This document shows positions 1 through 64,000 of a stretch of DNA of 64,000 nucleotides, one piece after another (within the stretch, counting starts at the first letter, position 1; each line of letters begins with the position of its first letter). The DNA comes from Mesoflavibacter profundi (lineage in GTDB: Bacteria > Bacteroidota > Bacteroidia > Flavobacteriales > Flavobacteriaceae), in NCBI RefSeq assembly GCF_014764305.1, contig NZ_CP061703.1:2200800-2264799 (forward strand). Direction: 5' to 3'. A program made the translations under genes and the position numbers. The notes below the pieces were generated by a model. That model had not been told where the DNA came from, searched no databases, and saw nothing but the letters and a program-made list of their open reading frames with translations.

Positions 1-321
1 ACAATGCGTCTTGGTGCATGGGATTGTCATATAGAAAAAGATTCTATTGCCTATAAAGTATATCAATCACAAGATATTAAAGAGCGTCATAGACATAGAT
101 ACGAGTTTAACAGCGATTACAAAGATCAAATAGAAGCTGCAGGATTAAAAACTACAGGTTATAATCCAGAAACTAAATTGGTAGAAATTGTAGAAAATCC
201 AAGTCATCCTTGGTTTGTTGGAGTACAATATCATCCAGAATATAAAAGTACAGTAGCTAATCCACATCCATTATTTGTGGCATTTGTAAAAGCCAGTTTA
301 AAACATCATAAGACAAAATAA
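1..321 (+). CDS. pyrG: CTP synthase, C-terminal fragment (cut by window edge)
   Basis: The fragment is the end of the glutamine amidotransferase (class I) domain of CTP synthase, which makes CTP from UTP, ATP and glutamine-derived ammonia in the cytoplasm. The reading frame is open to base 1, and the first residues (TMRLG) match the conserved GTMRLG segment, so the true start lies upstream. The VQYHPEYKS motif near fragment residue 75 carries the His and Glu of the Cys-His-Glu triad; the Cys is outside the window. The RHRHRYEFN segment is also typical of the family. The gene ends 101 bases before the yidC start chosen here, in the same direction. Identity is clear although only about a fifth of the usual length of roughly 540 residues is present. 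Confidence 0.93.
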   Translation, partial: TMRLGAWDCHIEKDSIAYKVYQSQDIKERHRHRYEFNSDYKDQIEAAGLKTTGYNPETKLVEIVENPSHPWFVGVQYHPEYKSTVANPHPLFVAFVKASLKHHKTK

Positions 322-372
322 TGTCACTTTGACATTAAAATAAAAAGTGGTCGTATATTTGACCAAAATTTT

Positions 373-406
373 AGACCTGCTAGATTTTATTAAATTTGGC
401 AGGTCT
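373..406 (+). terminator. Hairpin between pyrG and yidC
   Basis: AGACCTGC (373-380) is perfectly complementary to GCAGGTCT (399-406) around an 18-base AT-rich loop. No long T-run follows, so it may be a weak terminator or an attenuating or processing hairpin rather than a strong stop. It lies 17 bases before the chosen yidC ATG. The loop end TTAAATTTGGCAG recurs in the hairpin after yidC. Confidence 0.45.
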
Positions 407-422
407 TAAACTGAAGAACAGA

Positions 423-2330
423 ATGGAAGAAAAAAAACTAGACATTAATTCGATAATTGGATTTATTTTAATTTTCGGAATTTTATTATTCATGATGTGG
501 CAAAATGCACCATCTGAAGAGGAATTAAAAGCGCAAGAGGCAGAGAAGCAAGTAAAAATAGATGCTCAGAAAAAAGCCGAAGCCGAAAAAGAAGACACAA
601 AAGTAGTCACTACAGAAGATTTTACTTCAGCAACAGACTCTGCTCAAGTAGCTGCATTACAATCTAAAATTGGTGCATTTGCTTATTCTGTAGCTACAGC
701 AACATCTTCAGAAAAAGAAATTAATGTTCAAAACGAAGTTTTAGATTTAAAATTTAATACAAAAGGAGGACATCTTTCAGAAGTAAGATTAAAACAATTT
801 GTAGACTTTGATTCTGTTCCAATTTACATAGTAAAAGACGGTAATTCAGTATTTAATCTTCAATTTCAAACAACAGATAACCGTACCTTAAATACTAAAG
901 ATTTATACTTCCAACCAACAGTTACAAAAAGTGGAGCCAATACTATTGTATCTATGAAGCTAAAAACTGCTCAAAATAAGTTTTTAGAGTACCAATACGT
1001 AATTAAACCAAACGAGTATATGGTAGATTTTACCATAAAATCTCAAGGTATAGAGACAGATATTAATACATCTAACCCAATAACTTTAGATTGGTCTCAA
1101 AAATTATATAGACACGATCAAAGTATCTCTTACGAGAATAGATACACACGTTTAACTTATCAAAACGATGGTGATGTAGATAAATTATCACAAATGAGTG
1201 ATGATGATGAAACTGTAGACGAGTTAGAATGGTTAAGTTACAGACAACATTTTTTTAGCACAATTCTAGTAGCAGATCAACCATTTAATAATGTTGCATT
1301 ACGATCTAAAAATCTTGTAGAAGACGAAGAAGTAGATTCTATTTACACAAAGCAATTTTCTACAAAATTAGATTTACCGTTAAGCGGAGCAAACCTAAAC
1401 AGTAATTTAAAATTATATTACGGTCCAACAGATAGTCAAATACTTAAACAATACGAAGGAAATATTGTAGAAAGTATACCATTTGGATGGGGAATTTTTG
1501 GATGGATTAACAAGTTTTTATTCATACCATTATTTAGCGGTTTAAGTAGTTTCTTACCTTACGGGATAGCAATTATTGTAATGACGGTTTTAATCAAATT
1601 AGCCATGTCATTTGTGCAATACAAGCAGTATTTATCACAAATGAAAATGAAAATTTTAAAGCCAGAATTAGATGCTATTCGTGAAAAATACAAAGACAAT
1701 AAGTTAAAAGCACAGCAAGAAACTATGGCGCTACAAAACAAAGCAGGCGCTAGTCCACTTGCAGGTTGTTTACCAGCATTAATCCAAATGCCAGTGTTTT
1801 ACGCGTTGTTTATGTTTTTCCCAACAGCATTTGCTTTAAGACAGAAAAAGTTTTTATGGGCAGACGATTTATCATCGTATGATGTTGTAGCAGAATTACC
1901 TTTTAATATTCCATTATATGGTGATCACGTAAGTTTATTCCCGATTTTGGCAGCAATTGCTATTTTCTTCTATATGAAATTAACAACGGGACAAAACCAA
2001 ATGTCTGCGCCACAACAAGAAGGTATGCCTGATATGGCAAAAATGATGAAGTACATGATTTACTTTGCACCCATTATGATGCTTATTTTCTTTAACCAAT
2101 ACGCATCTGGTTTAAGTTTATACTACTTTATTTCAAACTTAATTAGTATTGGTATCTTATTAGTCATCAAGAATTTTATTTTAGATGAAGACAAAATCCA
2201 TGCTAACATCCAAGTGAAAAAAGCGCAGCCTAAAAAGGAAAGTAAATTTCAAAGAAAGATGAAAGAAATGATGGAGCAGGCAGAAAAGCAAAAACAAATG
2301 CAAGAGCAACAAAGAAAGAAACGTAAATAG
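423..2330 (+). CDS. yidC: Membrane protein insertase YidC/Oxa1
   Basis: YidC inserts and folds inner-membrane proteins, alone or with SecYEG. The 635-residue protein has an N-terminal membrane anchor (about residues 10-28), a large periplasmic beta-rich domain (about 70-345), and the conserved Oxa1 core with several membrane segments (about 355-590). The core includes a GASPLAGCLPALIQMPVF stretch typical of the family. The tail is very rich in Lys, Arg and Gln, as in ribosome-binding C-termini. I chose ATG 423 because homologues begin MEEKKLDINSIIGF; the in-frame TTG at 396 would place the N-terminus inside the upstream hairpin. It follows pyrG in the same direction and ends at a good terminator. 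Confidence 0.95.
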   Translation: MEEKKLDINSIIGFILIFGILLFMMWQNAPSEEELKAQEAEKQVKIDAQKKAEAEKEDTKVVTTEDFTSATDSAQVAALQSKIGAFAYSVATATSSEKEINVQNEVLDLKFNTKGGHLSEVRLKQFVDFDSVPIYIVKDGNSVFNLQFQTTDNRTLNTKDLYFQPTVTKSGANTIVSMKLKTAQNKFLEYQYVIKPNEYMVDFTIKSQGIETDINTSNPITLDWSQKLYRHDQSISYENRYTRLTYQNDGDVDKLSQMSDDDETVDELEWLSYRQHFFSTILVADQPFNNVALRSKNLVEDEEVDSIYTKQFSTKLDLPLSGANLNSNLKLYYGPTDSQILKQYEGNIVESIPFGWGIFGWINKFLFIPLFSGLSSFLPYGIAIIVMTVLIKLAMSFVQYKQYLSQMKMKILKPELDAIREKYKDNKLKAQQETMALQNKAGASPLAGCLPALIQMPVFYALFMFFPTAFALRQKKFLWADDLSSYDVVAELPFNIPLYGDHVSLFPILAAIAIFFYMKLTTGQNQMSAPQQEGMPDMAKMMKYMIYFAPIMMLIFFNQYASGLSLYYFISNLISIGILLVIKNFILDEDKIHANIQVKKAQPKKESKFQRKMKEMMEQAEKQKQMQEQQRKKRK

Positions 2331-2350
2331 TATTTATAATTTCAAAAATT

Positions 2351-2390
2351 AAAGCTGTCAAAAAAATAAATTAAATTTGGCAGCTTTTTT
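2351..2390 (+). terminator. Rho-independent terminator after yidC
   Basis: AAAGCTGTCA (2351-2360) pairs with TGGCAGCTTT (2378-2387) with one G-U pair, followed by a T-run. It sits 20 bases after the yidC stop and separates pyrG-yidC from the MORN gene. Confidence 0.75.
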
Positions 2391-2469
2391 GTTATAACAA
2401 AACAGGCTTTAGCTCGTTAACAACTCATAAGTTTAATTCAATTTCCGCGAAAGCGAAACAATATTAAAA

Positions 2470-3174
2470 ATGAAATACATATTAACTTTTTTCATCTTTA
2501 CATTATCTGCAACAGCAATGCTAGGACAACAGTTTAATCAGTTTGATAGTAATGGTAAACGTCATGGAAAATGGAAGAAAAATTTTGAAGGTACAGAAGT
2601 ACTAAGGTACGAAGGTCAATTTGACCATGGTAAAGAAGTTGGTATTTTTAAATTTTACCAAAACTTAGAAAATAAAGCAGTATTAGCAGCAACCAGAAGT
2701 TTTACTAAAGATTCAGATTTAGCGCAAGTTGTATTTTACACATCAACAGGAAAAAAAGTTAGTGAAGGGACAATGCGAGGTAAAACTTACGTGGGTAAAT
2801 GGACGTATTATCATAAAAATAGTGACCAATTAATGACATCTGAATTCTATAATGATAAAGGCGAATTAAACGGATTAAGAACGACCTATTATCTAAACGG
2901 AAATTTAGCAGAAAAGGCAAACTATAAAAACGGAAAATTAGATGGACTATCACAATGGTTTTCTGGTGATGGTATCTTAATTAGAGAATACAACTATTTG
3001 GAAAATAAATTGCATGGTTTATATAAGTCTTACGACGAAAAAGGAAATTTAGTTATAGAAGGACAGTATAAAAATGATTACCGTCATGGGATTTGGAAAA
3101 CTTATAAAAACGGTAAACTTTTAGAAGAAAAAGATGAAACCAGACGCAGCAAAAATCCTTATAAAAAACAATAA
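2470..3174 (+). CDS. Exported YwqK-like MORN-repeat protein
   Basis: The protein has 234 residues. It begins with a Sec-type signal peptide (MKYILTFFIFTLSATAMLGQQ, cleavage probably near residue 20). The mature part is made of about seven to eight MORN-like repeats of the form G-x-x-H/N-G-x-W/L-x-x-Y, for example GKRHGKWKKN, GKLDGLSQWF and NKLHGLYKSY. Databases often label such proteins 'toxin-antitoxin system YwqK family antitoxin', but nothing here shows a toxin partner. In Bacteroidota these are usually single exported proteins of unknown role. It is bounded by terminators on both sides, so it is probably a single-gene unit. I do not assign a specific function. Confidence 0.8.
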   Translation: MKYILTFFIFTLSATAMLGQQFNQFDSNGKRHGKWKKNFEGTEVLRYEGQFDHGKEVGIFKFYQNLENKAVLAATRSFTKDSDLAQVVFYTSTGKKVSEGTMRGKTYVGKWTYYHKNSDQLMTSEFYNDKGELNGLRTTYYLNGNLAEKANYKNGKLDGLSQWFSGDGILIREYNYLENKLHGLYKSYDEKGNLVIEGQYKNDYRHGIWKTYKNGKLLEEKDETRRSKNPYKKQ

Positions 3175-3176
3175 CA

Positions 3177-3204
3177 AAAACGCCTCGAATTTTCGAGGCG
3201 TTTT
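3177..3204 (+). terminator. Strong terminator after the MORN gene, probably bidirectional
   Basis: AAAACGCCTCGA (3177-3188) and TCGAGGCGTTTT (3193-3204) form a perfect 12-bp GC-centred stem with a 4-base loop, starting 2 bases past the MORN gene stop codon. The A-run on the left gives a T-run on the minus strand, so it can also stop transcription coming from the fasciclin gene. Confidence 0.85.
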
Positions 3205-3212
3205 GACTTAAA

Positions 3213-3257
3213 AATGGTTAAAATAGCTATAAATTTTGTAGAATAATTTTAACCATT
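3213..3257 (-). terminator. Inverted repeat after the fasciclin gene
   Basis: AATGGTTAAAAT (3213-3224) is a perfect 12-base inverted repeat of ATTTTAACCATT (3246-3257), with a 21-base spacer. Read on the minus strand, the hairpin follows the fasciclin stop by 25 bases and is followed by a short T-run, so it is a candidate terminator of that gene. The AT-rich stem and long loop make it weaker than the hairpin next to it. Confidence 0.45.
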
Positions 3258-3282
3258 CAAATAAACATCAACTAACTAAAAC

Positions 3283-4680
3283 CTATTGCGGTGGCAATAT
3301 AACTTTATCTATTGCATGTACAACACCATTCGTAGCTTGAATATCTACAAGTGTTGTAATTATATTACTTGTTCTATTATTAGCATCTACTAATGTAAAG
3401 TTGGTAGCATCTGCTGTTATGTTTCCTCCTAATGTATTAACTGTTCCAGATGTTAATTGGCTAGATTGTACATTCGCAGCAACAATGTGGTACGTTAATA
3501 CAGCATCTACTGTCGCTGTTGGTAAATCTGTTAAAGCATTTGCGTTAAGCTCGGTTAATAAATCTCCAAAAGCAGCATCTGTAGGAGCAAAAACTGTAAA
3601 AGGTCCAGCATCTGCATCAGATACTGTATTTATGTAAGGTACAGTAGGCATTCCTGTGTCTGCATATTGTAATGCAGCTACTAGATTAGATAATGCTGGG
3701 TTAGAAGTTGCAAATGTAGCTATTGTTGGTAAGTCTATAACAGAATCTACAGCATGAATAATTCCATTAGTTCCTACTATATCTGCTGTTGTAACTGTAG
3801 AAGATCCGTTAAACATAACGCCGTTAGAAGTATTAAAATAGATACTTAAATTGGTCATATTTGGACCAGAAGCGTTTGTATTAGAATAACCTTCAACTAA
3901 AGTAGTTAAATCTGTAGATGTTATAGCTCCACTAATTACATGGTTTAATAAGATTTGAGATAATACACCAGCATCAACATCGGCTAAATCTGCTCCGTCT
4001 AAAAATGTAGTAAAAGCAGCATCATCTGGCGCTAATACTGTAAATGGTCCTTCTCCAGATAATACTGTAACAAGATCTCCTTCTGCAGCGCCTAATGCAG
4101 CAACAAGACTAGAAAAATTAGAATTATTTACCGCATGGTCTACAACAGTTGGTAAAGTAATTACTTGGTCAACAACATGAACTATACCATTTGAAGCCAT
4201 CACGTCTGGAATTGTCACTTCAGAAGCACTATTAAACATTACACCGTTTGTAGCATCAAACTTTAAACTAATATTTGAATTAGCTGGACCACTTGCAAGA
4301 GTACTTGTGTATCCCGATTGTAAATTAATTAAATCTGAAGATGTTACAGTTCCAGAGATCACATGATTTAATAAAGTCTGTTCTAATGCCTCATCAGGTA
4401 TATCTGCAACAGTATTCCATCCATTATCAGACATAAATTCAGCAAAAGCTTCGTCTGTTGGCGCTAAAACGGTAAAAGGTCCTGGACCGCTTAATGTCAC
4501 TGTTAAATTAGCTTCTACTACAGCAGCTACTAGACTACTTAAGTTAGGGTTAGATTGTGCTAATTCTACAATGTTTTGTGGTTGTTCTTCAATAACAATA
4601 GTTCCGTCATCGTCATCACTACATGACCAGAATACGATAGTTGTTAGTAATAACAACGATAAAAATTTTAAATTTTTCAT
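3283..4680 (-). CDS. Lipoprotein with three fasciclin (FAS1) domains
   Basis: The 465-residue protein carries a lipoprotein signal peptide ending in a lipobox (VFWSC, Cys at about residue 20), followed by an acidic SDDDDG linker. In Bacteroidota such a tail is compatible with export to the outer leaflet of the outer membrane. Three FAS1 domains follow (about residues 36-175, 176-320 and 321-465). Each repeats the family signatures GPFTVLAPTDEAF (H1 region) and NGIVHVVDQVI (H2 region); the third reads GPFTVFAPTDAAF and NGVVHAIDKVI. FAS1 domains mediate adhesion or matrix contact. The gene stands alone, faces the MORN gene and diverges from mnmA. The first two domains are more similar to each other than to the third, which suggests internal duplication. 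Confidence 0.9.
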   Translation of the reverse strand: MKNLKFLSLLLLTTIVFWSCSDDDDGTIVIEEQPQNIVELAQSNPNLSSLVAAVVEANLTVTLSGPGPFTVLAPTDEAFAEFMSDNGWNTVADIPDEALEQTLLNHVISGTVTSSDLINLQSGYTSTLASGPANSNISLKFDATNGVMFNSASEVTIPDVMASNGIVHVVDQVITLPTVVDHAVNNSNFSSLVAALGAAEGDLVTVLSGEGPFTVLAPDDAAFTTFLDGADLADVDAGVLSQILLNHVISGAITSTDLTTLVEGYSNTNASGPNMTNLSIYFNTSNGVMFNGSSTVTTADIVGTNGIIHAVDSVIDLPTIATFATSNPALSNLVAALQYADTGMPTVPYINTVSDADAGPFTVFAPTDAAFGDLLTELNANALTDLPTATVDAVLTYHIVAANVQSSQLTSGTVNTLGGNITADATNFTLVDANNRTSNIITTLVDIQATNGVVHAIDKVILPPQ

Positions 4681-4714
4681 AGCAATTTTTTATTGGTTTG
4701 TAAATTTTGTTTAA

Positions 4715-4722
4715 CAAATGTA
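4715..4722 (-). promoter_or_regulatory. Candidate -7 element of the fasciclin gene
   Basis: On the minus strand this reads TACATTTG, a match to the Bacteroidota -7 consensus TAnnTTTG, about 35 bases before the ATG. No TTG lies at the usual spacing upstream; the nearest CAA on the plus strand is only 13 bases away. The call therefore rests on one box. Confidence 0.35.
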
Positions 4723-4829
4723 ATTAAAAGTTAAACAAAAAAATCTTTAAATTATGTTAAAGTTATTTTGGGAATACTTATCAAGTATCTAAATACTTTG
4801 TAGAAAGTGATTACTTTTTTTAAATAATG

Positions 4830-4837
4830 TATCTTTG
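4830..4837 (+). promoter_or_regulatory. Candidate -7 element of mnmA
   Basis: TATCTTTG matches TAnnTTTG exactly and is followed by CA, as often seen in flavobacterial promoters. It lies 19 bases before the ATG at 4857. It also overlaps the in-frame ATG at 4827, which is why that upstream ATG is rejected as the start. No clear TTG box is seen at the expected spacing. Confidence 0.5.
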
Positions 4838-4856
4838 CATTTGCAAAAAATTAGTG

Positions 4857-6047
4857 ATGAGTAAAAGAGTAGTAGTAGGGCTTTCAGGCGGTGTAGATTC
4901 AAGTGTAGCAGCTTATTTGTTACAGCAACAAGGTTACGAAGTTATTGGATTATTTATGAAAAACTGGCATGACGATTCTGTAACAATTTCAGATGAATGT
5001 CCTTGGCTAGAAGATAGTAACGACGCCATGTTAGTTGCTAATAAATTAGGTATTCCTTTTCAAACTGTAGATTTAAGCGAGCAGTATAAAGAACGTATTG
5101 TAGATTATATGTTTAACGAATATGAAAAAGGTCGTACACCAAATCCAGACGTACTTTGTAATAGAGAAATCAAATTTGATGTCTTTATGAAAATTGCTTT
5201 AGACCTTGGTGCAGATTATGTAGCAACAGGTCATTATTGCAGAAAAAGTACGATTGAAAAAGACGGAAAAGAAATTTATCAACTTTTAGCAGGTAAAGAC
5301 GATAATAAGGATCAATCTTATTTTTTATGTCAATTATCTCAAGACCAATTAGCAAAAGCCTTATTCCCAGTTGGCGAACTTTTAAAACCAGAAGTTAGAG
5401 CAATTGCTAAAGAGCAAGACTTAATTACAGCCGATAAAAAAGACTCGCAAGGGTTGTGTTTTATAGGTAAAGTGAGATTACCTGAATTTCTTCAACAACA
5501 ATTAAAACCAAAAGAAGGTGTTATTGTTGAAGTTGAAAAATCTAATCAAATCTATAATCAAACACAGCCAAACTTCAATAATAAATTAGAAGAACTAGAC
5601 TTTTTAAGTCAGAAAAAAAGCTACACGTTATCCGATGGAAAAGTAGTAGGCAAGCATCAAGGTGCGCATTATTTTACAAAAGGACAACGTAAAGGATTAG
5701 CGGTTGGCGGTACAGTAGAACCACTTTTTGTGATTGAAACCGACGTAAATGAAAACGTGATTTACACAGGTCAAGGTAAAAATCATCCAGGATTATTACG
5801 CCATGTGTTATTTGTGTCTAATGACGAATTACATTGGATTCGTGAAGATTTATCAATAAAAGAAGGCGAAACTATGCAAGTTAATGCCAGAATACGATAC
5901 AGACAACCCTTACAAGATGCCACTTTACATAAAGTAGAAACTGGTTTGTATGTCGAATTTAAAGACGCACAATCTGCAATTACCGAAGGTCAATTTGTCG
6001 CGTGGTATTTAGGTGAAGAATTAGTTGGTTCCGGAGTTATTTCTTAA
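4857..6047 (+). CDS. mnmA: tRNA-specific 2-thiouridylase MnmA
   Basis: MnmA thiolates U34 of tRNA-Lys, tRNA-Glu and tRNA-Gln, using ATP to adenylate the base and a persulfide sulfur. The 396-residue protein has the PP-loop SGGVDSS (about residues 10-16). Two catalytic cysteines are visible at about C101 ([11 protein letters not shown]) and C201 ([10 protein letters not shown]). The C-terminal beta-barrel domain carries the [10 protein letters not shown] signature. ATG 4857 gives [12 protein letters not shown], the usual N-terminus; the in-frame ATG at 4827 would add ten residues encoded by the promoter -7 box. A linker of about 40 residues rich in Asn and Gln ([17 protein letters not shown]) precedes the barrel domain, a feature also seen in other Bacteroidota proteins. 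Confidence 0.94.
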
Positions 6048-6075
6048 ATTGCAGTAACTATAAATGGTTACTGAA

Positions 6076-7686
6076 ATGAAGCAGACTTTACTTATAATTG
6101 CTTTTCTAATAAGCTATTCAGTTTTTGCTCAAGAACACGCTTGGGTTTATCTTAATGACAAACCAAATAGTGCAACTGCGTTAGCAAATCCAATTTCAAT
6201 TTTAACTCAAAAAGCACTAGACCGTAAAGCGGCGCATAATGTTGCTGTAGATTATAATGATGTGCCTGTAGACGAAAGTTTTATATCACAAATCAAAGCC
6301 CAAACAGGAATTTCAGTTCTTGCTAAATCCAAATGGTTAAACGTGGTTCATGTATTAGGAACCGAAACCGATATTAATGCCTTAACAGGATTACCTTTTG
6401 TTGATCATATCGAATTTGCAGATGATAATCTTAATGCAAGACAATCTCAAAATCAGAATAAATTTAATATCGAATCAAGCCAAACGGTTTTTAATTACGG
6501 AAGCGCTGCTAACCAAATAGAAATGTTTAATGGCGACGATTTGCATCTAGCAGATTTTACAGGAACAGGAATGACCGTTGCGGTTTTAGATGCAGGTTTC
6601 CCAAATGTGCAAACCATGTCAGGCTTCAACCGTTTAAATACCAATAACGGAATTTTAGGCGGATATGATTTTGTAGATAGAAATCCAGACGTATATGCTT
6701 ACACAGGAAATGCACACGGAACATGGGTTTTAAGTGATATGGCTGGTTATGTCCAAGACCAATTTGTTGGTACTGCTCCAGATGCAGAATATTATTTATT
6801 TAGAACCGAAAACGCAGCTACAGAAACTCCAATTGAAGAAACACTTTGGGTTGAAGCCGCAGAACGTGCAGATAGTTTGGGTGTAGATGTGATTAATACA
6901 TCACTTGGTTACACTACTTTTGATAATCCAAATTATAGTTATACTCCAGCCGAAATGGATGGGCAAACCGCGTTTATAACTCGTGGAGCTAATTTTGCAG
7001 CCCAAAAAGGAATGTTATTGGTTAATTCTGCAGGAAATTCTGGTAATTCTTCATGGCAAATTGTTGGTGCGCCAGCAGATTCGCCTAACGTATTAAGTGT
7101 TGGAGCAGTCAATGCATCTGGTAATTACGCCTCGTTTAGTTCTCAAGGAAGTAGCGCACAACCAACACAAAAACCAGACGTTGTAGCGCAAGGTCAAGCA
7201 AGTTATGTAATTGGTACAAACGATGCTATTATTACATTAAACGGTACTTCGTTTAGCTCACCAATATTAGCTGGCGGCGTTGTATGTTTGTGGCAAGCAT
7301 TACCAACATTAAACAATCAGCAAATTATGCAATTGGTTCGTGAATCTGCTTCACAATACAATAGTCCTGATAACTTTTTAGGTTATGGAATTCCTGATTT
7401 ATCATTAGCATTAGCAAATGGATTGTCTTTGGTCGAATTTCAGAATGAAAATACTAAACTAAAAGTATATCCTAATCCAGTAAGTAATTTATTGTATGTT
7501 GAAATTCCTAGCCAATATGATACTGCAAACGTAAAATTATATGATATTTTAGGGAAAAAAGTACTTGAAAAAACAGTGTCTTCAACACAGAAAAAAATCA
7601 ATGTAAGTAATCTATCTAAAGGTGTTTATTTAGCAAAAATTGAAGCTAACGGATTAAGTATCACCAAAAAAATTATAAAAAATTAG
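6076..7686 (+). CDS. S8 subtilisin-like serine protease with T9SS sorting domain
   Basis: This is a secreted subtilase of 536 residues. It has a signal peptide (about residues 1-18, ending FAQ), then a prodomain-like region. The S8 catalytic domain carries Asp at about 172 (VAVLDAGFP), His at about 214 (NAHGTWV), oxyanion Asn in NSAGNSGNS and Ser at about 392 (GTSFSSP). The C-terminal 75 residues form a type A sorting domain (begins LKVYPNPVSN, ends with SITKKIIKN), the signal for type IX secretion and anchoring or release at the surface. ATG 6076 is preferred over the in-frame ATG at 6064 because it starts the signal peptide directly. It follows mnmA by 28 bases, and a small CAGTAAC/GTTACTG hairpin (6052-6073) covers the gap. 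Confidence 0.9.
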   Translation: MKQTLLIIAFLISYSVFAQEHAWVYLNDKPNSATALANPISILTQKALDRKAAHNVAVDYNDVPVDESFISQIKAQTGISVLAKSKWLNVVHVLGTETDINALTGLPFVDHIEFADDNLNARQSQNQNKFNIESSQTVFNYGSAANQIEMFNGDDLHLADFTGTGMTVAVLDAGFPNVQTMSGFNRLNTNNGILGGYDFVDRNPDVYAYTGNAHGTWVLSDMAGYVQDQFVGTAPDAEYYLFRTENAATETPIEETLWVEAAERADSLGVDVINTSLGYTTFDNPNYSYTPAEMDGQTAFITRGANFAAQKGMLLVNSAGNSGNSSWQIVGAPADSPNVLSVGAVNASGNYASFSSQGSSAQPTQKPDVVAQGQASYVIGTNDAIITLNGTSFSSPILAGGVVCLWQALPTLNNQQIMQLVRESASQYNSPDNFLGYGIPDLSLALANGLSLVEFQNENTKLKVYPNPVSNLLYVEIPSQYDTANVKLYDILGKKVLEKTVSSTQKKINVSNLSKGVYLAKIEANGLSITKKIIKN

Positions 7687-7734
7687 TTTTAAAAAAACTT
7701 AAACTTTCGCAAAAATTAAAAGTAAAATTTAATT

Positions 7735-7757
7735 CACCTCGAGCGCAGTCGAGAGGT
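7735..7757. repeat. Flavobacterial intergenic palindrome
   Basis: The gap before the flavoprotein gene contains CCTCGAGCGCAGTCGAGAGG, an imperfect palindrome. Relatives of this GC-richer motif are scattered between genes in many flavobacterial genomes. A similar element with a different core (TTCTCGCTATGCTCGAAATG) is found at 23563-23587. It could form a hairpin between the protease and flavoprotein genes, but no T-run follows, so I do not call a terminator. Confidence 0.5.
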
Positions 7758-7783
7758 CATAAATCAACAACTCAATAATAAAA

Positions 7784-8725
7784 ATGCAAAATAGAATTAC
7801 AGACTTATTCAATATTAAATATCCAATAGTACAAGGCGGAATGATTTGGAATAGCGGTTGGCGATTAGCTTCTGCTGCAAGTAATTCAGGAATTTTAGGT
7901 TTAATAGGCGCAGGAAGTATGTATCCAGATGTGCTAAGAGAACATATTCAAAAATGTAAACAAGCAACCGATAAACCTTTTGGGGTAAACGTGCCAATGT
8001 TATATCCTAACATTGAGGAGATTATGAATATTATTGTTGAAGAAGGTGTGAAGATTGTATTTACTTCTGCAGGAAATCCAAAAACTTGGACTAAATGGTT
8101 GCAAGACAAAGGGATAACCGTTGTACACGTGGTTAGTAGTGTGAAATTTGCATTAAAAGCGCAAGATGCTGGTGTAGATGCTGTTGTTGCAGAAGGTTTT
8201 GAAGCTGGCGGACATAACGGTCGTGACGAGACAACAACACTTACGCTAATACCAATGGTAAAAGAACATTTAAAAATTCCTTTATTGGCAGCAGGCGGTA
8301 TCGCAACAGGAAAAGCTATGTTGGCATGTATGGTTTTAGGCGCAGATGGCGTACAAGTTGGTAGTCGTTTTGTAGCGAGTACAGAAAGTAGTGCGCATCA
8401 AGCTTTTAAACAAGTCGTTGTTGATGCTAAAGAAGGCGATACGCAATTAACTTTGAAAGAATTAGCGCCAGTACGATTAATAAAAAATAAGTTTTTTAAT
8501 GATGTTGAAGCATTGTATAAAACAGCTCCAACACCAGAACAACTTAAAGAATTATTAGGTCGTGCTCGAGCAAAAAAAGGAATGTTTGAAGGCGATTTAG
8601 ATGAAGGTGAGCTTGAAATTGGACAAATTTCAGGATTAATTCATGACATAAAACCAGTTGCTGAGATTGTAAAAGAGATGGTTGATGAGTTTGAAAAGGC
8701 TAAAAAAGATGTGGCTAATTTTTAA
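7784..8725 (+). CDS. Nitronate monooxygenase / FabK-like flavin oxidoreductase
   Basis: The protein has 313 residues and belongs to the FMN-binding TIM-barrel family that contains nitronate monooxygenase (old name 2-nitropropane dioxygenase) and the enoyl-ACP reductase FabK. Visible signatures are the N-terminal YPIVQGGM, the glycine-rich GFEAGGHNGRDETTT loop (about residues 143-157) and the phosphate-binding AAGGIATG and GADGVQVGSRF segments (about 169-176 and 187-197). It is a cytoplasmic enzyme; the substrate cannot be decided from sequence. FabK is possible in principle, but this subgroup is widespread in Flavobacteriia beside other FabI-type reductases, so a nitronate- or quinone-type role is at least as likely. 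Confidence 0.82.
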   Translation: MQNRITDLFNIKYPIVQGGMIWNSGWRLASAASNSGILGLIGAGSMYPDVLREHIQKCKQATDKPFGVNVPMLYPNIEEIMNIIVEEGVKIVFTSAGNPKTWTKWLQDKGITVVHVVSSVKFALKAQDAGVDAVVAEGFEAGGHNGRDETTTLTLIPMVKEHLKIPLLAAGGIATGKAMLACMVLGADGVQVGSRFVASTESSAHQAFKQVVVDAKEGDTQLTLKELAPVRLIKNKFFNDVEALYKTAPTPEQLKELLGRARAKKGMFEGDLDEGELEIGQISGLIHDIKPVAEIVKEMVDEFEKAKKDVANF

Positions 8726-8771
8726 CGAATTATTAAAATAACTTTCTATAAAAATTTCTGCTTAAAACCAC

Positions 8772-8779
8772 TACTTTTG
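8772..8779 (+). promoter_or_regulatory. Candidate -7 element of the MATE gene
   Basis: TACTTTTG matches TAnnTTTG and ends 4 bases before the ATG at 8784. Transcription would then begin at or just inside the start codon. Either the mRNA is leaderless, or translation begins slightly downstream (for example TTG 8790), or the box is fortuitous. Confidence 0.38.
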
Positions 8780-8783
8780 CTTC

Positions 8784-10160
8784 ATGGTTTTGAGCAATTA
8801 CACAAAAGAGTTTAAGTACAATTGGCAACTAGCAGCACCAGTCATGTTAGGTATGTTAGGACATACCTTTGTTAGTTTTATAGACAACATTATGGTTGGT
8901 CAATTAGGTACGGCGCAGTTAGCAGCTGTGTCTTTAGGCAATAGTTTTATGTTTATAGCTATGTCTTTAGGTATTGGTTTTAGTACAGCTATTACACCTT
9001 TGGTAGCCGAGGCAGATGGAGCAAACGATTTTGCTAAAGGAAAATCTGCTTTTAAACACGGATTATTTTTATGTACTGTTTTAGGTGTGTTGTTGTTTCT
9101 GTTAGTGTTTTTTGCGAAACCATTAATGTATTTAATGAAGCAACCAGTTGAGGTTGTAGAATTAGCTATTCCGTATTTAGATTTGGTCGCATTTTCTTTG
9201 ATACCTTTAGTAGTTTTTCAAGCATTTAAACAATTTAGTGATGGATTGTCTTTAACCAAATATCCAATGTATGCCACTATAGTAGCCAACGTGGTTAATG
9301 TTGGTTTTAACTATGTGCTTATCTTTGGTAAGTTTGGTTTTCCAGAAATGGGTATAGTTGGTGCAGCTTATGGTACTTTAATATCTCGTTTTGTAATGGT
9401 AGCACATATTTGGTGGTTATTAAAAGGACGAGAAAAATCAAAACACTTTGTTACCAATATTAAAATATTGGTTTTAGACAAAACAATGATTAATAAACTT
9501 ATTGGTCTTGGTGCACCAAGTGCAATGCAAATGTTTTTTGAAGTTGCTATTTTTACAGCAGCAATCTGGTTAAGTGGCTTGTTAGGTAAAAATCCGCAAG
9601 CAGCAAATCAAATCGCTTTAAATTTAAGCTCTATGACTTTTATGGTCGCAATGGGATTAAGTGTAGCGTCTATGATTAGAGTAGGTAACCAAAAAGGACT
9701 TCAAAAATATTTTGAGTTACGTCGTATTGCATTCTCGTTGTTTTTATTAGGATTTATTTTTGCGGTAGTTTTCGGAATTTTATTCTTGATTTTTAATGAA
9801 GCTTTGCCAAAACTGTACGTAGATTTTGATGATGTAATAAATTTTAAAGACAATACTGAAGTTGTCACAATAGCATCACAGTTACTAATTGCGTCAGCTA
9901 TTTTTCAAATTAGTGATAGTTTACAAGTCATTGTTTTAGGCGCTTTGCGTGGCTTGCAAGATGTAAAAATACCAACACTAATCACGTTTATTGCCTATTG
10001 GTTAATTGGTTTTCCTATAAGCTGGATTTTAGGAAAAGAAGATGCGTACGGAAGCTTTGGAATTTGGATTGGTTTATTAGCAGGCTTAACTAGTGCTGCA
10101 ATTTTATTGTTTATTAGGTTTAATTATCTTACAAAAAAACTTTTGGTTACTCATTCTTAA
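8784..10160 (+). CDS. MATE family multidrug exporter (NorM-like)
   Basis: This is a 458-residue integral membrane protein with about twelve hydrophobic segments arranged as two homologous halves, as in cation-coupled MATE exporters. Family signatures include the N-terminal AAPVMLGMLGHTFVSFIDNIMVGQLG and, in the second half, LGAPSAMQMFFEVAIF and ALRGLQDVKIPT. Such transporters expel cationic drugs, dyes and metabolites using sodium or proton gradients; the substrate is not predictable. It is transcribed alone and followed by a repeat region. Confidence 0.92.
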   Translation: MVLSNYTKEFKYNWQLAAPVMLGMLGHTFVSFIDNIMVGQLGTAQLAAVSLGNSFMFIAMSLGIGFSTAITPLVAEADGANDFAKGKSAFKHGLFLCTVLGVLLFLLVFFAKPLMYLMKQPVEVVELAIPYLDLVAFSLIPLVVFQAFKQFSDGLSLTKYPMYATIVANVVNVGFNYVLIFGKFGFPEMGIVGAAYGTLISRFVMVAHIWWLLKGREKSKHFVTNIKILVLDKTMINKLIGLGAPSAMQMFFEVAIFTAAIWLSGLLGKNPQAANQIALNLSSMTFMVAMGLSVASMIRVGNQKGLQKYFELRRIAFSLFLLGFIFAVVFGILFLIFNEALPKLYVDFDDVINFKDNTEVVTIASQLLIASAIFQISDSLQVIVLGALRGLQDVKIPTLITFIAYWLIGFPISWILGKEDAYGSFGIWIGLLAGLTSAAILLFIRFNYLTKKLLVTHS

Positions 10161-10175
10161 AGTTTTTTAAGTATT

Positions 10176-10238
10176 TAAAGTGTCTAAAGTGTCTAAAGTG
10201 TCTAAAATGATTAGAGTGTCTAGAGTGTTTAAAGTATT
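10176..10238. repeat. Tandem 9-bp repeat (TAAAGTGTC)
   Basis: Seven consecutive 9-base units follow the MATE stop: three exact TAAAGTGTC copies (10176-10202), then four diverged ones (TAAAATGAT, TAGAGTGTC, TAGAGTGTT, TAAAGTATT). Parts of the array reappear in inverted orientation at 10700-10728, on the far side of the broken four-helix-bundle gene. Confidence 0.85.
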
Positions 10239-10297
10239 GGATAATACTCAAGATTAATTATTTCTGTTGGTTATATTTGTTTAAACAATAAGTGATT

Positions 10298-10651
10298 ATG
10301 ACCAATAAAGAATTTGCTAAAGTTTTAGAAAAAAGAACAATAACATTTGCTATTAAAATCTTAAAATTATCAGGAAGTTTACCCAATACGCCAGAAGCAC
10401 TTGTATAGAGAAATCAATTATCAAAATCAGGAACTAGCATTGGAGCAAATTATAGAGAAGCCAATAGAAGTAGAAGCACAAAAGACTTTTCTAATAAACT
10501 AAAAATATCTTTAGCAGAAGCTAGCGAAACAGATTATTGGTTAGAAATTATAGAAGAATTAGGTTTTGTTGAAAGTAAAAATTTAAAAGAAATAAGAAAT
10601 GAAGCAAAAGAACTACTCGCACTTTTCACTTCTATCGCAAATAAGTTTTAA
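10298..10651 (+). pseudogene. Four-helix-bundle (23S rRNA intervening-sequence type) protein, interrupted by a stop
   Basis: Translated across one in-frame TAG (10406-10408, codon 37), this gives a full 117-codon member of the four helix bundle / S23 family. It starts MTNKEFAKVLEKRTITF and contains the diagnostic RNQLSKSGTSIGANYREAN and LAEASETDYWLEII motifs, and it ends with TAA at 10649. The stop falls just before the conserved RNQL segment, where homologues have a coding residue, so the gene is very probably inactive unless the TAG is read through. Family members occur in 23S rRNA intervening sequences and as free-standing genes in Bacteroidota; their function is unknown. A TATATTTG -7-like box lies at 10272-10279. 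The flanks are inverted copies of one repeat (10171-10189 and 10700-10728). Confidence 0.85.
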
Positions 10652-10699
10652 CTTTGAAAAATAAAAAAATATTGTATCAAAAGTACTCATAACTTTAGC

Positions 10700-10728
10700 C
10701 ACTTTAAATACTTTTAACTTTAGACACT
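10700..10728. repeat. Inverted copy of the 10171-10189 repeat
   Basis: CACTTTAAATAC (10700-10711) is the exact reverse complement of GTATTTAAAGTG (10171-10182). CTTTAGACACT (10718-10728) is the exact reverse complement of AGTGTCTAAAG (10179-10189). The two arms enclose the interrupted four-helix-bundle gene, so the whole unit 10171-10728 looks like a small cassette. Nothing else is seen in 10161-10734 beyond this and the pseudogene. Confidence 0.75.
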
Positions 10729-10734
10729 AATTAA

Positions 10735-10962
10735 ATGGAACTACCAAAATACATATTAGGCGATAATACAGATTTTCCAAACGCAATTTTTGTAATTCAT
10801 ACCGATTTTCCTCGATTTATTATTAATTTAGAGGACGATGAAGTAGAATGGCTTGAAGATTTTGATCAACATGATGAAAAACAACTTGAGCTAGAAATGG
10901 AAAATTTAATCAACGAAGCTACCGCATTTTACGATAGAGAAGTAGCTAGATATGAAGACTAA
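10735..10962 (+). CDS. Small acidic conserved flavobacterial protein
   Basis: This 75-residue protein is very acidic (over one quarter Asp and Glu) and has no signal peptide or membrane segment. It starts MELPKYILGDNTDFPNAIFVIHTDFPRFIINLEDDEVEWLED, with a short beta-strand-like region, and ends in a helical segment. I recognise it only as a conserved hypothetical protein that often sits beside other housekeeping genes in Flavobacteriaceae. It ends 4 bases before the PAP2 gene, so the two are probably co-transcribed. The function is unknown. Confidence 0.75.
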   Translation: MELPKYILGDNTDFPNAIFVIHTDFPRFIINLEDDEVEWLEDFDQHDEKQLELEMENLINEATAFYDREVARYED

Positions 10963-10966
10963 TTAA

Positions 10967-11539
10967 ATGCTTGAACAACTTTTAGAACTAGATCAACAAC
11001 TTTTTTTATATTTAAATAACTTAGGAAGTCCAACTTGGGACGGATTTTGGCTATTTTATACAGATAAATTACATTGGATTCCTTTTTACGCTGTCCTTTT
11101 CTTTTTTATGTATAAAAAAAGAAATGATAAATCTATTATTCTAACCGCAGTTGTTGTAGCGTTAATGATCTTATTTACAGATCAAGTAACAAACTTATTT
11201 AAGCATGGTTTGCAACGACCAAGACCTTGTCATGTAGAAGAATTATCTAATGTAATGCGATTAGTAAAATCTTGGTGTGGCGGCGCATATGGCTATTTTT
11301 CTGGACATGCAAGTAATAGTATGGCAGTTGCTATATTTTCTGGAATGATGTTAAAATATCGTTTTAAATACTTGATATATTTTATGATAATTTGGGCTAT
11401 TGCAATGGGCTTTAGTCGTATCTATATTGGTGTGCATTACCCATTAGATGTACTTACAGGAATGATTTTTGGCGGACTTTCAGGATATATGTTTTATAGG
11501 TTTGAAGGCTACTTACATAAGCGTTTTACACTTAGATAA
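10967..11539 (+). CDS. PAP2 family membrane phosphatase
   Basis: The 190-residue inner-membrane phosphatase has five or six hydrophobic segments. All three catalytic PAP2 motifs are visible: K-x6-RP (KHGLQRPRP, about residues 77-85), the SGH motif (YFSGHASNS, about 108-116) and SR-x5-H (SRIYIGVHYPLD, about 144-155). Such enzymes remove phosphate from lipid carriers or lipid A (undecaprenyl diphosphate, phosphatidylglycerol phosphate, LpxE/F-like) on the periplasmic face. It converges on the GT2/LAB_N/ArnT-like operon with only 3 bases between stops. A role in lipid A or undecaprenyl phosphate metabolism is therefore plausible but inferred. Confidence 0.88.
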   Translation: MLEQLLELDQQLFLYLNNLGSPTWDGFWLFYTDKLHWIPFYAVLFFFMYKKRNDKSIILTAVVVALMILFTDQVTNLFKHGLQRPRPCHVEELSNVMRLVKSWCGGAYGYFSGHASNSMAVAIFSGMMLKYRFKYLIYFMIIWAIAMGFSRIYIGVHYPLDVLTGMIFGGLSGYMFYRFEGYLHKRFTLR

Positions 11540-11542
11540 TTT

Positions 11543-13177
11543 TTATTTTCTGCTTAATTCATAATAGTCAAACGTCAATCGGTCTTTGTATTGGCGACTT
11601 TCAGGTTCCGCTTCATTTAAATCAAAACGATTTATCTTTTCAATGTTGAAATATGGATTTAAGACATCCATATGTTCTTTAGATAATCCGTAAGTTAACA
11701 ATCCAAATTTTGAGTCTTTTGGAAGACTTTCAATAGTATTTAAATTATGAATTGTTGGAATTTTTTCACCGTACTGCCAAATGGTTTCTGGAGTAGCATC
11801 ACCAAAGCTATAAGTTTTAATACCGTCGGTTTCATTCTTCTGTAATAACTTAGAAATTGGTTTATAGTTTTCGCTTGTAAAGGTTTTAAAAACAGGTAAG
11901 CCAAAAGTAAAAATAGAAGCAAAAAAGACTACTGTTAGTAAAAATACATGCTTAATTTTCTTCTTGTATAGTTGCGTTAATATTAAAATTGAAATAACTA
12001 AAAGCACAAATCCAAATACAGAAAAGGTAACGATATGATTATGGAATTGTTCATAAAACAAATATGCTAATCCAAATGGAGCTACTAGACCTATAATTGC
12101 AATTAATATGAAATTGAAATACACTGGAATAGTTTCTTTTTTGCTATCTAAATATTTAAATCTTCTAAATAAATATTCTATATAAAATCCCGTATTTAGT
12201 GCTAACGGAATTAAAACAGGCATTAAGTATCTCGATTTTTTTTCTGGAATAATTGAAAGCAAGATAACAGCAATTACAGTCCATAAAAACGTGAATTTAT
12301 AAGCTTTGTAATGAATAGCTCTACGTTTCATGTAAGGATACAATAACCCAATAAATGCAGGAATAGTCCAAATTCCGCTTTGCGTAAAAAAGCTCCAATA
12401 ATAATAAAAAGGTCTAACATTGTAGCTTGTCCAATTTGCAGTTTCTTTACTTGTTATAGCTTCAAAAGTTTTAGGATCTTCTAGTCTTACGTATAAATAC
12501 CAACTACCGCCTAAAATTAGAGCAAGTACCAAAATAGTAATTAAAGCTGGTAGTTTATATGTTATATTATTGAATTTAAATGTTAGTGCAAACGCAATTA
12601 AAAACGGTAATAACAGTGCGTAAAACGAAACAGGTCCTTTACTTAATAAGGAAGCAGCAATACCTAAACTTGCTAAAATGACGTGTTGCCAATTAACAGT
12701 TTCATTTTTAAATAAAAGAAACAAATAGTAAATAGCCACCATCATAAATCCGTGAGTAAAAACATCCCAAGGTGCTTCTATGGTAATGCCAATTACATAA
12801 AAAGAGGTAATTAAAATAAAAGCATTTATAGCACTATGCGCTCTACTTTTTAAAATGAATTTAGACAATTTAAAGGTGAAAATAGCTAAAACCATAACCA
12901 TTAATATAGCTGGTAATCGCATTCCAAAAACGCTCTTTACACCAAATACTAATCCAGAAAATGCAGTAAGCCACGTTGGTAAAGGTGGTTTTTGATAACG
13001 TGGTACACCATTCATTGTGGTTAGTAACCAATTGTTATCTGTAATCATTTCTCTAGCGGTAATAAAATTACGCGCTTCCATAATTGTAACTTGTAAACTG
13101 TCTAGATTTGGTAGCAACATAATGCTAATAAATAAACACAGTATTACAATTGGATTACTTTTTATGTATTTAGGCAT
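11543..13177 (-). CDS. ArnT/PMT-like GT-C glycosyltransferase (family 39 type)
   Basis: This is a 544-residue polytopic membrane protein with about twelve hydrophobic segments and a soluble C-terminal part (about residues 430-544). The first periplasmic loop holds an acidic motif region (TIMEARNFITAREMI, then GVPRYQKPPLPTWLTA), which matches ArnT-type transferases that move a sugar from a polyprenyl phosphate to lipid A or protein. It overlaps the LAB_N gene by 8 bases and comes third after the DPM1-type GT2. The likely flow is that the GT2 makes polyprenyl-phosphate sugar, the LAB_N protein assists or flips it, and this enzyme transfers it. The acceptor and sugar are unknown. Confidence 0.85.
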   Translation of the reverse strand: MPKYIKSNPIVILCLFISIMLLPNLDSLQVTIMEARNFITAREMITDNNWLLTTMNGVPRYQKPPLPTWLTAFSGLVFGVKSVFGMRLPAILMVMVLAIFTFKLSKFILKSRAHSAINAFILITSFYVIGITIEAPWDVFTHGFMMVAIYYLFLLFKNETVNWQHVILASLGIAASLLSKGPVSFYALLLPFLIAFALTFKFNNITYKLPALITILVLALILGGSWYLYVRLEDPKTFEAITSKETANWTSYNVRPFYYYWSFFTQSGIWTIPAFIGLLYPYMKRRAIHYKAYKFTFLWTVIAVILLSIIPEKKSRYLMPVLIPLALNTGFYIEYLFRRFKYLDSKKETIPVYFNFILIAIIGLVAPFGLAYLFYEQFHNHIVTFSVFGFVLLVISILILTQLYKKKIKHVFLLTVVFFASIFTFGLPVFKTFTSENYKPISKLLQKNETDGIKTYSFGDATPETIWQYGEKIPTIHNLNTIESLPKDSKFGLLTYGLSKEHMDVLNPYFNIEKINRFDLNEAEPESRQYKDRLTFDYYELSRK

Positions 13178-13793
13178 ATTGTTTTTTTAAAATTATTAGA
13201 TTTCTTACGTAAATGGTAGCACCAAGTAAATGACCGACTAAAAGCACTGGATCTTTTCTAAAAATAGCGTACGTTAAAATAAGAATAGATCCAATTAAAC
13301 TTAATGCCCAAAAGCCAAAAGGTAAGGAAGATTCTTTATGTTTTTCAGAATACATCCATTGGTACACAAATCTAAAGGTAAATACAATTTGCGATATTAT
13401 TCCTAAAAGCAATAACCAAAGTGGAATAGCTTCGTTTTTAAATAGTTTTACAGTATCAATTTCATTATTATTAAAATAGAAAACGGTAACAAAAACAGGC
13501 ATTAATAACAATATCCATTGCATTAGTTTTGGATAGTTTTTCCATTGATTTTGTAGTTGAAGATTTCTAATGTAGATATAATACGTTAAGCCTTGACCGA
13601 GCATTATTGCAAAGTCATTACGTAAATAGCCATAAATAAATAACAGGAAAGAAGCTATTAAACTTAAAGTCCAAAATAGAGTAGGTGTTATAACTTTTTT
13701 TTGCTTTTCGCTAGTAATCCATTGTATAATTAACCTAGAAGAAAATAAGATTTGCGCTAAAAAGCCAATACTATAAATTAACCAATCACTCAT
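13170..13793 (-). CDS. LAB_N domain membrane protein (lipid-A-disaccharide synthase N-terminal-like)
   Basis: The protein has 207 residues and six hydrophobic segments. It consists of two tandem copies of the LAB_N unit, each with the pattern Q-x2-F-x2-R-x4-W-x3-E-x8-P-x2-F-W: FSSRLIIQWITSEKQKKVI in the first half and FTFRFVYQWMYSEKHKESS in the second. LAB_N proteins are found next to DPM1-like GT2 and ArnT-like genes across bacteria and are thought to take part in lipid-linked sugar handling; the exact role is not known. Its ATG follows the GT2 stop directly and its 3' end overlaps the GT-C gene by 8 bases, so the three are translationally coupled. Confidence 0.85.
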   Translation of the reverse strand: MSDWLIYSIGFLAQILFSSRLIIQWITSEKQKKVITPTLFWTLSLIASFLLFIYGYLRNDFAIMLGQGLTYYIYIRNLQLQNQWKNYPKLMQWILLLMPVFVTVFYFNNNEIDTVKLFKNEAIPLWLLLLGIISQIVFTFRFVYQWMYSEKHKESSLPFGFWALSLIGSILILTYAIFRKDPVLLVGHLLGATIYVRNLIILKKQYA

Positions 13794-14507
13794 CTATTTT
13801 TTCTTAGCAACTTCGTAATTAATGTACTTTTTTTTCATCCATAAATATGCAAAACAATCCATTAATGGACCTAAAAGCCTATTCCAAAGCCCAAATTTAG
13901 CTTGACCAGCAATACGAGGAAAATGTTGCACAGGAACTTGTTTTACTTTACCGTTTTGTAATAATATCATAGCCGGTAAAAAACGATGTAGTCCTTTAAA
14001 CATTGGTATGCGTTTGGCGTAATCTGTTCGTATTACTTTTAATGGGCAACCAGTATCGTCCATACCGTCTTTTGTAAAAGCACGTCTAATACCATTTGCA
14101 ATTTTAGACGACATATTTTTTACAAAACTATCCTTACGATTTGCACGTACGCCAGTTACTAATTGATACTCATTAATATGTTCTAAAAGTAAATTAAAAT
14201 CTGAAGGCGCAGTTTGTAAATCCGAATCTATATAACCAACAAAAGGTGTATCTGTGTAATCAAAGCCTGCTTTTATTGCAGCACTTAAACCTCTATTTTC
14301 TTTAAAAAGAATGTAGTAAAAAGCCTCATTACGATTACAAATGTCTTCTATTAATTGCTGGCTTTTATCCTTAGAACCATCATTTACAAATAAGATTTTA
14401 GTAGTCTTAGTAGCTATTTTTGTGTAAGCTAAAAGTTCTTTTTCTACTCTTGCTAAATTGTCCTCTTCATTATAAACAGGAACTATAATTGTAAATTCGT
14501 AATTCAT
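13794..14507 (-). CDS. DPM1/ArnC-type family 2 glycosyltransferase
   Basis: The 237-residue GT-A enzyme has the N-terminal VPVYNEEDNLARVEKEL motif, the nucleotide-binding FVNDGSKDKSQ (about residues 40-50) and the DSDLQTAP metal-binding DxD-like motif (about 94-101). It lacks the two C-terminal membrane helices of ArnC, and resembles DPM1, which makes polyprenyl-phosphate sugars from a nucleotide sugar. It is the first gene of a three-gene minus-strand operon with a good promoter, so it probably supplies the donor for the ArnT-like protein. Confidence 0.87.
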   Translation of the reverse strand: MNYEFTIIVPVYNEEDNLARVEKELLAYTKIATKTTKILFVNDGSKDKSQQLIEDICNRNEAFYYILFKENRGLSAAIKAGFDYTDTPFVGYIDSDLQTAPSDFNLLLEHINEYQLVTGVRANRKDSFVKNMSSKIANGIRRAFTKDGMDDTGCPLKVIRTDYAKRIPMFKGLHRFLPAMILLQNGKVKQVPVQHFPRIAGQAKFGLWNRLLGPLMDCFAYLWMKKKYINYEVAKKK

Positions 14508-14526
14508 TATACATGGCTTAGTCTTG

Positions 14527-14554
14527 CAAAAGTATTATTTTTTATGAATAGCAA
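14527..14554 (-). promoter_or_regulatory. Promoter of the GT2-LAB_N-ArnT-like operon
   Basis: Read on the minus strand, TTG (14554-14552), 17 bases and TACTTTTG (14534-14527) match the Bacteroidota consensus TTG-N17-19-TAnnTTTG. Transcription would begin near 14521, leaving a leader of about 14 bases before the ATG. Confidence 0.6.
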
Positions 14555-14604
14555 TTTAAGTTTCACTTAAAAGTTGTTATTTTGTTAAACATTATAATTT
14601 TTTA

Positions 14605-15543
14605 ATGAATATATTAGTTACAGGAGCAGCAGGATTTATAGGTTCTCATACCGCAGAACGTTTACAAGAATTAGGACATCATGTTATTGGAGTAGATAAT
14701 TTTAATGATTATTACAGTTTAGAATTAAAACAACTAAATGAAAATGCTTTAAAAGACAAAGGTATTTCTGTTATGCATTTAGATTTAAGAGATGCTAATG
14801 CTTTAGAAAAATTACCTAAGCATATAAACTATATTTTTCATTACGCTGCACAACCAGGAATATCTGTAACATCTACTTTTGAAGATTATTTTACTAACAA
14901 TGTAATTGCAACTAAAAACCTTATTGACTATGCTTTACAATTAGAAGATTTAAAATTGTTTGTAAACATAGCAACATCTTCTATTTATGGCTTAGAGGCT
15001 ACGTTCACCGAAGATGTAGCGCCAAAACCTGCTTCGCATTATGGTGTAACCAAGTTAACTGCTGAACAATTAGTACTTCAAAAAAGCAGAGAACAGCAGT
15101 TTAAATCTTGTTCTTTAAGGTTGTATTCTGTCATTGGTCCACGTGAACGTCCAGAGAAAATGTACACTAAGCTTATTGCTTGTGGTTTAAATGATGAAGC
15201 TTTTCCTTTGTATGAAGGCAGTGATAAACATTTACGAAGCTTTACTTATGTAGGCGATATTGTTGATGGTGTTGTAAGCGTTATTGATAATGAAAATAAA
15301 GTAAATGGCGAAATTATTAACCTAGGAACAGAAGTTGAACATACGACCAAAGAAGGTATAGAAGCAGTAGAACAAGTTCTAGGAAAATCTATAAAAATTG
15401 AAGTTATCCCTAAACGTGCAGGTGATCAATTACGTACAAAAGCTAATATAGATAAAGCTAGAACGCTACTTAATTATAATCCAAAAACAACCTTGTTAGA
15501 AGCGGTAAAGAAGCAAGTAGAATGGTATAAGGAAAACTTTTAG
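14605..15543 (+). CDS. NAD-dependent sugar-nucleotide epimerase/dehydratase
   Basis: The 312-residue extended SDR protein has the NAD-binding motif TGAAGFIGSHTAERL (residues 6-20) and the catalytic Y-x3-K in HYGVTKL (about 147-153), with the preceding Ser in ATSSIYG. The family includes UDP-glucuronate 4-epimerase and UDP-glucose 4-epimerase; the pattern NFNDYYSLELKQ after the NAD motif is typical of the UDP-glucuronate 4-epimerase group. It is divergent from the lipid-sugar operon and could supply its sugar nucleotide, but the substrate is not certain. Its stop codon abuts that of meaB on the other strand. Confidence 0.85.
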   Translation: MNILVTGAAGFIGSHTAERLQELGHHVIGVDNFNDYYSLELKQLNENALKDKGISVMHLDLRDANALEKLPKHINYIFHYAAQPGISVTSTFEDYFTNNVIATKNLIDYALQLEDLKLFVNIATSSIYGLEATFTEDVAPKPASHYGVTKLTAEQLVLQKSREQQFKSCSLRLYSVIGPRERPEKMYTKLIACGLNDEAFPLYEGSDKHLRSFTYVGDIVDGVVSVIDNENKVNGEIINLGTEVEHTTKEGIEAVEQVLGKSIKIEVIPKRAGDQLRTKANIDKARTLLNYNPKTTLLEAVKKQVEWYKENF

Positions 15544-16623
15544 TTATTTTAATCCTAATAAATATTCAGCAGCAACAAAAGGTGTAGTTTTATTAGCTTC
15601 TATTAAATCCAATTGTTTTTGTAATTCTATTTTTATGGTAGGATGATTAAAAAAATCACTTTTTAATTGTTCTTCAATAGTTTGAAGTAGCCAAAATTTA
15701 TTTTGTTCTTTTCGTTTATGATTAAAAAACGAATTTTCTGTAGTTAATAAAATGTAATCATTAATTACAGACCAAATATTATCAATACCTTCATTTTTTA
15801 GTCCGCTACACAAAGTGACTTTAGGTTGCCAAGTAGAAGCTTTAGGAGGATAAAGATGTAAAGCACGGTTAAATTCAACTTTAGCTAGTTTAGCAGCTTT
15901 TAGATTGTCTCCGTCGGCTTTATTAATAGCAATAGCATCTGCCATTTCAATAATTCCACGTTTTATACCTTGTAATTCGTCTCCTGCACCAGCTAATTTT
16001 AAAAGTAGAAAGAAATCTACCATGCTATGTACAGCAGTTTCACTTTGTCCAACACCAACAGTTTCAATTAAAATAGTATTGAATCCAGCAGCTTCACATA
16101 ATATTATAGTTTCTCTAGTTTTTCTGGCTACGCCACCAAGTGAATCTCCAGAAGCTGAAGGACGTATGTAAGCATTAGGATTATTTACTAAAGATTCCAT
16201 TCTAGTTTTATCACCTAAAATACTTCCTTTGGTTAAAGTACTACTTGGATCTACCGCAAGAACAGCTACTTTTTTTTCTTGAGTCGTTAGATAATTACCA
16301 AAAGCTTCTATAAAAGTACTTTTTCCAACACCAGGAACGCCTGTAATACCAATCCTAACTGATTTGTTAGCATGCGGTAAGCAAGCTTTAATAATTTGAT
16401 TTGCTTGAGAATTATGGTTAGGATTTTTACTTTCTACAATAGTAATAGCTTGGCTTAGTGCAGTGATATCTCCGTTTAGTAACGCATTAATTAGATCTTG
16501 CGTATTGCGTTTAGACTTACGTTTGGCTTTTAATTTTGCAATAGCTTTGGCATTAGTACTTTTAGTGTCTAAAACACCTTCTTTTTCTGATAATGCCGAT
16601 TTATGTTGCGATTTTTTTGCCAA
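15544..16623 (-). CDS. meaB: Methylmalonyl-CoA mutase-associated GTPase MeaB
   Basis: MeaB is a SIMIBI-class P-loop GTPase that protects methylmalonyl-CoA mutase and gates delivery of adenosylcobalamin to it. In this 359-residue protein the Walker A is GVPGVGKST (about residues 95-103), followed by VLAVDPSSTLTKGSILGDKTRM with switch-type residues and ETVGVGQSE (Walker B region, about 189-197). The NKAD base-recognition motif lies at about 234-237. The N-terminal 50 residues are Lys-rich and unstructured-looking. The mutase itself is not in the window. A PduO-type cobalamin adenosyltransferase is found about 6 kb away (22856-23431), which fits the same cofactor path. It lies 15 bases downstream of the DUF2911 gene. 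Confidence 0.92.
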   Translation of the reverse strand: MAKKSQHKSALSEKEGVLDTKSTNAKAIAKLKAKRKSKRNTQDLINALLNGDITALSQAITIVESKNPNHNSQANQIIKACLPHANKSVRIGITGVPGVGKSTFIEAFGNYLTTQEKKVAVLAVDPSSTLTKGSILGDKTRMESLVNNPNAYIRPSASGDSLGGVARKTRETIILCEAAGFNTILIETVGVGQSETAVHSMVDFFLLLKLAGAGDELQGIKRGIIEMADAIAINKADGDNLKAAKLAKVEFNRALHLYPPKASTWQPKVTLCSGLKNEGIDNIWSVINDYILLTTENSFFNHKRKEQNKFWLLQTIEEQLKSDFFNHPTIKIELQKQLDLIEANKTTPFVAAEYLLGLK

Positions 16624-16638
16624 TTAAATAGTTGGTAT

Positions 16639-17199
16639 TTATCTATTTAAAGGGATTTCTATTTTAACAATATCCCAAGCCATAGTCATTTTTAAATCAT
16701 CTGTGGAGTTATCAAATGCGATAGTAAATTGCTCTACAGGACTTTTTAATTTCTCTACAGGAACTTCAGCTTCGATAATATCAAAATTTGGATCCCACAT
16801 TGGTTCCATTTTTTCATTTACTCCCCATTCGTATAGTTTAGAATTAAACATAACTTTCCAGGTCTTTTCCATTGGAACAGTCCAAATTGTGTATTTTCCT
16901 TTAGGAAGATACATGCCTTGAATTGTTAGGTCTTGATTAGTTTCAAAAGTAGTAGCTTCGTTTGCACCAGTTCTCCAAACTTGATCAAATGGGACTAAAG
17001 CACCAAAAATTTGACGGTTTCTTTTAGAAGGTCTATTGTAAAATACTTCTAATTTTAAATCGTCTACTTTAAATGCAACAGTTTTAGGTGGACTTAAACG
17101 CTGTTCAAAAACACCAGTTTTTGTAAAAAATTGATATCCTAATACCGAAATTGCTAAAAGTATTAATGCGTAAATTACCCACTTTAAAAATGTATTCAT
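16639..17199 (-). CDS. DUF2911 membrane-anchored protein
   Basis: The 186-residue protein has an N-terminal membrane anchor or uncleaved signal (about residues 6-26), followed by a DUF2911 domain. The domain shows the family patterns LEVFYNRPSKRNRQIFGALVPF and VWRTGANEATTFET, with the GKYTIWTVP and W-x2-MFN segments further on. DUF2911 proteins are common in Bacteroidota, usually in the periplasm, and have no established function. The gene is the first of a pair with meaB (15-base gap); the pairing may reflect shared transcription rather than shared function. Confidence 0.85.
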   Translation of the reverse strand: MNTFLKWVIYALILLAISVLGYQFFTKTGVFEQRLSPPKTVAFKVDDLKLEVFYNRPSKRNRQIFGALVPFDQVWRTGANEATTFETNQDLTIQGMYLPKGKYTIWTVPMEKTWKVMFNSKLYEWGVNEKMEPMWDPNFDIIEAEVPVEKLKSPVEQFTIAFDNSTDDLKMTMAWDIVKIEIPLNR

Positions 17200-17310
17200 T
17201 CTAAAACTAAAGATTAATTAAGTTAACAAAATTAAATTAAATTAATTGAATATACGCATAACGAAAAATTAATTTAGATGTTATCTTTACATGCCCTAAA
17301 AAAAGAAATT

Positions 17311-17994
17311 ATGCTAACTGAAAAATTACTTAAAACTATCCAACCTGCTTCAATTAATGTAATTGATTCTTCAATTAAAAAGTCAGATTATATTCCAATC
17401 GATTTGTCTAAAAATAACAACGATTTGTTGCAGTTTGACGTGTCTTCTTCTAGTGCTTGGGAAAAATATATTAATGACTATTTAAAATCAAATCAAAAAG
17501 AATTAGCGTATGGTGGTTATTTAGAAACTAGAAATCTATACGACAGAAGTAGTTATTTTAATACTGTATCTAAAGAAAATCAAAGAAATATTCATATAGG
17601 ACTTGATTTATGGTGTCCAGCAAACACAAACGTTTTAGCTGCTTTTAATGGTGTTGTACATAGTTTTAATAACAACACAAATTTTGGTGATTATGGACCT
17701 ACAATAATTTTAAAACACCAAATAGACAATTTTAGTTTTTACACTTTATACGGACATTTATCTATAAATTCTTTAGAAAAATTAGCTAAAGGTAAAGAGG
17801 TTAAGCAAGGTGAAGTTATAGCGCAATTAGGAACAGCCGAAGTAAACGGAGATTACGCGCCACATCTTCATTTTCAAATTATTATTGACATAGAAGAAAA
17901 AGAAGGAGATTATCCTGGTGTTTGTAGTCTTAAAGATTTAGATTTTTATACTAAAAACACAATAGATCCAAAATTAGTTTTAGGTTTAGATTAA
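17311..17994 (+). CDS. M23 family peptidase (LytM/peptidoglycan-type)
   Basis: The 227-residue protein has a C-terminal M23 zinc-peptidase domain. The first zinc ligands lie in HIGLDLWCPANT (H-x3-D, about residues 96-107), and later motifs are YTLYGHLS (about 148-155) and PHLHFQI (H-x-H, about 184-190). No signal peptide or membrane anchor is visible, which is unusual for a peptidoglycan hydrolase. I chose ATG 17311, preceded by an A-rich stretch; the in-frame ATG at 17278 only adds MLSLHALKKEI, also without a signal. The family includes endopeptidases of cell-wall cross-links, but a cytoplasmic location would argue for a different substrate. Confidence 0.82.
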   Translation: MLTEKLLKTIQPASINVIDSSIKKSDYIPIDLSKNNNDLLQFDVSSSSAWEKYINDYLKSNQKELAYGGYLETRNLYDRSSYFNTVSKENQRNIHIGLDLWCPANTNVLAAFNGVVHSFNNNTNFGDYGPTIILKHQIDNFSFYTLYGHLSINSLEKLAKGKEVKQGEVIAQLGTAEVNGDYAPHLHFQIIIDIEEKEGDYPGVCSLKDLDFYTKNTIDPKLVLGLD

Positions 17995-18404
17995 CTAAAA
18001 AGGTTTAAATCTCTTTTGTATTTATATTCTGTAGGATGTAATAAAGCTAGGTATATTATTAGAATACATCCAAACAAGATAAATTCTGGTTTTAGAATTA
18101 AAATTAAAAAAGCTGCACCTTCAATAATTGCCCATCTAGCAATATTGGCGCTTTGATAATTTAGTAAAATCTGTTGTTGGTCTTGAGTAGTATCAATTTT
18201 AGAAATTAATTGTTTATATAGTAATTGACTAATAAAATATGCGATTAAGGGTATTAAAGCATAAAATAAATCTTCACTATTCACTTTTGGAAAAGATAAA
18301 TTTTTAATATCAATACTATTATTGTTTAATACAATATAAGCTAGTATAAGACCTATTACTAAGGCTATATGGATAATTTTAAAAACTTTAAATTGTTGTT
18401 GCAT
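17991..18404 (-). CDS. Small four-helix membrane protein, unknown function
   Basis: The 137-residue protein has four predicted membrane segments (about residues 9-28, 47-66, 89-108 and 109-125), with a polar loop containing Gln and Asp between the second and third. I recognise no catalytic motif. Its start lies 6 bases after the stop of the upstream membrane-protein gene (18411-18833), so the two probably form an operon. Its 3' end overlaps the stop of the convergent M23 gene by 4 bases (the TTAA shared by both stops). Confidence 0.68.
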   Translation of the reverse strand: MQQQFKVFKIIHIALVIGLILAYIVLNNNSIDIKNLSFPKVNSEDLFYALIPLIAYFISQLLYKQLISKIDTTQDQQQILLNYQSANIARWAIIEGAAFLILILKPEFILFGCILIIYLALLHPTEYKYKRDLNLFS

Positions 18405-18410
18405 GATTAT

Positions 18411-18833
18411 TTATCTAATAGTTTCTATTTTACCATAAATATTACGATGTGCTAAAGATTTTCCGAAGAAAAATCCAGCAATAACACTAATTCCATCACA
18501 AATGTAAAACCATGTAGGAGAAGGGATCATGATCCAATTTGCAACAGTCGCAAACACCATAAAAGCAGCTACGATGTAAGCTGGTATTATAGATGTTTTT
18601 GAAATTAGTCCTGCAACATACATACCTATAGCTAGTCCAACGCCATGTGCAATTATAACAGCAAACATAGCGCCTTTTGGTATCGCTTCTATATTATTTT
18701 TTAACCATTCCATATTAGAAGGTTCTGCACCTTCTGGAAATGGGAAAAAAGTGTGTCCTAATTTTTCTATGATAAATATTGAAAGGCTAGAAGCAATTAA
18801 CCCTACAATAGTTGCTAATATATTTTTAAGCAT
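18411..18833 (-). CDS. Small four-helix membrane protein, unknown function
   Basis: The 140-residue protein has four membrane segments (about residues 4-22, 53-76, 80-99 and 107-126). The first loop contains HTFFPFPEGAEPSN and the second helix has an HGVGLAIGMYVAG glycine-rich face. Similar short proteins are widespread in Bacteroidota as hypothetical proteins; no function is known to me. It leads a two-gene operon with the membrane protein at 17991-18404 and starts just downstream of the secA terminator. Confidence 0.7.
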   Translation of the reverse strand: MLKNILATIVGLIASSLSIFIIEKLGHTFFPFPEGAEPSNMEWLKNNIEAIPKGAMFAVIIAHGVGLAIGMYVAGLISKTSIIPAYIVAAFMVFATVANWIMIPSPTWFYICDGISVIAGFFFGKSLAHRNIYGKIETIR

Positions 18834-18865
18834 AAATTTTGATTTAGTTAGTTAAATAAAATTAC

Positions 18866-18900
18866 AAAAAAATCTCAAAGCAAATACTTTGAGATTTTTT
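18866..18900 (-). terminator. Terminator after secA
   Basis: AATCTCAAAG (18871-18880) and CTTTGAGATT (18887-18896) form a perfect 10-bp stem with a 6-base loop. A-runs and T-runs flank it, so it has the layout of an intrinsic terminator on either strand. It lies 20 bases after the secA stop in the minus direction. Confidence 0.82.
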
Positions 18901-18920
18901 AATTGATTATAATTTAATTT

Positions 18921-21900
18921 TTAGTTATTCACTAAAACCCATTCTCCTTTAGCAATTAAAGGCTCTGCTTGTTTGTATTTAACTGTTTTATTTTCGCCAG
19001 TCATAACATTTTTTATAGTTACTCTATCATTACGACCTATTTTAGGTTGGTCTCTTACAATAGTTTCTATAACTTGTTGTTGCGGTTGCGTATTTGAAGC
19101 AGCTCTGTTTTGCGCAGCACGTTCGTCAAGGTTCGGAATTTCGTCTTTTTGAGTTTTAAGATTTTCTTTTTGACGCACCTGTTTTGCTTCACTAATTGCA
19201 TTTGTAGTTTCAGTAGGAAGTTCACCTTTAAATAAAAATGAAATAACGTCTTTATTTACACTGTCTATCATACCTTTAAACAGTTCAAAAGCTTCAAACT
19301 TGTAAATTAATAAAGGATCTTTTTGCTCGTGTACTGCTAACTGTACAGATTGTTTTAACTCATCCATTTTACGTAAATGAGTTTTCCAAGCATCATCGAT
19401 AATGGCAAGTGTTATGTTTTTTTCAAAGTCTGTTATTAGCTGTTTTCCTTTAGTTTCGTATGCTTTTTCTAAATCGGTAACCACTTGTAATGTTTTAGTT
19501 CCATCGGTAAATGGTACTACAATACGTTTGTAACGATCACGTTGGTTTTCGTAAACATTTTCTATAACAGGGAAAGCAATTTCGGCATTGCGTTCCATTT
19601 TGTTTTTATAATGATCAAACGCTGCTTTGTATATGGTTTGCGCTATATCTAAAGCTGATAATTTATTGAATTCTGCTTCAGAAATTGGTGACGACATTGA
19701 GAAGAATCTAATTAATTCAAATTCAAAATTCTTAAAGTCGTTTGCGTTTTTATTAGTTTCAGCAATTAACTCAGACGTATCATAAAGCATATTTGCTAAA
19801 TCTACTCTTAATCTTTCACCAAATAATGCATGATAACGACGCTTGTAAACGACTTCACGTTGCGAGTTCATTACATCATCATATTCAAGAAGACGTTTAC
19901 GTACACCAAATTGGTTTTCTTCTACCTTTTTCTGTGCACGCTCAATAGATTTTGAAATCATAGAATGCTGAATCACTTCGCCTTCTTTTAATCCCATTCT
20001 ATCCATCATTTTGGCAATACGTTCGCTACCAAAAAGACGCATTAAGTTATCTTCTAACGATACGTAAAATTGTGAGCTTCCAGGATCACCTTGTCTACCA
20101 GCACGACCACGTAACTGTCTGTCTACACGGCGCGAATCATGACGTTCTGTACCAATAATTGCTAATCCGCCAGCAGCTTTAACTTCGTCTGATAATTTAA
20201 TATCTGTACCACGACCAGCCATGTTTGTTGCAATGGTTACTTGTCCTGGTTTACCTGCATCTGCTACAATATCTGCTTCTTTTTTATGAAGTTTTGCATT
20301 TAAGACATTATGAGGTATTTTCCGTATAGAAAGCATTTTACCTAGTAATTCTGAGATTTCTACACTTGTGGTACCAATTAATACTGGTCGTCCAGCTTGA
20401 GAAAGTTTTGTTACTTCCTCTATAACTGCATTATACTTTTCACGCTTTGTTTTATATACTAAATCTTCACGGTCGTCTCTTGCAATTGGTCTATTTGTTG
20501 GTATTTCTACAACATCTAGTTTGTAAATTTCCCAGAATTCTCCAGCTTCGGTCACAGCAGTACCTGTCATACCGGCAAGTTTACGGTACATACGGAAGTA
20601 ATTTTGCAATGTAATTGTAGCAAAAGTTTGTGTTGCATCTTCAATCTTTACATTTTCTTTTGCTTCTATTGCTTGATGTAAACCGTCTGAGTAACGACGA
20701 CCATCCATTATACGACCAGTTTGCTCGTCTACAATCATTACTTTATTATCCATAACTACGTATTGTACGTCTTTTTCAAACAATGCGTAAGCTTTTAATA
20801 ACTGGTTTAATGTGTGTATACGTTCTGACTTTATAGCAAAATCACGGAATAAATCTTCTTTAAGATTTGCTTCTTCTTCGCTAGAAAGATTTTGGTTTTC
20901 TATTTTGGCAATTTCTACACCAATTTCTGGCATGACAAAGAAGTCTGGATTGTCTTTACCAGAAAGATAATCTACACCTTTGTCTGTTAATTCTATTTGA
21001 TTGTTTTTTTCTTCAATAACATAGTATAACTCCGCATCAATTCTTGGCATTTCGCGGTTGTTATCTTGCATAAAGTAGTTTTCAGTTTTTTGAAGTAGTT
21101 GTTTTACACCTTCTTCACTTAAAAACTTAATTAATGCTTTGTTTTTAGGCATACCACGGTACACACGTAATAATTGAAAACCGCCTTCTTTTACGTCTCC
21201 ATCTGCTATTAATTTTTTAGCAGTTGCTAATACGGTAGTTAAATATTTACGTTGAACGTTAACAATGTCTTCTACTTTAGGTTTTAGTAAAGTAAATTCA
21301 TGTTCGTCACCTTTTGGTACAGGACCAGAAATGATTAACGGTGTACGTGCATCGTCAATTAATACAGAATCTACCTCGTCTACAATTGCAAAATGGTGCG
21401 GACGTTGTACTAAATCTCCTGGTGCATGCGCCATGTTATCACGTAGGTAATCAAAACCAAACTCGTTATTTGTACCATATGTAATATCTGCATTATAAGC
21501 TTTACGACGCGCATCACTGTTAGGTTGGTGATAGTCAATACAATCTACACTTAACCCATGGAATTGGAAAATAGGAGCCATCCAAGCGCTATCACGTTTT
21601 GCTAAGTAATCGTTTACTGTAACAAGATGAACGCCTTTACCTGCTAAAGCATTAAGATATACTGGTAATGTAGCAACTAGTGTTTTACCTTCTCCAGTTT
21701 GCATTTCGGCTATTTTACCTTGGTGCATGGCTATACCACCAATTAATTGTACATCGTAATGTACCATATCCCAAGTTACTTCTTTTCCTGCTGCATCCCA
21801 AGAGTTAGCCCAAATTGCTTTATCTCCTTCTAGCGTAACATAATCGTGTTCTCCAGAGATTAAACGGTCAAACTCGTTTGCTTCAACAGTTATAGATGTA

Positions 21901-22277
21901 TTGTCTTTAAAACGTTTTGCAGTTTCTTTTACAACAGCAAATGCTTCTGGTAAGATATCGTTTAATACTGCTTCTGTAGCGGTATACGCATCGTCTTTTA
22001 TTTTATCAATTTCTTGATAAATATCTTCGCGTCTATCTATATCTTCTGTAGCTTCTGCTTCTTGTTCTAAAGTTTCTATTTTAGAGTAAAAAGGTTGTCT
22101 AGCATCGGCAATTTTTGCTTTAAACTCTTTTGTTTTATCTCTTAATTGATCTGTAGATAAGGCTTCTAGTGCGCTTTCAAAAGATTTTATTTTATCTACA
22201 ATTGGCATGATGGCTTTGACGTCTTGTTTAGACTTGTCGCCAACAAACATTTTTAATACAGAATTTAAAAAACTCAT
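18921..22277 (-). CDS. secA: Preprotein translocase ATPase SecA
   Basis: SecA is the ATP-driven motor that pushes unfolded preproteins through SecYEG. The protein has 1118 residues, longer than the roughly 900 of E. coli. The Walker A is MQTGEGKT (about residues 187-194) and the Walker B DEAD-like motif is VDEVDSVLIDDART. Motifs GTAVTEAGEF, GTTSVEISE and MAGRGTDIKL belong to NBD1/NBD2, with QLRGRAGRQGDPG near the end of NBD2. Extra length comes from an insertion in the N-terminal part (about residues 330-440) common in Bacteroidota. The usual Cys-rich zinc-binding tail is missing; instead it ends KGEWVLVNN. It is transcribed alone with an AT-rich leader of more than 80 bases. Confidence 0.95.
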   Translation of the reverse strand: MSFLNSVLKMFVGDKSKQDVKAIMPIVDKIKSFESALEALSTDQLRDKTKEFKAKIADARQPFYSKIETLEQEAEATEDIDRREDIYQEIDKIKDDAYTATEAVLNDILPEAFAVVKETAKRFKDNTSITVEANEFDRLISGEHDYVTLEGDKAIWANSWDAAGKEVTWDMVHYDVQLIGGIAMHQGKIAEMQTGEGKTLVATLPVYLNALAGKGVHLVTVNDYLAKRDSAWMAPIFQFHGLSVDCIDYHQPNSDARRKAYNADITYGTNNEFGFDYLRDNMAHAPGDLVQRPHHFAIVDEVDSVLIDDARTPLIISGPVPKGDEHEFTLLKPKVEDIVNVQRKYLTTVLATAKKLIADGDVKEGGFQLLRVYRGMPKNKALIKFLSEEGVKQLLQKTENYFMQDNNREMPRIDAELYYVIEEKNNQIELTDKGVDYLSGKDNPDFFVMPEIGVEIAKIENQNLSSEEEANLKEDLFRDFAIKSERIHTLNQLLKAYALFEKDVQYVVMDNKVMIVDEQTGRIMDGRRYSDGLHQAIEAKENVKIEDATQTFATITLQNYFRMYRKLAGMTGTAVTEAGEFWEIYKLDVVEIPTNRPIARDDREDLVYKTKREKYNAVIEEVTKLSQAGRPVLIGTTSVEISELLGKMLSIRKIPHNVLNAKLHKKEADIVADAGKPGQVTIATNMAGRGTDIKLSDEVKAAGGLAIIGTERHDSRRVDRQLRGRAGRQGDPGSSQFYVSLEDNLMRLFGSERIAKMMDRMGLKEGEVIQHSMISKSIERAQKKVEENQFGVRKRLLEYDDVMNSQREVVYKRRYHALFGERLRVDLANMLYDTSELIAETNKNANDFKNFEFELIRFFSMSSPISEAEFNKLSALDIAQTIYKAAFDHYKNKMERNAEIAFPVIENVYENQRDRYKRIVVPFTDGTKTLQVVTDLEKAYETKGKQLITDFEKNITLAIIDDAWKTHLRKMDELKQSVQLAVHEQKDPLLIYKFEAFELFKGMIDSVNKDVISFLFKGELPTETTNAISEAKQVRQKENLKTQKDEIPNLDERAAQNRAASNTQPQQQVIETIVRDQPKIGRNDRVTIKNVMTGENKTVKYKQAEPLIAKGEWVLVNN

Positions 22278-22368
22278 AGTTTTTATATTATTTATTTGAA
22301 ACTTAAATGGTTAAGTTTCGTTGTCTTTTGGTTATCATTGTGTTAGTTTTTGTATTTATGATTAAATA

Positions 22369-22376
22369 CAAAAGTA
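22369..22376 (-). promoter_or_regulatory. Candidate -7 element of secA
   Basis: On the minus strand this reads TACTTTTG, a match to TAnnTTTG, 92 bases before the secA ATG. No TTG is present at the usual upstream spacing. If real, it leaves a leader of about 86 bases that could carry regulation, but no clear hairpin or secretion-monitoring peptide was seen in it. Confidence 0.33.
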
Positions 22377-22438
22377 ACCCTTATTAAAAAGGGCTTAAAT
22401 ATACGGTTTTAGCGTAGTAAAGCTAAATTTTAGTCACA

Positions 22439-22465
22439 AAAAAAGCCTCTATTTAGAGACTTTTT
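22439..22465 (-). terminator. Terminator after the DUF2795 gene
   Basis: AAAAGCCTCT and AGAGACTTTT pair with one central C-A mismatch around an ATTT loop, with A- and T-runs outside. In the minus direction it follows the DUF2795 stop by about 12 bases. Confidence 0.65.
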
Positions 22466-22476
22466 AATTGTTTTAT

Positions 22477-22698
22477 TTAATATTCGTCCTCGTTCCAGAG
22501 GTAATCTTCGTCAGTTGGATAATCTGGCCATATTTCTTCGATAGAATCGTAAGAATCTCCTTCGTCTTCAATGGATTGTAAATTTTCTACAACTTCTAAA
22601 GGTGCTCCTGTTCTAATTGCGTAATCAATTAGCTCATCTTTAGTAGCTGGCCAAGGTGCATCACTTAAATACGATGCTAATTCTAAAGTCCAATACAT
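22477..22698 (-). CDS. DUF2795 small acidic protein
   Basis: The 73-residue protein has a DUF2795 fold at its N-terminal half (MYWTLELASYLSDAPWPATKDELIDYAIRTGAP and NLQSIEDEGD), a short helical domain found across bacteria. It is followed by an acidic tail (IWPDYPTDEDYLWNEDEY). The function of the domain is not established. It has its own well-formed promoter and terminator and so is a single-gene unit upstream of secA. It is too short for any catalytic reading. Confidence 0.82.
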   Translation of the reverse strand: MYWTLELASYLSDAPWPATKDELIDYAIRTGAPLEVVENLQSIEDEGDSYDSIEEIWPDYPTDEDYLWNEDEY

Positions 22699-22721
22699 TC
22701 TTTATTCGTTTTAATTTTTTG

Positions 22722-22751
22722 CAAAAATAAATTTTTAGTTTAAATAGTCAA
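22722..22751 (-). promoter_or_regulatory. Promoter of the DUF2795 gene
   Basis: On the minus strand, TTG (22751-22749), 19 bases and TATTTTTG (22729-22722) match TTG-N19-TAnnTTTG. The predicted start of transcription near 22716 leaves about 18 bases before the ATG. Confidence 0.62.
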
Positions 22752-22855
22752 GAAAAAAGTGAATTATTTTTTCAGTATTAATATGAACGTGTGTTATTTT
22801 CTTAAACTACTTGACTATTAAGTCTTTTGCAGTGTTAAAGTTTGCTGTTAAAAGT

Positions 22856-23431
22856 TTAATCTTCCTTTTTAGGAATCCATTTTACTTCTTCAGCCTTTAA
22901 GTCTTGAGACAACTTTCGTGCCAATACAAAAAGGTAGTCAGATAGACGGTTTAGGTAAGTTAAAGTGTCTTGTTGAAAAGGTTCTAAATCATATAAGGCA
23001 GATGCTAATCGTTCTGCACGTCTACAAACTGTACGTGCAATGTGACAGAATGACACGGTTTGATGTCCGCCAGGTAATACAAAATGTGTCATAGGTGGTA
23101 ATTGCGCATCCATTTTATCCATTTCATCTTCTAATAACTGAATGTCATATTGATTTATTTTTGGAATGTTAAGGCGTTGTTTACCATTTTTAAGCGTTGC
23201 TTTTTCTGGATCTGTTGCTAATATTGCGCCTACTGTAAATAGCTTGTCTTGGATATTTATTAAAATATCTTTGTAATGACTATCTATTTTTTGATCTCTA
23301 ATTAATCCAATGTGACTGTTTAGCTCGTCTACTGTACCGTAACTATCAATTCTTATATGGTGTTTTGGTACTCTTGTTCCTCCAAATAATGCAGTTGTAC
23401 CTTTATCTCCTGTTTTTGTGTATATTTTCAT
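22856..23431 (-). CDS. PduO-type ATP:cob(I)alamin adenosyltransferase
   Basis: The enzyme transfers the adenosyl group of ATP to cob(I)alamin to give adenosylcobalamin, the cofactor of methylmalonyl-CoA mutase. The 191-residue protein shows the N-terminal MKIYTKTGDKGTTALFGG ATP-binding motif, SYGTVDELNSHIG (about residues 28-40) and the C-terminal CRRAERLA helix (about 132-139), all typical of PduO/MMAB. I chose the ATG at 23431 because the motif starts there; the upstream in-frame ATG at 23440 sits inside a -7 box. It complements meaB, although the two genes are in different transcription units. Confidence 0.9.
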   Translation of the reverse strand: MKIYTKTGDKGTTALFGGTRVPKHHIRIDSYGTVDELNSHIGLIRDQKIDSHYKDILINIQDKLFTVGAILATDPEKATLKNGKQRLNIPKINQYDIQLLEDEMDKMDAQLPPMTHFVLPGGHQTVSFCHIARTVCRRAERLASALYDLEPFQQDTLTYLNRLSDYLFVLARKLSQDLKAEEVKWIPKKED

Positions 23432-23437
23432 AAAAAT

Positions 23438-23445
23438 CAAAGTTA
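23438..23445 (-). promoter_or_regulatory. Candidate -7 element of the adenosyltransferase gene
   Basis: On the minus strand this reads TAACTTTG (TAnnTTTG) and ends 6 bases before the chosen ATG at 23431. Transcription would start at the ATG, so the mRNA may be leaderless. No TTG box was found at the usual spacing. Confidence 0.42.
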
Positions 23446-23788
23446 GGAGATTATAGTTTAAAGTAAAAGTTTTTTAGATTATTAGATGTTTCGATTACTC
23501 GATTTTAAAAAGTTTAGATGTTTCGATGATTTGAGATATTTGTAAACTACTCACTCTTGTGTGATTTCTCGCTATGCTCGAAATGACTAAGGTGTATTTT
23601 TATTAATTAACAATTATCAGTTATTGGTCATCGGTCATTTGTCTTCGTGCTTCCTAGTTAATGCTTCTCGATACAATGCCACATGCTTCGGCATCACACG
23701 AAGTGACGATGATTAGATATTTGGATTAATAAATTTTTATATTCTTTAGATTATTCGAAATAAGTTTCTAACAACTAACAGTTAACAA
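23441..23788. repeat. Gene-free stretch with degenerate flavobacterial repeats
   Basis: I see no gene in these 348 bases. They hold a 14-base direct repeat TTAGATGTTTCGAT (23482-23495 and 23514-23527), a palindromic element at 23563-23587 (GATTTCTCGCTATGCTCGAAATGAC), a short repeat GGTCATCGGTCAT (23626-23638), and a longer imperfect palindrome around 23664-23712 with ATGCC...GGCAT arms. These look like eroded intergenic repeat units of the kind scattered through flavobacterial chromosomes. Confidence 0.6.
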
Positions 23789-24562
23789 CTAGATTCTAAT
23801 AGTAAAGTGTTCTTTGGCTTGTTCTTCTCTAAAAAATACAATTCCCCAAAAAAATGTGTCTATTGTGACTGTAACTTTAGGATGTTTTTTTATGGTTTCC
23901 CAAGCTTCGGTCATGCTTTTAGACCAATATATATCATCAAAAATAAAAACGGAATTATTGTGCGCAGTTGGTAATAATGTATTAAAATAATCTAATGTCG
24001 CATCTTTTTGATGATTACCATCAAAGTAAACTATATCGTAGTTTTCTGCTGTTATGTTTGATAAAACGTCTTTAAAATCGCCAGTTAAAACAGTTGTGTT
24101 TGTTACCTTAAATGTGTTAAAGGTTTGTCTTGTAAACTTGGATATGTTTGGACAACCTTCTATAGTCGTGATTTTAGCTTCAGGACAACCCAAATGCATT
24201 GCATGTGTCGCAATTCCCATAGATGTCCCTAACTCTAAAATGTTTTTAGGTTGAAAATAATTGGTGAGTCTATAAAATAATTTAGCTCTTTGTTTTGTAG
24301 TTCCTGCATTTTTAGCAATATCTTTTACGATTCTGATATTAGATTTGCTAACGTGTGATCCTGCTCCTAGATCTGTGACTTCAATTTTAGTTTGATTAGA
24401 TTTTAATGCTTTTCTATAGTCTAACAACGTTTTATAAGCGCTAAAATTTGACTTATCGTAAAAACATTTTGTAACCAAATTATAAACAAAAGGCGAATGT
24501 ACGCCATGTTGATTTGTAGATCGTAACCAAAATTTTATATATGCTATGATTAGATTTCTCAT
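23789..24562 (-). CDS. Class I SAM-dependent methyltransferase
   Basis: The 257-residue protein has the SAM-binding motif ILELGTSMGIATHAM (about residues 108-122), a TTIEGCPN acidic-loop motif (about 131-138) and the YDIVYFDGNHQKDATLDYFN motif (about 175-194). Its domain resembles the O-methyltransferase family 3 / MTase_24 fold. The N-terminal region includes NQHGVHSPFVYNLVTKCFY, a conserved flavobacterial motif. The substrate is unknown. The gene stands alone between two repeat-containing gaps, downstream of the ABC-F gene on the same strand. Confidence 0.78.
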   Translation of the reverse strand: MRNLIIAYIKFWLRSTNQHGVHSPFVYNLVTKCFYDKSNFSAYKTLLDYRKALKSNQTKIEVTDLGAGSHVSKSNIRIVKDIAKNAGTTKQRAKLFYRLTNYFQPKNILELGTSMGIATHAMHLGCPEAKITTIEGCPNISKFTRQTFNTFKVTNTTVLTGDFKDVLSNITAENYDIVYFDGNHQKDATLDYFNTLLPTAHNNSVFIFDDIYWSKSMTEAWETIKKHPKVTVTIDTFFWGIVFFREEQAKEHFTIRI

Positions 24563-24666
24563 TAGAGTATTATGGTTAGTGTGATATTATAGTGTTTCTT
24601 TGGTTTGTCAATAGGTTGATGGTTAGGTTTGTTAGACAGTTAGATTGTACGATTACTAAATATTTT

Positions 24667-24714
24667 CACTAAACACTAAACACTAAACACTAAACACTAA
24701 ACACTAAACACTAA
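24667..24714. repeat. Heptamer tandem repeat (CACTAAA)
   Basis: Six perfect CACTAAA units (24667-24708) and a partial seventh (24709-24714) lie 7 bases from the 3' end of the ABC-F gene. The array is a microsatellite-like element in a 159-base gap that otherwise holds no recognisable gene. Confidence 0.92.
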
Positions 24715-24721
24715 TTTATTT

Positions 24722-26584
24722 TTATTCGTTTTCCATTTTTTCAGCTAGTTCTAGCCAGCGTAATTCTTTTTCTTCAATATCGTCTATAATATCTTGCATT
24801 TTATTAGAAAGCTCTGTAATTTGATCTTGAGTAAGATCTGGATTTAAAAATTGTTGTTCCAATTCTTTCTTATCAAACTCTAAAGATTTAATCTTGCTTT
24901 CTAGATTTTTGTATTCTTTTTGTTCGTTGTAAGATAGGTTACTGTTGCTGTCTTTTTTCCAAGTTTTCTTTTCTTTTTTATCGTCTGAAGAACTTTCTGG
25001 AGCTTTACTATCTTCATACGTTCTGTAATCTGAGTAATTTCCAGGAAAATCTTCAACAATACCTTCGCCTTTAAAAACAAGTAAGTGATCTACTATTTTA
25101 TCCATAAAGTAGCGATCGTGCGATACGACTATTAAACAACCAGGAAAATCTAAAAGAAAATCTTCTAAAACGTTAAGTGTTACGATGTCTAAATCGTTAG
25201 TTGGTTCGTCTAAAATTAAAAAGTTTGGATTTTGAATTAATACGGTACATAAATACAGTCGTTTACGTTCTCCACCGCTTAATTTTTCTACAAAATCGTA
25301 TTGTTTTTTACGGTCAAATAAAAACCGTTCTAGAAGTTGTTGTGCGCTAATTTGTCTTCCTTTTTTTAGCGGAATGAAATCGCCAAAATCTCTAACAACA
25401 TCGATTACTTTTTGATCTGGTTTAGGTGTAATACCGGCTTGTGTATAATAGCCAAATTTTACGGTTTCGCCTAAAATTATTTTACCGCTATCAGGTTGCG
25501 TGGTTTGGGTAAGGATATTTAAAAAAGTAGATTTTCCAGTTCCGTTTTTTCCTATTATTCCAACACGTTCACCTTTTTGGAAATTATAGCTAAATTTATC
25601 TAAGATTATCTTGTCTTTGTAGGACTTAGAAAGTTTTACAAGCTCTACAATTTTGCTTCCTAAACGTTCCATGTTAATTTCTAGTTCGACAACATGATCT
25701 TTGCGTCTTTGATGTGCTTTGTGTTTAATTTCGGCAAAGTCGTCTATTCTAGATTTAGATTTTGTTGTACGAGCTTTAGGTTGTCTTCGCATCCAACCAA
25801 GTTCTTTTTTGTAAAGTTGTTTGGCTTTGTCAACTTCGGTTTGTTCTCTTAAAATACGTTCTTCTTTTTTTTCTAAAAAGTAAGAGTAGTTTCCTTTGTA
25901 ATTATATAATTGTCCGTGATCTAGCTCTATAATTTCGTTACAAACGCGTTCTAAAAAGTAACGATCGTGAGTCACCATAAACAGGGTAATATTTTCTTTA
26001 GCAAAAAACGCTTCAAGCCATTCTATCATTTCTAGATCTAAGTGGTTGGTAGGCTCATCTAGAATTAATAAGTCAGGTTTGTTAATTAATGCATTAGCAA
26101 GACTAAGTCGCTTTTTTTGTCCGCCAGAAAGACTACTAATCTTTTGATCTAATTGCTCTAATTTTAGTTTAAAAAGAATTTGTTTGTATTGGGTTTCAAA
26201 ATCCCATGCTTGATGCCTATCCATTTGTTCAAACGCTTTTTGGTAAGCATCTGTATCTTCTGGGTTTAGTAAGGCGTTTTCGTAATTTTTTATAATGTCT
26301 AATACAGGATTATCTGCATTAAAAATAGCTTGCTCTACGGTAAGATTAGGATCTAAATTAGGTTCTTGAGGTAAAAAAGAAACTTTAACGTTTTTACGAT
26401 AAATAACTTGACCAGAATCTGCAGTATCTAAACCAGCAAGTATATTTAATATTGAAGTTTTACCTGTTCCGTTTTTAGCTACAAAAGCTATCTTTTGGTC
26501 TTTATGTACGCTAAAGGATAAATCTTTAAACAGCGTAAGCTCTCCATAAGATTTTGATATATTTTCTACTGTTAAGTAATTCAA
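24722..26584 (-). CDS. ABC-F family ATPase (Uup/EttA-like)
   Basis: ABC-F proteins have two ATPase domains and no membrane part; they act on ribosomes as translation factors or resistance proteins. The 620-residue protein shows Walker A at about residues 37-44 (AKNGTGKTS), the LSGGQKKR signature, a Lys/Arg-rich linker (about 240-300), the second Walker A (GKNGTGKST, about 345-353) and the LSGGERKR signature. A C-terminal coiled coil (about 550-615) is rich in Glu and Lys, as in Uup. Uup has been linked to DNA-branch handling and ribosome assembly. The gene has its own promoter. Confidence 0.9.
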   Translation of the reverse strand: MNYLTVENISKSYGELTLFKDLSFSVHKDQKIAFVAKNGTGKTSILNILAGLDTADSGQVIYRKNVKVSFLPQEPNLDPNLTVEQAIFNADNPVLDIIKNYENALLNPEDTDAYQKAFEQMDRHQAWDFETQYKQILFKLKLEQLDQKISSLSGGQKKRLSLANALINKPDLLILDEPTNHLDLEMIEWLEAFFAKENITLFMVTHDRYFLERVCNEIIELDHGQLYNYKGNYSYFLEKKEERILREQTEVDKAKQLYKKELGWMRRQPKARTTKSKSRIDDFAEIKHKAHQRRKDHVVELEINMERLGSKIVELVKLSKSYKDKIILDKFSYNFQKGERVGIIGKNGTGKSTFLNILTQTTQPDSGKIILGETVKFGYYTQAGITPKPDQKVIDVVRDFGDFIPLKKGRQISAQQLLERFLFDRKKQYDFVEKLSGGERKRLYLCTVLIQNPNFLILDEPTNDLDIVTLNVLEDFLLDFPGCLIVVSHDRYFMDKIVDHLLVFKGEGIVEDFPGNYSDYRTYEDSKAPESSSDDKKEKKTWKKDSNSNLSYNEQKEYKNLESKIKSLEFDKKELEQQFLNPDLTQDQITELSNKMQDIIDDIEEKELRWLELAEKMENE

Positions 26585-26598
26585 AATGTACTTTTTTG

Positions 26599-26628
26599 CA
26601 AAGATGAGAATATTAGTTTAAAGTTCAA
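26599..26628 (-). promoter_or_regulatory. Promoter of the ABC-F gene
   Basis: On the minus strand, TTG (26628-26626), 19 bases and CATCTTTG (26606-26599) match TTG-N19-TAnnTTTG except for the first base. The predicted leader to the ATG at 26584 is about 9 bases. Confidence 0.52.
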
Positions 26629-26749
26629 GGATTAAACATTTAAAGTGTAAGATTTATGGTTTAATTAATAATTTTTAAGTGATTGAGTTAAATTGAATGT
26701 AATGATGAAAATTAGCTATGTTAACACGCCAAATTATTCGGTAAATGTT

Positions 26750-26778
26750 TTGTTTTTAACGACGAAAAGTTATATTTG
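26750..26778 (+). promoter_or_regulatory. Promoter of the polysaccharide locus
   Basis: TTG (26750-26752), 18 bases and TATATTTG (26771-26778) give a full match to TTG-N17-19-TAnnTTTG. It lies 21 bases before the ATG of the Wza-like gene at 26800. This is the best promoter in the window and the only clear one before a long run of same-strand glycan genes. Confidence 0.72.
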
Positions 26779-26799
26779 TGAATTAACAATAATCGCTTT

Positions 26800-27600
26800 A
26801 TGAAGCCATTAATAGCTTGTATTTTACTTGTTTTAGGTGTATTTAGTACATCTTGTATTACTAATAAAGACGTCGTTTATTTGCAAAATAAAGGTACCGT
26901 AGCAAATGATTCTTTACAAATAAAATCTTTAGCACAACCTTATCGTGTACAAATTAATGACATATTAAGTATCAACGTTAAGGCTTTAGATGAAGAATTA
27001 GTACAAATTTTTAATCCAACAACATCTTCTTCCTCTGGAAATATTGGGCTATCAGAACAAGGATTATATTTTAATGGATTTACCGTAGATCTTCATGGTA
27101 GTATAGAGTTTCCTATTTTAGGTGAAATAAATGTTTTAGGATACACTGTCGAAGAAATAGAAGATAGAGTAAAAGCGTTATTGCTTGAAAAGTATTTTAA
27201 AGAAACTGCTCAAATTTTTGTAACTGTAAAATTAGCAGGATTGCGTTATACTACATTAGGAGAAATTGGTAATAAAGGAACACAAGTTTTATACAGAGAA
27301 CGCGTTAATATTTTAGAAGCAATTGCAAATGCAGGTGATATTGCTCAAACAGGAGATAGAAAAGATGTTTTGATTGTTAGGCAGTATCCTGATGGACAAA
27401 AAATTCATCATATAGATTTAACAGATATTGCAGCTATGAAATCTGAATATTATTATATCCAGCCAAACGATATCATTATGGTTAAACCTTTAAAGCGTAA
27501 AGCTTTAGGTGCTGGACAAACAGCAACCCAAACTATTACTACAGTTGCGAGTATATTTTCAGTTATTGTAAGTACTTATTTCTTAGCCAAAAACTTATAG
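26800..27600 (+). CDS. wza: Wza-like polysaccharide export lipoprotein
   Basis: The 266-residue outer-membrane export protein has a lipoprotein signal (Cys at about residue 19, STSC). A Poly_export (PES) domain follows at about 48-150 (RVQINDILSINVKALDEE), then an SLBB-type beta-grasp domain with LGEIGNKGTQ at about 165-174. A short C-terminal hydrophobic helix (TVASIFSVIVSTYFLAKNL) would form the periplasmic-to-outer-membrane anchor as in Wza. It is the first gene of the polysaccharide locus and forms the export channel. Its start is 21 bases after the -7 box, with a 3-base gap to the Wzc-like gene. Confidence 0.9.
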   Translation: MKPLIACILLVLGVFSTSCITNKDVVYLQNKGTVANDSLQIKSLAQPYRVQINDILSINVKALDEELVQIFNPTTSSSSGNIGLSEQGLYFNGFTVDLHGSIEFPILGEINVLGYTVEEIEDRVKALLLEKYFKETAQIFVTVKLAGLRYTTLGEIGNKGTQVLYRERVNILEAIANAGDIAQTGDRKDVLIVRQYPDGQKIHHIDLTDIAAMKSEYYYIQPNDIIMVKPLKRKALGAGQTATQTITTVASIFSVIVSTYFLAKNL

Positions 27601-27603
27601 CCA

Positions 27604-30060
27604 ATGGAGTCTAATACAATTGATCAAAATCAACAAATCTTTGATTTTAAAGCTTTTGTTTTTAGAGCTTTAAGTTATTGGAAATGGTTTGTTTTACTTC
27701 TAATTATTGGTGTATACATTGTGTATCAACAAAATATTAGAGAAGAATTTCCTTACACGTTAGATACAAAAATTACTGTGCAAGATGATAAAAACCCTTT
27801 ATTTACATCTAATACTAGTTTAATATTTAATTATGGCGGAATATCTGGTAAAGTACAAGAAGTATTATTAAATCTAAAATCTAGAGAACATCATGAAAAA
27901 GTGGTAGATAGTTTAGATCTATATTTAAGTTATCTTACACAAGGACGATTTTATAAAACAGATATATATACAGCAGCACCATTTAAATTTCAGCCATTAG
28001 ATACAGCTTTTCAAGTTGTTGGATATCCAATAAAAATAGAATTTAAAGATGAAAATTCTTTTGAATTATCTTACGATTTTGGTGAAGAACAAAGTGTTGC
28101 TACTCAAAATTTTGTCACTAAAAATGTTTTACGACAATCTATAGCTTCTGCTACTTTTAATCAAACGTATAAAGTAGGAGAGTTTATAGATTTACCAATA
28201 TTAAAAGGAAGTATTGAATTAAAGGAAAATGCCAAAATCCAACCAGGTAAGGTGTTTTTTATAAAGTATAATGGTTTTAATAGTACTGTATCAAGTTTTT
28301 TAAGATCTTATGTAGTTACAAATGAAGAGCGATCACCTTTACTTAGCGTTAGATTAACAAATAAAAATAAAGCTAAAATTGTAGATTATTTAAATACTTC
28401 AATTTATATATTAGATCGTGATCAGTTACAGAAAAAAAATCAATATGCTGTAAATACTATAAACTTTATAGATAAGCAATTGGCTAGAGTTAAAAACGAT
28501 TTAACTAAAAAAGCAGACTCTTTAAACGATTTTAAAAGAGATAACAAGCTTTTTAATATAGACAATGAAACAAGTGAGTTATCAAATAAAATTTTAGAAT
28601 ACAATAACCAAAAAGAAGGTTACGAAAAGCAATTATTATCCTACGACTTACTTAAAAATTACTTAGAAACAAGTGAGGATTTTACTAGTTTTCCTGCGCC
28701 AGTTATAGAAGGTATAGTAGATGGAAATACACAAAATTTAATAGCTCAAATAATTCAAATTTCTTCAGAAAAATCTAAACTTCAATATTCGGTAAGAGAC
28801 AATGTGTCTATTTTTGATGATTTAAATAGACAAATAGATGGATTAAAACAGGTGTTGTTTGAAACAATTTCGTCTGCAAAAAATAATATAAGATTTCAAA
28901 TTAGATCTATTAATAATAAGATTTATAATGTAGAAAGAGAATTTTCTAATTTACCAGAAAGCCAGCAACAATTAGAAGCCATAGAGCGCGAGTATTTACT
29001 AAGCCAAAATACATATAATCTTTATTTAGCTAAACGTGGTGAAGCAGAGCTTGTAAAAGCTTCTAACGTGTCTGATATTAATTTACTAGAGCCAGCAAAA
29101 GATACAGGTCAAAAAAGAAACGCAAGAAATTTAAATATTAGATATGTGTTTGCTTTTTTAGGAGCATTAATACCAATATTATTACTAGCATTTTTAATTA
29201 CATTTTTTGATAATAAAATACATTCTCCTAATGATTTAACAAAACTTAGTAGATTACCATTATTAGGTGTTGTAGGTAAAAATCAAACCGATAATAATTT
29301 AGCGGTATTAAATAAACCTAAGTCTGCTGTTGCCGAGGCTTTTAGAGCTGTAAGATCCAGTTTAGAGTTTATTTACAAGAAACATGATTTAGATGGATCT
29401 AAAACAGTAATGGTAACATCTTCAATTAGTGGAGAAGGAAAAACGTTTTGTTCTATAAACATAGCGTCTGTTTTTGCACTTGGGGGAAAGAAAACCGTGT
29501 TAGTAGGTTTAGATTTAAGAAAACCAAAGATTTTTGGAGATTTTAATATAGATAATAATATTGGAGCAGTTAATTATTTAATTGGTCAAAAGAGTTTAGA
29601 TGAAGTTACGCAAGGAACTTTAATGGAAAATCTTGATGTGATAACATCTGGTCCAATACCACCAAATCCATCAGAATTGCTTATTAGCGAAAAAATGGAT
29701 GATTTAATAGAAGAGTTAAAATCTAAATACGATTATATTATTTTAGATACGCCGCCAGTAGGATTAGTTGCAGATGCTTTAGAGCTTATAGAATATGCAG
29801 ATGCCTCTTTATATGTAGTGCGACAAGACTATACCAAAAAAGACATGTTACATCTAATACAGGATAAACATAAAAAAGGAGAAGTATCTAATATAAGTTT
29901 CTTATATAACTATTATGATTTAAAAGGAACTTATGGCTACGGTTATGGTTATGGCTACGGTTATGGCTATGGAGCGTATGGTAATGGCTACCATGAAGAT
30001 TCTAATACCAACAAAAGCTTTTTAAATAGATTTAAAGATAGTTTTAAAAAATCTAAGTAA
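27604..30060 (+). CDS. wzc: Wzc-like polysaccharide co-polymerase and tyrosine kinase
   Basis: The 818-residue inner-membrane protein combines a Wzz-like N-terminal part and a BY-kinase. TM1 is at about residues 24-42, a long coiled-coil periplasmic region at about 270-480 includes a GNVR-like motif, and TM2 is at about 515-535. The CpsD/CapB kinase carries Walker A at about 612-619 (SGEGKT), Walker A' LVGLDLRKPKIF (about 638-649) and Walker B ILDTPPVGLVAD. The C-terminus is a Tyr/Gly repeat (residues 777-796) serving as the Tyr cluster for autophosphorylation, which controls chain assembly. It partners the Wza-like lipoprotein. Spacing to the Wzm-like gene is about 92 bases. Confidence 0.93.
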   Translation: MESNTIDQNQQIFDFKAFVFRALSYWKWFVLLLIIGVYIVYQQNIREEFPYTLDTKITVQDDKNPLFTSNTSLIFNYGGISGKVQEVLLNLKSREHHEKVVDSLDLYLSYLTQGRFYKTDIYTAAPFKFQPLDTAFQVVGYPIKIEFKDENSFELSYDFGEEQSVATQNFVTKNVLRQSIASATFNQTYKVGEFIDLPILKGSIELKENAKIQPGKVFFIKYNGFNSTVSSFLRSYVVTNEERSPLLSVRLTNKNKAKIVDYLNTSIYILDRDQLQKKNQYAVNTINFIDKQLARVKNDLTKKADSLNDFKRDNKLFNIDNETSELSNKILEYNNQKEGYEKQLLSYDLLKNYLETSEDFTSFPAPVIEGIVDGNTQNLIAQIIQISSEKSKLQYSVRDNVSIFDDLNRQIDGLKQVLFETISSAKNNIRFQIRSINNKIYNVEREFSNLPESQQQLEAIEREYLLSQNTYNLYLAKRGEAELVKASNVSDINLLEPAKDTGQKRNARNLNIRYVFAFLGALIPILLLAFLITFFDNKIHSPNDLTKLSRLPLLGVVGKNQTDNNLAVLNKPKSAVAEAFRAVRSSLEFIYKKHDLDGSKTVMVTSSISGEGKTFCSINIASVFALGGKKTVLVGLDLRKPKIFGDFNIDNNIGAVNYLIGQKSLDEVTQGTLMENLDVITSGPIPPNPSELLISEKMDDLIEELKSKYDYIILDTPPVGLVADALELIEYADASLYVVRQDYTKKDMLHLIQDKHKKGEVSNISFLYNYYDLKGTYGYGYGYGYGYGYGAYGNGYHEDSNTNKSFLNRFKDSFKKSK
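29932..29991 (+). repeat. GY-repeat coding tract in wzc
   Basis: A run of TAT/TAC-GGC/GGT codons encodes about seven alternating Tyr-Gly pairs and two interrupted ones (Tyr777 to Tyr796). It is an in-frame 6-base repeat and could change length by slippage without breaking the frame. Confidence 0.9.
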
Positions 30061-30152
30061 ACTCTGAAATTTTTATCCATAAACAGCATCTTTTTTGCGT
30101 TAAAATACCAAAAAAATCGTTTATTTGCTTATTATAAATAAATTCACAGATT

Positions 30153-31022
30153 TTGAATACAGAAAACAAGTCTGAAAATTGGTTATATACCATTTCGCCA
30201 AAAAAAAAATTAGTAGATTTTAATTTTAAAGAAATTTGGCGATATCGTGATTTACTTTTTTTATTTGTTAAACGAGACATTATTACGGTTTATAAACAGA
30301 CTATTTTAGGACCGTTATGGTTTTTAATTCAACCCTTATTTACTGCTGTTGTTTTTACTTTAATTTTTAATAATTTAGGTCAAATAGAAACTGGAGCTGT
30401 TCCAGCTTTTTTATTTAATATGGCAGGAATAACAGCTTGGAATTATTTTAAGGAATGTTTATCAGGAACATCAGATACTTTTGTAAAAAACCAAGCTATT
30501 TTTGGTAAAGTTTATTTTCCAAGAGTCATTATGCCTATGACGGTAACTATTTCTAATTTATTAAAATTTGGAATTCAGTTGCTTATCTTCTTGTTGTTTT
30601 ACCTTTACTATTATTTTTCGGGAAGTCATATTTCCCCTAATGCACACATAGTTTTATTACCATTTTATGTGTTAATAATGGCATTGTTAGGTCTAGGATT
30701 TGGTATGATTTTATCCTCGTTAACTACAAAATATAGAGATTTAACCGTATTAGTTAGTTTTGGTGTATCATTGTTAATGTATTTATCTGCTGTTCCTTAT
30801 CCAGTTGCAGAAGCTAAAGCAAAATTCCCAACTTACATATCTAATTTTGTAGAGTATAATCCTTTAACTCAAGTGGTTGAAGGATTTAGATACATGCTAT
30901 TAAATACTGGTAGTTTTGATTGGAGTAAATTTATATACACACTAATAATTAGTATAGTCGTTTTCTTGTTAGGATTAGTAATTTTTAACCGTACAGAAAA
31001 ATCTTTTATAGACACTGTTTAG
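30153..31022 (+). CDS. wzm: Wzm-like ABC-2 transporter permease for polysaccharide
   Basis: The 289-residue permease has six predicted membrane segments. Its family motif VYKQTILGPLWFLIQP sits near residue 48, and the C-terminal part contains the YNPLTQVVEGFRY motif. Together with the downstream ATPase it would move a lipid-linked glycan across the inner membrane. The only in-frame candidate start near the conserved N-terminus (KSENWLYTISPKKKLVDFNFKE) is TTG at 30153; the first internal ATG falls past residue 85, too late. TTG starts are uncommon in this group. The 92-base gap after wzc may hold a weak internal promoter (TTTATTTG at about 30120). Confidence 0.9.
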   Translation: MNTENKSENWLYTISPKKKLVDFNFKEIWRYRDLLFLFVKRDIITVYKQTILGPLWFLIQPLFTAVVFTLIFNNLGQIETGAVPAFLFNMAGITAWNYFKECLSGTSDTFVKNQAIFGKVYFPRVIMPMTVTISNLLKFGIQLLIFLLFYLYYYFSGSHISPNAHIVLLPFYVLIMALLGLGFGMILSSLTTKYRDLTVLVSFGVSLLMYLSAVPYPVAEAKAKFPTYISNFVEYNPLTQVVEGFRYMLLNTGSFDWSKFIYTLIISIVVFLLGLVIFNRTEKSFIDTV

Positions 31023-31066
31023 TGCTTGACGTTTAGTGTTTGTTTTATAGTTTTTAGAGAAAAAAA

Positions 31067-32335
31067 ATGACAAAAGATAAAGTAATATTAAAAGTAGACA
31101 ATATCTCGAAGCAATACCGATTAGGATTAGTTGGTACTGGTACTTTAAGTCATGATTTAAATAGATGGTGGCATAGAATAAGAGGAAAAGAAGACCCTTA
31201 TTTAAAAATAGGTGAAGAAAACGATCGCAGTAAAAAAGCAAAATCCAGTTACGTTTGGGCTTTACAAGACGTTAGTTTTGAGGTTGAAAAAGGAGAAGTA
31301 CTAGGTATTATAGGAAAAAATGGAGCAGGAAAATCTACATTATTAAAAATATTATCTAAAGTTACTGGACCTACAACAGGAGAAATAAAATCTAAAGGTA
31401 GAATAGCGTCTTTATTAGAAGTTGGAACAGGTTTTCATGGCGAAATGACTGGAAGAGAAAATATCTATTTAAATGGTGCAATTTTAGGGATGACTAAAAA
31501 AGAAATTTCTTCTAAAATTGAAGATATAATAGCTTTTAGTGGTTGCGAGAGATACATAGATACACCTGTAAAAAGATATAGTAGTGGTATGACAGTTAGG
31601 CTGGCGTTTGCTGTTGCTGCATTTTTAGAACCAGAAATTTTGGTGGTAGATGAAGTCTTAGCTGTAGGTGATGCAGATTTCCAAAAAAAAGCTATAGGGA
31701 AGATGCAAGACTTAAGTAAAGGCGAAGGAAGAACAGTGCTTTTTGTAAGTCATAATATGGCAGCTGTAGAGAGTTTGTGTACTAGAGTAATAATGATGCA
31801 AAACGGAAAATTAGTTTCTAATGGATTACCAAAAGATATCATTTCAGAGTATTTAAAAGATAAATCATTTTCTACTCAAACTTACAAAGCAGCTTCGGTA
31901 AATGAAGCAATAGGTAATAATGGGATTAAAATTTTAGAAGCTTCTATTTTACCAGAGAATACTTCAGATTCTGTAATAGATGTTTCTTCTAAAGCAATTT
32001 TTAAATTACAAATCCTTAACCAATCTAATTTTGAAGACTTATCTGTTGGCTTTGATTTAAAAACAATTAGAGGTGAAGTTATTTTTAGTACAGGTCATTT
32101 AATTTCAATTAAAAAGGAAGAAACAATTACATTAAATTGCGAAATTCCTAGCAATTTTTTAAACAATATAACTTATCAAGTACATGTATATATTCATAAT
32201 AGTAATATGTACAAACTATTTGAAAACAGAGAATTATTAGCATTTGATGTTAAGGATATTAAACGCGAATCTGGTTATTTAGGTAAGGTTAATGGTATGG
32301 TAAGACCAAAATTAAATTGGAATATTATAAACTAG
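31067..32335 (+). CDS. wzt: Wzt-like ABC transporter ATP-binding subunit
   Basis: The 422-residue protein has an ATPase domain (about residues 1-250) with Walker A GKNGAGKST near residue 86, Walker B ILVVDEVLAVGDADF near 189 and signature YSSGMTVRLAFA. A C-terminal beta-sandwich domain (about 290-420) resembles the carbohydrate-binding part of O-antigen Wzt proteins. This fits an ABC transporter that recognises a specific end on the glycan, so it would set which polymer is exported. It lies 44 bases downstream of wzm; the 3' end is 5 bases before the next ATG. Confidence 0.9.
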   Translation: MTKDKVILKVDNISKQYRLGLVGTGTLSHDLNRWWHRIRGKEDPYLKIGEENDRSKKAKSSYVWALQDVSFEVEKGEVLGIIGKNGAGKSTLLKILSKVTGPTTGEIKSKGRIASLLEVGTGFHGEMTGRENIYLNGAILGMTKKEISSKIEDIIAFSGCERYIDTPVKRYSSGMTVRLAFAVAAFLEPEILVVDEVLAVGDADFQKKAIGKMQDLSKGEGRTVLFVSHNMAAVESLCTRVIMMQNGKLVSNGLPKDIISEYLKDKSFSTQTYKAASVNEAIGNNGIKILEASILPENTSDSVIDVSSKAIFKLQILNQSNFEDLSVGFDLKTIRGEVIFSTGHLISIKKEETITLNCEIPSNFLNNITYQVHVYIHNSNMYKLFENRELLAFDVKDIKRESGYLGKVNGMVRPKLNWNIIN

Positions 32336-32340
32336 TTTTT

Positions 32341-34212
32341 ATGAAGTGGATTAATACTGTTTTTAATAAAAAAGTAGATGCAATAGGCTTATCTATATTT
32401 AGAATTTTATATTCTATTGTGTTGTTTTTTGAAATTAAACAACTTTACACCTTTAGACATTTAATTTATGATAAAGACCCTTACAGAATTATAGGAGAAT
32501 TAGATGTAGCATTTATCTTTAAATTTTGGTTTGTTATCGTATTGTTTTTATGTGTAGGTATATTTAAAAGATTAACAACAATAATAAACTACATATTTTC
32601 TGTAGTAATATTTAGTTCTGCAATTACATTTGAGTATCATGTGTTTTATGCCTACGTAGGTATAAATTTTTTATTAATGTTTATGCCTATAAATAGGGTA
32701 TTGTCTATAGATGCATTAATAGAAAAATTAAAATACTCTGTCATGAGTAGGCAATATAAAATTGATAGAAAAATTTTAAAAATAAATTATCTAATTGTTG
32801 TTTTTGCAGCATTAGGATTAGTTTATTTTGATTCTATTTTTCATAAATTATCAAGTGTTATGTGGACCAAAGGATTAGGCGTTTGGTTGCCTTCCAGTTT
32901 ACCAATGGTTACTTGGACAGATTCTACTTGGCTTCTAAACCAAAAATGGTTAATGTTATTTTTAGGATACTTAGTTTTAGTGTTTGAAACCGTTTTTATA
33001 GCTTTATTTTGGTTTAAACGCTACAGGATTGTACTTCTATCTATAGGATTGTTTTTGCATATAGGAATTTTAATTACATATCCAATACCTTGGTTTGCAC
33101 TAACAGCAATAGTTGTATATGTTTTAATGGTTCCAATTTCTTTTTGGTTAAAGATTTCTAATAGCCTTAAATTAAAAAGTCCACTTTATAAATTTTATTA
33201 TGATTTAGAATGTCCGTTATGCAATAAAATCATTATTATAATTAAACATTTTGATGTTTTTAACGCAATACAATGTGTAGATGTACAAAATAACTTTACT
33301 AAAGAAGAGGCTTTTAAGAATATACCAGAAGAAGATGTATTAATAAATATACATGGTGTAGATAAAAACGGAAAGGTTTACATAGGTTACTACGCTTACG
33401 TAAAGTTGTTAAAAGCAATGATTTATACCTATCCTTTAGGTTTAATTTTAAGTTTACCTTTAATTAATGTATTAGGACGTAAATTATACCAGTTAATAGC
33501 AGGAAATCGAATAACAGAAAGATGTACGGTAGATAATTGTAATGTACCTGTATTTACAAATCCAATTTCAGAAAATGAAGAATTATATATATCTGGAGTA
33601 ACTACATTAAAAATTACTAAACTTTTTTGGAAGGTAGTAATAGTTATAATGTTTTTTGGACAAGTATTAATGATTTGGTTTTCACCATTATTTCAGCAAC
33701 ACTATAATGTTTCTATAATAGATAAAGTTTTAAGTTATCCTTACAAAAAACTTAATGATGAATACAAGGATTATTTAGGTCTTACTCATCATCCTGTATT
33801 TATGTACAAAAATCATTTTGAAGATTATAAGTACGTTTTTAAAGTTGTTTCAATAAATTCTAAAAATGAAGAAACTATAATTCCATTATTAAATAACGAT
33901 GCAATGGTTGTAAAAAGTGTTGCAAGAGGAGCATTTTGGGTTAATTCTACTTTTAGAGTTAACGGACCTCATTTTAATTTAAATAAGTACGAAAAAGGAT
34001 TATTGCCATATTTAAGGTATTATGAAACTTTAGAAGAAGATATTAAAGGGTATAAAATTTATTATAAAACTATAAATCCGGTAAATCAATGGAGTAAAGA
34101 TTTTTTAATAAATAATATTAATTCTCCATGGAAATCATGCGGTTTTATAAAACCTTTAAAAAACGAATATCAATTTAATTGGGATAAAGCTTTTGAAGAG
34201 AAGTTAGATTAA
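32341..34212 (+). CDS. HTTM-like membrane protein with DCC thiol-disulfide domain
   Basis: The 623-residue protein has an N-terminal multi-helix region (about residues 1-275) resembling the HTTM / vitamin K-dependent gamma-carboxylase-like family. A DCC (DUF393) domain follows, with the thioredoxin-like C-P-L-C pair at C291 and C294 (YYDLECPLCNK). A second C-terminal membrane segment (about 430-450) is followed by a soluble domain of about 170 residues with no recognised motif. DCC proteins are predicted thiol-disulfide oxidoreductases. I start at ATG 32341, since the earlier in-frame ATG 32317 lies inside wzt. Its place between Wzt and the sugar-nucleotide block suggests a role in glycan maturation, but no substrate is known. 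Confidence 0.78.
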   Translation: MKWINTVFNKKVDAIGLSIFRILYSIVLFFEIKQLYTFRHLIYDKDPYRIIGELDVAFIFKFWFVIVLFLCVGIFKRLTTIINYIFSVVIFSSAITFEYHVFYAYVGINFLLMFMPINRVLSIDALIEKLKYSVMSRQYKIDRKILKINYLIVVFAALGLVYFDSIFHKLSSVMWTKGLGVWLPSSLPMVTWTDSTWLLNQKWLMLFLGYLVLVFETVFIALFWFKRYRIVLLSIGLFLHIGILITYPIPWFALTAIVVYVLMVPISFWLKISNSLKLKSPLYKFYYDLECPLCNKIIIIIKHFDVFNAIQCVDVQNNFTKEEAFKNIPEEDVLINIHGVDKNGKVYIGYYAYVKLLKAMIYTYPLGLILSLPLINVLGRKLYQLIAGNRITERCTVDNCNVPVFTNPISENEELYISGVTTLKITKLFWKVVIVIMFFGQVLMIWFSPLFQQHYNVSIIDKVLSYPYKKLNDEYKDYLGLTHHPVFMYKNHFEDYKYVFKVVSINSKNEETIIPLLNNDAMVVKSVARGAFWVNSTFRVNGPHFNLNKYEKGLLPYLRYYETLEEDIKGYKIYYKTINPVNQWSKDFLINNINSPWKSCGFIKPLKNEYQFNWDKAFEEKLD

Positions 34213-34222
34213 TAAAAGTATT

Positions 34223-35065
34223 ATGAATATACTGGTAACAGGAGTTTATGGGTTTTTAGGTACAGCTATAGCAAATCATTTGGTAGACCAAGATTATGTA
34301 GTTTATGGATTATATAATAAAACTGTATCTAGAACATTAAATCCAAAAGTTACTGTTTGTAATAATTTAGAGGATATACCATCCAAAATAGATATAATTT
34401 ATTGTTGTCATGCAGCTGTAAATTCCGGAAATTTAGTTCTAGATCATAATATTTTAGAAGAAGCGAATCTAAATGCGACAAAACTAATCTTAGAGCAATA
34501 TCCTGCAGTAAAAATAATTTATATATCTACAATTTCTGTTTACAAAAACATTTCAATAATTAAGGAAAAGTCAAAAGAACAACCTAGTTCTTATTATGCA
34601 AAAACTAAGTTGCAAGCAGAACAGTTATTTAAAGATTCGCAAAATAGTTACATAGTTAGATTATCTTCTTTATATGGTCCAAATATGAAAGAAAACACGA
34701 TAATACCAAACTATGTAAACATGGCGTTGCAAAAAAATAAAATAGAAGTTTGGGGAAAAGGAAAAAGGTTGCAAAATTATATATACATTAAAGATGTATT
34801 AGACCTTTTAACCAGATTAATAACTTTTGAAGACGCTATAGATTTTCCTTTATTAGCAGTTGGAGATAAATCTATTTCTAATTTAGAATTAGCTAAAACA
34901 ATAAGTGCTCAAACGCAGGCAAATATTAAATTTATAAACGAAGATAGTTCAGATTCTTATGTGTTTGATAACACGTTAACCCAAAAAACTTTAAATTGGA
35001 CACCAAAGTTTAGTGTAGAAAAAGGACTTATGCAATATATTTCATGGAAGAAAAAACAGTCTTAG
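34223..35065 (+). CDS. NAD-dependent epimerase/reductase (extended SDR)
   Basis: This 280-residue SDR has the N-terminal NAD(P)-binding ILVTGVYGFLGTAIANHL (residues 3-20) and the Y-x3-K catalytic pair in SSYYAKTKLQAEQLF (about 122-136), with the preceding Thr/Ser in YISTISVY. It is shorter than UDP-sugar 4-epimerases, in the size range of RmlD-type reductases and related dehydrogenases. Its 3' end overlaps the ATP-grasp gene by 22 bases, so the products are likely made in step. The substrate is unknown; a nucleotide-linked 4-keto sugar is a reasonable guess from the neighbouring WecE gene. Confidence 0.8.
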   Translation: MNILVTGVYGFLGTAIANHLVDQDYVVYGLYNKTVSRTLNPKVTVCNNLEDIPSKIDIIYCCHAAVNSGNLVLDHNILEEANLNATKLILEQYPAVKIIYISTISVYKNISIIKEKSKEQPSSYYAKTKLQAEQLFKDSQNSYIVRLSSLYGPNMKENTIIPNYVNMALQKNKIEVWGKGKRLQNYIYIKDVLDLLTRLITFEDAIDFPLLAVGDKSISNLELAKTISAQTQANIKFINEDSSDSYVFDNTLTQKTLNWTPKFSVEKGLMQYISWKKKQS

Positions 35066-36024
35066 TAACAGGAATAGGAGGAAATGTAGGTCAAGGAGTA
35101 TTAAGAAATATCAGAGATATAAATTGGCCAATACACATTATAGGTACAAATGTAGAAGCATTTAGCGCAGGCAATCATTTATGTGATAAAACATTTATGG
35201 TACCTTATGCTTATGACAATGATTACATAGATTTTGTTAAAAAAATAGTTGAAGAAGAACATGTAGATCTAATAATACCAACTACAGATTTTGAAGTGTA
35301 TTATCTAAGTTTAAATGCCAATTCCATAAACGCAACTATAGTAGCTTGTGACGCTTCAATAACAAATGTTTATTTAGATAAATATCTATCTTACAAACAC
35401 CATACATCACTAAATATACCTTTTGTACAATCTTGGTTACCATCAGAGTTTGAAGGATTTGAAGGCGATATTATTGTAAAACCAAGAAAAGGTAGAGGAT
35501 CACGAGGTATTACAATAAATCCCAAAGACCCAAAATCATATTCAGACGATTATATGATACAACCTTTACATAAAGGAAAAGAGATAACAACAGCAATTTA
35601 CATTGATAAAAATAAAAGTTTACATGGTATTTTCTCCATGGAACGCCAATTGCAAAATGGAGCAACAAATAAGTGTAAAACAGTAAATACTTTTGATAAT
35701 AAATTAAAAGAAGATATCATTTTAAAAATGATAGATCAAGAAGGAATTAGAGGAAGTTTAAATTTACAATACATTGTAGATAATAATCAAAACATTCATT
35801 TATTTGAGGTGAATTGCAGGATTTCTGGAACAAATTCAATAAGACATAACCTAGGTTTTCAAGATGTTAAGTACATTTTACAAGAATATTTATATCAAGA
35901 AAAACCTTCAAAAGTGTCTAAAAAAGAAGGCGTTGCTATAAGATTATTATATGATGTAATTTATCCTGATGCCAGCACAACTTCAGATTTAAACAATAAA
36001 TCAAGCAATTTTAAAATTTATTAA
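35044..36024 (+). CDS. ATP-grasp ligase (PylC/carbamoyl-phosphate-synthase-like)
   Basis: The 326-residue protein has a Rossmann-type N-terminal region (VLVTGIGGNVGQGVLRNI, residues 6-23) followed by an ATP-grasp fold. The ATP-binding motif is IIVKPRKGRGSRGITI (about residues 143-158) and the metal-binding residues lie in LFEVNCRISGTNSIRHNLG (about 257-275, Glu and Asn). ATP-grasp enzymes form amide or ester bonds through an acyl-phosphate. No aminoacyl or cell-wall ligase signature fits clearly. Position between an SDR (22-base overlap) and a HAD (2-base gap) points to a ligation step on a glycan precursor. The function is not identified. Confidence 0.8.
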   Translation: MEEKTVLVTGIGGNVGQGVLRNIRDINWPIHIIGTNVEAFSAGNHLCDKTFMVPYAYDNDYIDFVKKIVEEEHVDLIIPTTDFEVYYLSLNANSINATIVACDASITNVYLDKYLSYKHHTSLNIPFVQSWLPSEFEGFEGDIIVKPRKGRGSRGITINPKDPKSYSDDYMIQPLHKGKEITTAIYIDKNKSLHGIFSMERQLQNGATNKCKTVNTFDNKLKEDIILKMIDQEGIRGSLNLQYIVDNNQNIHLFEVNCRISGTNSIRHNLGFQDVKYILQEYLYQEKPSKVSKKEGVAIRLLYDVIYPDASTTSDLNNKSSNFKIY

Positions 36025-36026
36025 TT

Positions 36027-36659
36027 ATGAAATATATTTTGTTTGATGTAGCTGGTACATTATTACATAAACCGGAAGTTTACGATAAAATTTTAGAAGT
36101 TCTGTTTAAAAACAATTACAAGGTAGATCTTCAAATTTTAAAGAAGCACCACAAACTTTTATCAGAAGTAATTAAATTTCCAGATCGCACAGATAAAACC
36201 TTTTACCAAAATTTTAATTCAGAATTGCTTTATAGCTTAGGTATAATACCAAATCAAGATATTTTAGAACAAATATTTAAAGCATGCAGCTATTTACCTT
36301 GGCAAGCATTTAATGATTGTAGTGTTTTACAAGAATTAAATATTCCTATAGGTATTATATCTAATTTTAATAGTAGTTTAGAAGATGTTTTAAAGGATAA
36401 AATAGATGTTTCATTCTCAAACATATTTGTTTCAGAAAAAATAGGGTATTCTAAACCAGATATTAGGTTATATAAACTAGCACTGGATAAATTAAATATC
36501 TTACCAGAAGATGTTTTATATATAGGCGATTCATTTAAATTAGATTATCAACCAGCAAGTCAATTAGGAATAAAAACTTTAATAATAGATAGAGATAATT
36601 TTTATCCTAATCATTCTAATATAATTTCATCTTTAGAACAAATTAAAAGCTATATTTAA
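36027..36659 (+). CDS. HAD superfamily hydrolase with DxA motif I
   Basis: The 210-residue HAD protein has motif I at residues 7-11 reading DVAGT, so the usual second Asp of DxD is Ala. Motif II is in IIGISNFNSS (Ser/Thr), motif III is the Lys in GYSKPD and motif IV is IGDSFKLDY. A DxAGT motif is known in phosphonoacetaldehyde hydrolase, while haloacid dehalogenases also lack the second Asp. Sugar phosphatases need that second Asp as acid/base, so a simple phosphatase role is doubtful. It overlaps the NeuD-like gene by one base (TAATG). The substrate is unknown. Confidence 0.82.
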   Translation: MKYILFDVAGTLLHKPEVYDKILEVLFKNNYKVDLQILKKHHKLLSEVIKFPDRTDKTFYQNFNSELLYSLGIIPNQDILEQIFKACSYLPWQAFNDCSVLQELNIPIGIISNFNSSLEDVLKDKIDVSFSNIFVSEKIGYSKPDIRLYKLALDKLNILPEDVLYIGDSFKLDYQPASQLGIKTLIIDRDNFYPNHSNIISSLEQIKSYI

Positions 36660-37288
36660 TGAAAACGTTGGCAATTATTGGCGCAGGAGATTTAGGACAG
36701 CAAATCGCACATTTTGCATTGTCAGACAAACATTATAATAGTGTAGTTTTTTTTGATGATTATACAACGCAAGATCAAATAAAAAATATACCAGTTTTAG
36801 GGACTATAAATAATGTTGTTTCGGCTTATAAAAACAAACAATTTGACGAGCTAATTATTGGTATAGGCTATAAACATTTAGAAGTTAGAAAGACTGTTTA
36901 CGATACGTTTAAAGATCAAGTACCATTTGGTAAAATTATACATTCCTCATGTTATGTAGATCAAACAGCTAAGATTGGGCAAGGTTGTGTGATTTATCCA
37001 AAGGTAAATTTAGATGCTAATACAGAAGTTAAAGAGAATTGTATTTTAAATATTAATTGTACAATAGCGCACGATTCTGTTATAGGTTCACATAGTTTTT
37101 TATCGCCTAGAGTTGCAATTGCTGGATTTGTAAATGTAGAAGAGCAATGTATTTTAGGAATAAATGCTACTATAATAGACAATATAACTATTACTAGTAA
37201 AACCCAATTAGGCGCAGGTACAGTAGTAATTAAATCAATAGAAAAACAAGGGTTATACGTTGGTAATCCTGCAAAATTTATAAGATAA
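36659..37288 (+). CDS. NeuD/PglD-type sugar N- or O-acetyltransferase
   Basis: The 209-residue protein has an N-terminal Rossmann-like half binding the nucleotide sugar (LAIIGAGDLGQQIAHFAL, residues 4-21). Its second half is a left-handed beta helix of hexapeptide repeats (IGQGCVIYP, VKENCILNINCTIAHDSVIG, LGINATIIDNITI) with the catalytic His in NCTIAHDS. The fold is that of PglD and NeuD, acetyl-CoA-dependent enzymes acting on a nucleotide-linked amino sugar or sialic acid. The next gene is WecE-like, so the likely substrate is a 4-amino-4,6-dideoxy sugar. One-base stop/start overlaps with both neighbours indicate coupling. Confidence 0.87.
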   Translation: MKTLAIIGAGDLGQQIAHFALSDKHYNSVVFFDDYTTQDQIKNIPVLGTINNVVSAYKNKQFDELIIGIGYKHLEVRKTVYDTFKDQVPFGKIIHSSCYVDQTAKIGQGCVIYPKVNLDANTEVKENCILNINCTIAHDSVIGSHSFLSPRVAIAGFVNVEEQCILGINATIIDNITITSKTQLGAGTVVIKSIEKQGLYVGNPAKFIR

Positions 37289-38418
37289 TGATTCCATTTA
37301 ATAAACCTTATCTTACAGGTAAAGAACCACATTATATAGAGCAATCTGTGATGTCTGGTAAAATTTCTGGAAATGGAGATTTTACTAAAAAATGCCAACA
37401 CTATTTTGAAGATACTTATAACATAAAAAAAGCCTTATTAACAACTTCTTGCACAGATGCATTAGAGATGTGTGCAATGCTAATAGATTGTAAAGGTTAC
37501 GAGGTTATAGTGCCTTCTTACACATTTGTATCTACAGCTTTAGCATTTGTAAGACAAGGCGCAAAAATTGTGTTTGCAGATTCAAAATCTGATCAACCCA
37601 ATATAGATCCAGAACAAATAGAAGCGTTAATTACCAAAAACACTAAAGCTATAGTAGTGGTACATTATGCTGGTGTTGCTGTAGATATGGATAAAATAAT
37701 GACGTTAGCAAAAACTTATAATTTGTTTGTTATTGAAGATGCTGCGCAAGCAATAGATTCGTATTACAAAGAAAAGCCGTTAGGTAGCATAGGTCATTTA
37801 AGTGCTTTTTCTTTTCATGAGACTAAAAATATAATATCAGGTGAAGGAGGATTATTAGGTATAAATGACAAACAATTTATAGATAGAGCAGAAATTTTAT
37901 GGGAAAAAGGAACAAATAGATCATCTTTTTTTAGAGGCGAAATTAATAAATATGGTTGGGTAGATACTGGATCCTCATTTTTACCATCAGAGGTAATAGC
38001 AGCTTTTTTGTGGGCGCAGATAGAAAATATTAAACCCATACAAGCTAAACGAATAAAAATTTGGGATAATTATTATAACCAATTAAATATTCTAGAACAG
38101 AATAATAAAATCACACTGCCAAAAATTCCTGATTTCGCTACTAATAATGCGCATATGTTTTACATAATTTGTAAAACTGAAAACCAAAGAAGCGAACTAA
38201 TTAAATTTTTAAAAGAAAAGGAAGTCTATGCAGTATTTCATTATTTAAGTTTACATAAAAGTGAATATTACAAAAGTTTAGATTATTACAAAGCAACAGA
38301 CTTACCAAATTCAGATAAGTTTACCTCGCAATTATTAAGATTACCTTTTTATTTTGAATTAGAAGAACAACAACAGCAATTAATAATAGACTTAATTTTA
38401 GAGTTTTTTAATGAGTAA
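37288..38418 (+). CDS. wecE: WecE/RffA-like sugar 4-aminotransferase (DegT family)
   Basis: This 376-residue PLP enzyme is close to WecE (RffA), which converts dTDP-4-keto-6-deoxy-D-glucose to dTDP-4-amino-4,6-dideoxy-D-galactose (dTDP-Fuc4N). Signatures include VPSYTFVSTALAFVRQG, VVVHYAGVAVDMDKIM and VIEDAAQAIDS; the PLP Lys is at about residue 180 in FHETKNIISGEGG. The N-terminus (IPFNKPYLTGKE) is typical of the group. The TAATG overlap with the NeuD-type gene and the 8-base overlap with the WecF-like gene tie the three together. RmlA and RmlB, needed to make the 4-keto sugar, are not in the window. Confidence 0.88.
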   Translation: MIPFNKPYLTGKEPHYIEQSVMSGKISGNGDFTKKCQHYFEDTYNIKKALLTTSCTDALEMCAMLIDCKGYEVIVPSYTFVSTALAFVRQGAKIVFADSKSDQPNIDPEQIEALITKNTKAIVVVHYAGVAVDMDKIMTLAKTYNLFVIEDAAQAIDSYYKEKPLGSIGHLSAFSFHETKNIISGEGGLLGINDKQFIDRAEILWEKGTNRSSFFRGEINKYGWVDTGSSFLPSEVIAAFLWAQIENIKPIQAKRIKIWDNYYNQLNILEQNNKITLPKIPDFATNNAHMFYIICKTENQRSELIKFLKEKEVYAVFHYLSLHKSEYYKSLDYYKATDLPNSDKFTSQLLRLPFYFELEEQQQQLIIDLILEFFNE

Positions 38419-39592
38419 ACCATTAATATATCATATTTGTGAAGACGAAAAATTTATAAATTCTGCTATAAAACAATTTGAAGATGTTTATAGCGGATAC
38501 AATAAATTTTACGTGCTTGTAAAAGATATAACTCAAGAATTTAGATATATTAATACACAGTCGTTTGTTACAAAAGTAGATAGTAATTCTGTTTTAAATA
38601 TTATTGATCAAATAACATCAAAAGACATTGTGGTTTTTCATAGCTTGTCTAAAGATTTCTATGACTTTTGTTTGCAATTACCACAATCAATACAAACAGT
38701 TTGGATGTGTTTTGGTTTTGAGATTTACAACGATCATAACTATACAAAAGACGCACCAATACTTGCGCCAATTACTTTAAAAAAATTTATTAGAAAATCG
38801 CCAAGTGCTAATTACTCGTTTAAAAAACGAGTGAAAAACGCATTAAGGCCAATATATCATACATTAAAAGGAAATAGAGAGTTATCTATTATTAAAAAAA
38901 AAGAAAAATCTATCCAACGTATAGATTATCTAGCAACTTCTTTTAAACAAGAGCATCACAGTATTTGTAAATTTATACAACAGGAGAAAAAAAACTTTAA
39001 ATTTTGGTATTATCCGTTACATTTAATTGTAGATGTAAATGCAAAAATAGAAAGTAATAAAACAGCTATTTTAATCGGTAATTCTGGCTTTAGAACTGGT
39101 AATCATCTAGACGTTTTTAATGCTTTAAAACAATTACCAATTACACAAAGTAAAATATATGTACCACTAAGTTACGGTAACCCAAGTTATATACAAGCAA
39201 TAAAAGAAGAAGGACAACTCATTTTTAAAGATAAATTTAATCCATTACTAACATTTTTACCTTTAGAAGATTACAATCAAATACTAAACACCATAGGAAT
39301 TGCAATATTTTATAATTTTAGGCAACAAGCTGTAGGTAACACGATAGCTATTTTATGGTATGGAGCAAAAGTGTTTTTAAGCGAAAAAAATCCTTTTTAT
39401 CATTATTTAAAAGACTTAGGTGTTATAGTTTTTAGTGTAGAAAAAGATTTAAACGCGCAAAGTATATCAAGTCATTTGGATATAAATCAAATAGAAAACA
39501 ACAGGAAAATATTGTATGATCAGCTTAACCAAAACCAGTTAAAAAGAGATTTAGAAAATCAAATTCATTCCATTTTAAATTTAAATAAATAA
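38411..39592 (+). CDS. wecF: WecF-like TDP-Fuc4NAc glycosyltransferase (GT56 type)
   Basis: This 393-residue protein resembles WecF/RffT of family GT56, which transfers Fuc4NAc from dTDP-Fuc4NAc to a lipid-linked acceptor in enterobacterial common antigen. Family features include ILIGNSGFRTGNHLDVFNAL (about residues 220-239), YVPLSYGNPSYI (about 253-264) and YNFRQQAVGNTIAILWYGAKVFLS (about 300-323). There is no signal peptide. It follows the WecE-like gene with an 8-base overlap. In the enterobacterial pathway WecE, WecD and WecF act in order; here a NeuD-type gene lies where WecD would act. The acceptor lipid in this organism is not known. Confidence 0.82.
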   Translation: MSKPLIYHICEDEKFINSAIKQFEDVYSGYNKFYVLVKDITQEFRYINTQSFVTKVDSNSVLNIIDQITSKDIVVFHSLSKDFYDFCLQLPQSIQTVWMCFGFEIYNDHNYTKDAPILAPITLKKFIRKSPSANYSFKKRVKNALRPIYHTLKGNRELSIIKKKEKSIQRIDYLATSFKQEHHSICKFIQQEKKNFKFWYYPLHLIVDVNAKIESNKTAILIGNSGFRTGNHLDVFNALKQLPITQSKIYVPLSYGNPSYIQAIKEEGQLIFKDKFNPLLTFLPLEDYNQILNTIGIAIFYNFRQQAVGNTIAILWYGAKVFLSEKNPFYHYLKDLGVIVFSVEKDLNAQSISSHLDINQIENNRKILYDQLNQNQLKRDLENQIHSILNLNK

Positions 39593-39597
39593 GTAAA

Positions 39598-40554
39598 ATG
39601 GTAGAAGTATCTATTATAATTCCAGTCTACAATCGTGCACATTATATTGCCAAAACACTAGATTCTATTATTGATCAAACGTTTAAAAATTGGGAATGTA
39701 TTGTGGTAGATGATGGTAGTACAGATCATACTTTAGAAGTTGTTAAATTCTATGAGAATAAAGACAACAGAATTAAATTATATCAAAGACCAGAACAATT
39801 TAAAAAAGGAGCAAACGCTTGTCGTAATTTTGGTTTTTCTATAAGTAAAGGACAATATATACAATGGTTTGATAGTGATGATTTAATGTTTAAAGATTTA
39901 TTAAAAGCAAAAACGCACTACTTAAATACAAACAAGTCAAGTCAATTTTGTTTATGTCAAATGATTTTTTTTGAAGAAATTAACGGACAATTTAAACAAC
40001 AACAAACAACAAATATTAAATACAAAGATCTTTTGCTTGATTATGTTTCTGGAAAAATCACTATTGGTACACAAACCGTATTTTGGCGAAAATCTTTTTT
40101 AGAGAATAAACAGTTATTTGATCAAGATTTAACTCAATCTCAAGATTTAGAATTTAATTCCAGAATGTTTCAAAATAATCCAAAAGGTGGATTTATTGAT
40201 CAACCGCTAATTTGGTATCGACAAGCAGAAGACTCAATAAGCTCAAACTATTTAAACGTAATAGAAAATCATTATCAGTCTTTCTTAGAAGTAAGAAGAC
40301 GTATAATAAACTCTAACCCAAAAAACTTAGCAATAAACGCAGCAGTAATTAAATCGGTTTTAACTTTATTAAGATCAAGTTTAGCAGCAAAAAAATATCA
40401 AATAAGCAAAGATGTTATTAAGTTTATTAAAGCTAATAATAAAAATAGATCTTTGATATTCAATATGAAATTACAAAGAATTTATTTTGCTTATAATGTG
40501 GTTAAAACTTTAAAATTTGGAGAAACTAGATTAAAACCTTTATTTAGATTATGA
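39598..40554 (+). CDS. Family 2 glycosyltransferase (first of a tandem pair)
   Basis: The 318-residue cytoplasmic GT-A enzyme has the N-terminal VSIIIPVYNRAHYIAKTLDSI, the VVDDGSTDHT motif (about residues 38-47) and the WFDSDD metal motif (about 91-96). The first 105 residues are strikingly close to those of the next gene (shared KGANACRNFGF and WECxVVDDGSTDHTL blocks), so the pair arose by duplication, while the C-terminal halves differ. Donor and acceptor are unknown. It overlaps the next gene by 4 bases (ATGA). Confidence 0.87.
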   Translation: MVEVSIIIPVYNRAHYIAKTLDSIIDQTFKNWECIVVDDGSTDHTLEVVKFYENKDNRIKLYQRPEQFKKGANACRNFGFSISKGQYIQWFDSDDLMFKDLLKAKTHYLNTNKSSQFCLCQMIFFEEINGQFKQQQTTNIKYKDLLLDYVSGKITIGTQTVFWRKSFLENKQLFDQDLTQSQDLEFNSRMFQNNPKGGFIDQPLIWYRQAEDSISSNYLNVIENHYQSFLEVRRRIINSNPKNLAINAAVIKSVLTLLRSSLAAKKYQISKDVIKFIKANNKNRSLIFNMKLQRIYFAYNVVKTLKFGETRLKPLFRL

Positions 40555-41501
40555 ATAATTTTCTAGTATCCATAATCATTCCTATATATAATAGAGCGCA
40601 TATTGTTAAAAAAACATTAGACTCTATAACTAAACAATCCTATACCAATTGGGAATGTGTGATTGTTGATGATGGTAGTACAGATCATACTTTAGACGTG
40701 TTACATTCTTACCAACAAAAAGATAACAGGTTTAAAATTTACAAAAGACCTTCAAATTATATTAAAGGTGCAAATGCATGCCGAAATTTTGGTTTTTTAC
40801 AATCTAAAGGAGCTTACATAAATTGGTTTGATAGTGACGATGTCATGCTTAAAGACTTTATAAAATTAAAAGTCGAAGCAGTTACTACAAATACAAATGC
40901 AGTAATTAGCCGTAATCGCTATGCAAATGCAAATTTCACACAGTTTAGAGAATCAAAATTTAATTTTTCTGAAGACACATTGTTTAAAGACTATGCTTTA
41001 GAGACTATAGAATTGCAAACCTGTAGTTTTTTATGGGAAAAACAATACTTACAGGATAAAAAGCTATTTGATCCGCAAATTACACGTTACCAAGATAACG
41101 AATTTCATATTAGGATGTTGGCCAACAAACCAAAACTAATCGTATTAAATCACGTTTTAGCAACGATTAGAAGCGGTAATAGTGATCAATCGCAAATTAG
41201 TTCTTTAGTAGAAGAAAATTCAATAAAAATTTTAGACATATTTTATTATCGTTATCAATGTTTAAAATTAGCTTTTAATACAACATTGTGGAATGATAAA
41301 ACATTTAAAAGAACCATTGCAAAAAAAGCATTTTGGATGTTTTACTCAGGTTTAAAAAAAGAAAAACAATTAAAAAACCGAATAGGATATGTGTTTAAAT
41401 ATAAAGATCAACTTAAATTCCTTTATACTATAAATGCACTATCAACAACTGAAAAATTAAAATCTAAAGGACTAATTATTAAACGTGTATTATTTAGATA
41501 A
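40551..41501 (+). CDS. Family 2 glycosyltransferase (second of a tandem pair)
   Basis: The 316-residue paralogue of the preceding gene has VSIIIPIYNRAH at its start, IVDDGSTDHT at about residues 39-48 and WFDSDD at about 92-97. The acceptor-binding half has diverged (RKLKFNF-type sequence and different loops), which suggests the two add successive or alternative residues. It begins with an ATGA overlap and is followed after 3 bases by the GT4 gene. Confidence 0.87.
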   Translation: MNNFLVSIIIPIYNRAHIVKKTLDSITKQSYTNWECVIVDDGSTDHTLDVLHSYQQKDNRFKIYKRPSNYIKGANACRNFGFLQSKGAYINWFDSDDVMLKDFIKLKVEAVTTNTNAVISRNRYANANFTQFRESKFNFSEDTLFKDYALETIELQTCSFLWEKQYLQDKKLFDPQITRYQDNEFHIRMLANKPKLIVLNHVLATIRSGNSDQSQISSLVEENSIKILDIFYYRYQCLKLAFNTTLWNDKTFKRTIAKKAFWMFYSGLKKEKQLKNRIGYVFKYKDQLKFLYTINALSTTEKLKSKGLIIKRVLFR

Positions 41502-41504
41502 CTA

Positions 41505-42647
41505 ATGAAAATTCTAACCGTAGCCATACCAAATCATCACTTTTTTCAGTGGGTAAATCAACTAGAACATTCAGGACATGAAGTGTATTGGTTTGATATC
41601 ACAGATGGCAATGGGTTTTCAAAAAAAATACATTGGGTAAAGCAATGTAACGGTTGGAAATTAAGATGGGATTATCCATTACGACAACGTATTAAAAAAC
41701 ATGCACCTAAATTATATACACTAATTCAACAGGTTAATGAAGTATCGGTGTTAAAAGCGTTTGAAAAGGTGTTACACCAAATACAACCAGATATTATACA
41801 TTGTTTTGAAATGCAATTATCTGGTTTACCTATTTTAGAAGTTTTAGAACAAACAACACTACCAGTAATCTATTCGTCTTGGGGAAGCGACATGTATAAT
41901 TATAAAGCACTTGGTGTTACTACACAAGAGGCAAAACAGTTTTTAAATCGCGTAGATTATCTAATTACAGATTGCCAAAGAGACTATAAAATCGCTCAAA
42001 ACTTAGGGTTTAAACATAAGTTTTTAGGCGTATTTCCAGGAAATGGTGGTATAAGCATTCCATTAGATGCTATTGTACCTATATCGCAACGTCAAACTAT
42101 CATGGTAAAAGGTTACGATGATGGCGTAGGACAAGCCATTATTGTTTTAAAAGCTTTAGCTAACGTAGATATTAAATTATTAAAGGATAAGCAAATTGTT
42201 GTTTACAGTGCAGATCAAGTGGTTATAGATTATTTAAAGCAATCTACTGTATTTAGTAATTTAGATGTGAAGATATTTAAACGCGGTCAATTTTTAAGTA
42301 ATTCAACGCTATTAAGTTATATGGGAAACAGTCTTTTACATATAGCAAGTAGTACTTCAGATGGAATGCCAAATGCTTTATTAGAAGCAATGGGAATGGG
42401 CGCATTTCCAATCCAATCCAATCCTGGACATGTTACAGAAGAAGTGATTACACATCATAAAAATGGATTTTTAATACATAATCCATTAGATATAAAAGAC
42501 ATTGAACAATTAATAACCGAAGCACTAAACAATCAAGCCTTATTAGAACATGCTAAAGACATTAATGTTAAATTAATAGATAAAAGATGTAATCGTTTAC
42601 ATTTGCAACCTAAAATACAGTCTTTATATACCCAAATTATAAAATAA
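41505..42647 (+). CDS. Family 4-like glycosyltransferase
   Basis: The 380-residue GT-B protein has an N-terminal domain beginning KILTVAIPNHHFFQWVNQL with an acceptor-binding region (IIHCFEMQLSGLPI). Its C-terminal half carries the GT4 nucleotide-sugar motif SSTSDGMPNALLEAMGMGAFPIQSNPGH (about residues 284-311), with the E-x7-E pattern (EAMGMGAF). No membrane segment is seen. It continues the same tightly packed operon, with 3-base gaps on both sides. Substrates are unknown. Confidence 0.84.
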   Translation: MKILTVAIPNHHFFQWVNQLEHSGHEVYWFDITDGNGFSKKIHWVKQCNGWKLRWDYPLRQRIKKHAPKLYTLIQQVNEVSVLKAFEKVLHQIQPDIIHCFEMQLSGLPILEVLEQTTLPVIYSSWGSDMYNYKALGVTTQEAKQFLNRVDYLITDCQRDYKIAQNLGFKHKFLGVFPGNGGISIPLDAIVPISQRQTIMVKGYDDGVGQAIIVLKALANVDIKLLKDKQIVVYSADQVVIDYLKQSTVFSNLDVKIFKRGQFLSNSTLLSYMGNSLLHIASSTSDGMPNALLEAMGMGAFPIQSNPGHVTEEVITHHKNGFLIHNPLDIKDIEQLITEALNNQALLEHAKDINVKLIDKRCNRLHLQPKIQSLYTQIIK

Positions 42648-42650
42648 CCT

Positions 42651-43532
42651 ATGGATATTTCTTTTTTAATAGTCACTAAACATAGAGCAGCCGATTTAAA
42701 AGTAACCTTAGATAAACTCTATAAAATAATAGATTTATCTGTTCATGAAGTTTTAGTTTTAATCGATGGTTGTAATGCTACAGAAGCTATAGTAAAAGAT
42801 TATAATTGGGTAAACTGGACCATTTTACAGCAAAGTGTTAGTGCATCGCCAGCAAGAGCTATACTTTATAAAAAGGCAAAAGGCGACATATTTGTAGGAT
42901 TAGACGACGATGCACATCCGTTAACCACAAATTTTAATAACGCAGTTAAGCATTATTTTGAAATTAATCCAAATTTAGGGATAATCGCATTTCAAGAAGT
43001 TAGAGGATTATTTAACACAGATCAAGATGCTTTACAACACGTTAAAACAGGTGAAGACTATATAACTACAGATTTTATAGGATGTGGTTTTGCAATAAAA
43101 AAATCGGTTTATGAGGCAACAAATGGTTTTCCAAAATGGATGACTATATATGGAGAAGAACCTGCATTGGCTATAGAAGTCTTAGATTTAGGATATGACA
43201 TTTTATATACTTACAATTTACAAGTTAATCATAGGGTAAATACTAAGTTACGTAAACAGCAAGGACGTAATTATTATAGATTTAAACATCAGTTACGCAA
43301 TAGTATACGTTATTATTTGGTGTATCATCCTAAACCTATAAAAAAGCTAATTCGATTGTTGTGGCATAACTTTAAAAGCTATGCATTAACCGATTTTAAA
43401 TATTTTAAAATGTATTGGCAAGTTGTATTTAGTGCTTTGTTTTCTTTACGTTCAATCTTAAAATTTAGACAACCAGTAAAGAGAAGTACCTTATTAAAAC
43501 AGACTAATTTAAAATCAATAAGCTATAGTTAA
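42651..43532 (+). CDS. Family 2 glycosyltransferase
   Basis: This 293-residue GT2-like protein has the N-terminal ISFLIVTKHRAADLKVTLDKL, LVLIDGCNATEA (where VDDGS is usual) and GLDDDAHPL (about residues 83-91) as the metal-binding motif. The C-terminal region is basic (RHQLRNSIRYYL, PKPIKKLIRLLWHNFKSYALTDFKYFK), compatible with peripheral membrane contact. The 3' end overlaps the MBOAT gene by one base (TAATG). Donor and acceptor are unknown. Confidence 0.8.
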   Translation: MDISFLIVTKHRAADLKVTLDKLYKIIDLSVHEVLVLIDGCNATEAIVKDYNWVNWTILQQSVSASPARAILYKKAKGDIFVGLDDDAHPLTTNFNNAVKHYFEINPNLGIIAFQEVRGLFNTDQDALQHVKTGEDYITTDFIGCGFAIKKSVYEATNGFPKWMTIYGEEPALAIEVLDLGYDILYTYNLQVNHRVNTKLRKQQGRNYYRFKHQLRNSIRYYLVYHPKPIKKLIRLLWHNFKSYALTDFKYFKMYWQVVFSALFSLRSILKFRQPVKRSTLLKQTNLKSISYS

Positions 43533-44971
43533 TGTATTTCAACTCTATAGATTTTGCAGTCTTCTTACCAATCGTATTTATATTGTATTGGTTTGTGACT
43601 AATACCCGTTTAAAATTTCAAAATGCGTTATTGGTTTTAGCTAGTTATGTGTTTTATGGTTGGTGGGATTGGCGTTTCTTATCATTAATTATTTTTAGTT
43701 CTTTAGTAGACTATACTATTGGATTACAACTGCAAAACCAAAAAAATCAGTCTAAAAGACGGTTGTTACTTTGGTCAAGTATAGCTGTAAACTTAGGCTT
43801 TTTAGGATTTTTTAAATACTATAATTTTTTTGTAGACAATTTTGTGCAAGCCTTTTCTTTTTTCGGGCATCAAATTAAACCAAATACGTTACAGATTATT
43901 TTACCAGTTGGTATAAGCTTTTACACATTTCAAACCTTAAGTTACACTATAGATGTTTATAAGAAGAAACTAGAGCCAACTAAAGATCTTATTTCATTTT
44001 TAGCATTTGTAAGTTTCTTTCCGCAATTAGTTGCTGGACCAATAGAGCGTGCAACCCATTTATTACCTCAGTTTTATAAACGTAGATATTTTCATTACAG
44101 TAAAGCAATAGATGGTTGTAAGCAAATGCTTTGGGGATTTTTTAAAAAGATTGTTATTGCAGATAATTGTGCCGAGTATGCCAATCAAATTTTTAACAAT
44201 AGCCAAGATTATAACGGTAGTACTTTATTAATAGGCGCATTGTTTTTTACCTTTCAGATTTATGGTGATTTTTCGGGATATTCTGATATTGCCATAGGTA
44301 CTTCTAGATTATTTGGTTTTGATTTAAAACAGAATTTCGCATTTCCGTATTTTTCAAGAGATATTGCCGAATTTTGGCGACGTTGGCACATTAGTTTATC
44401 CACTTGGTTTAGGGATTATTTATACATTCCTTTAGGCGGAAGTCGCGGAAGCACATGGTTAAAAGTGCGCAATACATTTATTATTTTTTTAGTGAGTGGT
44501 TTTTGGCATGGCGCTAATTGGACATTTATAATGTGGGGATTTTTAAATGCACTTTATTTTTTACCATTATTACTTACTAAACGTAATAGAACACATTTAA
44601 ATGTCGTAGCTCAAGATAGATGGTTGCCTAATATAAAAGACGTGTTTTCTATGGGATTAACCTTTGGATTAACAGTGCTAGCTTGGATATTTTTTAGGGC
44701 AGAAACCGTTTGTCATGCGTTTACCTATTTAAAAGAAATCTTTAGTGCTAGTCTATTAAGTTTACCAACAGTAAGACCATTTTACCTGTTTGTTTTATTA
44801 CTGTTTTTTATGTTTATAGAATGGTTAGGTCGTGCAAATGCATATGCGATAGAGCGTTTATTAATACGTAAATCTAAAGCCTTACGATGGAGTTTTTATA
44901 TGTTTTTAATAGTGCTTACTTTTATTTTTAGTAGTCAAACCGAACAAGAATTTATTTATTTTCAGTTTTAA
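43532..44971 (+). CDS. MBOAT family O-acyltransferase (AlgI/DltB-like)
   Basis: The 479-residue polytopic membrane protein has about eleven membrane segments. MBOAT signatures are visible: GISFYTFQTLSYTIDVYKKK (about residues 129-148), the FSGYSDIAIG region (about 248-257), EFWRRWHISLSTWFRDYLYIPLGG (about 285-308) and the catalytic-His motif SGFWHGANWTF (about 327-337). Relatives AlgI and DltB move acyl groups across the membrane for delivery to a periplasmic glycan. The next gene encodes an SGNH-like protein, as in alginate (AlgI with AlgJ/AlgX) and DltB-DltD systems. A one-base overlap with the GT2 gene and abutting stop/start with the SGNH gene indicate coupling. Confidence 0.92.
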   Translation: MYFNSIDFAVFLPIVFILYWFVTNTRLKFQNALLVLASYVFYGWWDWRFLSLIIFSSLVDYTIGLQLQNQKNQSKRRLLLWSSIAVNLGFLGFFKYYNFFVDNFVQAFSFFGHQIKPNTLQIILPVGISFYTFQTLSYTIDVYKKKLEPTKDLISFLAFVSFFPQLVAGPIERATHLLPQFYKRRYFHYSKAIDGCKQMLWGFFKKIVIADNCAEYANQIFNNSQDYNGSTLLIGALFFTFQIYGDFSGYSDIAIGTSRLFGFDLKQNFAFPYFSRDIAEFWRRWHISLSTWFRDYLYIPLGGSRGSTWLKVRNTFIIFLVSGFWHGANWTFIMWGFLNALYFLPLLLTKRNRTHLNVVAQDRWLPNIKDVFSMGLTFGLTVLAWIFFRAETVCHAFTYLKEIFSASLLSLPTVRPFYLFVLLLFFMFIEWLGRANAYAIERLLIRKSKALRWSFYMFLIVLTFIFSSQTEQEFIYFQF

Positions 44972-45874
44972 ATGAAACGATTTTTAACACACATATTTCT
45001 ATTTGCTTTACTATTGTTTTTAGTAGATAAACTCTTTTGTGTGTTATTGTACAATACGGCTCATACTCAAGACGACCAACGATTATTAAACATTCTTGAT
45101 GGACAAATGCAAAAGGATATAATCCTATTAGGCTCATCAAGAGGCGCGCATGATTTTATTGCAAAAACCATAGAAGAAAAAACAGGTCAATCTACTTATA
45201 ACTTATCGTATAGAGGTAGTGATGTTACTTTTCATCACTTTATATTACAGACTTTGATAAACTTTAATAAAGCACCAAAAACAGTAGTGTTAACAATAGA
45301 TCAAACTTATCAATTTGTAGATACAAAAACACTTAATTTTAGGTACGACAAATTATTTGCAGTAAAGAAGAATAATTATATTAATTCTATACTTATAGAA
45401 GAAAATAAACATAGTTATTTTTCTAAATTTTTATGCTTAGGACGATTAAATAAAAACGATTTTAGCTTCACAAAACAACCTGTAAAACCAATAAATAAGC
45501 TGTCTTCTCATGGTTCTAAAATCTTTGTTACAAGTTACGATGCTACAATGGAATTTAATTCTAAATTAACTAATTATAAGATTGAAGCTGAAAATGATAA
45601 TAAAGTCGAAGCATTTAAAGCAATACAGCAATTGTGTAAAGCCAATTCAATTAATTTGGTTTATGCATTTCCGCCTAGTTTTGAAGCGTTTGATCAGCAA
45701 TTCTATAACAGGTTTTTAGATTTAGTAGAACAACCTGAATCTATTTTTGTTTACGACACTTTAAATCAAGATTTTAAGCAAAATAAATACTTTATAGATA
45801 AGTCGCATCTAAATCAAAATGGTGCTAGGATTTTTACTAATTCGTTTTGTGAATTTCTTATAAAAGTTAACTAA
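44972..45874 (+). CDS. SGNH-like partner of the MBOAT protein (DltD/AlgJ-type)
   Basis: The 300-residue protein has a single N-terminal signal anchor (about residues 7-27), then a soluble extracytoplasmic domain. A GSS block I motif is at about 54-56 (ILLGSSRGAHDF) and a D-x-x-H block V at D276 and H279 (DKSHLNQNGARIFT), the catalytic Ser and Asp-His of SGNH esterases/transferases. The stop of the MBOAT gene and its ATG abut, so the two form an acyl-transfer pair that most likely acylates the glycan in the periplasm. The acyl group is unknown (acetyl is most common for polysaccharides). Confidence 0.83.
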   Translation: MKRFLTHIFLFALLLFLVDKLFCVLLYNTAHTQDDQRLLNILDGQMQKDIILLGSSRGAHDFIAKTIEEKTGQSTYNLSYRGSDVTFHHFILQTLINFNKAPKTVVLTIDQTYQFVDTKTLNFRYDKLFAVKKNNYINSILIEENKHSYFSKFLCLGRLNKNDFSFTKQPVKPINKLSSHGSKIFVTSYDATMEFNSKLTNYKIEAENDNKVEAFKAIQQLCKANSINLVYAFPPSFEAFDQQFYNRFLDLVEQPESIFVYDTLNQDFKQNKYFIDKSHLNQNGARIFTNSFCEFLIKVN

Positions 45875-45926
45875 AGTTTATTAATTCTTACAAGCTTTTA
45901 GATATTTTACCTTTTATCCTGAAAAC

Positions 45927-45954
45927 ATACACTTTCATCCGAAAAAAAGTGTAT
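45927..45954 (+). terminator. Hairpin between the MBOAT-SGNH pair and neuA
   Basis: ATACACTTT (45927-45935) and AAAGTGTAT (45946-45954) are a perfect 9-bp stem with a 10-base loop, followed by TTTT. It lies in the 117-base gap after the SGNH gene, the largest gap in this part of the locus apart from 48036-48272. It may terminate, partly, the transcript from upstream. Confidence 0.58.
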
Positions 45955-45991
45955 TTTAGCGACTTAACCAAAAAATGTATCCTATCAAAAT

Positions 45992-47146
45992 ATGACATCA
46001 GTAGGTTTTATTCCTTTAAGAAAAGGGTCTAAAGGTATTCCGGGAAAAAACAAACGTAAAATGGTTGGAAAGCCCTTATTTACTTGGGTTTTAGGAGCTG
46101 CTTTACAATCAGATTTAGATACGGTTTATGTCTATACAGACGATTTAGATATTATTAGTTTTATTGAAAAAGAATATCACTATACAAATAAAATAAAAGC
46201 TTTACAACGTAGCGAAGCTAGCGCAACAGACACAGCAAGTACCGAAAGTGCTATGTTAGAATTTGCTCAAACTTTAGATTACAATTTTGATGCTATATGC
46301 TTGTTGCAAGCTACATCACCTTTTACAACAGCTACAGATATTAATAATAGTTTAGCATTGTTGTCTAAAGGATACGACTCTACAGTTACTGTAGTAAATA
46401 CACATCGATTTATATGGGATGCATCCGGTAAACCATTAAATTACGATTATAAAAATAGACCAAGACGTCAAGATTTTGATGGACTTTTAGTAGAAAATGG
46501 AGCTGTTTATACCTGTTTGGCTTCGGTTTTAAAAACAAAGGAAAACAGATTGGGCGATGCAGTTGGTGTTGTAACTATGCCCGAAGATAGCCTGTATGAA
46601 ATTGATACAGAAAACGATTGGACCGTTGTAGAACAATTACTTATACAGCGTCAACAACAACTAAAAAAAGCCGAAAAAATAACTCATCTAGTACTAGATG
46701 TAGATGGTGTTTTTACAGATGGAACCATAACCTATACAAAAGATGGAGAACATACCAAACAGTTTGATATGCGAGATGGTATGGGATTAGAAATTTTAAG
46801 ACAGTTTGGAGTTACAGTGATGATTATGACTAGTGAACGCTCTGAATTAGTTGCAAAACGTATGGAAAAATTACAAATAGAACATGTGTTTTTAGGTGTA
46901 AAAGATAAACATACATTGCTAACACAATTGGCAAAAACACATCAATTTAGTTTAAATAATGTAGCCTATGTTGGTGATGATGTTAATGATTTAGCAAATA
47001 TTTGTAGCGTTGGTTGGTCTTTAGCACCAAATAATGCTATGCAAGAAGTAATTAATCAAGCCGATATTATTTTACCAAAACCTTCTGGTGCAGGAGCAAT
47101 TAGATCTGCTTGTCAATTTATAAAACAATATAATAAACGCTTTTAG
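45992..47146 (+). CDS. neuA: NeuA-type CMP-sialate synthase fused to a KdsC-like HAD phosphatase
   Basis: The 384-residue bifunctional-looking protein has two domains. Residues 1 to about 225 form a cytidylyltransferase (IPLRKGSKGIPGKNKRKMVGKP at residues 7-28, LLQATSPF, RRQDF), which would make CMP-sialic acid or CMP-legionaminate-type sugar. Residues about 228-384 are a KdsC/YrbI-type HAD with LDVDGVFTDGTIT (DxD near residue 235), TSERS, and YVGDDVNDLANI. In vertebrate CMAS a comparable C-terminal domain exists, and the HAD can act on the 9-phosphate. It is followed by neuB in the same direction (13-base gap), so a nonulosonic acid is being activated here. NeuC is absent from the window. 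Confidence 0.9.
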   Translation: MTSVGFIPLRKGSKGIPGKNKRKMVGKPLFTWVLGAALQSDLDTVYVYTDDLDIISFIEKEYHYTNKIKALQRSEASATDTASTESAMLEFAQTLDYNFDAICLLQATSPFTTATDINNSLALLSKGYDSTVTVVNTHRFIWDASGKPLNYDYKNRPRRQDFDGLLVENGAVYTCLASVLKTKENRLGDAVGVVTMPEDSLYEIDTENDWTVVEQLLIQRQQQLKKAEKITHLVLDVDGVFTDGTITYTKDGEHTKQFDMRDGMGLEILRQFGVTVMIMTSERSELVAKRMEKLQIEHVFLGVKDKHTLLTQLAKTHQFSLNNVAYVGDDVNDLANICSVGWSLAPNNAMQEVINQADIILPKPSGAGAIRSACQFIKQYNKRF

Positions 47147-47159
47147 CGAAATATTTTTT

Positions 47160-48035
47160 ATGAGTACATATAAAAAACCTTATGTCATTGCCGAAATTGG
47201 TTGTAACCATAAAGGCGATATGGAAATAGCAAAAGAATTAATTAAAGTAGCAAAAATCTTTTGTAATGTAGATGCAGTAAAGTTTCAAAAACGACACAAT
47301 AAAGAATTACTAACAGAAGCGCAATACAATGCGCCGCATCCAAATCCTGTAAACTCTTACGGTGATACTTATGGTGAACATCGCGAGTTTTTAGAATTTG
47401 ATGTTAATCAGCACCAAGAGTTAAAAGAGTTTTGTGAAGATATGGGATTGGATTACTCGACATCGGTTTGGGATTTAACATCTGCAAAAGAAATTGCAGG
47501 ATTACAACCAAAATTTATCAAAATACCATCTGCTTGTAATAACAACGAAAAAATGTTAACGTGGTTGTGTGAACATTATGATGGCGAGCTTCATATTTCA
47601 ACAGGAATGACAACTAAAGATGAAATTGAAGATTTAGTAAATCTGTTTAAATCTCATAACCGTGCTAAGGATTTAGTCTTATATAACTGTACATCTGGTT
47701 ACCCAGTTCCGTTTAAAGATGTTTGTTTGTTGGATATTAATATCCTTAAAGAAAAATACGGAGATGCTGTAAAACATATTGGGTTTTCTGGTCATCATTT
47801 AGGTATAGCAGTAGATATGGCAGCCTATACTTTAGGTGCAAATGTTATAGAACGTCATTATACATTAGATCGTACTTGGAAAGGAACAGATCATGCTGCG
47901 TCTTTAGAACCTGCAGGTTTGCGTAAGTTGTCAAGAGATTTAAAAGCAGTATATGAATCTTTGACGTATAAAACACAAGATATTTTACCAATAGAACAAG
48001 TACAACGCGATAAGTTAAAAAATCAGAAAGGATAG
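47160..48035 (+). CDS. neuB: NeuB-type N-acylneuraminate synthase lacking the SAF domain
   Basis: The 291-residue TIM-barrel protein belongs to the NeuB/SpsE family that condenses an N-acyl hexosamine with phosphoenolpyruvate to give a nonulosonic acid. It contains VIAEIGCNHKGDMEIAKELI (residues 8-27), DAVKFQK, FIKIPSACNNNEKML (about 120-134), ISTGMTTKDEIEDL, and FSGHHLGIAVDMAAYTLGANVIERHYTLDRTWKGTDHAASLEP (about 209-251). It stops at about residue 291, where classic NeuB proteins (about 350) still have a C-terminal SAF (antifreeze-like) domain. It is co-directional with neuA (13-base gap). Its hexosamine substrate could be ManNAc or a bacillosamine-derived sugar; sequence does not decide. 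Confidence 0.9.
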   Translation: MSTYKKPYVIAEIGCNHKGDMEIAKELIKVAKIFCNVDAVKFQKRHNKELLTEAQYNAPHPNPVNSYGDTYGEHREFLEFDVNQHQELKEFCEDMGLDYSTSVWDLTSAKEIAGLQPKFIKIPSACNNNEKMLTWLCEHYDGELHISTGMTTKDEIEDLVNLFKSHNRAKDLVLYNCTSGYPVPFKDVCLLDINILKEKYGDAVKHIGFSGHHLGIAVDMAAYTLGANVIERHYTLDRTWKGTDHAASLEPAGLRKLSRDLKAVYESLTYKTQDILPIEQVQRDKLKNQKG

Positions 48036-48272
48036 GTTTAGGAGTTGGAAGTTGGAAGTGTGAAGAGTGGAGTGTGAAGTTGGAAGTTGAAAGAAATGGA
48101 GAAAATAAAATAGAAGTTTTGTGAATGTATTTAAATATATCTTTTATTTCAACAAAAAACTTAATTACATTCAGGAAGTTTTATTACCCAAATATCTAAT
48201 TCCTTTTAATTTTTAACTTTTCCCTAATTGCTTACAACTTTAAAAAAAACTAAACTCTAAGAATAAAGTTAA
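48036..48272. repeat. Intergenic gap with GTTGGAA tandem repeats
   Basis: The 237-base gap between neuB and the GT-B gene contains GTTGGAA at 48044-48050, 48051-48057 and 48079-48085, mixed with related AGTGTGAAG-type units (48043-48091). The rest is AT-rich and I see no open gene. It divides the locus and may hold a promoter: TTG (48119-48121), 16 bases and TATCTTTT (48138-48145) is a near match. Confidence 0.7.
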
Positions 48273-49667
48273 ATGAGTAAAAAAGTATTTATATTTTTTC
48301 CAGATGGTGTTGGATTACGCAACTTTGCTTTTACCAACTTTAAGTCTATTGGTGAAGAGATGGGTTTTGATATTACCTATTGGAACAATACTATTTTTGA
48401 TTTAGAAAAAGAATTAGGTTTTAAACAAGTCATAATTGAAAATCATCAAATACATCCATTAACACCAATATATTCTAGAGCCAGAAAACGTGCAGAATTA
48501 AACGTGTCTAGAGATAAATTTAATGATGAGGTCTATCCAACTTATAAATTTCCGTTTAGTTATAAAGGATTAAAAAACACGTTTAAAAGTTTATATACAA
48601 AGTTATTAGTAGGCTTATATTCTTCAGAAAAAGGAGTAGAAACACTAAGGGAAAAAATTAATGCTTTAGAACGAAAAAATCCTAAATATGCCTATTGTAA
48701 AGCACAATTGGAGCAACATCGTCCAGATCTTGTGTTTTGTACAACGCAACGCGCAACACAATCTATAAGTGCTTTGTTAGCAGCAAAAGATTTAGGTATA
48801 CCAACTGTAGCATTTGTCTATTCATGGGATAATGTCCCTAAAGCGATGCAAGTTGTAGAAACAGATTATTATTGTGTATGGAGTGATCATATGAAGCGCG
48901 AAGTATTGCAATACTATCCTTTTGTTAAACCTGAACAAGTTTTTGTAACGGGAACGCCACAATTCGAGCCTCATTTTAATCAAGATTTAAAAGAAAGTCG
49001 CGAGGAATTTTTTAATACCTATGGTTTGGATGTAGACAAGCAATACATCTGTTATTCTGGTGATGACGAAACCACATCTCCTTTAGATCAGTACTATTTA
49101 GAAGACTTGGCTAATGCGGTACGTAGCTTAAATACAAAAGGCTATAATTTGGGAATTATTTACAGAAAATGTCCTGTAGATTTCACCAATCGTTATAATG
49201 CGGTTTTAAAAGAAAATGCAGATATAATTGAAGTTTTAGATCCAATTTGGAAACAAGTTGGTGATCAATGGAATCAAGTTTTACCAGCTCCAGAAGATTT
49301 TAAAATGCTTTATAATGTATGCGAGCATAGTGCTTTTGTGACCAATGTGTGCTCAAGTACTGTATTTGATTTTGTGGCTCATGATAAAGCATGTATTTAT
49401 TATAATTATGAGCAGCCTCAATTAAAAAAAGGCATTAGAGATATTGGACAAAACTATAAATATGTTCATTTTAGAAGTATGCCTAGCGATAAAGCAGCTA
49501 TATTTTGTACCGATAAAAATGAATTAGAACATCAAGTTAAACAAATTTTAGATGGTCAATTAACCAATGTTCCAGAAGGAAAAGCATGGTTTAAAATTAT
49601 TGTTGGGCCAACACCAACCAAAGCCTCTAAACAAATTTGGGATGTAATCACAAATCTATTAGAATGA
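48273..49667 (+). CDS. GT-B fold glycosyltransferase-like protein
   Basis: The 464-residue soluble protein begins KKVFIFFPDGVGLRNFAFTNF, and its central part has TQSISALLAAKDLGIPTVAFVYSWDNVPKAMQVVETDYYCVWSDHMKREVL. This matches UDP-glycosyltransferase-like or CDP-glycerol-transferase-like GT-B architecture, with a sugar-nucleotide region near TPQFEPHF and CSSTVFDFVAHDKACIYYN. I do not recognise a named family. Because it directly follows neuA and neuB after a 237-base gap, a transferase of the nonulosonic acid is possible, but this is inference. It ends with an ATGA overlap to the next gene. Confidence 0.7.
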   Translation: MSKKVFIFFPDGVGLRNFAFTNFKSIGEEMGFDITYWNNTIFDLEKELGFKQVIIENHQIHPLTPIYSRARKRAELNVSRDKFNDEVYPTYKFPFSYKGLKNTFKSLYTKLLVGLYSSEKGVETLREKINALERKNPKYAYCKAQLEQHRPDLVFCTTQRATQSISALLAAKDLGIPTVAFVYSWDNVPKAMQVVETDYYCVWSDHMKREVLQYYPFVKPEQVFVTGTPQFEPHFNQDLKESREEFFNTYGLDVDKQYICYSGDDETTSPLDQYYLEDLANAVRSLNTKGYNLGIIYRKCPVDFTNRYNAVLKENADIIEVLDPIWKQVGDQWNQVLPAPEDFKMLYNVCEHSAFVTNVCSSTVFDFVAHDKACIYYNYEQPQLKKGIRDIGQNYKYVHFRSMPSDKAAIFCTDKNELEHQVKQILDGQLTNVPEGKAWFKIIVGPTPTKASKQIWDVITNLLE

Positions 49668-50815
49668 AAAACATATTAAAAGAAAATTATATAAGACTAT
49701 CGTTTCTTTTTATTATTGTACTAAGTCTTATTTCTATGTGCAGGTCGTTGTTGGTGCCTTTAGTAAACGATGAGATTACTTACTTTAAAATAGCTAGCAA
49801 TATTTTAAAAGGAAAATATTATTATACAGATTATCCATCTACAGTTACACCAGTAATATCTTTTGTAACCGCCTTTTTTAATAGTTTTTTATCACAACCT
49901 TATAGTCTAGTATTTCATAAAATATTTAATATTTTACTATATGGATTTGGATTAAAATACCTCTATTTATTACTAAAATCACAAAAACTAGATCACACTA
50001 TTGCTTTGTTAATAGTTGTATTAACAGTAGTTAATCCAATTTCTGTGTCTTGGTTTTCTACAATGTATCCAGAAGCTATATTGTTTTTTAGTTTTTGGGG
50101 ATTTATGTATTATATGACAAAAGAATTTTCAGAAAATACGATAATAAAACTACTTTTCTTCTTTACCGTAATGTGTCTTACAAGATACGTTTACAGTGTG
50201 ATAGGTTTAGTTTTATTAATTAGATTTTATAATGATTTAAAAGATAATTTTAACTCACGAATATGGATAATAACTAAATATTCGATATTTTTTCTAATAC
50301 CTGTAGTGATTTGGATAAAATATATGGTGAATGTAGAAACAAATCAACTATCAGGAATAAGTTACTTTAATCGTTTTAAAACAGAAAATCCTTTGCTATA
50401 TAACATAAAGTGCGGATTAGGTTTGGAGAAGCATTATTTAGTAGATAAAGTAAATGGTTTACCAGCATTTGTGTCACTATTTGTGCCTATTACTGGTATT
50501 AGAAGTTTTTTAATTAGTAGTGTCTTATTTGTTGTTTTTTTAATTGGTTTTATTAAAAAAGGAAATACTAAAGCTTTAAAAATTGTTTTACTGTCATGTA
50601 TCCTTGTTATGCTTGGGTTTGTTTTTGCAGGAACAGGTTTTAGTAGATATTGGCTTGTATTATTACCAATTTATTTTTTAGGATTTTATTATTTTTCTAA
50701 GCTTATTGGTATAAATGATAAATGGTTTATTTTAATTAGTCAATGTATATCTGTAATCTATATAATTAATGAATTTAGAGTTGATTATTTAGTAATATCC
50801 AAATTGTATGAGTAG
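49664..50815 (+). CDS. GT-C-like polytopic glycosyltransferase (family 39 type)
   Basis: The 383-residue protein has about nine membrane segments. A first extracytoplasmic loop carries an acidic motif LVNDEITYFKIASNILKGKYYYTDYPSTVTP, as in GT39/ArnT-like enzymes with a catalytic Asp/Glu. The rest is hydrophobic helices with few conserved polar residues. I start at ATG 49664, which shares ATGA with the upstream stop; the in-frame TTG at 49637 is inside that gene. It pairs with the next GT2 (DPM1-like with C-terminal helices), overlapping by 8 bases, repeating the polyprenyl-phosphate sugar logic of the operon at 11543-14507. Confidence 0.78.
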   Translation: MKNILKENYIRLSFLFIIVLSLISMCRSLLVPLVNDEITYFKIASNILKGKYYYTDYPSTVTPVISFVTAFFNSFLSQPYSLVFHKIFNILLYGFGLKYLYLLLKSQKLDHTIALLIVVLTVVNPISVSWFSTMYPEAILFFSFWGFMYYMTKEFSENTIIKLLFFFTVMCLTRYVYSVIGLVLLIRFYNDLKDNFNSRIWIITKYSIFFLIPVVIWIKYMVNVETNQLSGISYFNRFKTENPLLYNIKCGLGLEKHYLVDKVNGLPAFVSLFVPITGIRSFLISSVLFVVFLIGFIKKGNTKALKIVLLSCILVMLGFVFAGTGFSRYWLVLLPIYFLGFYYFSKLIGINDKWFILISQCISVIYIINEFRVDYLVISKLYE

Positions 50816-51776
50816 TGATAAAACATATAGTTTAATTATTTACATGCCTGCTTTAAATGAAGCAGCATCTATTTTAAATGTATTAAAGTCCTTACCAAAA
50901 AAAATTAAGGGAATTTCTACCATTCAATATTTAGTAGTAGATGATGGTAGTACAGATAATACTGCAGAAATTGCAAAATCTTTTGGAGCAAACGTTATAT
51001 CGCATTCTTATAATAGAGGTGTTGGAAAAGCGTTTCAAACAGCAGTTGATTTTGCATTAAAAACTCAAGCCGATATTTTAGTTAGTATAGATGCAGATGG
51101 TCAATTTGATGTTAATCAAATTACTAACATGATTAATCCTATTATAACAAATCAAGCCGATTTTTGTATAGGTAATAGGTTTTATAATAAACGACCAGAT
51201 AAAATGCCTAAAGTAAAATATTGGGGAAACAAAAGAGTAAATAGTATAGTTAGTCTGGTAGGAAAAACAAAAATAGAAGATGCTTCTTGTGGTTTTAGAG
51301 CCTATTCCAAGGACTGTTTACTTAATTTAAACCTGCAAGGTGATTTTACCTATACTCATGAAACCATTTTGGACTTATTAAATAAAGGTTTCAATATAAA
51401 TCAAATCCCTGTAAAGGTTAAATATTTTGAAGATAGAGTATCTAGAGTAGCTAATAGTTTAGTACAATATGCAGTAAAAACATCTTTAATAATATTTAAA
51501 TGTTTAAAAGATTATAGACCATTACGTTTTTTCTTAAGTATAGCACTTTTTGTTTTAGTCTTAGGGTTATTATTAGGTGGTTTTGTATTTATACATTGGT
51601 TAAATAAAGGCATGATAACGCCATATAAAAGCATAGGTTTTATTGCGCTGGCGCTATGTGGTATGTCTGTATTTATAGCAACATTAGCTTTTGTAGCCGA
51701 TATGCTAAATAGGATAAGAGATAACCAAGAGAAAATTCTGGTACTACTAAAAAAAGACCATTTTAATTCAAAATAA
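50808..51776 (+). CDS. DPM1/ArnC-type GT2 with two C-terminal membrane helices
   Basis: The 322-residue protein has a GT-A domain with IYMPALNEAASILNVL at the start, VVDDGSTDNTAE (about residues 43-54), VSIDADGQFD (about 93-102) and ASCGFRAYSKD (about 157-167). Two membrane helices follow (about 238-262 and 274-300). This layout matches ArnC/GtrB-like enzymes that build polyprenyl-phosphate sugars at the inner membrane. It overlaps the GT-C-like gene by 8 bases and is very probably its donor maker. Confidence 0.87.
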   Translation: MSSDKTYSLIIYMPALNEAASILNVLKSLPKKIKGISTIQYLVVDDGSTDNTAEIAKSFGANVISHSYNRGVGKAFQTAVDFALKTQADILVSIDADGQFDVNQITNMINPIITNQADFCIGNRFYNKRPDKMPKVKYWGNKRVNSIVSLVGKTKIEDASCGFRAYSKDCLLNLNLQGDFTYTHETILDLLNKGFNINQIPVKVKYFEDRVSRVANSLVQYAVKTSLIIFKCLKDYRPLRFFLSIALFVLVLGLLLGGFVFIHWLNKGMITPYKSIGFIALALCGMSVFIATLAFVADMLNRIRDNQEKILVLLKKDHFNSK

Positions 51777-51797
51777 AAAGGTATTAGTTTATTTAAG

Positions 51798-52562
51798 ATG
51801 AAAAATATTTTTATTGTATCTACAGGTAGAACAGGAACACAATTTCTTGCTCATTTTTTTTCAGAAAAAATAAATAACGTAAAATCTGTTCATGAACCAT
51901 TTCCTTCAAGACGATTTAGAATTCTTTCTAATATGTATAGAGAAGGAAAAGTAGGAAAACAAACATTAAAAACAATTTTTAAATGGTCAAGAAAAGATTT
52001 ATTCAAAACAAAAAATCAAGATTATAATTTTTATATAGAAAGTAATAACTTTCTATATGGGTATTCAGGAGTAATAAATGAAATGATTAAGGATGCAAAA
52101 ATCATTCACATTGTTAGAGATCCTAGAGATTACATAAAATCGCATTTAAATCATGGTGTATTTAAAGGAAAAAAGCTTTTAGCTAAAAAATATTTACCCT
52201 ATTGGTTTATGGATGTTACTAAAGAAGTTACAACCAATAAAAAACTAAATCAATACGAAATACTTGCAGCAAGATGGGTGATTGTAAATAAATTTATTGA
52301 AGATTCTTGTAAAGAAAACCCAAATTATAAAATGTTTAAATACGAAGATATTTTTGGGCCTAATAAAAATGACTATTTATATGAAATGGCAAGTTTTATG
52401 GGTTTACCTGCAGATCAAATAGTCTTTAGTGAAAACTATGAAAAATTAAATGTGGGTAAAAAAAATATTGCAAAAACATGGAATTCTTGGCCAGAAGAAG
52501 ACCTAAAAAAAATATATAATATTTGTGGAGATTTAATGAAGCAATATAATTACGAGTTTTAA
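51798..52562 (+). CDS. Sulfotransferase (P-loop, PAPS-type)
   Basis: The 254-residue protein has the 5'-phosphosulfate-binding loop STGRTGTQFLAHFF (residues 7-20) and the 3'-phosphate-binding HIVRDPRDYIKSHLNHG (about residues 103-119). These are the two hallmarks of PAPS-dependent sulfotransferases. There is no signal peptide or membrane helix, so it would act in the cytoplasm on a lipid-linked precursor. It lies in the glycan locus between a GT2 and a hexapeptide acyltransferase. Sulfation of the glycan is therefore plausible; the acceptor is unknown. A second, unrelated sulfotransferase-like gene is at 54356. Confidence 0.83.
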   Translation: MKNIFIVSTGRTGTQFLAHFFSEKINNVKSVHEPFPSRRFRILSNMYREGKVGKQTLKTIFKWSRKDLFKTKNQDYNFYIESNNFLYGYSGVINEMIKDAKIIHIVRDPRDYIKSHLNHGVFKGKKLLAKKYLPYWFMDVTKEVTTNKKLNQYEILAARWVIVNKFIEDSCKENPNYKMFKYEDIFGPNKNDYLYEMASFMGLPADQIVFSENYEKLNVGKKNIAKTWNSWPEEDLKKIYNICGDLMKQYNYEF

Positions 52563-52572
52563 ACAAGTAAAT

Positions 52573-53151
52573 ATGAACAATAAAGAGACCTTTAATAATT
52601 CGTTTTTAAAAAAATATCATTTTTTAGAATACATCTTTTTCTTTATTAGATTTTTATTTTATAGAAAATCTGAAGGAATAGCTATGGTTTATTTATTGTA
52701 CTTTTTTATTCCTCAAAAAATTTTTAGAATAAATGGTTTTGTGGAATGGCCAGTCCATTTTACAAGTAGAGTACTATTTAGAAAAAATATAAAAGTTGGT
52801 AAAAGAACTGCTCCTGGTATGAATGCAGGTTGCTACATTCAAGCAAAAAACGGAATTCAAATAGGAAGTAATTTAAGAATGGGTCCTAATGTTGGACTTG
52901 TTTCTGCTAACCATGACGAAGACGATTATGATAATTGGGTTAAAAAAGATCCGATTAAAATAGGTAATAATGTCTGGTTAGGTATGGGAGTAGTTGTTTT
53001 ACCAGGTGTAACTATTGGTGATAATGTAATTATTGCAGCAAATTCTGTTGTTAATAAAGATATTCCTTCAAATGTGATTGCAGGTGGCATACCATGTAAA
53101 ATAATAAAAGATAAACCTGCTTATAAAGGAAAAAATTATGAACTTGATTAA
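52573..53151 (+). CDS. Hexapeptide-repeat acyltransferase (LacA/CysE family)
   Basis: The 192-residue protein has a hydrophobic N-terminal segment (about residues 17-50) that may anchor it to the membrane. A left-handed beta helix with hexapeptide repeats covers about 75-185: IGSNLRMGPNVGLVSANHDEDDY, IGNNVWLGMGVVVLPGVTIGDNVIIAANSVVNKD. The catalytic His lies in SANHDEDD (about residue 116). Such enzymes use acetyl-CoA to acetylate a sugar hydroxyl or amine. It overlaps the flippase-like gene by 14 bases. Confidence 0.83.
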   Translation: MNNKETFNNSFLKKYHFLEYIFFFIRFLFYRKSEGIAMVYLLYFFIPQKIFRINGFVEWPVHFTSRVLFRKNIKVGKRTAPGMNAGCYIQAKNGIQIGSNLRMGPNVGLVSANHDEDDYDNWVKKDPIKIGNNVWLGMGVVVLPGVTIGDNVIIAANSVVNKDIPSNVIAGGIPCKIIKDKPAYKGKNYELD

Positions 53152-54058
53152 GAACATTAATTTTTTTAAACTCTCGGTTTATATTTCAATATCTTTTTTG
53201 TTGTTGTTTTTATATAAATCAGATTATTTAGTCATTCCCAATATCTTAAATATATATAGGTTTATAATTTCATTTATCTTTTTATTTTTAGGCTTTATCT
53301 TCTCATGTGAAAATTGGCGTGTTGTTTTAAAACAAGATAAAGTTGTAGAGTTATCAGTTAAAGAAGGTATTATTTCCAATGGGCTATCAATTTTCACAAA
53401 GTATATTCCAGGAAAAGTCTTGACAGTGTTTTCTAGAGCTTTATATGTTCAAAAAAAGTATAATTTCCCAATAAAGAAGCTAGCTTTCGAATCTCTAAAA
53501 ACTCAATTAATATCACTTTGGGTTGGATTGATAATTGGTATTTACATTTTTTTTCAAGTAGAGTTAAGTCTATCTTTAAACATTGTAGTATTTGTATTTA
53601 TTATATTTTTCTCATTATTTCTTTTTTCAAAATACTTTAAACATAAACTAGTAGCGTTAGTAAATAAATTTTTAAAAAAAGACATAGATTATCCAGTACT
53701 TACCTTTAAAGAAGCATTAAAACTACTACCTAGTTTTTTTATTAATTGGGTTTTCTGGTGTTTAGGTTTTTATTTTTTAAGTTCATCTATTATAGCGTAT
53801 GATGTACCATTATCTGTAGGATTTAGTTTTGCATTAGCATGCGTTGTTGCGGTATTAGCATTAATAGCTCCTGGAGGAATTGGTGTAAGAGAAGGCGTAT
53901 TAATTACAATATTAATTGGGATAGGTTTAGAAAAGCAAGACGCAATATCTATATCGGTTATAAGTAGATTATGGTTTTTAGTAGGCGAAGTATTTATTTT
54001 TATATTGGCTTCAATTTTAAGTATAACAGATAAAGATAAAAAGACAGAAAGAAAATGA
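53138..54058 (+). CDS. UPF0104/LPG-synthase-TM-like membrane protein
   Basis: The 306-residue polytopic protein has about eight hydrophobic segments. The C-terminal motif LIAPGGIGVREGVLITILIGIG is typical of the lysylphosphatidylglycerol synthase TM region (AglD/UPF0104) family, which acts on polyprenyl-linked or lipid substrates. Family members can be flippases or GT-C transferases. No Wzx flippase was seen in the window, so this is a candidate for moving a lipid-linked intermediate, beside the ABC transporter. It overlaps both neighbours (14 and 4 bases). Confidence 0.82.
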   Translation: MNLIKNINFFKLSVYISISFLLLFLYKSDYLVIPNILNIYRFIISFIFLFLGFIFSCENWRVVLKQDKVVELSVKEGIISNGLSIFTKYIPGKVLTVFSRALYVQKKYNFPIKKLAFESLKTQLISLWVGLIIGIYIFFQVELSLSLNIVVFVFIIFFSLFLFSKYFKHKLVALVNKFLKKDIDYPVLTFKEALKLLPSFFINWVFWCLGFYFLSSSIIAYDVPLSVGFSFALACVVAVLALIAPGGIGVREGVLITILIGIGLEKQDAISISVISRLWFLVGEVFIFILASILSITDKDKKTERK

Positions 54059-54315
54059 CGATAGGTTTTATAACATCAGAATATCCTTATACTGAAGTTT
54101 CTCATACTAAAGGTAATACAACACGCATAAAAAAAATAGTAGTGACTTTAGTAAAACAAAGTATTAAAGTAGTTCAATTTTTATATCAAATAGAAAAGAA
54201 TAATCTCTTAGGATATTTGGATAAATGTGGTCCAAAAGGAAACAAATTTGTAATTGAAAAACTAACTTTACAAACTTCTAACGTTAATAATAAACAATAC
54301 ACTTTATTAAGATAA
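54055..54315 (+). pseudogene. Relic of a GT4 glycosyltransferase (N-terminus with internal deletion)
   Basis: The 86-codon frame is a decayed copy of the gene at 55051-56196. Its start, MTIGFITSEYPYTEVSHTKGNTT, lines up with MHVGLITSEYPHPEVNHAAGIAT, and VVTLVKQSIKVVQFLYQ matches AVTLVKQNVKVTVFVYH. After about residue 55 it jumps to NKFVIEKLTLQTSNVN, which resembles the KNFVFEKLALKKAKAY region around residue 135 of the full gene. About 80 residues are thus missing and the catalytic C-terminal half is absent. It cannot be an active transferase. The two copies flank the 54356 sulfotransferase-like gene, so the duplication may have arisen together with it. Confidence 0.75.
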
Positions 54316-54355
54316 AAATCTACAAGTAGTATATTAAACCGAAATTAAAAACACC

Positions 54356-55051
54356 ATGTACTTTCCTGAACTTAATAGAAATGAGCAAAATAGCCTGAAA
54401 ATGTCTTCTGCATTTTTATTAGGACTTTTTAGGAGAATTTTCTTAAAAAGAAAAAGGAAAGTTTTTATAATTGGGTTTCATAAAACAGGAACATCTACCT
54501 TAGGTAAAGCATTACAAATATTAGGTTATACCGTTTGTGGAAGCTTAAAAGAAGCCTATGATTATGATTTAAATAAAGATGTAAAATCTTATATTTTAGA
54601 AAAGGCTAAACCATTACTAAATACTTATGATTCTTTTCAAGATACACCTTGGTTTTTAATTTATAAAGAGCTTTATCAACTTTACCCAGATGCTTATTTT
54701 ATATTAACAAAAAGATCAGAAAAACACTGGATTAAAAGTGTACAGAAGCATTTTGGTGACCAAAAATTTAAATACCATGATTACATTTATGGTACAAACA
54801 ATTCTATTAAAGACGAAAGCATTTATTTAAAACGATACCAAAACCATAATTTAGAGGTTGAATTATTTTTTGAAGGAAAATCAAATTTTTTAATATTTGA
54901 TATAGAAAACAGTAATTGGGAGACATTAGTATCTTTTTTAGGAGCACGCAAACCTCTTGTTGCATTTCCTCATGCAAATAAGGCAGGAAATAATTTATTA
55001 TTAAAAACAAAAGTAAAAAGCTTAATTAAGCAATTATATTATAAGAAGTAA
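54356..55051 (+). CDS. Sulfotransferase family protein (Sulfotransfer_4-like)
   Basis: The 231-residue protein has a short hydrophobic N-terminal region (about residues 14-28), the PAPS-binding P-loop IIGFHKTGTSTLGKALQILGY (about residues 38-58) and a later 3'-phosphate-region motif FILTKRSEKHWIKSVQ (about 115-130). The pattern is the bacterial sulfotransferase family 4 type, unlike the PAPS-type gene at 51798. A shorter start at ATG 54401 is possible, since the first 15 residues are not clearly conserved. The 3' end overlaps the next ATG by one base (TAATG). The acceptor is unknown. Confidence 0.78.
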   Translation: MYFPELNRNEQNSLKMSSAFLLGLFRRIFLKRKRKVFIIGFHKTGTSTLGKALQILGYTVCGSLKEAYDYDLNKDVKSYILEKAKPLLNTYDSFQDTPWFLIYKELYQLYPDAYFILTKRSEKHWIKSVQKHFGDQKFKYHDYIYGTNNSIKDESIYLKRYQNHNLEVELFFEGKSNFLIFDIENSNWETLVSFLGARKPLVAFPHANKAGNNLLLKTKVKSLIKQLYYKK

Positions 55052-56196
55052 TGCATGTAGGTTTAATAACATCCGAATATCCACATCCAGAAGTCAATCA
55101 TGCAGCAGGTATAGCTACAAGTATAAAAAACCTAGCTGTAACCTTGGTAAAGCAAAATGTAAAAGTAACGGTATTTGTATATCATCAATCTAAGGATACT
55201 ATTATAGAGTCTGAAGGTGTTACTTTACATTTAATAAAAAAGAAACACTTTTCATTTTTTACTTGGTATCGTTATAGAAAACTTTTAAATACATATGTAA
55301 ATTCTATTGTAGCAAAAGAGCAAATAGATATTATTGAAGCACCAGATTGGACAGGAATTACTGCATTTATGCGATTTAAAGTGCCTTTAGTAATTCGATT
55401 TCATGGTAGCGACGCCTATTTTTGTAAGCTAGAAAACAGAAAACAAAAATTTAAAAATTTTGTATTTGAGAAATTAGCATTAAAAAAAGCCAAAGCTTAC
55501 ATCGCGCCAACAACTTATGCAGGAGAAGAAACAGCTAAAATATTTGGGTTAAACCGAAACAAAATAAAAACCATTCATTATGGTTTACAATTAGAACAAT
55601 TTATAAATTCTAATCCAGAAGCTTTTAAACCAAAAACCTTACTTTACATAGGGACAATTATTAGAAAAAAAGGAGTTTTAGAATTAGCCGAGGTTTTTAA
55701 TAAGTTAGTGCAAAAAGAACCAGAAGCACAATTAATTTTAATTGGTGGCGATTCTAATGATATACAAACAGGCTCAACTTCAACCTATCAATTAATGCAA
55801 AATATCTTCTCAGATCAAGCTAAATTAAAGGTTAATTATTTAGGAAAGCTTCCGTATTCAGAAGTGCAAACTCACATTAAAAATGCTCATGTTTGTACAT
55901 TTCCTAGTTTTGCTGAAACTTTGGGTATGGTAACTATAGAAAGTATGGCACTACAAAAACCGGTAGTAAATACTAGCATAGGTTGGGCACAAGAGTTAAT
56001 AGATGATGGTGAGAACGGTTTTTTAATTCATCCCAAGCAAACCGATGCGTATACAGAGCAAATCAGGACTTTATTTAATGATAAAGCATTGTGCTTAAAG
56101 TTAGGTCAAGCTGCAAGAAAAAAAGTAGAACATACTTTTGATATTGAAAACCAAGTGAAAAAGAATATAGACTATTATCAAAACTTGATATCATGA
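55051..56196 (+). CDS. Family 4 glycosyltransferase
   Basis: The 381-residue GT-B protein has an N-terminal GLITSEYPHPEV, acceptor-domain LVIRFHGSDAYFCKLE (about residues 112-127) and the sugar-nucleotide domain RKKGVLELAEVFNKLV with FPSFAETLGMVTIESMALQKPVVNTSIGWAQELI (about 287-320, E-x7-E in ETLGMVTIE). It has no signal peptide. It is the intact counterpart of the relic at 54055. Overlaps with neighbours (1 and 4 bases) put it in the same operon. Confidence 0.9.
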   Translation: MHVGLITSEYPHPEVNHAAGIATSIKNLAVTLVKQNVKVTVFVYHQSKDTIIESEGVTLHLIKKKHFSFFTWYRYRKLLNTYVNSIVAKEQIDIIEAPDWTGITAFMRFKVPLVIRFHGSDAYFCKLENRKQKFKNFVFEKLALKKAKAYIAPTTYAGEETAKIFGLNRNKIKTIHYGLQLEQFINSNPEAFKPKTLLYIGTIIRKKGVLELAEVFNKLVQKEPEAQLILIGGDSNDIQTGSTSTYQLMQNIFSDQAKLKVNYLGKLPYSEVQTHIKNAHVCTFPSFAETLGMVTIESMALQKPVVNTSIGWAQELIDDGENGFLIHPKQTDAYTEQIRTLFNDKALCLKLGQAARKKVEHTFDIENQVKKNIDYYQNLIS

Positions 56197-57743
56197 TTTA
56201 TTTAATTCACAATAATAAACATGTAGTCCAAGTTTTAGATATACATTTTAATCCTATACATGTAGACTTTACGTCTAGTCAACTAACAACACAATTATTT
56301 GAAATTGCGGCGCTTTATCCTAAACAATTAGTAGCTTGGTGTTATGTAGAGTTAAAACCATTTTTAAATCCTGAAGGGTTTAAAAAGGTGTTTCATCATG
56401 AAAAAATAATGGCTAGTTTTAATCCTACATCTCAAAATTATCTTTCCAATGCACTTGGTTATGCAGATCGAAACTATTTTTATAATGTAAATAAAACTGT
56501 AAATTATCCAACTTGGTTAATGTCTAGTTTGGTTGGCGGTATACACGCATCTGTACTCAATTCAGTTAAAGCCAACATTGATATATCAAGCAGCTTTAAT
56601 TATTTTTTATTAAGCTTAGCAAAGCATGGTATGCCTCAAGGTTTATTTTGTTATTCGTCACCAGAGTTACTAAAAGAAAACGTATCGATAAACTATAAAC
56701 CAGAAGTTGCCTCTACAAGTACTTTGTATCAATTTGTAAAGCAACATTATAAATGGGTTTGGGTTTATTTTTTAACCTTAAGTTTATGTGTTTATGAAAA
56801 ACGATTGCCTATTGTAGCCTTATTAAAATCTCTATTTTATAAGCAACAACATCATGATTTTAATTTAGGTAAAGTCAAAATAAATAGTTTAAAACAAGTT
56901 AACACAACGTCTACGGTAGATGTGATTATACCAACCATTGGAAGAAAAAAATATTTGTATGATGTGTTAGTAGATTTGTCTAAACAAACATTATTACCTA
57001 AAACTGTAGTCATTGTTGAACAAAATCCAGAACCAAACTCTACATCCGAATTAGATTATTTAACCACACAAGATTGGCCATTTATTATAGATCACACATT
57101 TACACATCAAACAGGTGTTTGTAATGCTAGAAATATTGCTTTGTCCAAAACACAAAGCGAATGGGTATTATTAGGTGACGACGATAATAGATTTGATGCA
57201 AATTTGATAGAAAGTTTATTAGACTCTGCAATAAATTATGGAATAAAAGCAGCGACTACAGTGTATTTGCAACCACATGAAAAACAAACTTTTATGGATA
57301 CAGCTCAAACAAGTATTTTTGGAGCTGGTAATACATTAATTCATTCTAGTTTATTAAAAACAGTCAAATTTGATATGAGTTATGAATTTAATTATGGCGA
57401 AGACACAGATTTTGGAATGCAAATTAGATATCAAGGCGAAGATGTTGTGTTTTTCTCAGATATTATAATAACACATTTAAAAGCTCCGTTTGGAGGATAT
57501 AGAACCAAGGTAAAACAGCTTTGGGATCATGAAGAAATACAACCAAAACCATCTCCGCCAATTTATTTATTGTACAAAACTTATTTAACCAAAAAGCAAT
57601 TATTAGGCTATAAATTATTATTAGGTTTAAAAACGTATAAAAAAAGTAAGATTAAAAATCCAGTTTCTTTCATTAAGGATTTTCAAACAAAATGGAAAAT
57701 AAGTGAAAAGTGGAGTCAAGCATTAGCAAAACAGAATGATTAA
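56193..57743 (+). CDS. Two-part protein with C-terminal family 2 glycosyltransferase domain
   Basis: The 516-residue protein has an N-terminal half (about residues 1-230) that I do not recognise, rich in aromatic residues (YFNNYF-like, FSYYS). A GT2 domain follows with VDVIIPTIGRKKYLYDVLVDL (about 241-261), VVIVEQNPE where VDDGS is usual, LLGDDDNRFD (about 327-336) as metal-binding Asp-rich motif, and FNYGEDTDFGMQIRYQG near residue 400. The N-terminal half may hold an additional transferase or binding domain; it is larger than in typical single-domain GT2 proteins. The 3' end overlaps the GT47-like gene by 8 bases. Confidence 0.78.
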   Translation: MIYLIHNNKHVVQVLDIHFNPIHVDFTSSQLTTQLFEIAALYPKQLVAWCYVELKPFLNPEGFKKVFHHEKIMASFNPTSQNYLSNALGYADRNYFYNVNKTVNYPTWLMSSLVGGIHASVLNSVKANIDISSSFNYFLLSLAKHGMPQGLFCYSSPELLKENVSINYKPEVASTSTLYQFVKQHYKWVWVYFLTLSLCVYEKRLPIVALLKSLFYKQQHHDFNLGKVKINSLKQVNTTSTVDVIIPTIGRKKYLYDVLVDLSKQTLLPKTVVIVEQNPEPNSTSELDYLTTQDWPFIIDHTFTHQTGVCNARNIALSKTQSEWVLLGDDDNRFDANLIESLLDSAINYGIKAATTVYLQPHEKQTFMDTAQTSIFGAGNTLIHSSLLKTVKFDMSYEFNYGEDTDFGMQIRYQGEDVVFFSDIIITHLKAPFGGYRTKVKQLWDHEEIQPKPSPPIYLLYKTYLTKKQLLGYKLLLGLKTYKKSKIKNPVSFIKDFQTKWKISEKWSQALAKQND

Positions 57744-58767
57744 ACTTTACACAAATACCAATTTTTTAAGTGAAACGTATCGACGTCAAGTCTTTCCGTT
57801 GCTATTTGATTTAGCATTTAAAAAAGATGAACAATTGTTAGAATACTATCAATTAGTTAATCAGGTAAAAGATGCAGATGTTGTAGTGTTTCCAATAGAC
57901 TATGCACTATTTATTAAGGACAAAGATGCTACAGATGCTTTATTAAGTGAAGCAAAATTATGTGCAAAACCAATTTGGATATATACTGCTGGAGATTACG
58001 GTTTTACTAATTATATTGATAATGCTTACACATTTAGACTTGGTGGATTTAAATCTAAATTAAACAATAAAACTTTTATTTTACCATCATTTATTAATGA
58101 TCCTTACACTACATTTTTAGATTCTAGATTTAAGCCAATAACTAAATCCAAACAGCCAACAATAGGATTTGTAGGTCATGCACAATTAGGATTTAAAAAA
58201 TGGATTAAAGAATTTTTTAATCATTTAAAATACACAGTTAAACGTAAGTTTAAAGGATGGAAAGTAGATAAACAAGCGTTTTATCCTTCAAGTATCAAAC
58301 GTGCAAGGTATTTGCAAACTTTATCAAAAAACGAATCTTTTCATTCTAATTTTATTTTAAGAAATAAATATCGCGCAGGACTACAAAATGAACAAACAAA
58401 AATAGATAGTAGTAAAGCATTTTATAATAACATAAATAATACGGCTTATACGTTTTGTATAAGAGGTGTAGGTAATTTTTCGGTACGTTTTTATGAAACG
58501 CTTGCTGTTGGTCGTATTCCCATTTTGATAGATACAGATTGTAAATTACCACTTGATCAAAGTATAGATTGGTCTAAGCATTGTTTGATTATAGACTCTA
58601 ATTCTAAAATCCCAATAGCAACTCAACTATTAGAATTTCATAATTCATTAAGTGAAGAAGCATTTAAAAACATTCAGCAATCTAACAGAGAATTGTGGTT
58701 AACTATGTTAAAAAGAGAAGCCTATTTTAAGCACATACATAATCATTTTAAAACCGAATTGTTATGA
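57736..58767 (+). CDS. Exostosin/GT47-like glycosyltransferase
   Basis: The 343-residue protein has a C-terminal motif FCIRGVGNFSVRFYETLAVGRIPILIDTDCKLPLDQSIDW (about residues 235-274), typical of exostosin (GT47) domains, where the RFYE and GRIPI residues bind the nucleotide sugar. The N-terminal half is less conserved (ADVVVFPIDYALF at about 51-63). Exostosin-type domains are best known from heparan sulfate polymerases but also occur in bacterial polysaccharide loci. Overlaps with its neighbours (8 and 4 bases) keep it in the operon. The substrate is unknown. Confidence 0.78.
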   Translation: MIKLYTNTNFLSETYRRQVFPLLFDLAFKKDEQLLEYYQLVNQVKDADVVVFPIDYALFIKDKDATDALLSEAKLCAKPIWIYTAGDYGFTNYIDNAYTFRLGGFKSKLNNKTFILPSFINDPYTTFLDSRFKPITKSKQPTIGFVGHAQLGFKKWIKEFFNHLKYTVKRKFKGWKVDKQAFYPSSIKRARYLQTLSKNESFHSNFILRNKYRAGLQNEQTKIDSSKAFYNNINNTAYTFCIRGVGNFSVRFYETLAVGRIPILIDTDCKLPLDQSIDWSKHCLIIDSNSKIPIATQLLEFHNSLSEEAFKNIQQSNRELWLTMLKREAYFKHIHNHFKTELL

Positions 58768-59762
58768 GATTTTCTTTAGTGATATGTACATACATGCGTC
58801 CGCAACCTTTATTAAAATTGTTAAAATCTGTAACAACTCAAACCTTATATCCAGACGAAATTTTAATAATTGATGGATCTACAAATAATGATACCAAAAC
58901 TATTTTAGAAGAAAATCCTTTTAAAAATTTAAAATATTTTAAAGTAGATGATTCGCAACGCGGATTAACTAAACAACGAAATTTTGGTGTTAATCAGGTA
59001 GGAAACACTATTGATGTGGTTTGTTTTTTAGATGACGATACTGTTTTAGAACCAGATTATTTTAAAGAAGTATTAAATACGTTTTTAAATAATCCTGAAA
59101 TTATAGGTGTTGGTGGCGTTGCTGTAAATGAAAATAACTGGAAGGTTAAACAACCTAATGTAACTTATAATAAATTTAGATATTATCAATTTGATAATTA
59201 CGTGGTTAAAGAAGGTTTAAGAAATGTGGTAAGAAACTATGTTGGATTACAGTCTCCTTTATTACCTGGAATACTTCCAGAATTTTCTCATGGAAGAACA
59301 TGTGGTTATCCTTTAACAGGTCAGTTACATGAGGTTGATTTGTTGATAGGTATGTCTATGTCTTTCCGTAAAAGCCTATTTAAACATATAAGTTTTTCTA
59401 AATACTTTGAAGGTTATGGACTTTATGAAGATGCTGACTTTAGTTTAAGAGCTTTAAAATATGGTAAAAACTGTATAAACACAGCTGCACGCTTAGCGCA
59501 TTATCATGATGCTTCCGGAAGACCAAACCAATATAAATATGGTAAAATGGTAGTTAGAAATGGCTGGTATGTTTGGCGTGTAAAAAATCCTAATCCAACC
59601 ATTAAAGCAAGATTTAAATTTCATTCAACATCTTTCTTGTTAACATTAATTAGAATGACCAATGTAATTACGACTAATGAAAGACAAAAAGCTTTAACCG
59701 AAAGTTTAGGACGTGTCGTTGGTTGGTTTTCTATTATCTTTAACCCACCAAAGCAAATTTAA
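58764..59762 (+). CDS. Family 2 glycosyltransferase
   Basis: The 332-residue GT-A protein has FSLVICTYMRPQPLLKLLKSVTTQ (about residues 3-26), IIDGSTNNDTKT, VCFLDDDTVLEPDYF (about 90-104) and a C-terminal GYGLYEDADFSLRALKYG motif (about 219-236, acceptor-side Asp). The family often transfers Gal, GlcNAc or rhamnose-type residues, but the donor is not readable. The 4-base overlap with the GT47 gene and a short gap to the CysE-type gene place it in the same unit. Confidence 0.86.
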   Translation: MRFSLVICTYMRPQPLLKLLKSVTTQTLYPDEILIIDGSTNNDTKTILEENPFKNLKYFKVDDSQRGLTKQRNFGVNQVGNTIDVVCFLDDDTVLEPDYFKEVLNTFLNNPEIIGVGGVAVNENNWKVKQPNVTYNKFRYYQFDNYVVKEGLRNVVRNYVGLQSPLLPGILPEFSHGRTCGYPLTGQLHEVDLLIGMSMSFRKSLFKHISFSKYFEGYGLYEDADFSLRALKYGKNCINTAARLAHYHDASGRPNQYKYGKMVVRNGWYVWRVKNPNPTIKARFKFHSTSFLLTLIRMTNVITTNERQKALTESLGRVVGWFSIIFNPPKQI

Positions 59763-59772
59763 TTTTATAACG

Positions 59773-60324
59773 ATGCATGTGTTTGCCTTAATAGCTTCAG
59801 ACTACAGAAAATACAAAAAATATGGTGGTCATTTTTTTTCAATTGTGTTTTTAACACAAGGGTTTTGGGCAATTTTTCAACACAGAATAGCACATTTTTG
59901 TTACCGATTAAAAATTCCGATAATAAAACATATTTTACTAATAATTTGTCTGTTATGGCAAAAATTAATAGAAATTATTACAGGAATTTCAATACCAAGT
60001 TCTGTACAAATAGGACATTCATTTTACATTGGTCATTTTGGAGGTATTATTATAAATGCTAAAAGTGTTATAGGTGATAATTGTAATTTGTCGCAAGGTG
60101 TAACCATTGGAGTAAGTGGTAGAGAAGCTTCAAGAGGTGTTCCTGTTATAGGAGATAATGTTTATATTGGTGCCAATGCAGTTGTAGCAGGTAAAATTAC
60201 TATAGGAAACAATTGTGTAATTGCTGCAAATTCTCTAGTTGTTAATACTTTTGAAGATGGTGTTACCTTACTTGGCGTACCAGCAAAAAAAGTAAATAAT
60301 AATTCTTCTAAAGGATATATATAA
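59773..60324 (+). CDS. CysE-type hexapeptide acetyltransferase (serine O-acetyltransferase-like)
   Basis: The 183-residue protein has a basic N-terminal part (DYRKYKKYGGHF) with a hydrophobic helix (about residues 20-50). A left-handed beta helix follows: IGHSFYIGHFGGIIINAKSVIGDNCNLSQGVTIGVSG and VIGDNVYIGANAVVAGKITIGNNCVIAANSLVVN. The pattern is that of the CysE/WcaB family, in which glycan-locus members acetylate sugars or act as putative colanic acid acetyltransferases. I start at ATG 59773, giving MHVFALIASDYRKY; the in-frame GTG 59713 is inside the preceding gene. Confidence 0.82.
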   Translation: MHVFALIASDYRKYKKYGGHFFSIVFLTQGFWAIFQHRIAHFCYRLKIPIIKHILLIICLLWQKLIEIITGISIPSSVQIGHSFYIGHFGGIIINAKSVIGDNCNLSQGVTIGVSGREASRGVPVIGDNVYIGANAVVAGKITIGNNCVIAANSLVVNTFEDGVTLLGVPAKKVNNNSSKGYI

Positions 60325-61445
60325 TGAAGTTTTTAGTAGTTACAAATGCGCCTACATTATATCAAAACAAAACTTATTGTGCTTACGCACCATATGTTAG
60401 AGAAATGGATATTTGGTCTGATTATGTAGACGAATTTAAAATTTTATCACCAAATAGTTATTCTGGTAAATTGTTGATAGCGCCTTTTAAAAATCAACCA
60501 GAACTTGTAGCTGTTCCTAGCTTACAATTAACATCTATAAAACACATTATCTTAAGTGTAATAAAACTACCAATTATTATAATAGCACTGTTTAAGGCTA
60601 TGATTTGGGCAGATCACATACATTTAAGATGTCCAGGTAATATTGGTTTATTAGGTTGTGTTGTTCAAATTTTTTTTCCTAAAAAAATAAAAACAGCTAA
60701 GTATGCAGGAAATTGGGATCCAAACGCTAAACAACCTTTAAGCTATCGCATTCAAAAATGGATGTTATCTAATACTTTTCTAACAAAAAATATATCTGTT
60801 TTGGTTTATGGCAATTGGCCTAATCAATCAAAAAATATTAAACCCTTTTTTACCGCTACGTTTAATGATGCTGAAAAGGAACAGGTTAAAACAAGAGACT
60901 ATTCAAAACCATTGCAATTTATGTTTGTTGGTAGTTTAGTAGAAGGCAAACGACCAATGTTTGCGATTCAATTTGTTCAACAATTAGTAAAATCGGGTAC
61001 AAAAGCTACTTTAGATGTTTTTGGAGATGGTATTTTAAAAGCACAACTTCAAGACTATATTCATAAACATAATTTAGATCACGTTGTTAAATTACATGGT
61101 AATCAATCTAAAGATACGGTTAAGGCCTATTATAAAACATCTCATTTTTTGATTTTAGCTTCAAAGTCTGAAGGTTGGCCAAAAGTATTAGCAGAAGCTA
61201 TGTTTTTTGGAGCAATTCCAATAGCAACCAACGTATCATGTGTAGCAGATATGTTAGGTGAAGGACAACGCGGATTATTAATAACACCAGATATAAACAA
61301 TGCATTAAAGACGTTTAAATCTTATACAGAAGATCAATTTAAAAATTTGTCAATACATGCATTACATTGGTCGCAAACTTATACTTTAGATCGATTTGAA
61401 AACGAAGTGAAGGATTTGATTTTGTTTGAAGAAAGTAGAGAGTAG
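60324..61445 (+). CDS. Family 4 glycosyltransferase
   Basis: The 373-residue GT-B protein starts MKFLVVTNAPTLYQNKTYCAYAPYVREMDIW. The sugar-nucleotide half carries FVGSLVEGKRPMFAIQFVQQLV (about residues 196-217), VFGDGILKAQL, and SEGWPKVLAEAMFFGAIPIATNVSC (about 282-306). The one-base overlap TAATG links it to the CysE-type gene. The 3' end runs into a purine-rich tract (61437-61480). Donor and acceptor are unknown. Confidence 0.88.
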   Translation: MKFLVVTNAPTLYQNKTYCAYAPYVREMDIWSDYVDEFKILSPNSYSGKLLIAPFKNQPELVAVPSLQLTSIKHIILSVIKLPIIIIALFKAMIWADHIHLRCPGNIGLLGCVVQIFFPKKIKTAKYAGNWDPNAKQPLSYRIQKWMLSNTFLTKNISVLVYGNWPNQSKNIKPFFTATFNDAEKEQVKTRDYSKPLQFMFVGSLVEGKRPMFAIQFVQQLVKSGTKATLDVFGDGILKAQLQDYIHKHNLDHVVKLHGNQSKDTVKAYYKTSHFLILASKSEGWPKVLAEAMFFGAIPIATNVSCVADMLGEGQRGLLITPDINNALKTFKSYTEDQFKNLSIHALHWSQTYTLDRFENEVKDLILFEESRE

Positions 61446-61480
61446 AGAGAAGAGGAATAAGGTATAAGGAAAAAGGAAAA
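61437..61480. repeat. Purine-rich degenerate tandem tract
   Basis: AGTAGAGAGTAGAGAGAAGAGG-type repeats (GTAGAGA units, then AAGGAAAA units) start within the last codons of the GT4 gene and continue past its stop. The composition resembles the 48043-48091 array. No gene lies in the 95-base gap. Confidence 0.62.
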
Positions 61481-61540
61481 AGGGATTTTTTTCTTAAAGT
61501 AGAAAGAATGATAATTGAGATAAACAGTTAATTAAAAACA

Positions 61541-62614
61541 ATGAAAGTATTACAGTTAATAGATAGTTTAGAAACTGGCGGCGCAGAACGCGTTGCTGTT
61601 AACTTTGCTAATTCGTTATCTGAAACTGAAATTTCTTCTTACTTATGTGCAACTAGACACGAAGGCTTGCTAAAAATAGGCGTCTTAAAAACTGTAGGCT
61701 ATTTATTTTTAAATAAAAAAGGAACTTTAGATCTTAAAGCTATTTTAAGATTAAGACGTTTTATTAAAAAAGAAAAGATAACTATTATCCATGCGCATTC
61801 AAGCTCATTTTTTTTAGCGACACTACTTAAGTTAACCTATCCGAAGTTAAAATTGGTTTGGCACGACCATTATGGTAAAAGTGAATTTTTATTTCAAAGA
61901 CCAAAACTAGTTTTAAAACTATGTTCTTTGTTTTTTAATCATGTATTTTGTGTTAATCAGCTACTTGTACAATGGAATAAAAAGCATCTGTTTACAAAAC
62001 ACATAAGTTATCTGCCAAATTTTGCCGTAATAAATAATACACCAAAGCAAACAAATTTAAAAGGCGAAGAAGGGAAGAGAATTGTTTGTTTAGCAAATTT
62101 AAGACCTCAAAAAAATCACGAATTTTTAATACAAGCTTTTAAAGAGGTTTTAAATACATATCCTGATTGGACTTTACATTTGGTAGGGAAAGATTTTAAA
62201 GATTTGTATTCAGAAAAACTAAAAAGTTTAATAAAGACATTAGATATTGAAGAACATGTGTTTATATACGGAAGTTGTCCTGATACATCACAAATAATTA
62301 AACAAGCAACACTTACAGTATTGCCATCAATATCCGAAGGATTACCATTAGCATTATTAGAATACGGTTTAATGGCTAAACCAACAATAGCAACAAACGT
62401 TGGTCAATGTCAAGAAGTTATAATTAATAATCAAACCGGTATTTTAATAGCCTCTAACGACTTAGAAGCCTTTATTAATGCTATTAAAACCTTAATTCGT
62501 GATCAAGATAAAGCTTCTAAATATTCAAATCAACTATTAGAGCATGTCACAATGCATTTTTCTCAAACTTCAATTATTAATCAAATATTAAAGGTTTATC
62601 GTAGATTTGCCTAG
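61541..62614 (+). CDS. Family 4 glycosyltransferase
   Basis: The 357-residue GT-B protein has the N-terminal MKVLQLIDSLETGGAERVAVNFAN (typical of GT4 galactosyl- and hexosaminyl-transferases). The C-terminal half shows LANLRPQKNHEFLIQAF (about residues 188-204) and SISEGLPLALLEYGLMAKPTIATNVGQCQEVI (about 264-295). No membrane segment is seen. It follows the purine-rich gap and is followed by the ligase/polymerase gene after 3 bases. Confidence 0.9.
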   Translation: MKVLQLIDSLETGGAERVAVNFANSLSETEISSYLCATRHEGLLKIGVLKTVGYLFLNKKGTLDLKAILRLRRFIKKEKITIIHAHSSSFFLATLLKLTYPKLKLVWHDHYGKSEFLFQRPKLVLKLCSLFFNHVFCVNQLLVQWNKKHLFTKHISYLPNFAVINNTPKQTNLKGEEGKRIVCLANLRPQKNHEFLIQAFKEVLNTYPDWTLHLVGKDFKDLYSEKLKSLIKTLDIEEHVFIYGSCPDTSQIIKQATLTVLPSISEGLPLALLEYGLMAKPTIATNVGQCQEVIINNQTGILIASNDLEAFINAIKTLIRDQDKASKYSNQLLEHVTMHFSQTSIINQILKVYRRFA

Positions 62615-62617
62615 CAT

Positions 62618-63967
62618 ATGGATAAAAATTATTTAAAAATAATTGGCTTACATGTTCTTATAGGACTTTTAATATTTCAATTTAAAATATTAGGAGAACT
62701 GTATTTTTATGGTATAATAGTTTACTTTTTTTTTAAGATTATCTCTGCAAAACCAAGTATTAAGCCAATAATTATATTTCAGGCTTGTGGTTATGTTATT
62801 TCTTCAGAAATAATTCTAAGAATGACAGGTAGTGGTTTGTTTTATGAATCTAGTAAATATTTACTCATCCTGCTTTCAGTTCTAGGATTAATCTATAACG
62901 GTTTTAATAAAAAAGCTGCACCATATATTTTTTATATAATATTATTAATTCCAAGTGTATATATATCACTCTATTCTTTAGATGTTAGTGTTAATATTAG
63001 AAAAGCTATTGCATTTAATTTAAGTGGTCCAGTGACTTTAGGTATAATTGCTTTATTTGCTTACAATATAAAAGTGAATAAAGAACAATTGTTATCTATT
63101 ATTAATAATATGATATATCCAATTGTTAGTCTTGCAATCTATATATTTATATATAATCCGGATGTATCAAGTGTGTCCACTGGAACTGGTTCTAACTTTG
63201 CAGCTTCAGGAGGATTTGGGCCTAATCAAGTATCTACAATTTTAGGTTTAGGGTTTTTCTTAATGACTGTTAGATATTTTTATTTTAGTAAAACCAAGAT
63301 ATTACGATTAGTAGATTTAGGATTTATATTATTAATTGCTTTTAGAGCAATTGTAACCTTTAGTCGTGGTGGCGTATTTACTGCGATAATTATGATAGGT
63401 GTTTTTTTATTTTTTGTTTACAAACAATCTGAACAAACAAAAAAGAAACAAATAAAAATATCAATGATCTTATTTTTTATGGTAGGATCTATAACATGGA
63501 TATTGTCTGCTTTGCAAACCAACGGAATGATTGAAAAGCGTTATGCTAACCAAAATGCTATTGGTTTAGAGAAAGAAGATATTTCTACTGGAAGAACAGA
63601 TTTATTTGTAGAAGAATTTAATTATTTTCTAAACAATCCGTTTTTAGGAATAGGAGTAGGACGAGTCAAGGATTTAAGATTTCAAACTACTGGTATACAT
63701 GCTGCAACGCACAACGAAATGAGTAGAATTATAGCCGAACATGGACTATTAGGTATTTTTGCGTTTTTGATCCTCTTATTAACGCCTTTATTATTCAGAC
63801 TCAAAGATAGGAGCAATGTGTTGTTTTTCTCTTTTTATTTATTTTGGTTTCTTACCATAAACCACTCGTCTATGCGTATTGCTGCACCTGCGTTTATTTA
63901 TGCATTAAGTTTAATTCATATTAAAAATGAAATACCTAGTTTACATAGGGAACAAATTACAAAGTAA
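62618..63967 (+). CDS. O-antigen ligase/polymerase family (Wzy/WaaL-like)
   Basis: The 449-residue polytopic membrane protein has about eleven hydrophobic segments. A large extracytoplasmic loop (about residues 300-375) carries STGRTDLFVEEFNYFLNNPFLGIGVGRV and HAATHNEMSRIIAEHGLLG, the O-antigen_lig (Wzy_C) motif with the His critical in WaaL. It could polymerise repeat units (Wzy) or ligate the finished glycan to a lipid or protein (WaaL/PglL-type); sequence does not separate these. It is the only such gene in the window. It overlaps the start of the next glycosyltransferase by 41 bases. Confidence 0.87.
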   Translation: MDKNYLKIIGLHVLIGLLIFQFKILGELYFYGIIVYFFFKIISAKPSIKPIIIFQACGYVISSEIILRMTGSGLFYESSKYLLILLSVLGLIYNGFNKKAAPYIFYIILLIPSVYISLYSLDVSVNIRKAIAFNLSGPVTLGIIALFAYNIKVNKEQLLSIINNMIYPIVSLAIYIFIYNPDVSSVSTGTGSNFAASGGFGPNQVSTILGLGFFLMTVRYFYFSKTKILRLVDLGFILLIAFRAIVTFSRGGVFTAIIMIGVFLFFVYKQSEQTKKKQIKISMILFFMVGSITWILSALQTNGMIEKRYANQNAIGLEKEDISTGRTDLFVEEFNYFLNNPFLGIGVGRVKDLRFQTTGIHAATHNEMSRIIAEHGLLGIFAFLILLLTPLLFRLKDRSNVLFFSFYLFWFLTINHSSMRIAAPAFIYALSLIHIKNEIPSLHREQITK

Positions 63968-64000
63968 AGGGAATACCGTAACTACTATAGATACTTTGGG
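63927..64000 (+). CDS. Start of another glycosyltransferase gene (cut by window edge)
   Basis: ATG 63927 opens a frame that reads MKYLVYIGNKLQSKGNTVTTIDTLG through the window end, which resembles the N-terminus of flavobacterial GT4 glycosyltransferases (an IGNKL-type start followed by T-T-x-x-T-L-G). It overlaps the preceding gene by 41 bases, larger than other overlaps in the locus, so the true start might be later. Only 24 codons are visible. Confidence 0.55.
   Translation, partial: MKYLVYIGNKLQSKGNTVTTIDTL

Follow-up and report, generated by a model that had tools for sequence, protein, structure and literature searches.

A conserved SDR, ATP-grasp and HAD gene block in a candidate Fuc4N surface-sugar operon of Mesoflavibacter profundi and related bacteria

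The adjacent SDR, ATP-grasp and HAD genes of Mesoflavibacter profundi and the HTTM/DCC membrane protein gene preceding them are part of a larger conserved unit that includes NeuD and WecE. With moderate confidence, we propose that this block is the middle of an operon module making and decorating a cell-surface sugar derived from dTDP-Fuc4N, where the ATP-grasp protein would form an N-acyl bond and the HTTM protein may use menaquinol. The proposal is based on the conserved gene order, co-occurrence in genomes, curated models of WecE and NeuD, the dTDP-glucose 4,6-dehydratase encoded in the same genome, predicted folds, sequence motifs and a precedent from Campylobacter.

The window, that is, the entire analysed stretch of 64,000 nucleotides, contains the following genes of the locus.

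30153..31022, plus strand: Wzm-like ABC permease, export context; named from its position beside Wzt, same cluster in 11 of 81 loci
31067..32335, plus strand: Wzt-like ABC ATPase with carbohydrate-binding C-terminal domain, export context; PF00005, PF14524 (Wzt_C) 31.1 bits (cut-off 30.4)
32341..34212, plus strand: HTTM/DCC membrane protein; PF04134 E 2.2e-17, AF2 mean pLDDT 91.7, GGCX-like fold Z 23.6
34223..35065, plus strand: extended SDR of the epimerase/dehydratase type, probable nucleotide-sugar enzyme; PF01370 E 3.6e-27
35044..36024, plus strand: ATP-grasp ligase, carbamoyl-phosphate-synthase-like family; PF02655 28.3 bits (cut-off 23.2)
36027..36659, plus strand: HAD-superfamily hydrolase, subfamily without the second motif-I Asp; PF13419 E 1.9e-13
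36659..37288, plus strand: NeuD/PglD/VioB-type sugar acetyltransferase; above the curated cut-off of TIGR03570 (184.3 bits, cut-off 160.8)
37288..38418, plus strand: WecE, dTDP-4-amino-4,6-dideoxygalactose transaminase; above the curated cut-offs of NF008687 (554 bits, cut-off 375) and TIGR02379 (514.7, cut-off 434.85)
38411..39592, plus strand: WecF-like glycosyltransferase (GT56); PF07429 63.4 bits (cut-off 25)

The HTTM/DCC gene starts at ATG 32341, the mechanical open reading frame at TTG 32317. It is separated from the SDR gene by 10 bases. The SDR and ATP-grasp genes overlap by 22 bases, a 2-base gap precedes the HAD gene, and the latter overlaps the NeuD gene by one base. Thus ORF calls and domain scans agree with the genes, coordinates, overlaps and motifs of the four-gene block as described in an earlier note on this DNA. 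Its position between an ABC exporter and a Fuc4NAc module is also correct: the Wzt-like gene lies upstream of the HTTM gene, and NeuD, WecE and the WecF-like gene follow the HAD gene.

The same order, SDR, ATP-grasp, HAD, (GT2), NeuD, WecE, recurs in a set of 81 loci, comprising the window and 80 relatives, mostly from Bacteroidota, that were picked by ATP-grasp patterns and include unthinned near duplicates (e.g. L038/L039, L040/L041). In 78 loci the order could be scored; L046, L064 and L103, where the ORF calls contain no member of the ATP-grasp cluster, were left out. The SDR gene is immediately 5' of the ATP-grasp gene in 72 of these 78 loci, and the HAD gene is immediately 3' in 71. The 22-base overlap is identical in 42 of the 72 adjacent pairs. 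NeuD proteins of the same cluster are encoded in 64/81 loci and WecE proteins in 59/81. Among the 55 loci with full flanks, WecE is found in 47 and an HTTM gene near the block in 26. Loci from outside Bacteroidota show only part of this order. Thus the order SDR, ATP-grasp, HAD, NeuD, proposed earlier as the object of a survey, holds as a unit in other genomes, above all in Bacteroidota. The unit is larger than the four genes initially assigned to it, as NeuD and WecE also belong to it, in most cases with a GtrB/ArnC-like glycosyltransferase. No paper describing the SDR/ATP-grasp/HAD/HTTM set and no named pathway with it were found in literature searches, in agreement with the earlier note. 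The gene set defined here for a probable surface-sugar modification, for which the same searches yielded no published product, provides an order, partners and motifs that can be used as a search guide.

Among 299 genomes of the family, six, including that of the window, carry a close ATP-grasp homolog, and none of the six lacks WecE or the block-type HTTM protein. WecE is present in 29 of the 299 genomes; the hypergeometric probability of the 6/6 overlap is 5e-7, counting the window itself and taking genomes as independent, although two of the six carriers share a genus. The block-type HTTM protein is present in seven genomes (hypergeometric probability of the 6/6 overlap 7e-12 on the same counting), and this figure is partly circular, since the HTTM profile, built from alignment A6, was made from proteins encoded beside the block, five of the six carrier genomes included. 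Five of 11 ATP-grasp hits in the 299 genomes are remote homologs with 26-31% identity. In the four of these five whose 20-kb neighbourhoods were examined, the SDR and HAD genes of the block are absent, which places the conserved unit in the close clade. The neighbourhoods of the remote homologs contain only weak matches (25-32%), NeuD-like (L024, L025) or WecE-like (L027).

Several observations point away from a Fuc4N module. WecE is absent near eight of the 55 full-flank loci, 23 of the 29 genomes with WecE have no close ATP-grasp homolog, and the HTTM gene is near only 26 of the 55 loci. To these may be added the partial order outside Bacteroidota and the presence of N-carboxylating enzymes among the fold neighbours of the ATP-grasp protein.

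The proposed Fuc4N pathway may proceed as follows. Firstly, WecE, as its curated models predict, would make dTDP-4-amino-4,6-dideoxygalactose (Fuc4N). Secondly, the ATP-grasp protein may turn a carboxylate into an acyl phosphate and couple this to an amine; the likeliest acceptors are the sugar's 4-amino group and an amine of its first substituent. NeuD would acetylate an amine, and the SDR and HAD proteins may build or trim either the substituent or the sugar itself. Transfer of the sugar would follow, in this strain by the WecF-like enzyme in the cytoplasm; in many relatives a GtrB/ArnC-like enzyme would move it onto a lipid carrier. Finally, the HTTM/DCC protein may draw on menaquinol for a modification of the sugar or glycan at the membrane.

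The HTTM/DCC protein has a predicted fold that resembles, in the membrane domain, that of GGCX, the human vitamin K enzyme of blood clotting. Comparison of its AF2 model (mean pLDDT 91.7) with GGCX yields Z 23.6 and rmsd 3.4 over 295 residues; 16 GGCX chains top both lists of structure matches, and the next unrelated fold has Z 7.1. If the C-terminal domain is included, the rmsd increases to about 8, and the whole-chain TM-scores from Foldseek are 0.20-0.41. The sequence match with GGCX is weak (E 0.013). The PF05090 (HTTM) score, 19.7 bits, is below the cut-off of 27.7, and the HTTM assignment is backed by the predicted fold. The thioredoxin-like DCC domain, inserted at residues about 283-405 and followed by the C-terminal domain, is genuine, and so is the C-x2-C motif given for it in the earlier note: PF04134 matches with E 2.2e-17, and the motif reads C-P-L-C.

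The alignment of HTTM proteins retains 39 of 41 sequences: two short hits were dropped, and a diverged row (L100:1184-2755), probably not block-type, was counted. The counterparts of the catalytic GGCX residues Lys218 and His160 are K169 (39/39) and H100 (38/39). W175, present in 38 of the 39 members, and F252, present in all 39, likewise align with residues of the vitamin K site. All counterparts were taken from the sequence alignment, with numbering counted at an offset of 31. By this alignment Lys218, His160, Val210, Trp223 and Phe299 of GGCX have counterparts in the HTTM protein of the block, whereas Asn159, which in GGCX coordinates the substrate Glu (PMC12589487), is replaced by Tyr in 38 of the 39 members. 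Further differences are the DCC insert in many members, another C-terminal motif and the location in a bacterial glycan operon. The GGCX counterpart of the C-terminal motif H484, H492 is approximate, as the sequence alignment may be shifted in this region; the structures place residues 489-495 opposite GGCX 404-407. In short, this is a predicted GGCX-like membrane protein whose gene adjoins the block in roughly every second locus. Flavivirga amylovorans (L057), for example, has an HTTM gene, whereas the 21 kb analysed from Flavobacterium sp. Root935 (L041) contain none.

One possibility, somewhat unlikely in our view, is that the HTTM/DCC protein is a non-catalytic partner at the membrane, a scaffold or a thiol redox helper, and that all chemistry is performed by the SDR, ATP-grasp and HAD proteins. 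Consistent with this, 29 of the 55 full-flank loci have no HTTM gene nearby, the DCC domain is missing in four of the six HTTM proteins compared, and both the PF05090 score and the whole-chain TM-scores are low. However, the near-invariance of K169, H100, W175 and F252, which align with the vitamin K site of GGCX, argues against it. A more specific suggestion, distinctly speculative and improbable as it stands, is that the protein works as a GGCX-type C-H carboxylase dependent on menaquinol (or as a base-driven oxidase or epimerase). Its substrate would be no protein but the acyl group added to Fuc4N by the ATP-grasp enzyme, with the sugar on a lipid carrier or in the finished glycan. The product might be malonate-like and bind calcium, and the thiols of the DCC domain might feed the quinone cycle. 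Were the carboxylase to be real, vitamin K chemistry would operate on a bacterial surface polysaccharide; any catalytic role of the GGCX-like partner would extend this chemistry beyond proteins, and might reveal the role of bacterial HTTM proteins.

The ATP-grasp fold is supported by an AF2 model with mean pLDDT 95.4. The nearest solved fold is 2pn1 (Z 32.5, rmsd 2.1 over 291 residues), which carries no stated function; further matches follow, GAR synthetase, PurK, PylC and biotin carboxylase being some of them. No TupA-like chain is among the fold matches listed for the model, an absence that excludes nothing. By sequence, the nearest family is that of the carbamoyl phosphate synthase-like proteins (PRK12767), and the NF009402 score is 167 bits, below the curated cut-off of 218 (174.7 for the L037 homolog). 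Seven residues, K146, E180, N240, Q242, E255, N257 and R259, which we take to bind ATP and metal, are invariant in all 78 proteins, 71 of which are in the alignment (A5). The E-x-N motif, reported as intact in the earlier note, is E255-x-N257 and is kept in 78/78 relatives. The note further suggested an amide or ester bond. As the nearest fold has no assigned function and the next folds are mixed, the structure comparison fits both amide formation, which has a precedent in Cj1438C, and N-carboxylation; the ester found no specific support.

Under the second of these chemistries, the enzyme would N-carboxylate or carbamoylate an amine via carboxyphosphate, similar to PurK, biotin carboxylase and carbamoyl-phosphate synthase, and no organic acid would be joined. 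We consider this unlikely as the reaction of the block. It agrees with the family assignment, with the high rank of PurK and biotin carboxylase by fold (Z about 24-26) and with the invariant N-x-Q ... E-x-N-x-R pattern (78/78), which resembles the metal site of E. coli carbamoyl-phosphate synthase (Gln285, Glu299, Asn301). However, the amide-forming GAR synthetase and PylC, which use organic acids, are about equally near (Z 25-26), and the family score is below its cut-off.

The HAD protein probably is no ordinary phosphatase. Motif I of HAD phosphatases is DxDx(T/V), and its second Asp is the general acid. In the window this motif is DVAGT, and the position of the second Asp is occupied by A, S or, once, C in all 74 HAD proteins (32 of them aligned, A7), none of which has the general acid. 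Hence the alteration noticed earlier is the rule in this subfamily. The nucleophile Asp, the Lys of motif III and the acids of motif IV are all present (D7, K143, D168, D173; 74/74). Such a subfamily beside the ATP-grasp gene of the block is a second tractable enzyme question. The SDR proteins (26 of 74 aligned, A8) contain Tyr-x3-Lys (Y125, K129) in 74/74 cases. The first Gly of the Gly-rich loop is present in 73/74, and the remainder of the loop is variable (GSNSFLG, GANSFLS). The nearest solved chains mostly are nucleotide-sugar dehydratases, epimerases and reductases, so the SDR is a probable nucleotide-sugar enzyme.

The closest published precedent is from the HS:2 capsule of C. jejuni. 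The TupA-like ATP-grasp protein Cj1438C, fused in one chain with a glycosyltransferase, is reported to form an amide between glucuronic acid and serinol-P or ethanolamine-P, and is paired with the HAD phosphatase Cj1435 (PMC11800379). The common feature is an ATP-grasp protein and a HAD protein acting together in an amide linkage on a capsule sugar, whereas the ATP-grasp protein of the block is stand-alone, carbamoyl-phosphate-synthase-like and encoded beside Fuc4N genes, and its HAD partner lacks the second Asp. As this Asp is missing in 74/74 proteins, a Campylobacter-type route via a phosphorylated amine fits poorly. It is therefore highly doubtful that the block acts independently of Fuc4N and, like Cj1438C/Cj1435 on their substrate, links an amine to the carboxylate of a uronic or nonulosonic acid, although this would be favoured by the published pair and by NeuB and CMP-transferase genes that lie close to the block both in the window and in several relatives. 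The distribution of genes also argues against carboxylate amidation: a putative NDP-sugar dehydrogenase cluster is found in 13/81 loci and two putative NeuB clusters in 5/81 and 8/81, vs. 59/81 for WecE. Another paper considered in this context, PMC11167607, concerns an unrelated ATP-grasp gene.

Protein distances correlate with those of the ATP-grasp protein at 0.83 for HAD, 0.76 for NeuD, 0.74 for SDR, 0.68 for HTTM, 0.55 for WecE and 0.42 for GtrB, all values being inflated by the common descent of the species. Glycan loci are mosaics, and the lower values for GtrB and WecE would suit a loose cassette of a hypervariable locus whose genes share no pathway; however, this is very improbable, and a mosaic with no common function was rejected on the conserved order, the 22-base overlap in 42 of 72 pairs and the co-occurrence with WecE and HTTM in all six close carriers among the 299 genomes.

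Two known systems resemble the proposed Fuc4N module in its transfer steps. Enterobacterial common antigen shares with it WecE, scoring above curated cut-offs, and an adjoining GT56 transferase. It was rejected as a full explanation: the WecF-like protein is below all NCBIfam WecF cut-offs (best score 149.6 bits, cut-off 457), and the locus has Wzm/Wzt-type export genes and the additional SDR, ATP-grasp and HAD genes. In the ArnC/GtrB route, the sugar is placed on undecaprenyl phosphate and then passed to a GT-C transferase. A GT2 cluster of this type (GtrB/ArnC-like) is common near the blocks of relatives, occurring in 50/81 neighbourhoods; one scanned member is closest to the PgfS and ArnC models, with scores below the curated cut-offs, and PMT_2 was detected in two of nine scanned membrane neighbours. 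In contrast, the block of the window has no gene of this cluster nearby; the WecF-like gene may replace it there. In this strain, the sugar is probably used by the WecF-like glycosyltransferase. Among the 55 full-flank loci, 37 have only a GtrB-like gene, four only a WecF-like gene, 14 neither and none both, and so the two genes look like alternatives.

The ORF coordinates bear out the four-gene block of the earlier note, with its positions and overlaps:
32341-34212, forward strand, membrane protein with HTTM and DCC domains
34223-35065, forward strand, SDR
35044-36024, forward strand, ATP-grasp protein
36027-36659, forward strand, HAD protein
In domain scans the membrane protein showed the DCC domain ascribed to it (DCC1-like, E 2.2e-17) and, below threshold, a match to HTTM, the SDR was of the epimerase type, ATP-grasp_3 was above its cut-off, and HAD_2 was found in the HAD protein. 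Downstream of the block lie NeuD and WecE, each above its curated cut-off, followed by a WecF-like GT56 protein that is below the WecF cut-offs. The dTDP-glucose 4,6-dehydratase gene, needed to supply the substrate to WecE, is away from the locus in the same genome (3.09 Mb, single contig).

A search of 299 family genomes with the ATP-grasp protein yielded 11 matches at E <=1e-20: the window, five close homologs (48-61% identity) and five remote ones (26-31%). The order HTTM, SDR, ATP-grasp, HAD, NeuD, WecE is preserved in all five close genomes, with a GT2 gene inserted between HAD and NeuD in four of them. The four neighbourhoods fetched for the five remote homologs contain neither the SDR nor the HAD of the block; three have weak NeuD-like or WecE-like matches (25-32%).

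From a scan of 84,980 species genomes with the ATP-grasp alignment A1, the best 80 of 88 relatives were retained. Two ATP-grasp peptide patterns served to pick these loci, which are thus biased to the close clade of that protein; five of them (L033, L048, L052, L078, L087) are apparently the five close family genomes, so the surveys overlap and cannot count as independent. The relatives are mostly Bacteroidota (Flavobacterium, Aquimarina, Chryseobacterium, Sphingobacterium, Pedobacter, Hymenobacter and others). Nine MAG loci carry other labels, which may be wrong (Planctomycetaceae, four; Deltaproteobacteria, two; actinobacterium, Opitutales and Dormibacterota, one each), and two further relatives are labelled just "bacterium".

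Genes of the window and the 80 loci were clustered by all-against-all BLAST, and HTTM proteins were collected by profile search. Among the 81 loci, cluster members were found in 78 for ATP-grasp, 74 for SDR, 74 for HAD, 64 for NeuD, 59 for WecE and 50 for a GtrB-like GT2 protein; the profile found HTTM in 35. The SDR gene is immediately upstream of the ATP-grasp gene in 72 of 78 cases, overlapping it by exactly 22 bases in 42 of these 72 pairs, and the HAD gene is immediately downstream in 71 of 78. The 55 loci whose two flanks each exceed 7 kb contain SDR (53), HAD (53), NeuD (47), WecE (47), GtrB-like (37), HTTM (26), RmlB (12) and WecF-like (4) genes, and nine of them a putative acyltransferase-3 membrane protein. 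In these 55 loci the GtrB-like and WecF-like genes never occur together: the former is present alone in 37 loci, the latter alone in four, and 14 have neither. The conserved order, for which the earlier note had suggested a survey, largely holds in Bacteroidota, but is partial outside. In the nine MAG loci, some on short contigs, SDR is next upstream in four (L095, L096, L097, L100) and HAD next downstream in three (L096, L098, L105); only L096 has HTTM, SDR, ATP-grasp, HAD, GtrB-like and NeuD together. HTTM directly adjoins SDR or ATP-grasp in all four Planctomycetaceae MAGs.

The copies in L059 and L060 look like free-standing operons of HTTM, putative acyltransferase-3, SDR, ATP-grasp, HAD, GtrB-like, NeuD and WecE genes. 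The acyltransferase-3, seen in L059, L060, L066, L070, L082, L099 and others, was recognized from the sequence, not by a family scan. L054, L066 and L072 contain two or three tandem HTTM paralogs inside the block, which suggests diversification of this protein.

All six close ATP-grasp carriers, the window and five family genomes, have both WecE (above its cut-off) and the block-type HTTM (E <1e-100), found in 29 and seven of the 299 genomes, respectively. The hypergeometric chance is 5e-7 for WecE and 7e-12 for HTTM, counting the window and taking the genomes as independent though two of the six are of the same genus; the HTTM figure is partly circular, as profile A6 was built from block-adjacent HTTMs, including those of all six genomes. 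The converse fails for WecE, since 23 of its 29 genomes have no close ATP-grasp. In the seventh HTTM genome, G197, the ATP-grasp match is missing and the HTTM frame has a stop; the next HTTM matches are well separated (E 2e-25 or worse). The block ATP-grasp is uncommon in the phylum, being present in three of 395 sampled genomes, the window's own counted. Pairwise distances correlate with those of the ATP-grasp protein at r 0.83 for HAD, 0.76 for NeuD, 0.74 for SDR and 0.68 for HTTM, and lower for WecE (0.55) and GtrB (0.42), all values being inflated by common species history and computed on unequal sets of loci. This ranking suggests an inner unit of ATP-grasp, HAD, NeuD and SDR, with the glycosyltransferase exchanged.

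The predicted ATP-grasp structure, of high confidence (mean pLDDT 95.4), is closest to 2pn1, deposited as carbamoylphosphate synthase large subunit (split gene) (Z 32.5, rmsd 2.1, 291 residues), followed by GAR synthetase, PurK and PylC (Z 25-26) and biotin carboxylase (Z 24-25). The E-x-N motif reported earlier is indeed kept, within the pattern N240-x-Q242 ... E255-x-N257-x-R259 invariant in 78 of 78 proteins. The pattern is similar to the carbamoyl-phosphate synthase metal site, and we take the ATP-grasp site to be intact. Of the amide or ester bond formation that the earlier note had deduced, amide formation stays a candidate activity; the modelled fold by itself does not separate it from N-carboxylation.

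The altered HAD motif I proved a subfamily trait: the second Asp is missing in all 74 proteins (DAANT 37, DVAGT 12, DVSGT 11, DVANT 7, other forms 7). The nucleophile, the Lys and the motif IV acids are present in all 74. In the profile search the nearest solved chain is 2zg6, an uncharacterized archaeal protein (E 3.8e-25); further matches include phosphatases, 2-haloacid dehalogenases, L-azetidine-2-carboxylate hydrolase, cis-epoxysuccinic hydrolase and HDHD3. We infer from sequence that this is probably no standard phosphomonoesterase.

The sole PDB match of the 39-member HTTM profile is a weak one to GGCX, the vitamin-K-dependent gamma-glutamyl carboxylase (E 0.013). With the predicted structure (mean pLDDT 91.7), GGCX fills the top 16 Foldseek rows (best E 1.3e-5, whole-chain TM-scores 0.20-0.41), and VIA-align superimposes the model on GGCX 9bvq_A with Z 23.6 (rmsd 3.4, 295 residues), the next unrelated chain having Z 7.1. 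Once the C-terminal domain is included, rmsd reaches about 8, so the resemblance is secure for the membrane domain alone. Profile alignment equates K169, H100, V161, W175 and F252 with GGCX Lys218, His160, Val210, Trp223 and Phe299 (numbers counted by hand, two GGCX chains being offset by 31). According to the GGCX study, Lys218 is the base for hydroquinone, the other four residues line the naphthoquinone or Glu pocket, and Asn159 coordinates the substrate Glu (PMC12589487). K169 is present in 39 of 39 members and H100 in 38, whereas 38 of 39 have Tyr at the Asn159 position, which by alignment makes peptide Glu an unlikely substrate.

Two canonical HTTM proteins are encoded elsewhere in the genome (G000:C1:1553605-1554381 and 2285460-2286230; L119, L120). 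Both, like three canonical HTTMs of other genomes, retain this Lys and His; the two residues are thus a feature of the wider family rather than of the block. One canonical HTTM of the genome aligns with GGCX over residues 4-448, nearly its full length (E 1.7e-37). In the block HTTM model the DCC domain is inserted between the final two long transmembrane helices, and by analogy with GGCX we infer that it probably faces the cytoplasm. C-x2-C occurs somewhere in 27 of 39 HTTM proteins; its CPxC, CLxC or CGxC form is missing from 16.

The module's conservation and gene order, the co-occurrence of its members, their motifs and their predicted folds are observed; the pathway that we draw for it is putative, its chemical steps being conjectural apart from WecE and NeuD, which are placed by annotation. 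WecE would make dTDP-Fuc4N (Fuc4N, 4-amino-4,6-dideoxygalactose), on which the ATP-grasp enzyme would put an N-acyl or similar group; NeuD, SDR and HAD may contribute to this decoration. The decorated sugar would be delivered by the WecF-like enzyme or by a GtrB-like lipid-carrier route, and the GGCX-like membrane protein possibly performs the final step. The nearest published analogue found, Campylobacter Cj1438C and Cj1435 (PMC11800379), has another type of ATP-grasp, another sugar and another HAD motif. In line with the earlier note, no named pathway with this exact set, nor a paper on it, was found in the open-licence literature, which does not prove absence from print. We file the block with known sugar-decorating ATP-grasp modules, as a variant; a bolder reading runs through the GGCX-like HTTM protein.

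Elsewhere in the window, a fused cytidylyltransferase and KdsC/KDN-9-phosphatase-like protein and a short NeuB (291 aa) are encoded at 45992-48035. Neither reaches an NCBIfam cut-off for a specific acid, and the sole one passed is that of the YrbI phosphatase subfamily; they perhaps make a Kdn-like nonulosonic acid. In the family genome G193, a closely related pair (72% and 87% identity) adjoins the block. The 392-aa protein at 49637-50815 had no Pfam or NCBIfam match. At 43532-45874 an MBOAT O-acyltransferase gene precedes that of a protein matching DUF1574 below threshold; by analogy we assume an AlgI/AlgJ-like pair. The Exostosin GT47-like glycosyltransferase at 57736-58767 is barely above its cut-off and has a sub-threshold RXYLT1_C match. 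Two sulfotransferase-domain proteins of the glycan locus, at 51798-52562 (PF00685) and 54356-55051 (PF17784), hint at a sulfated glycan.
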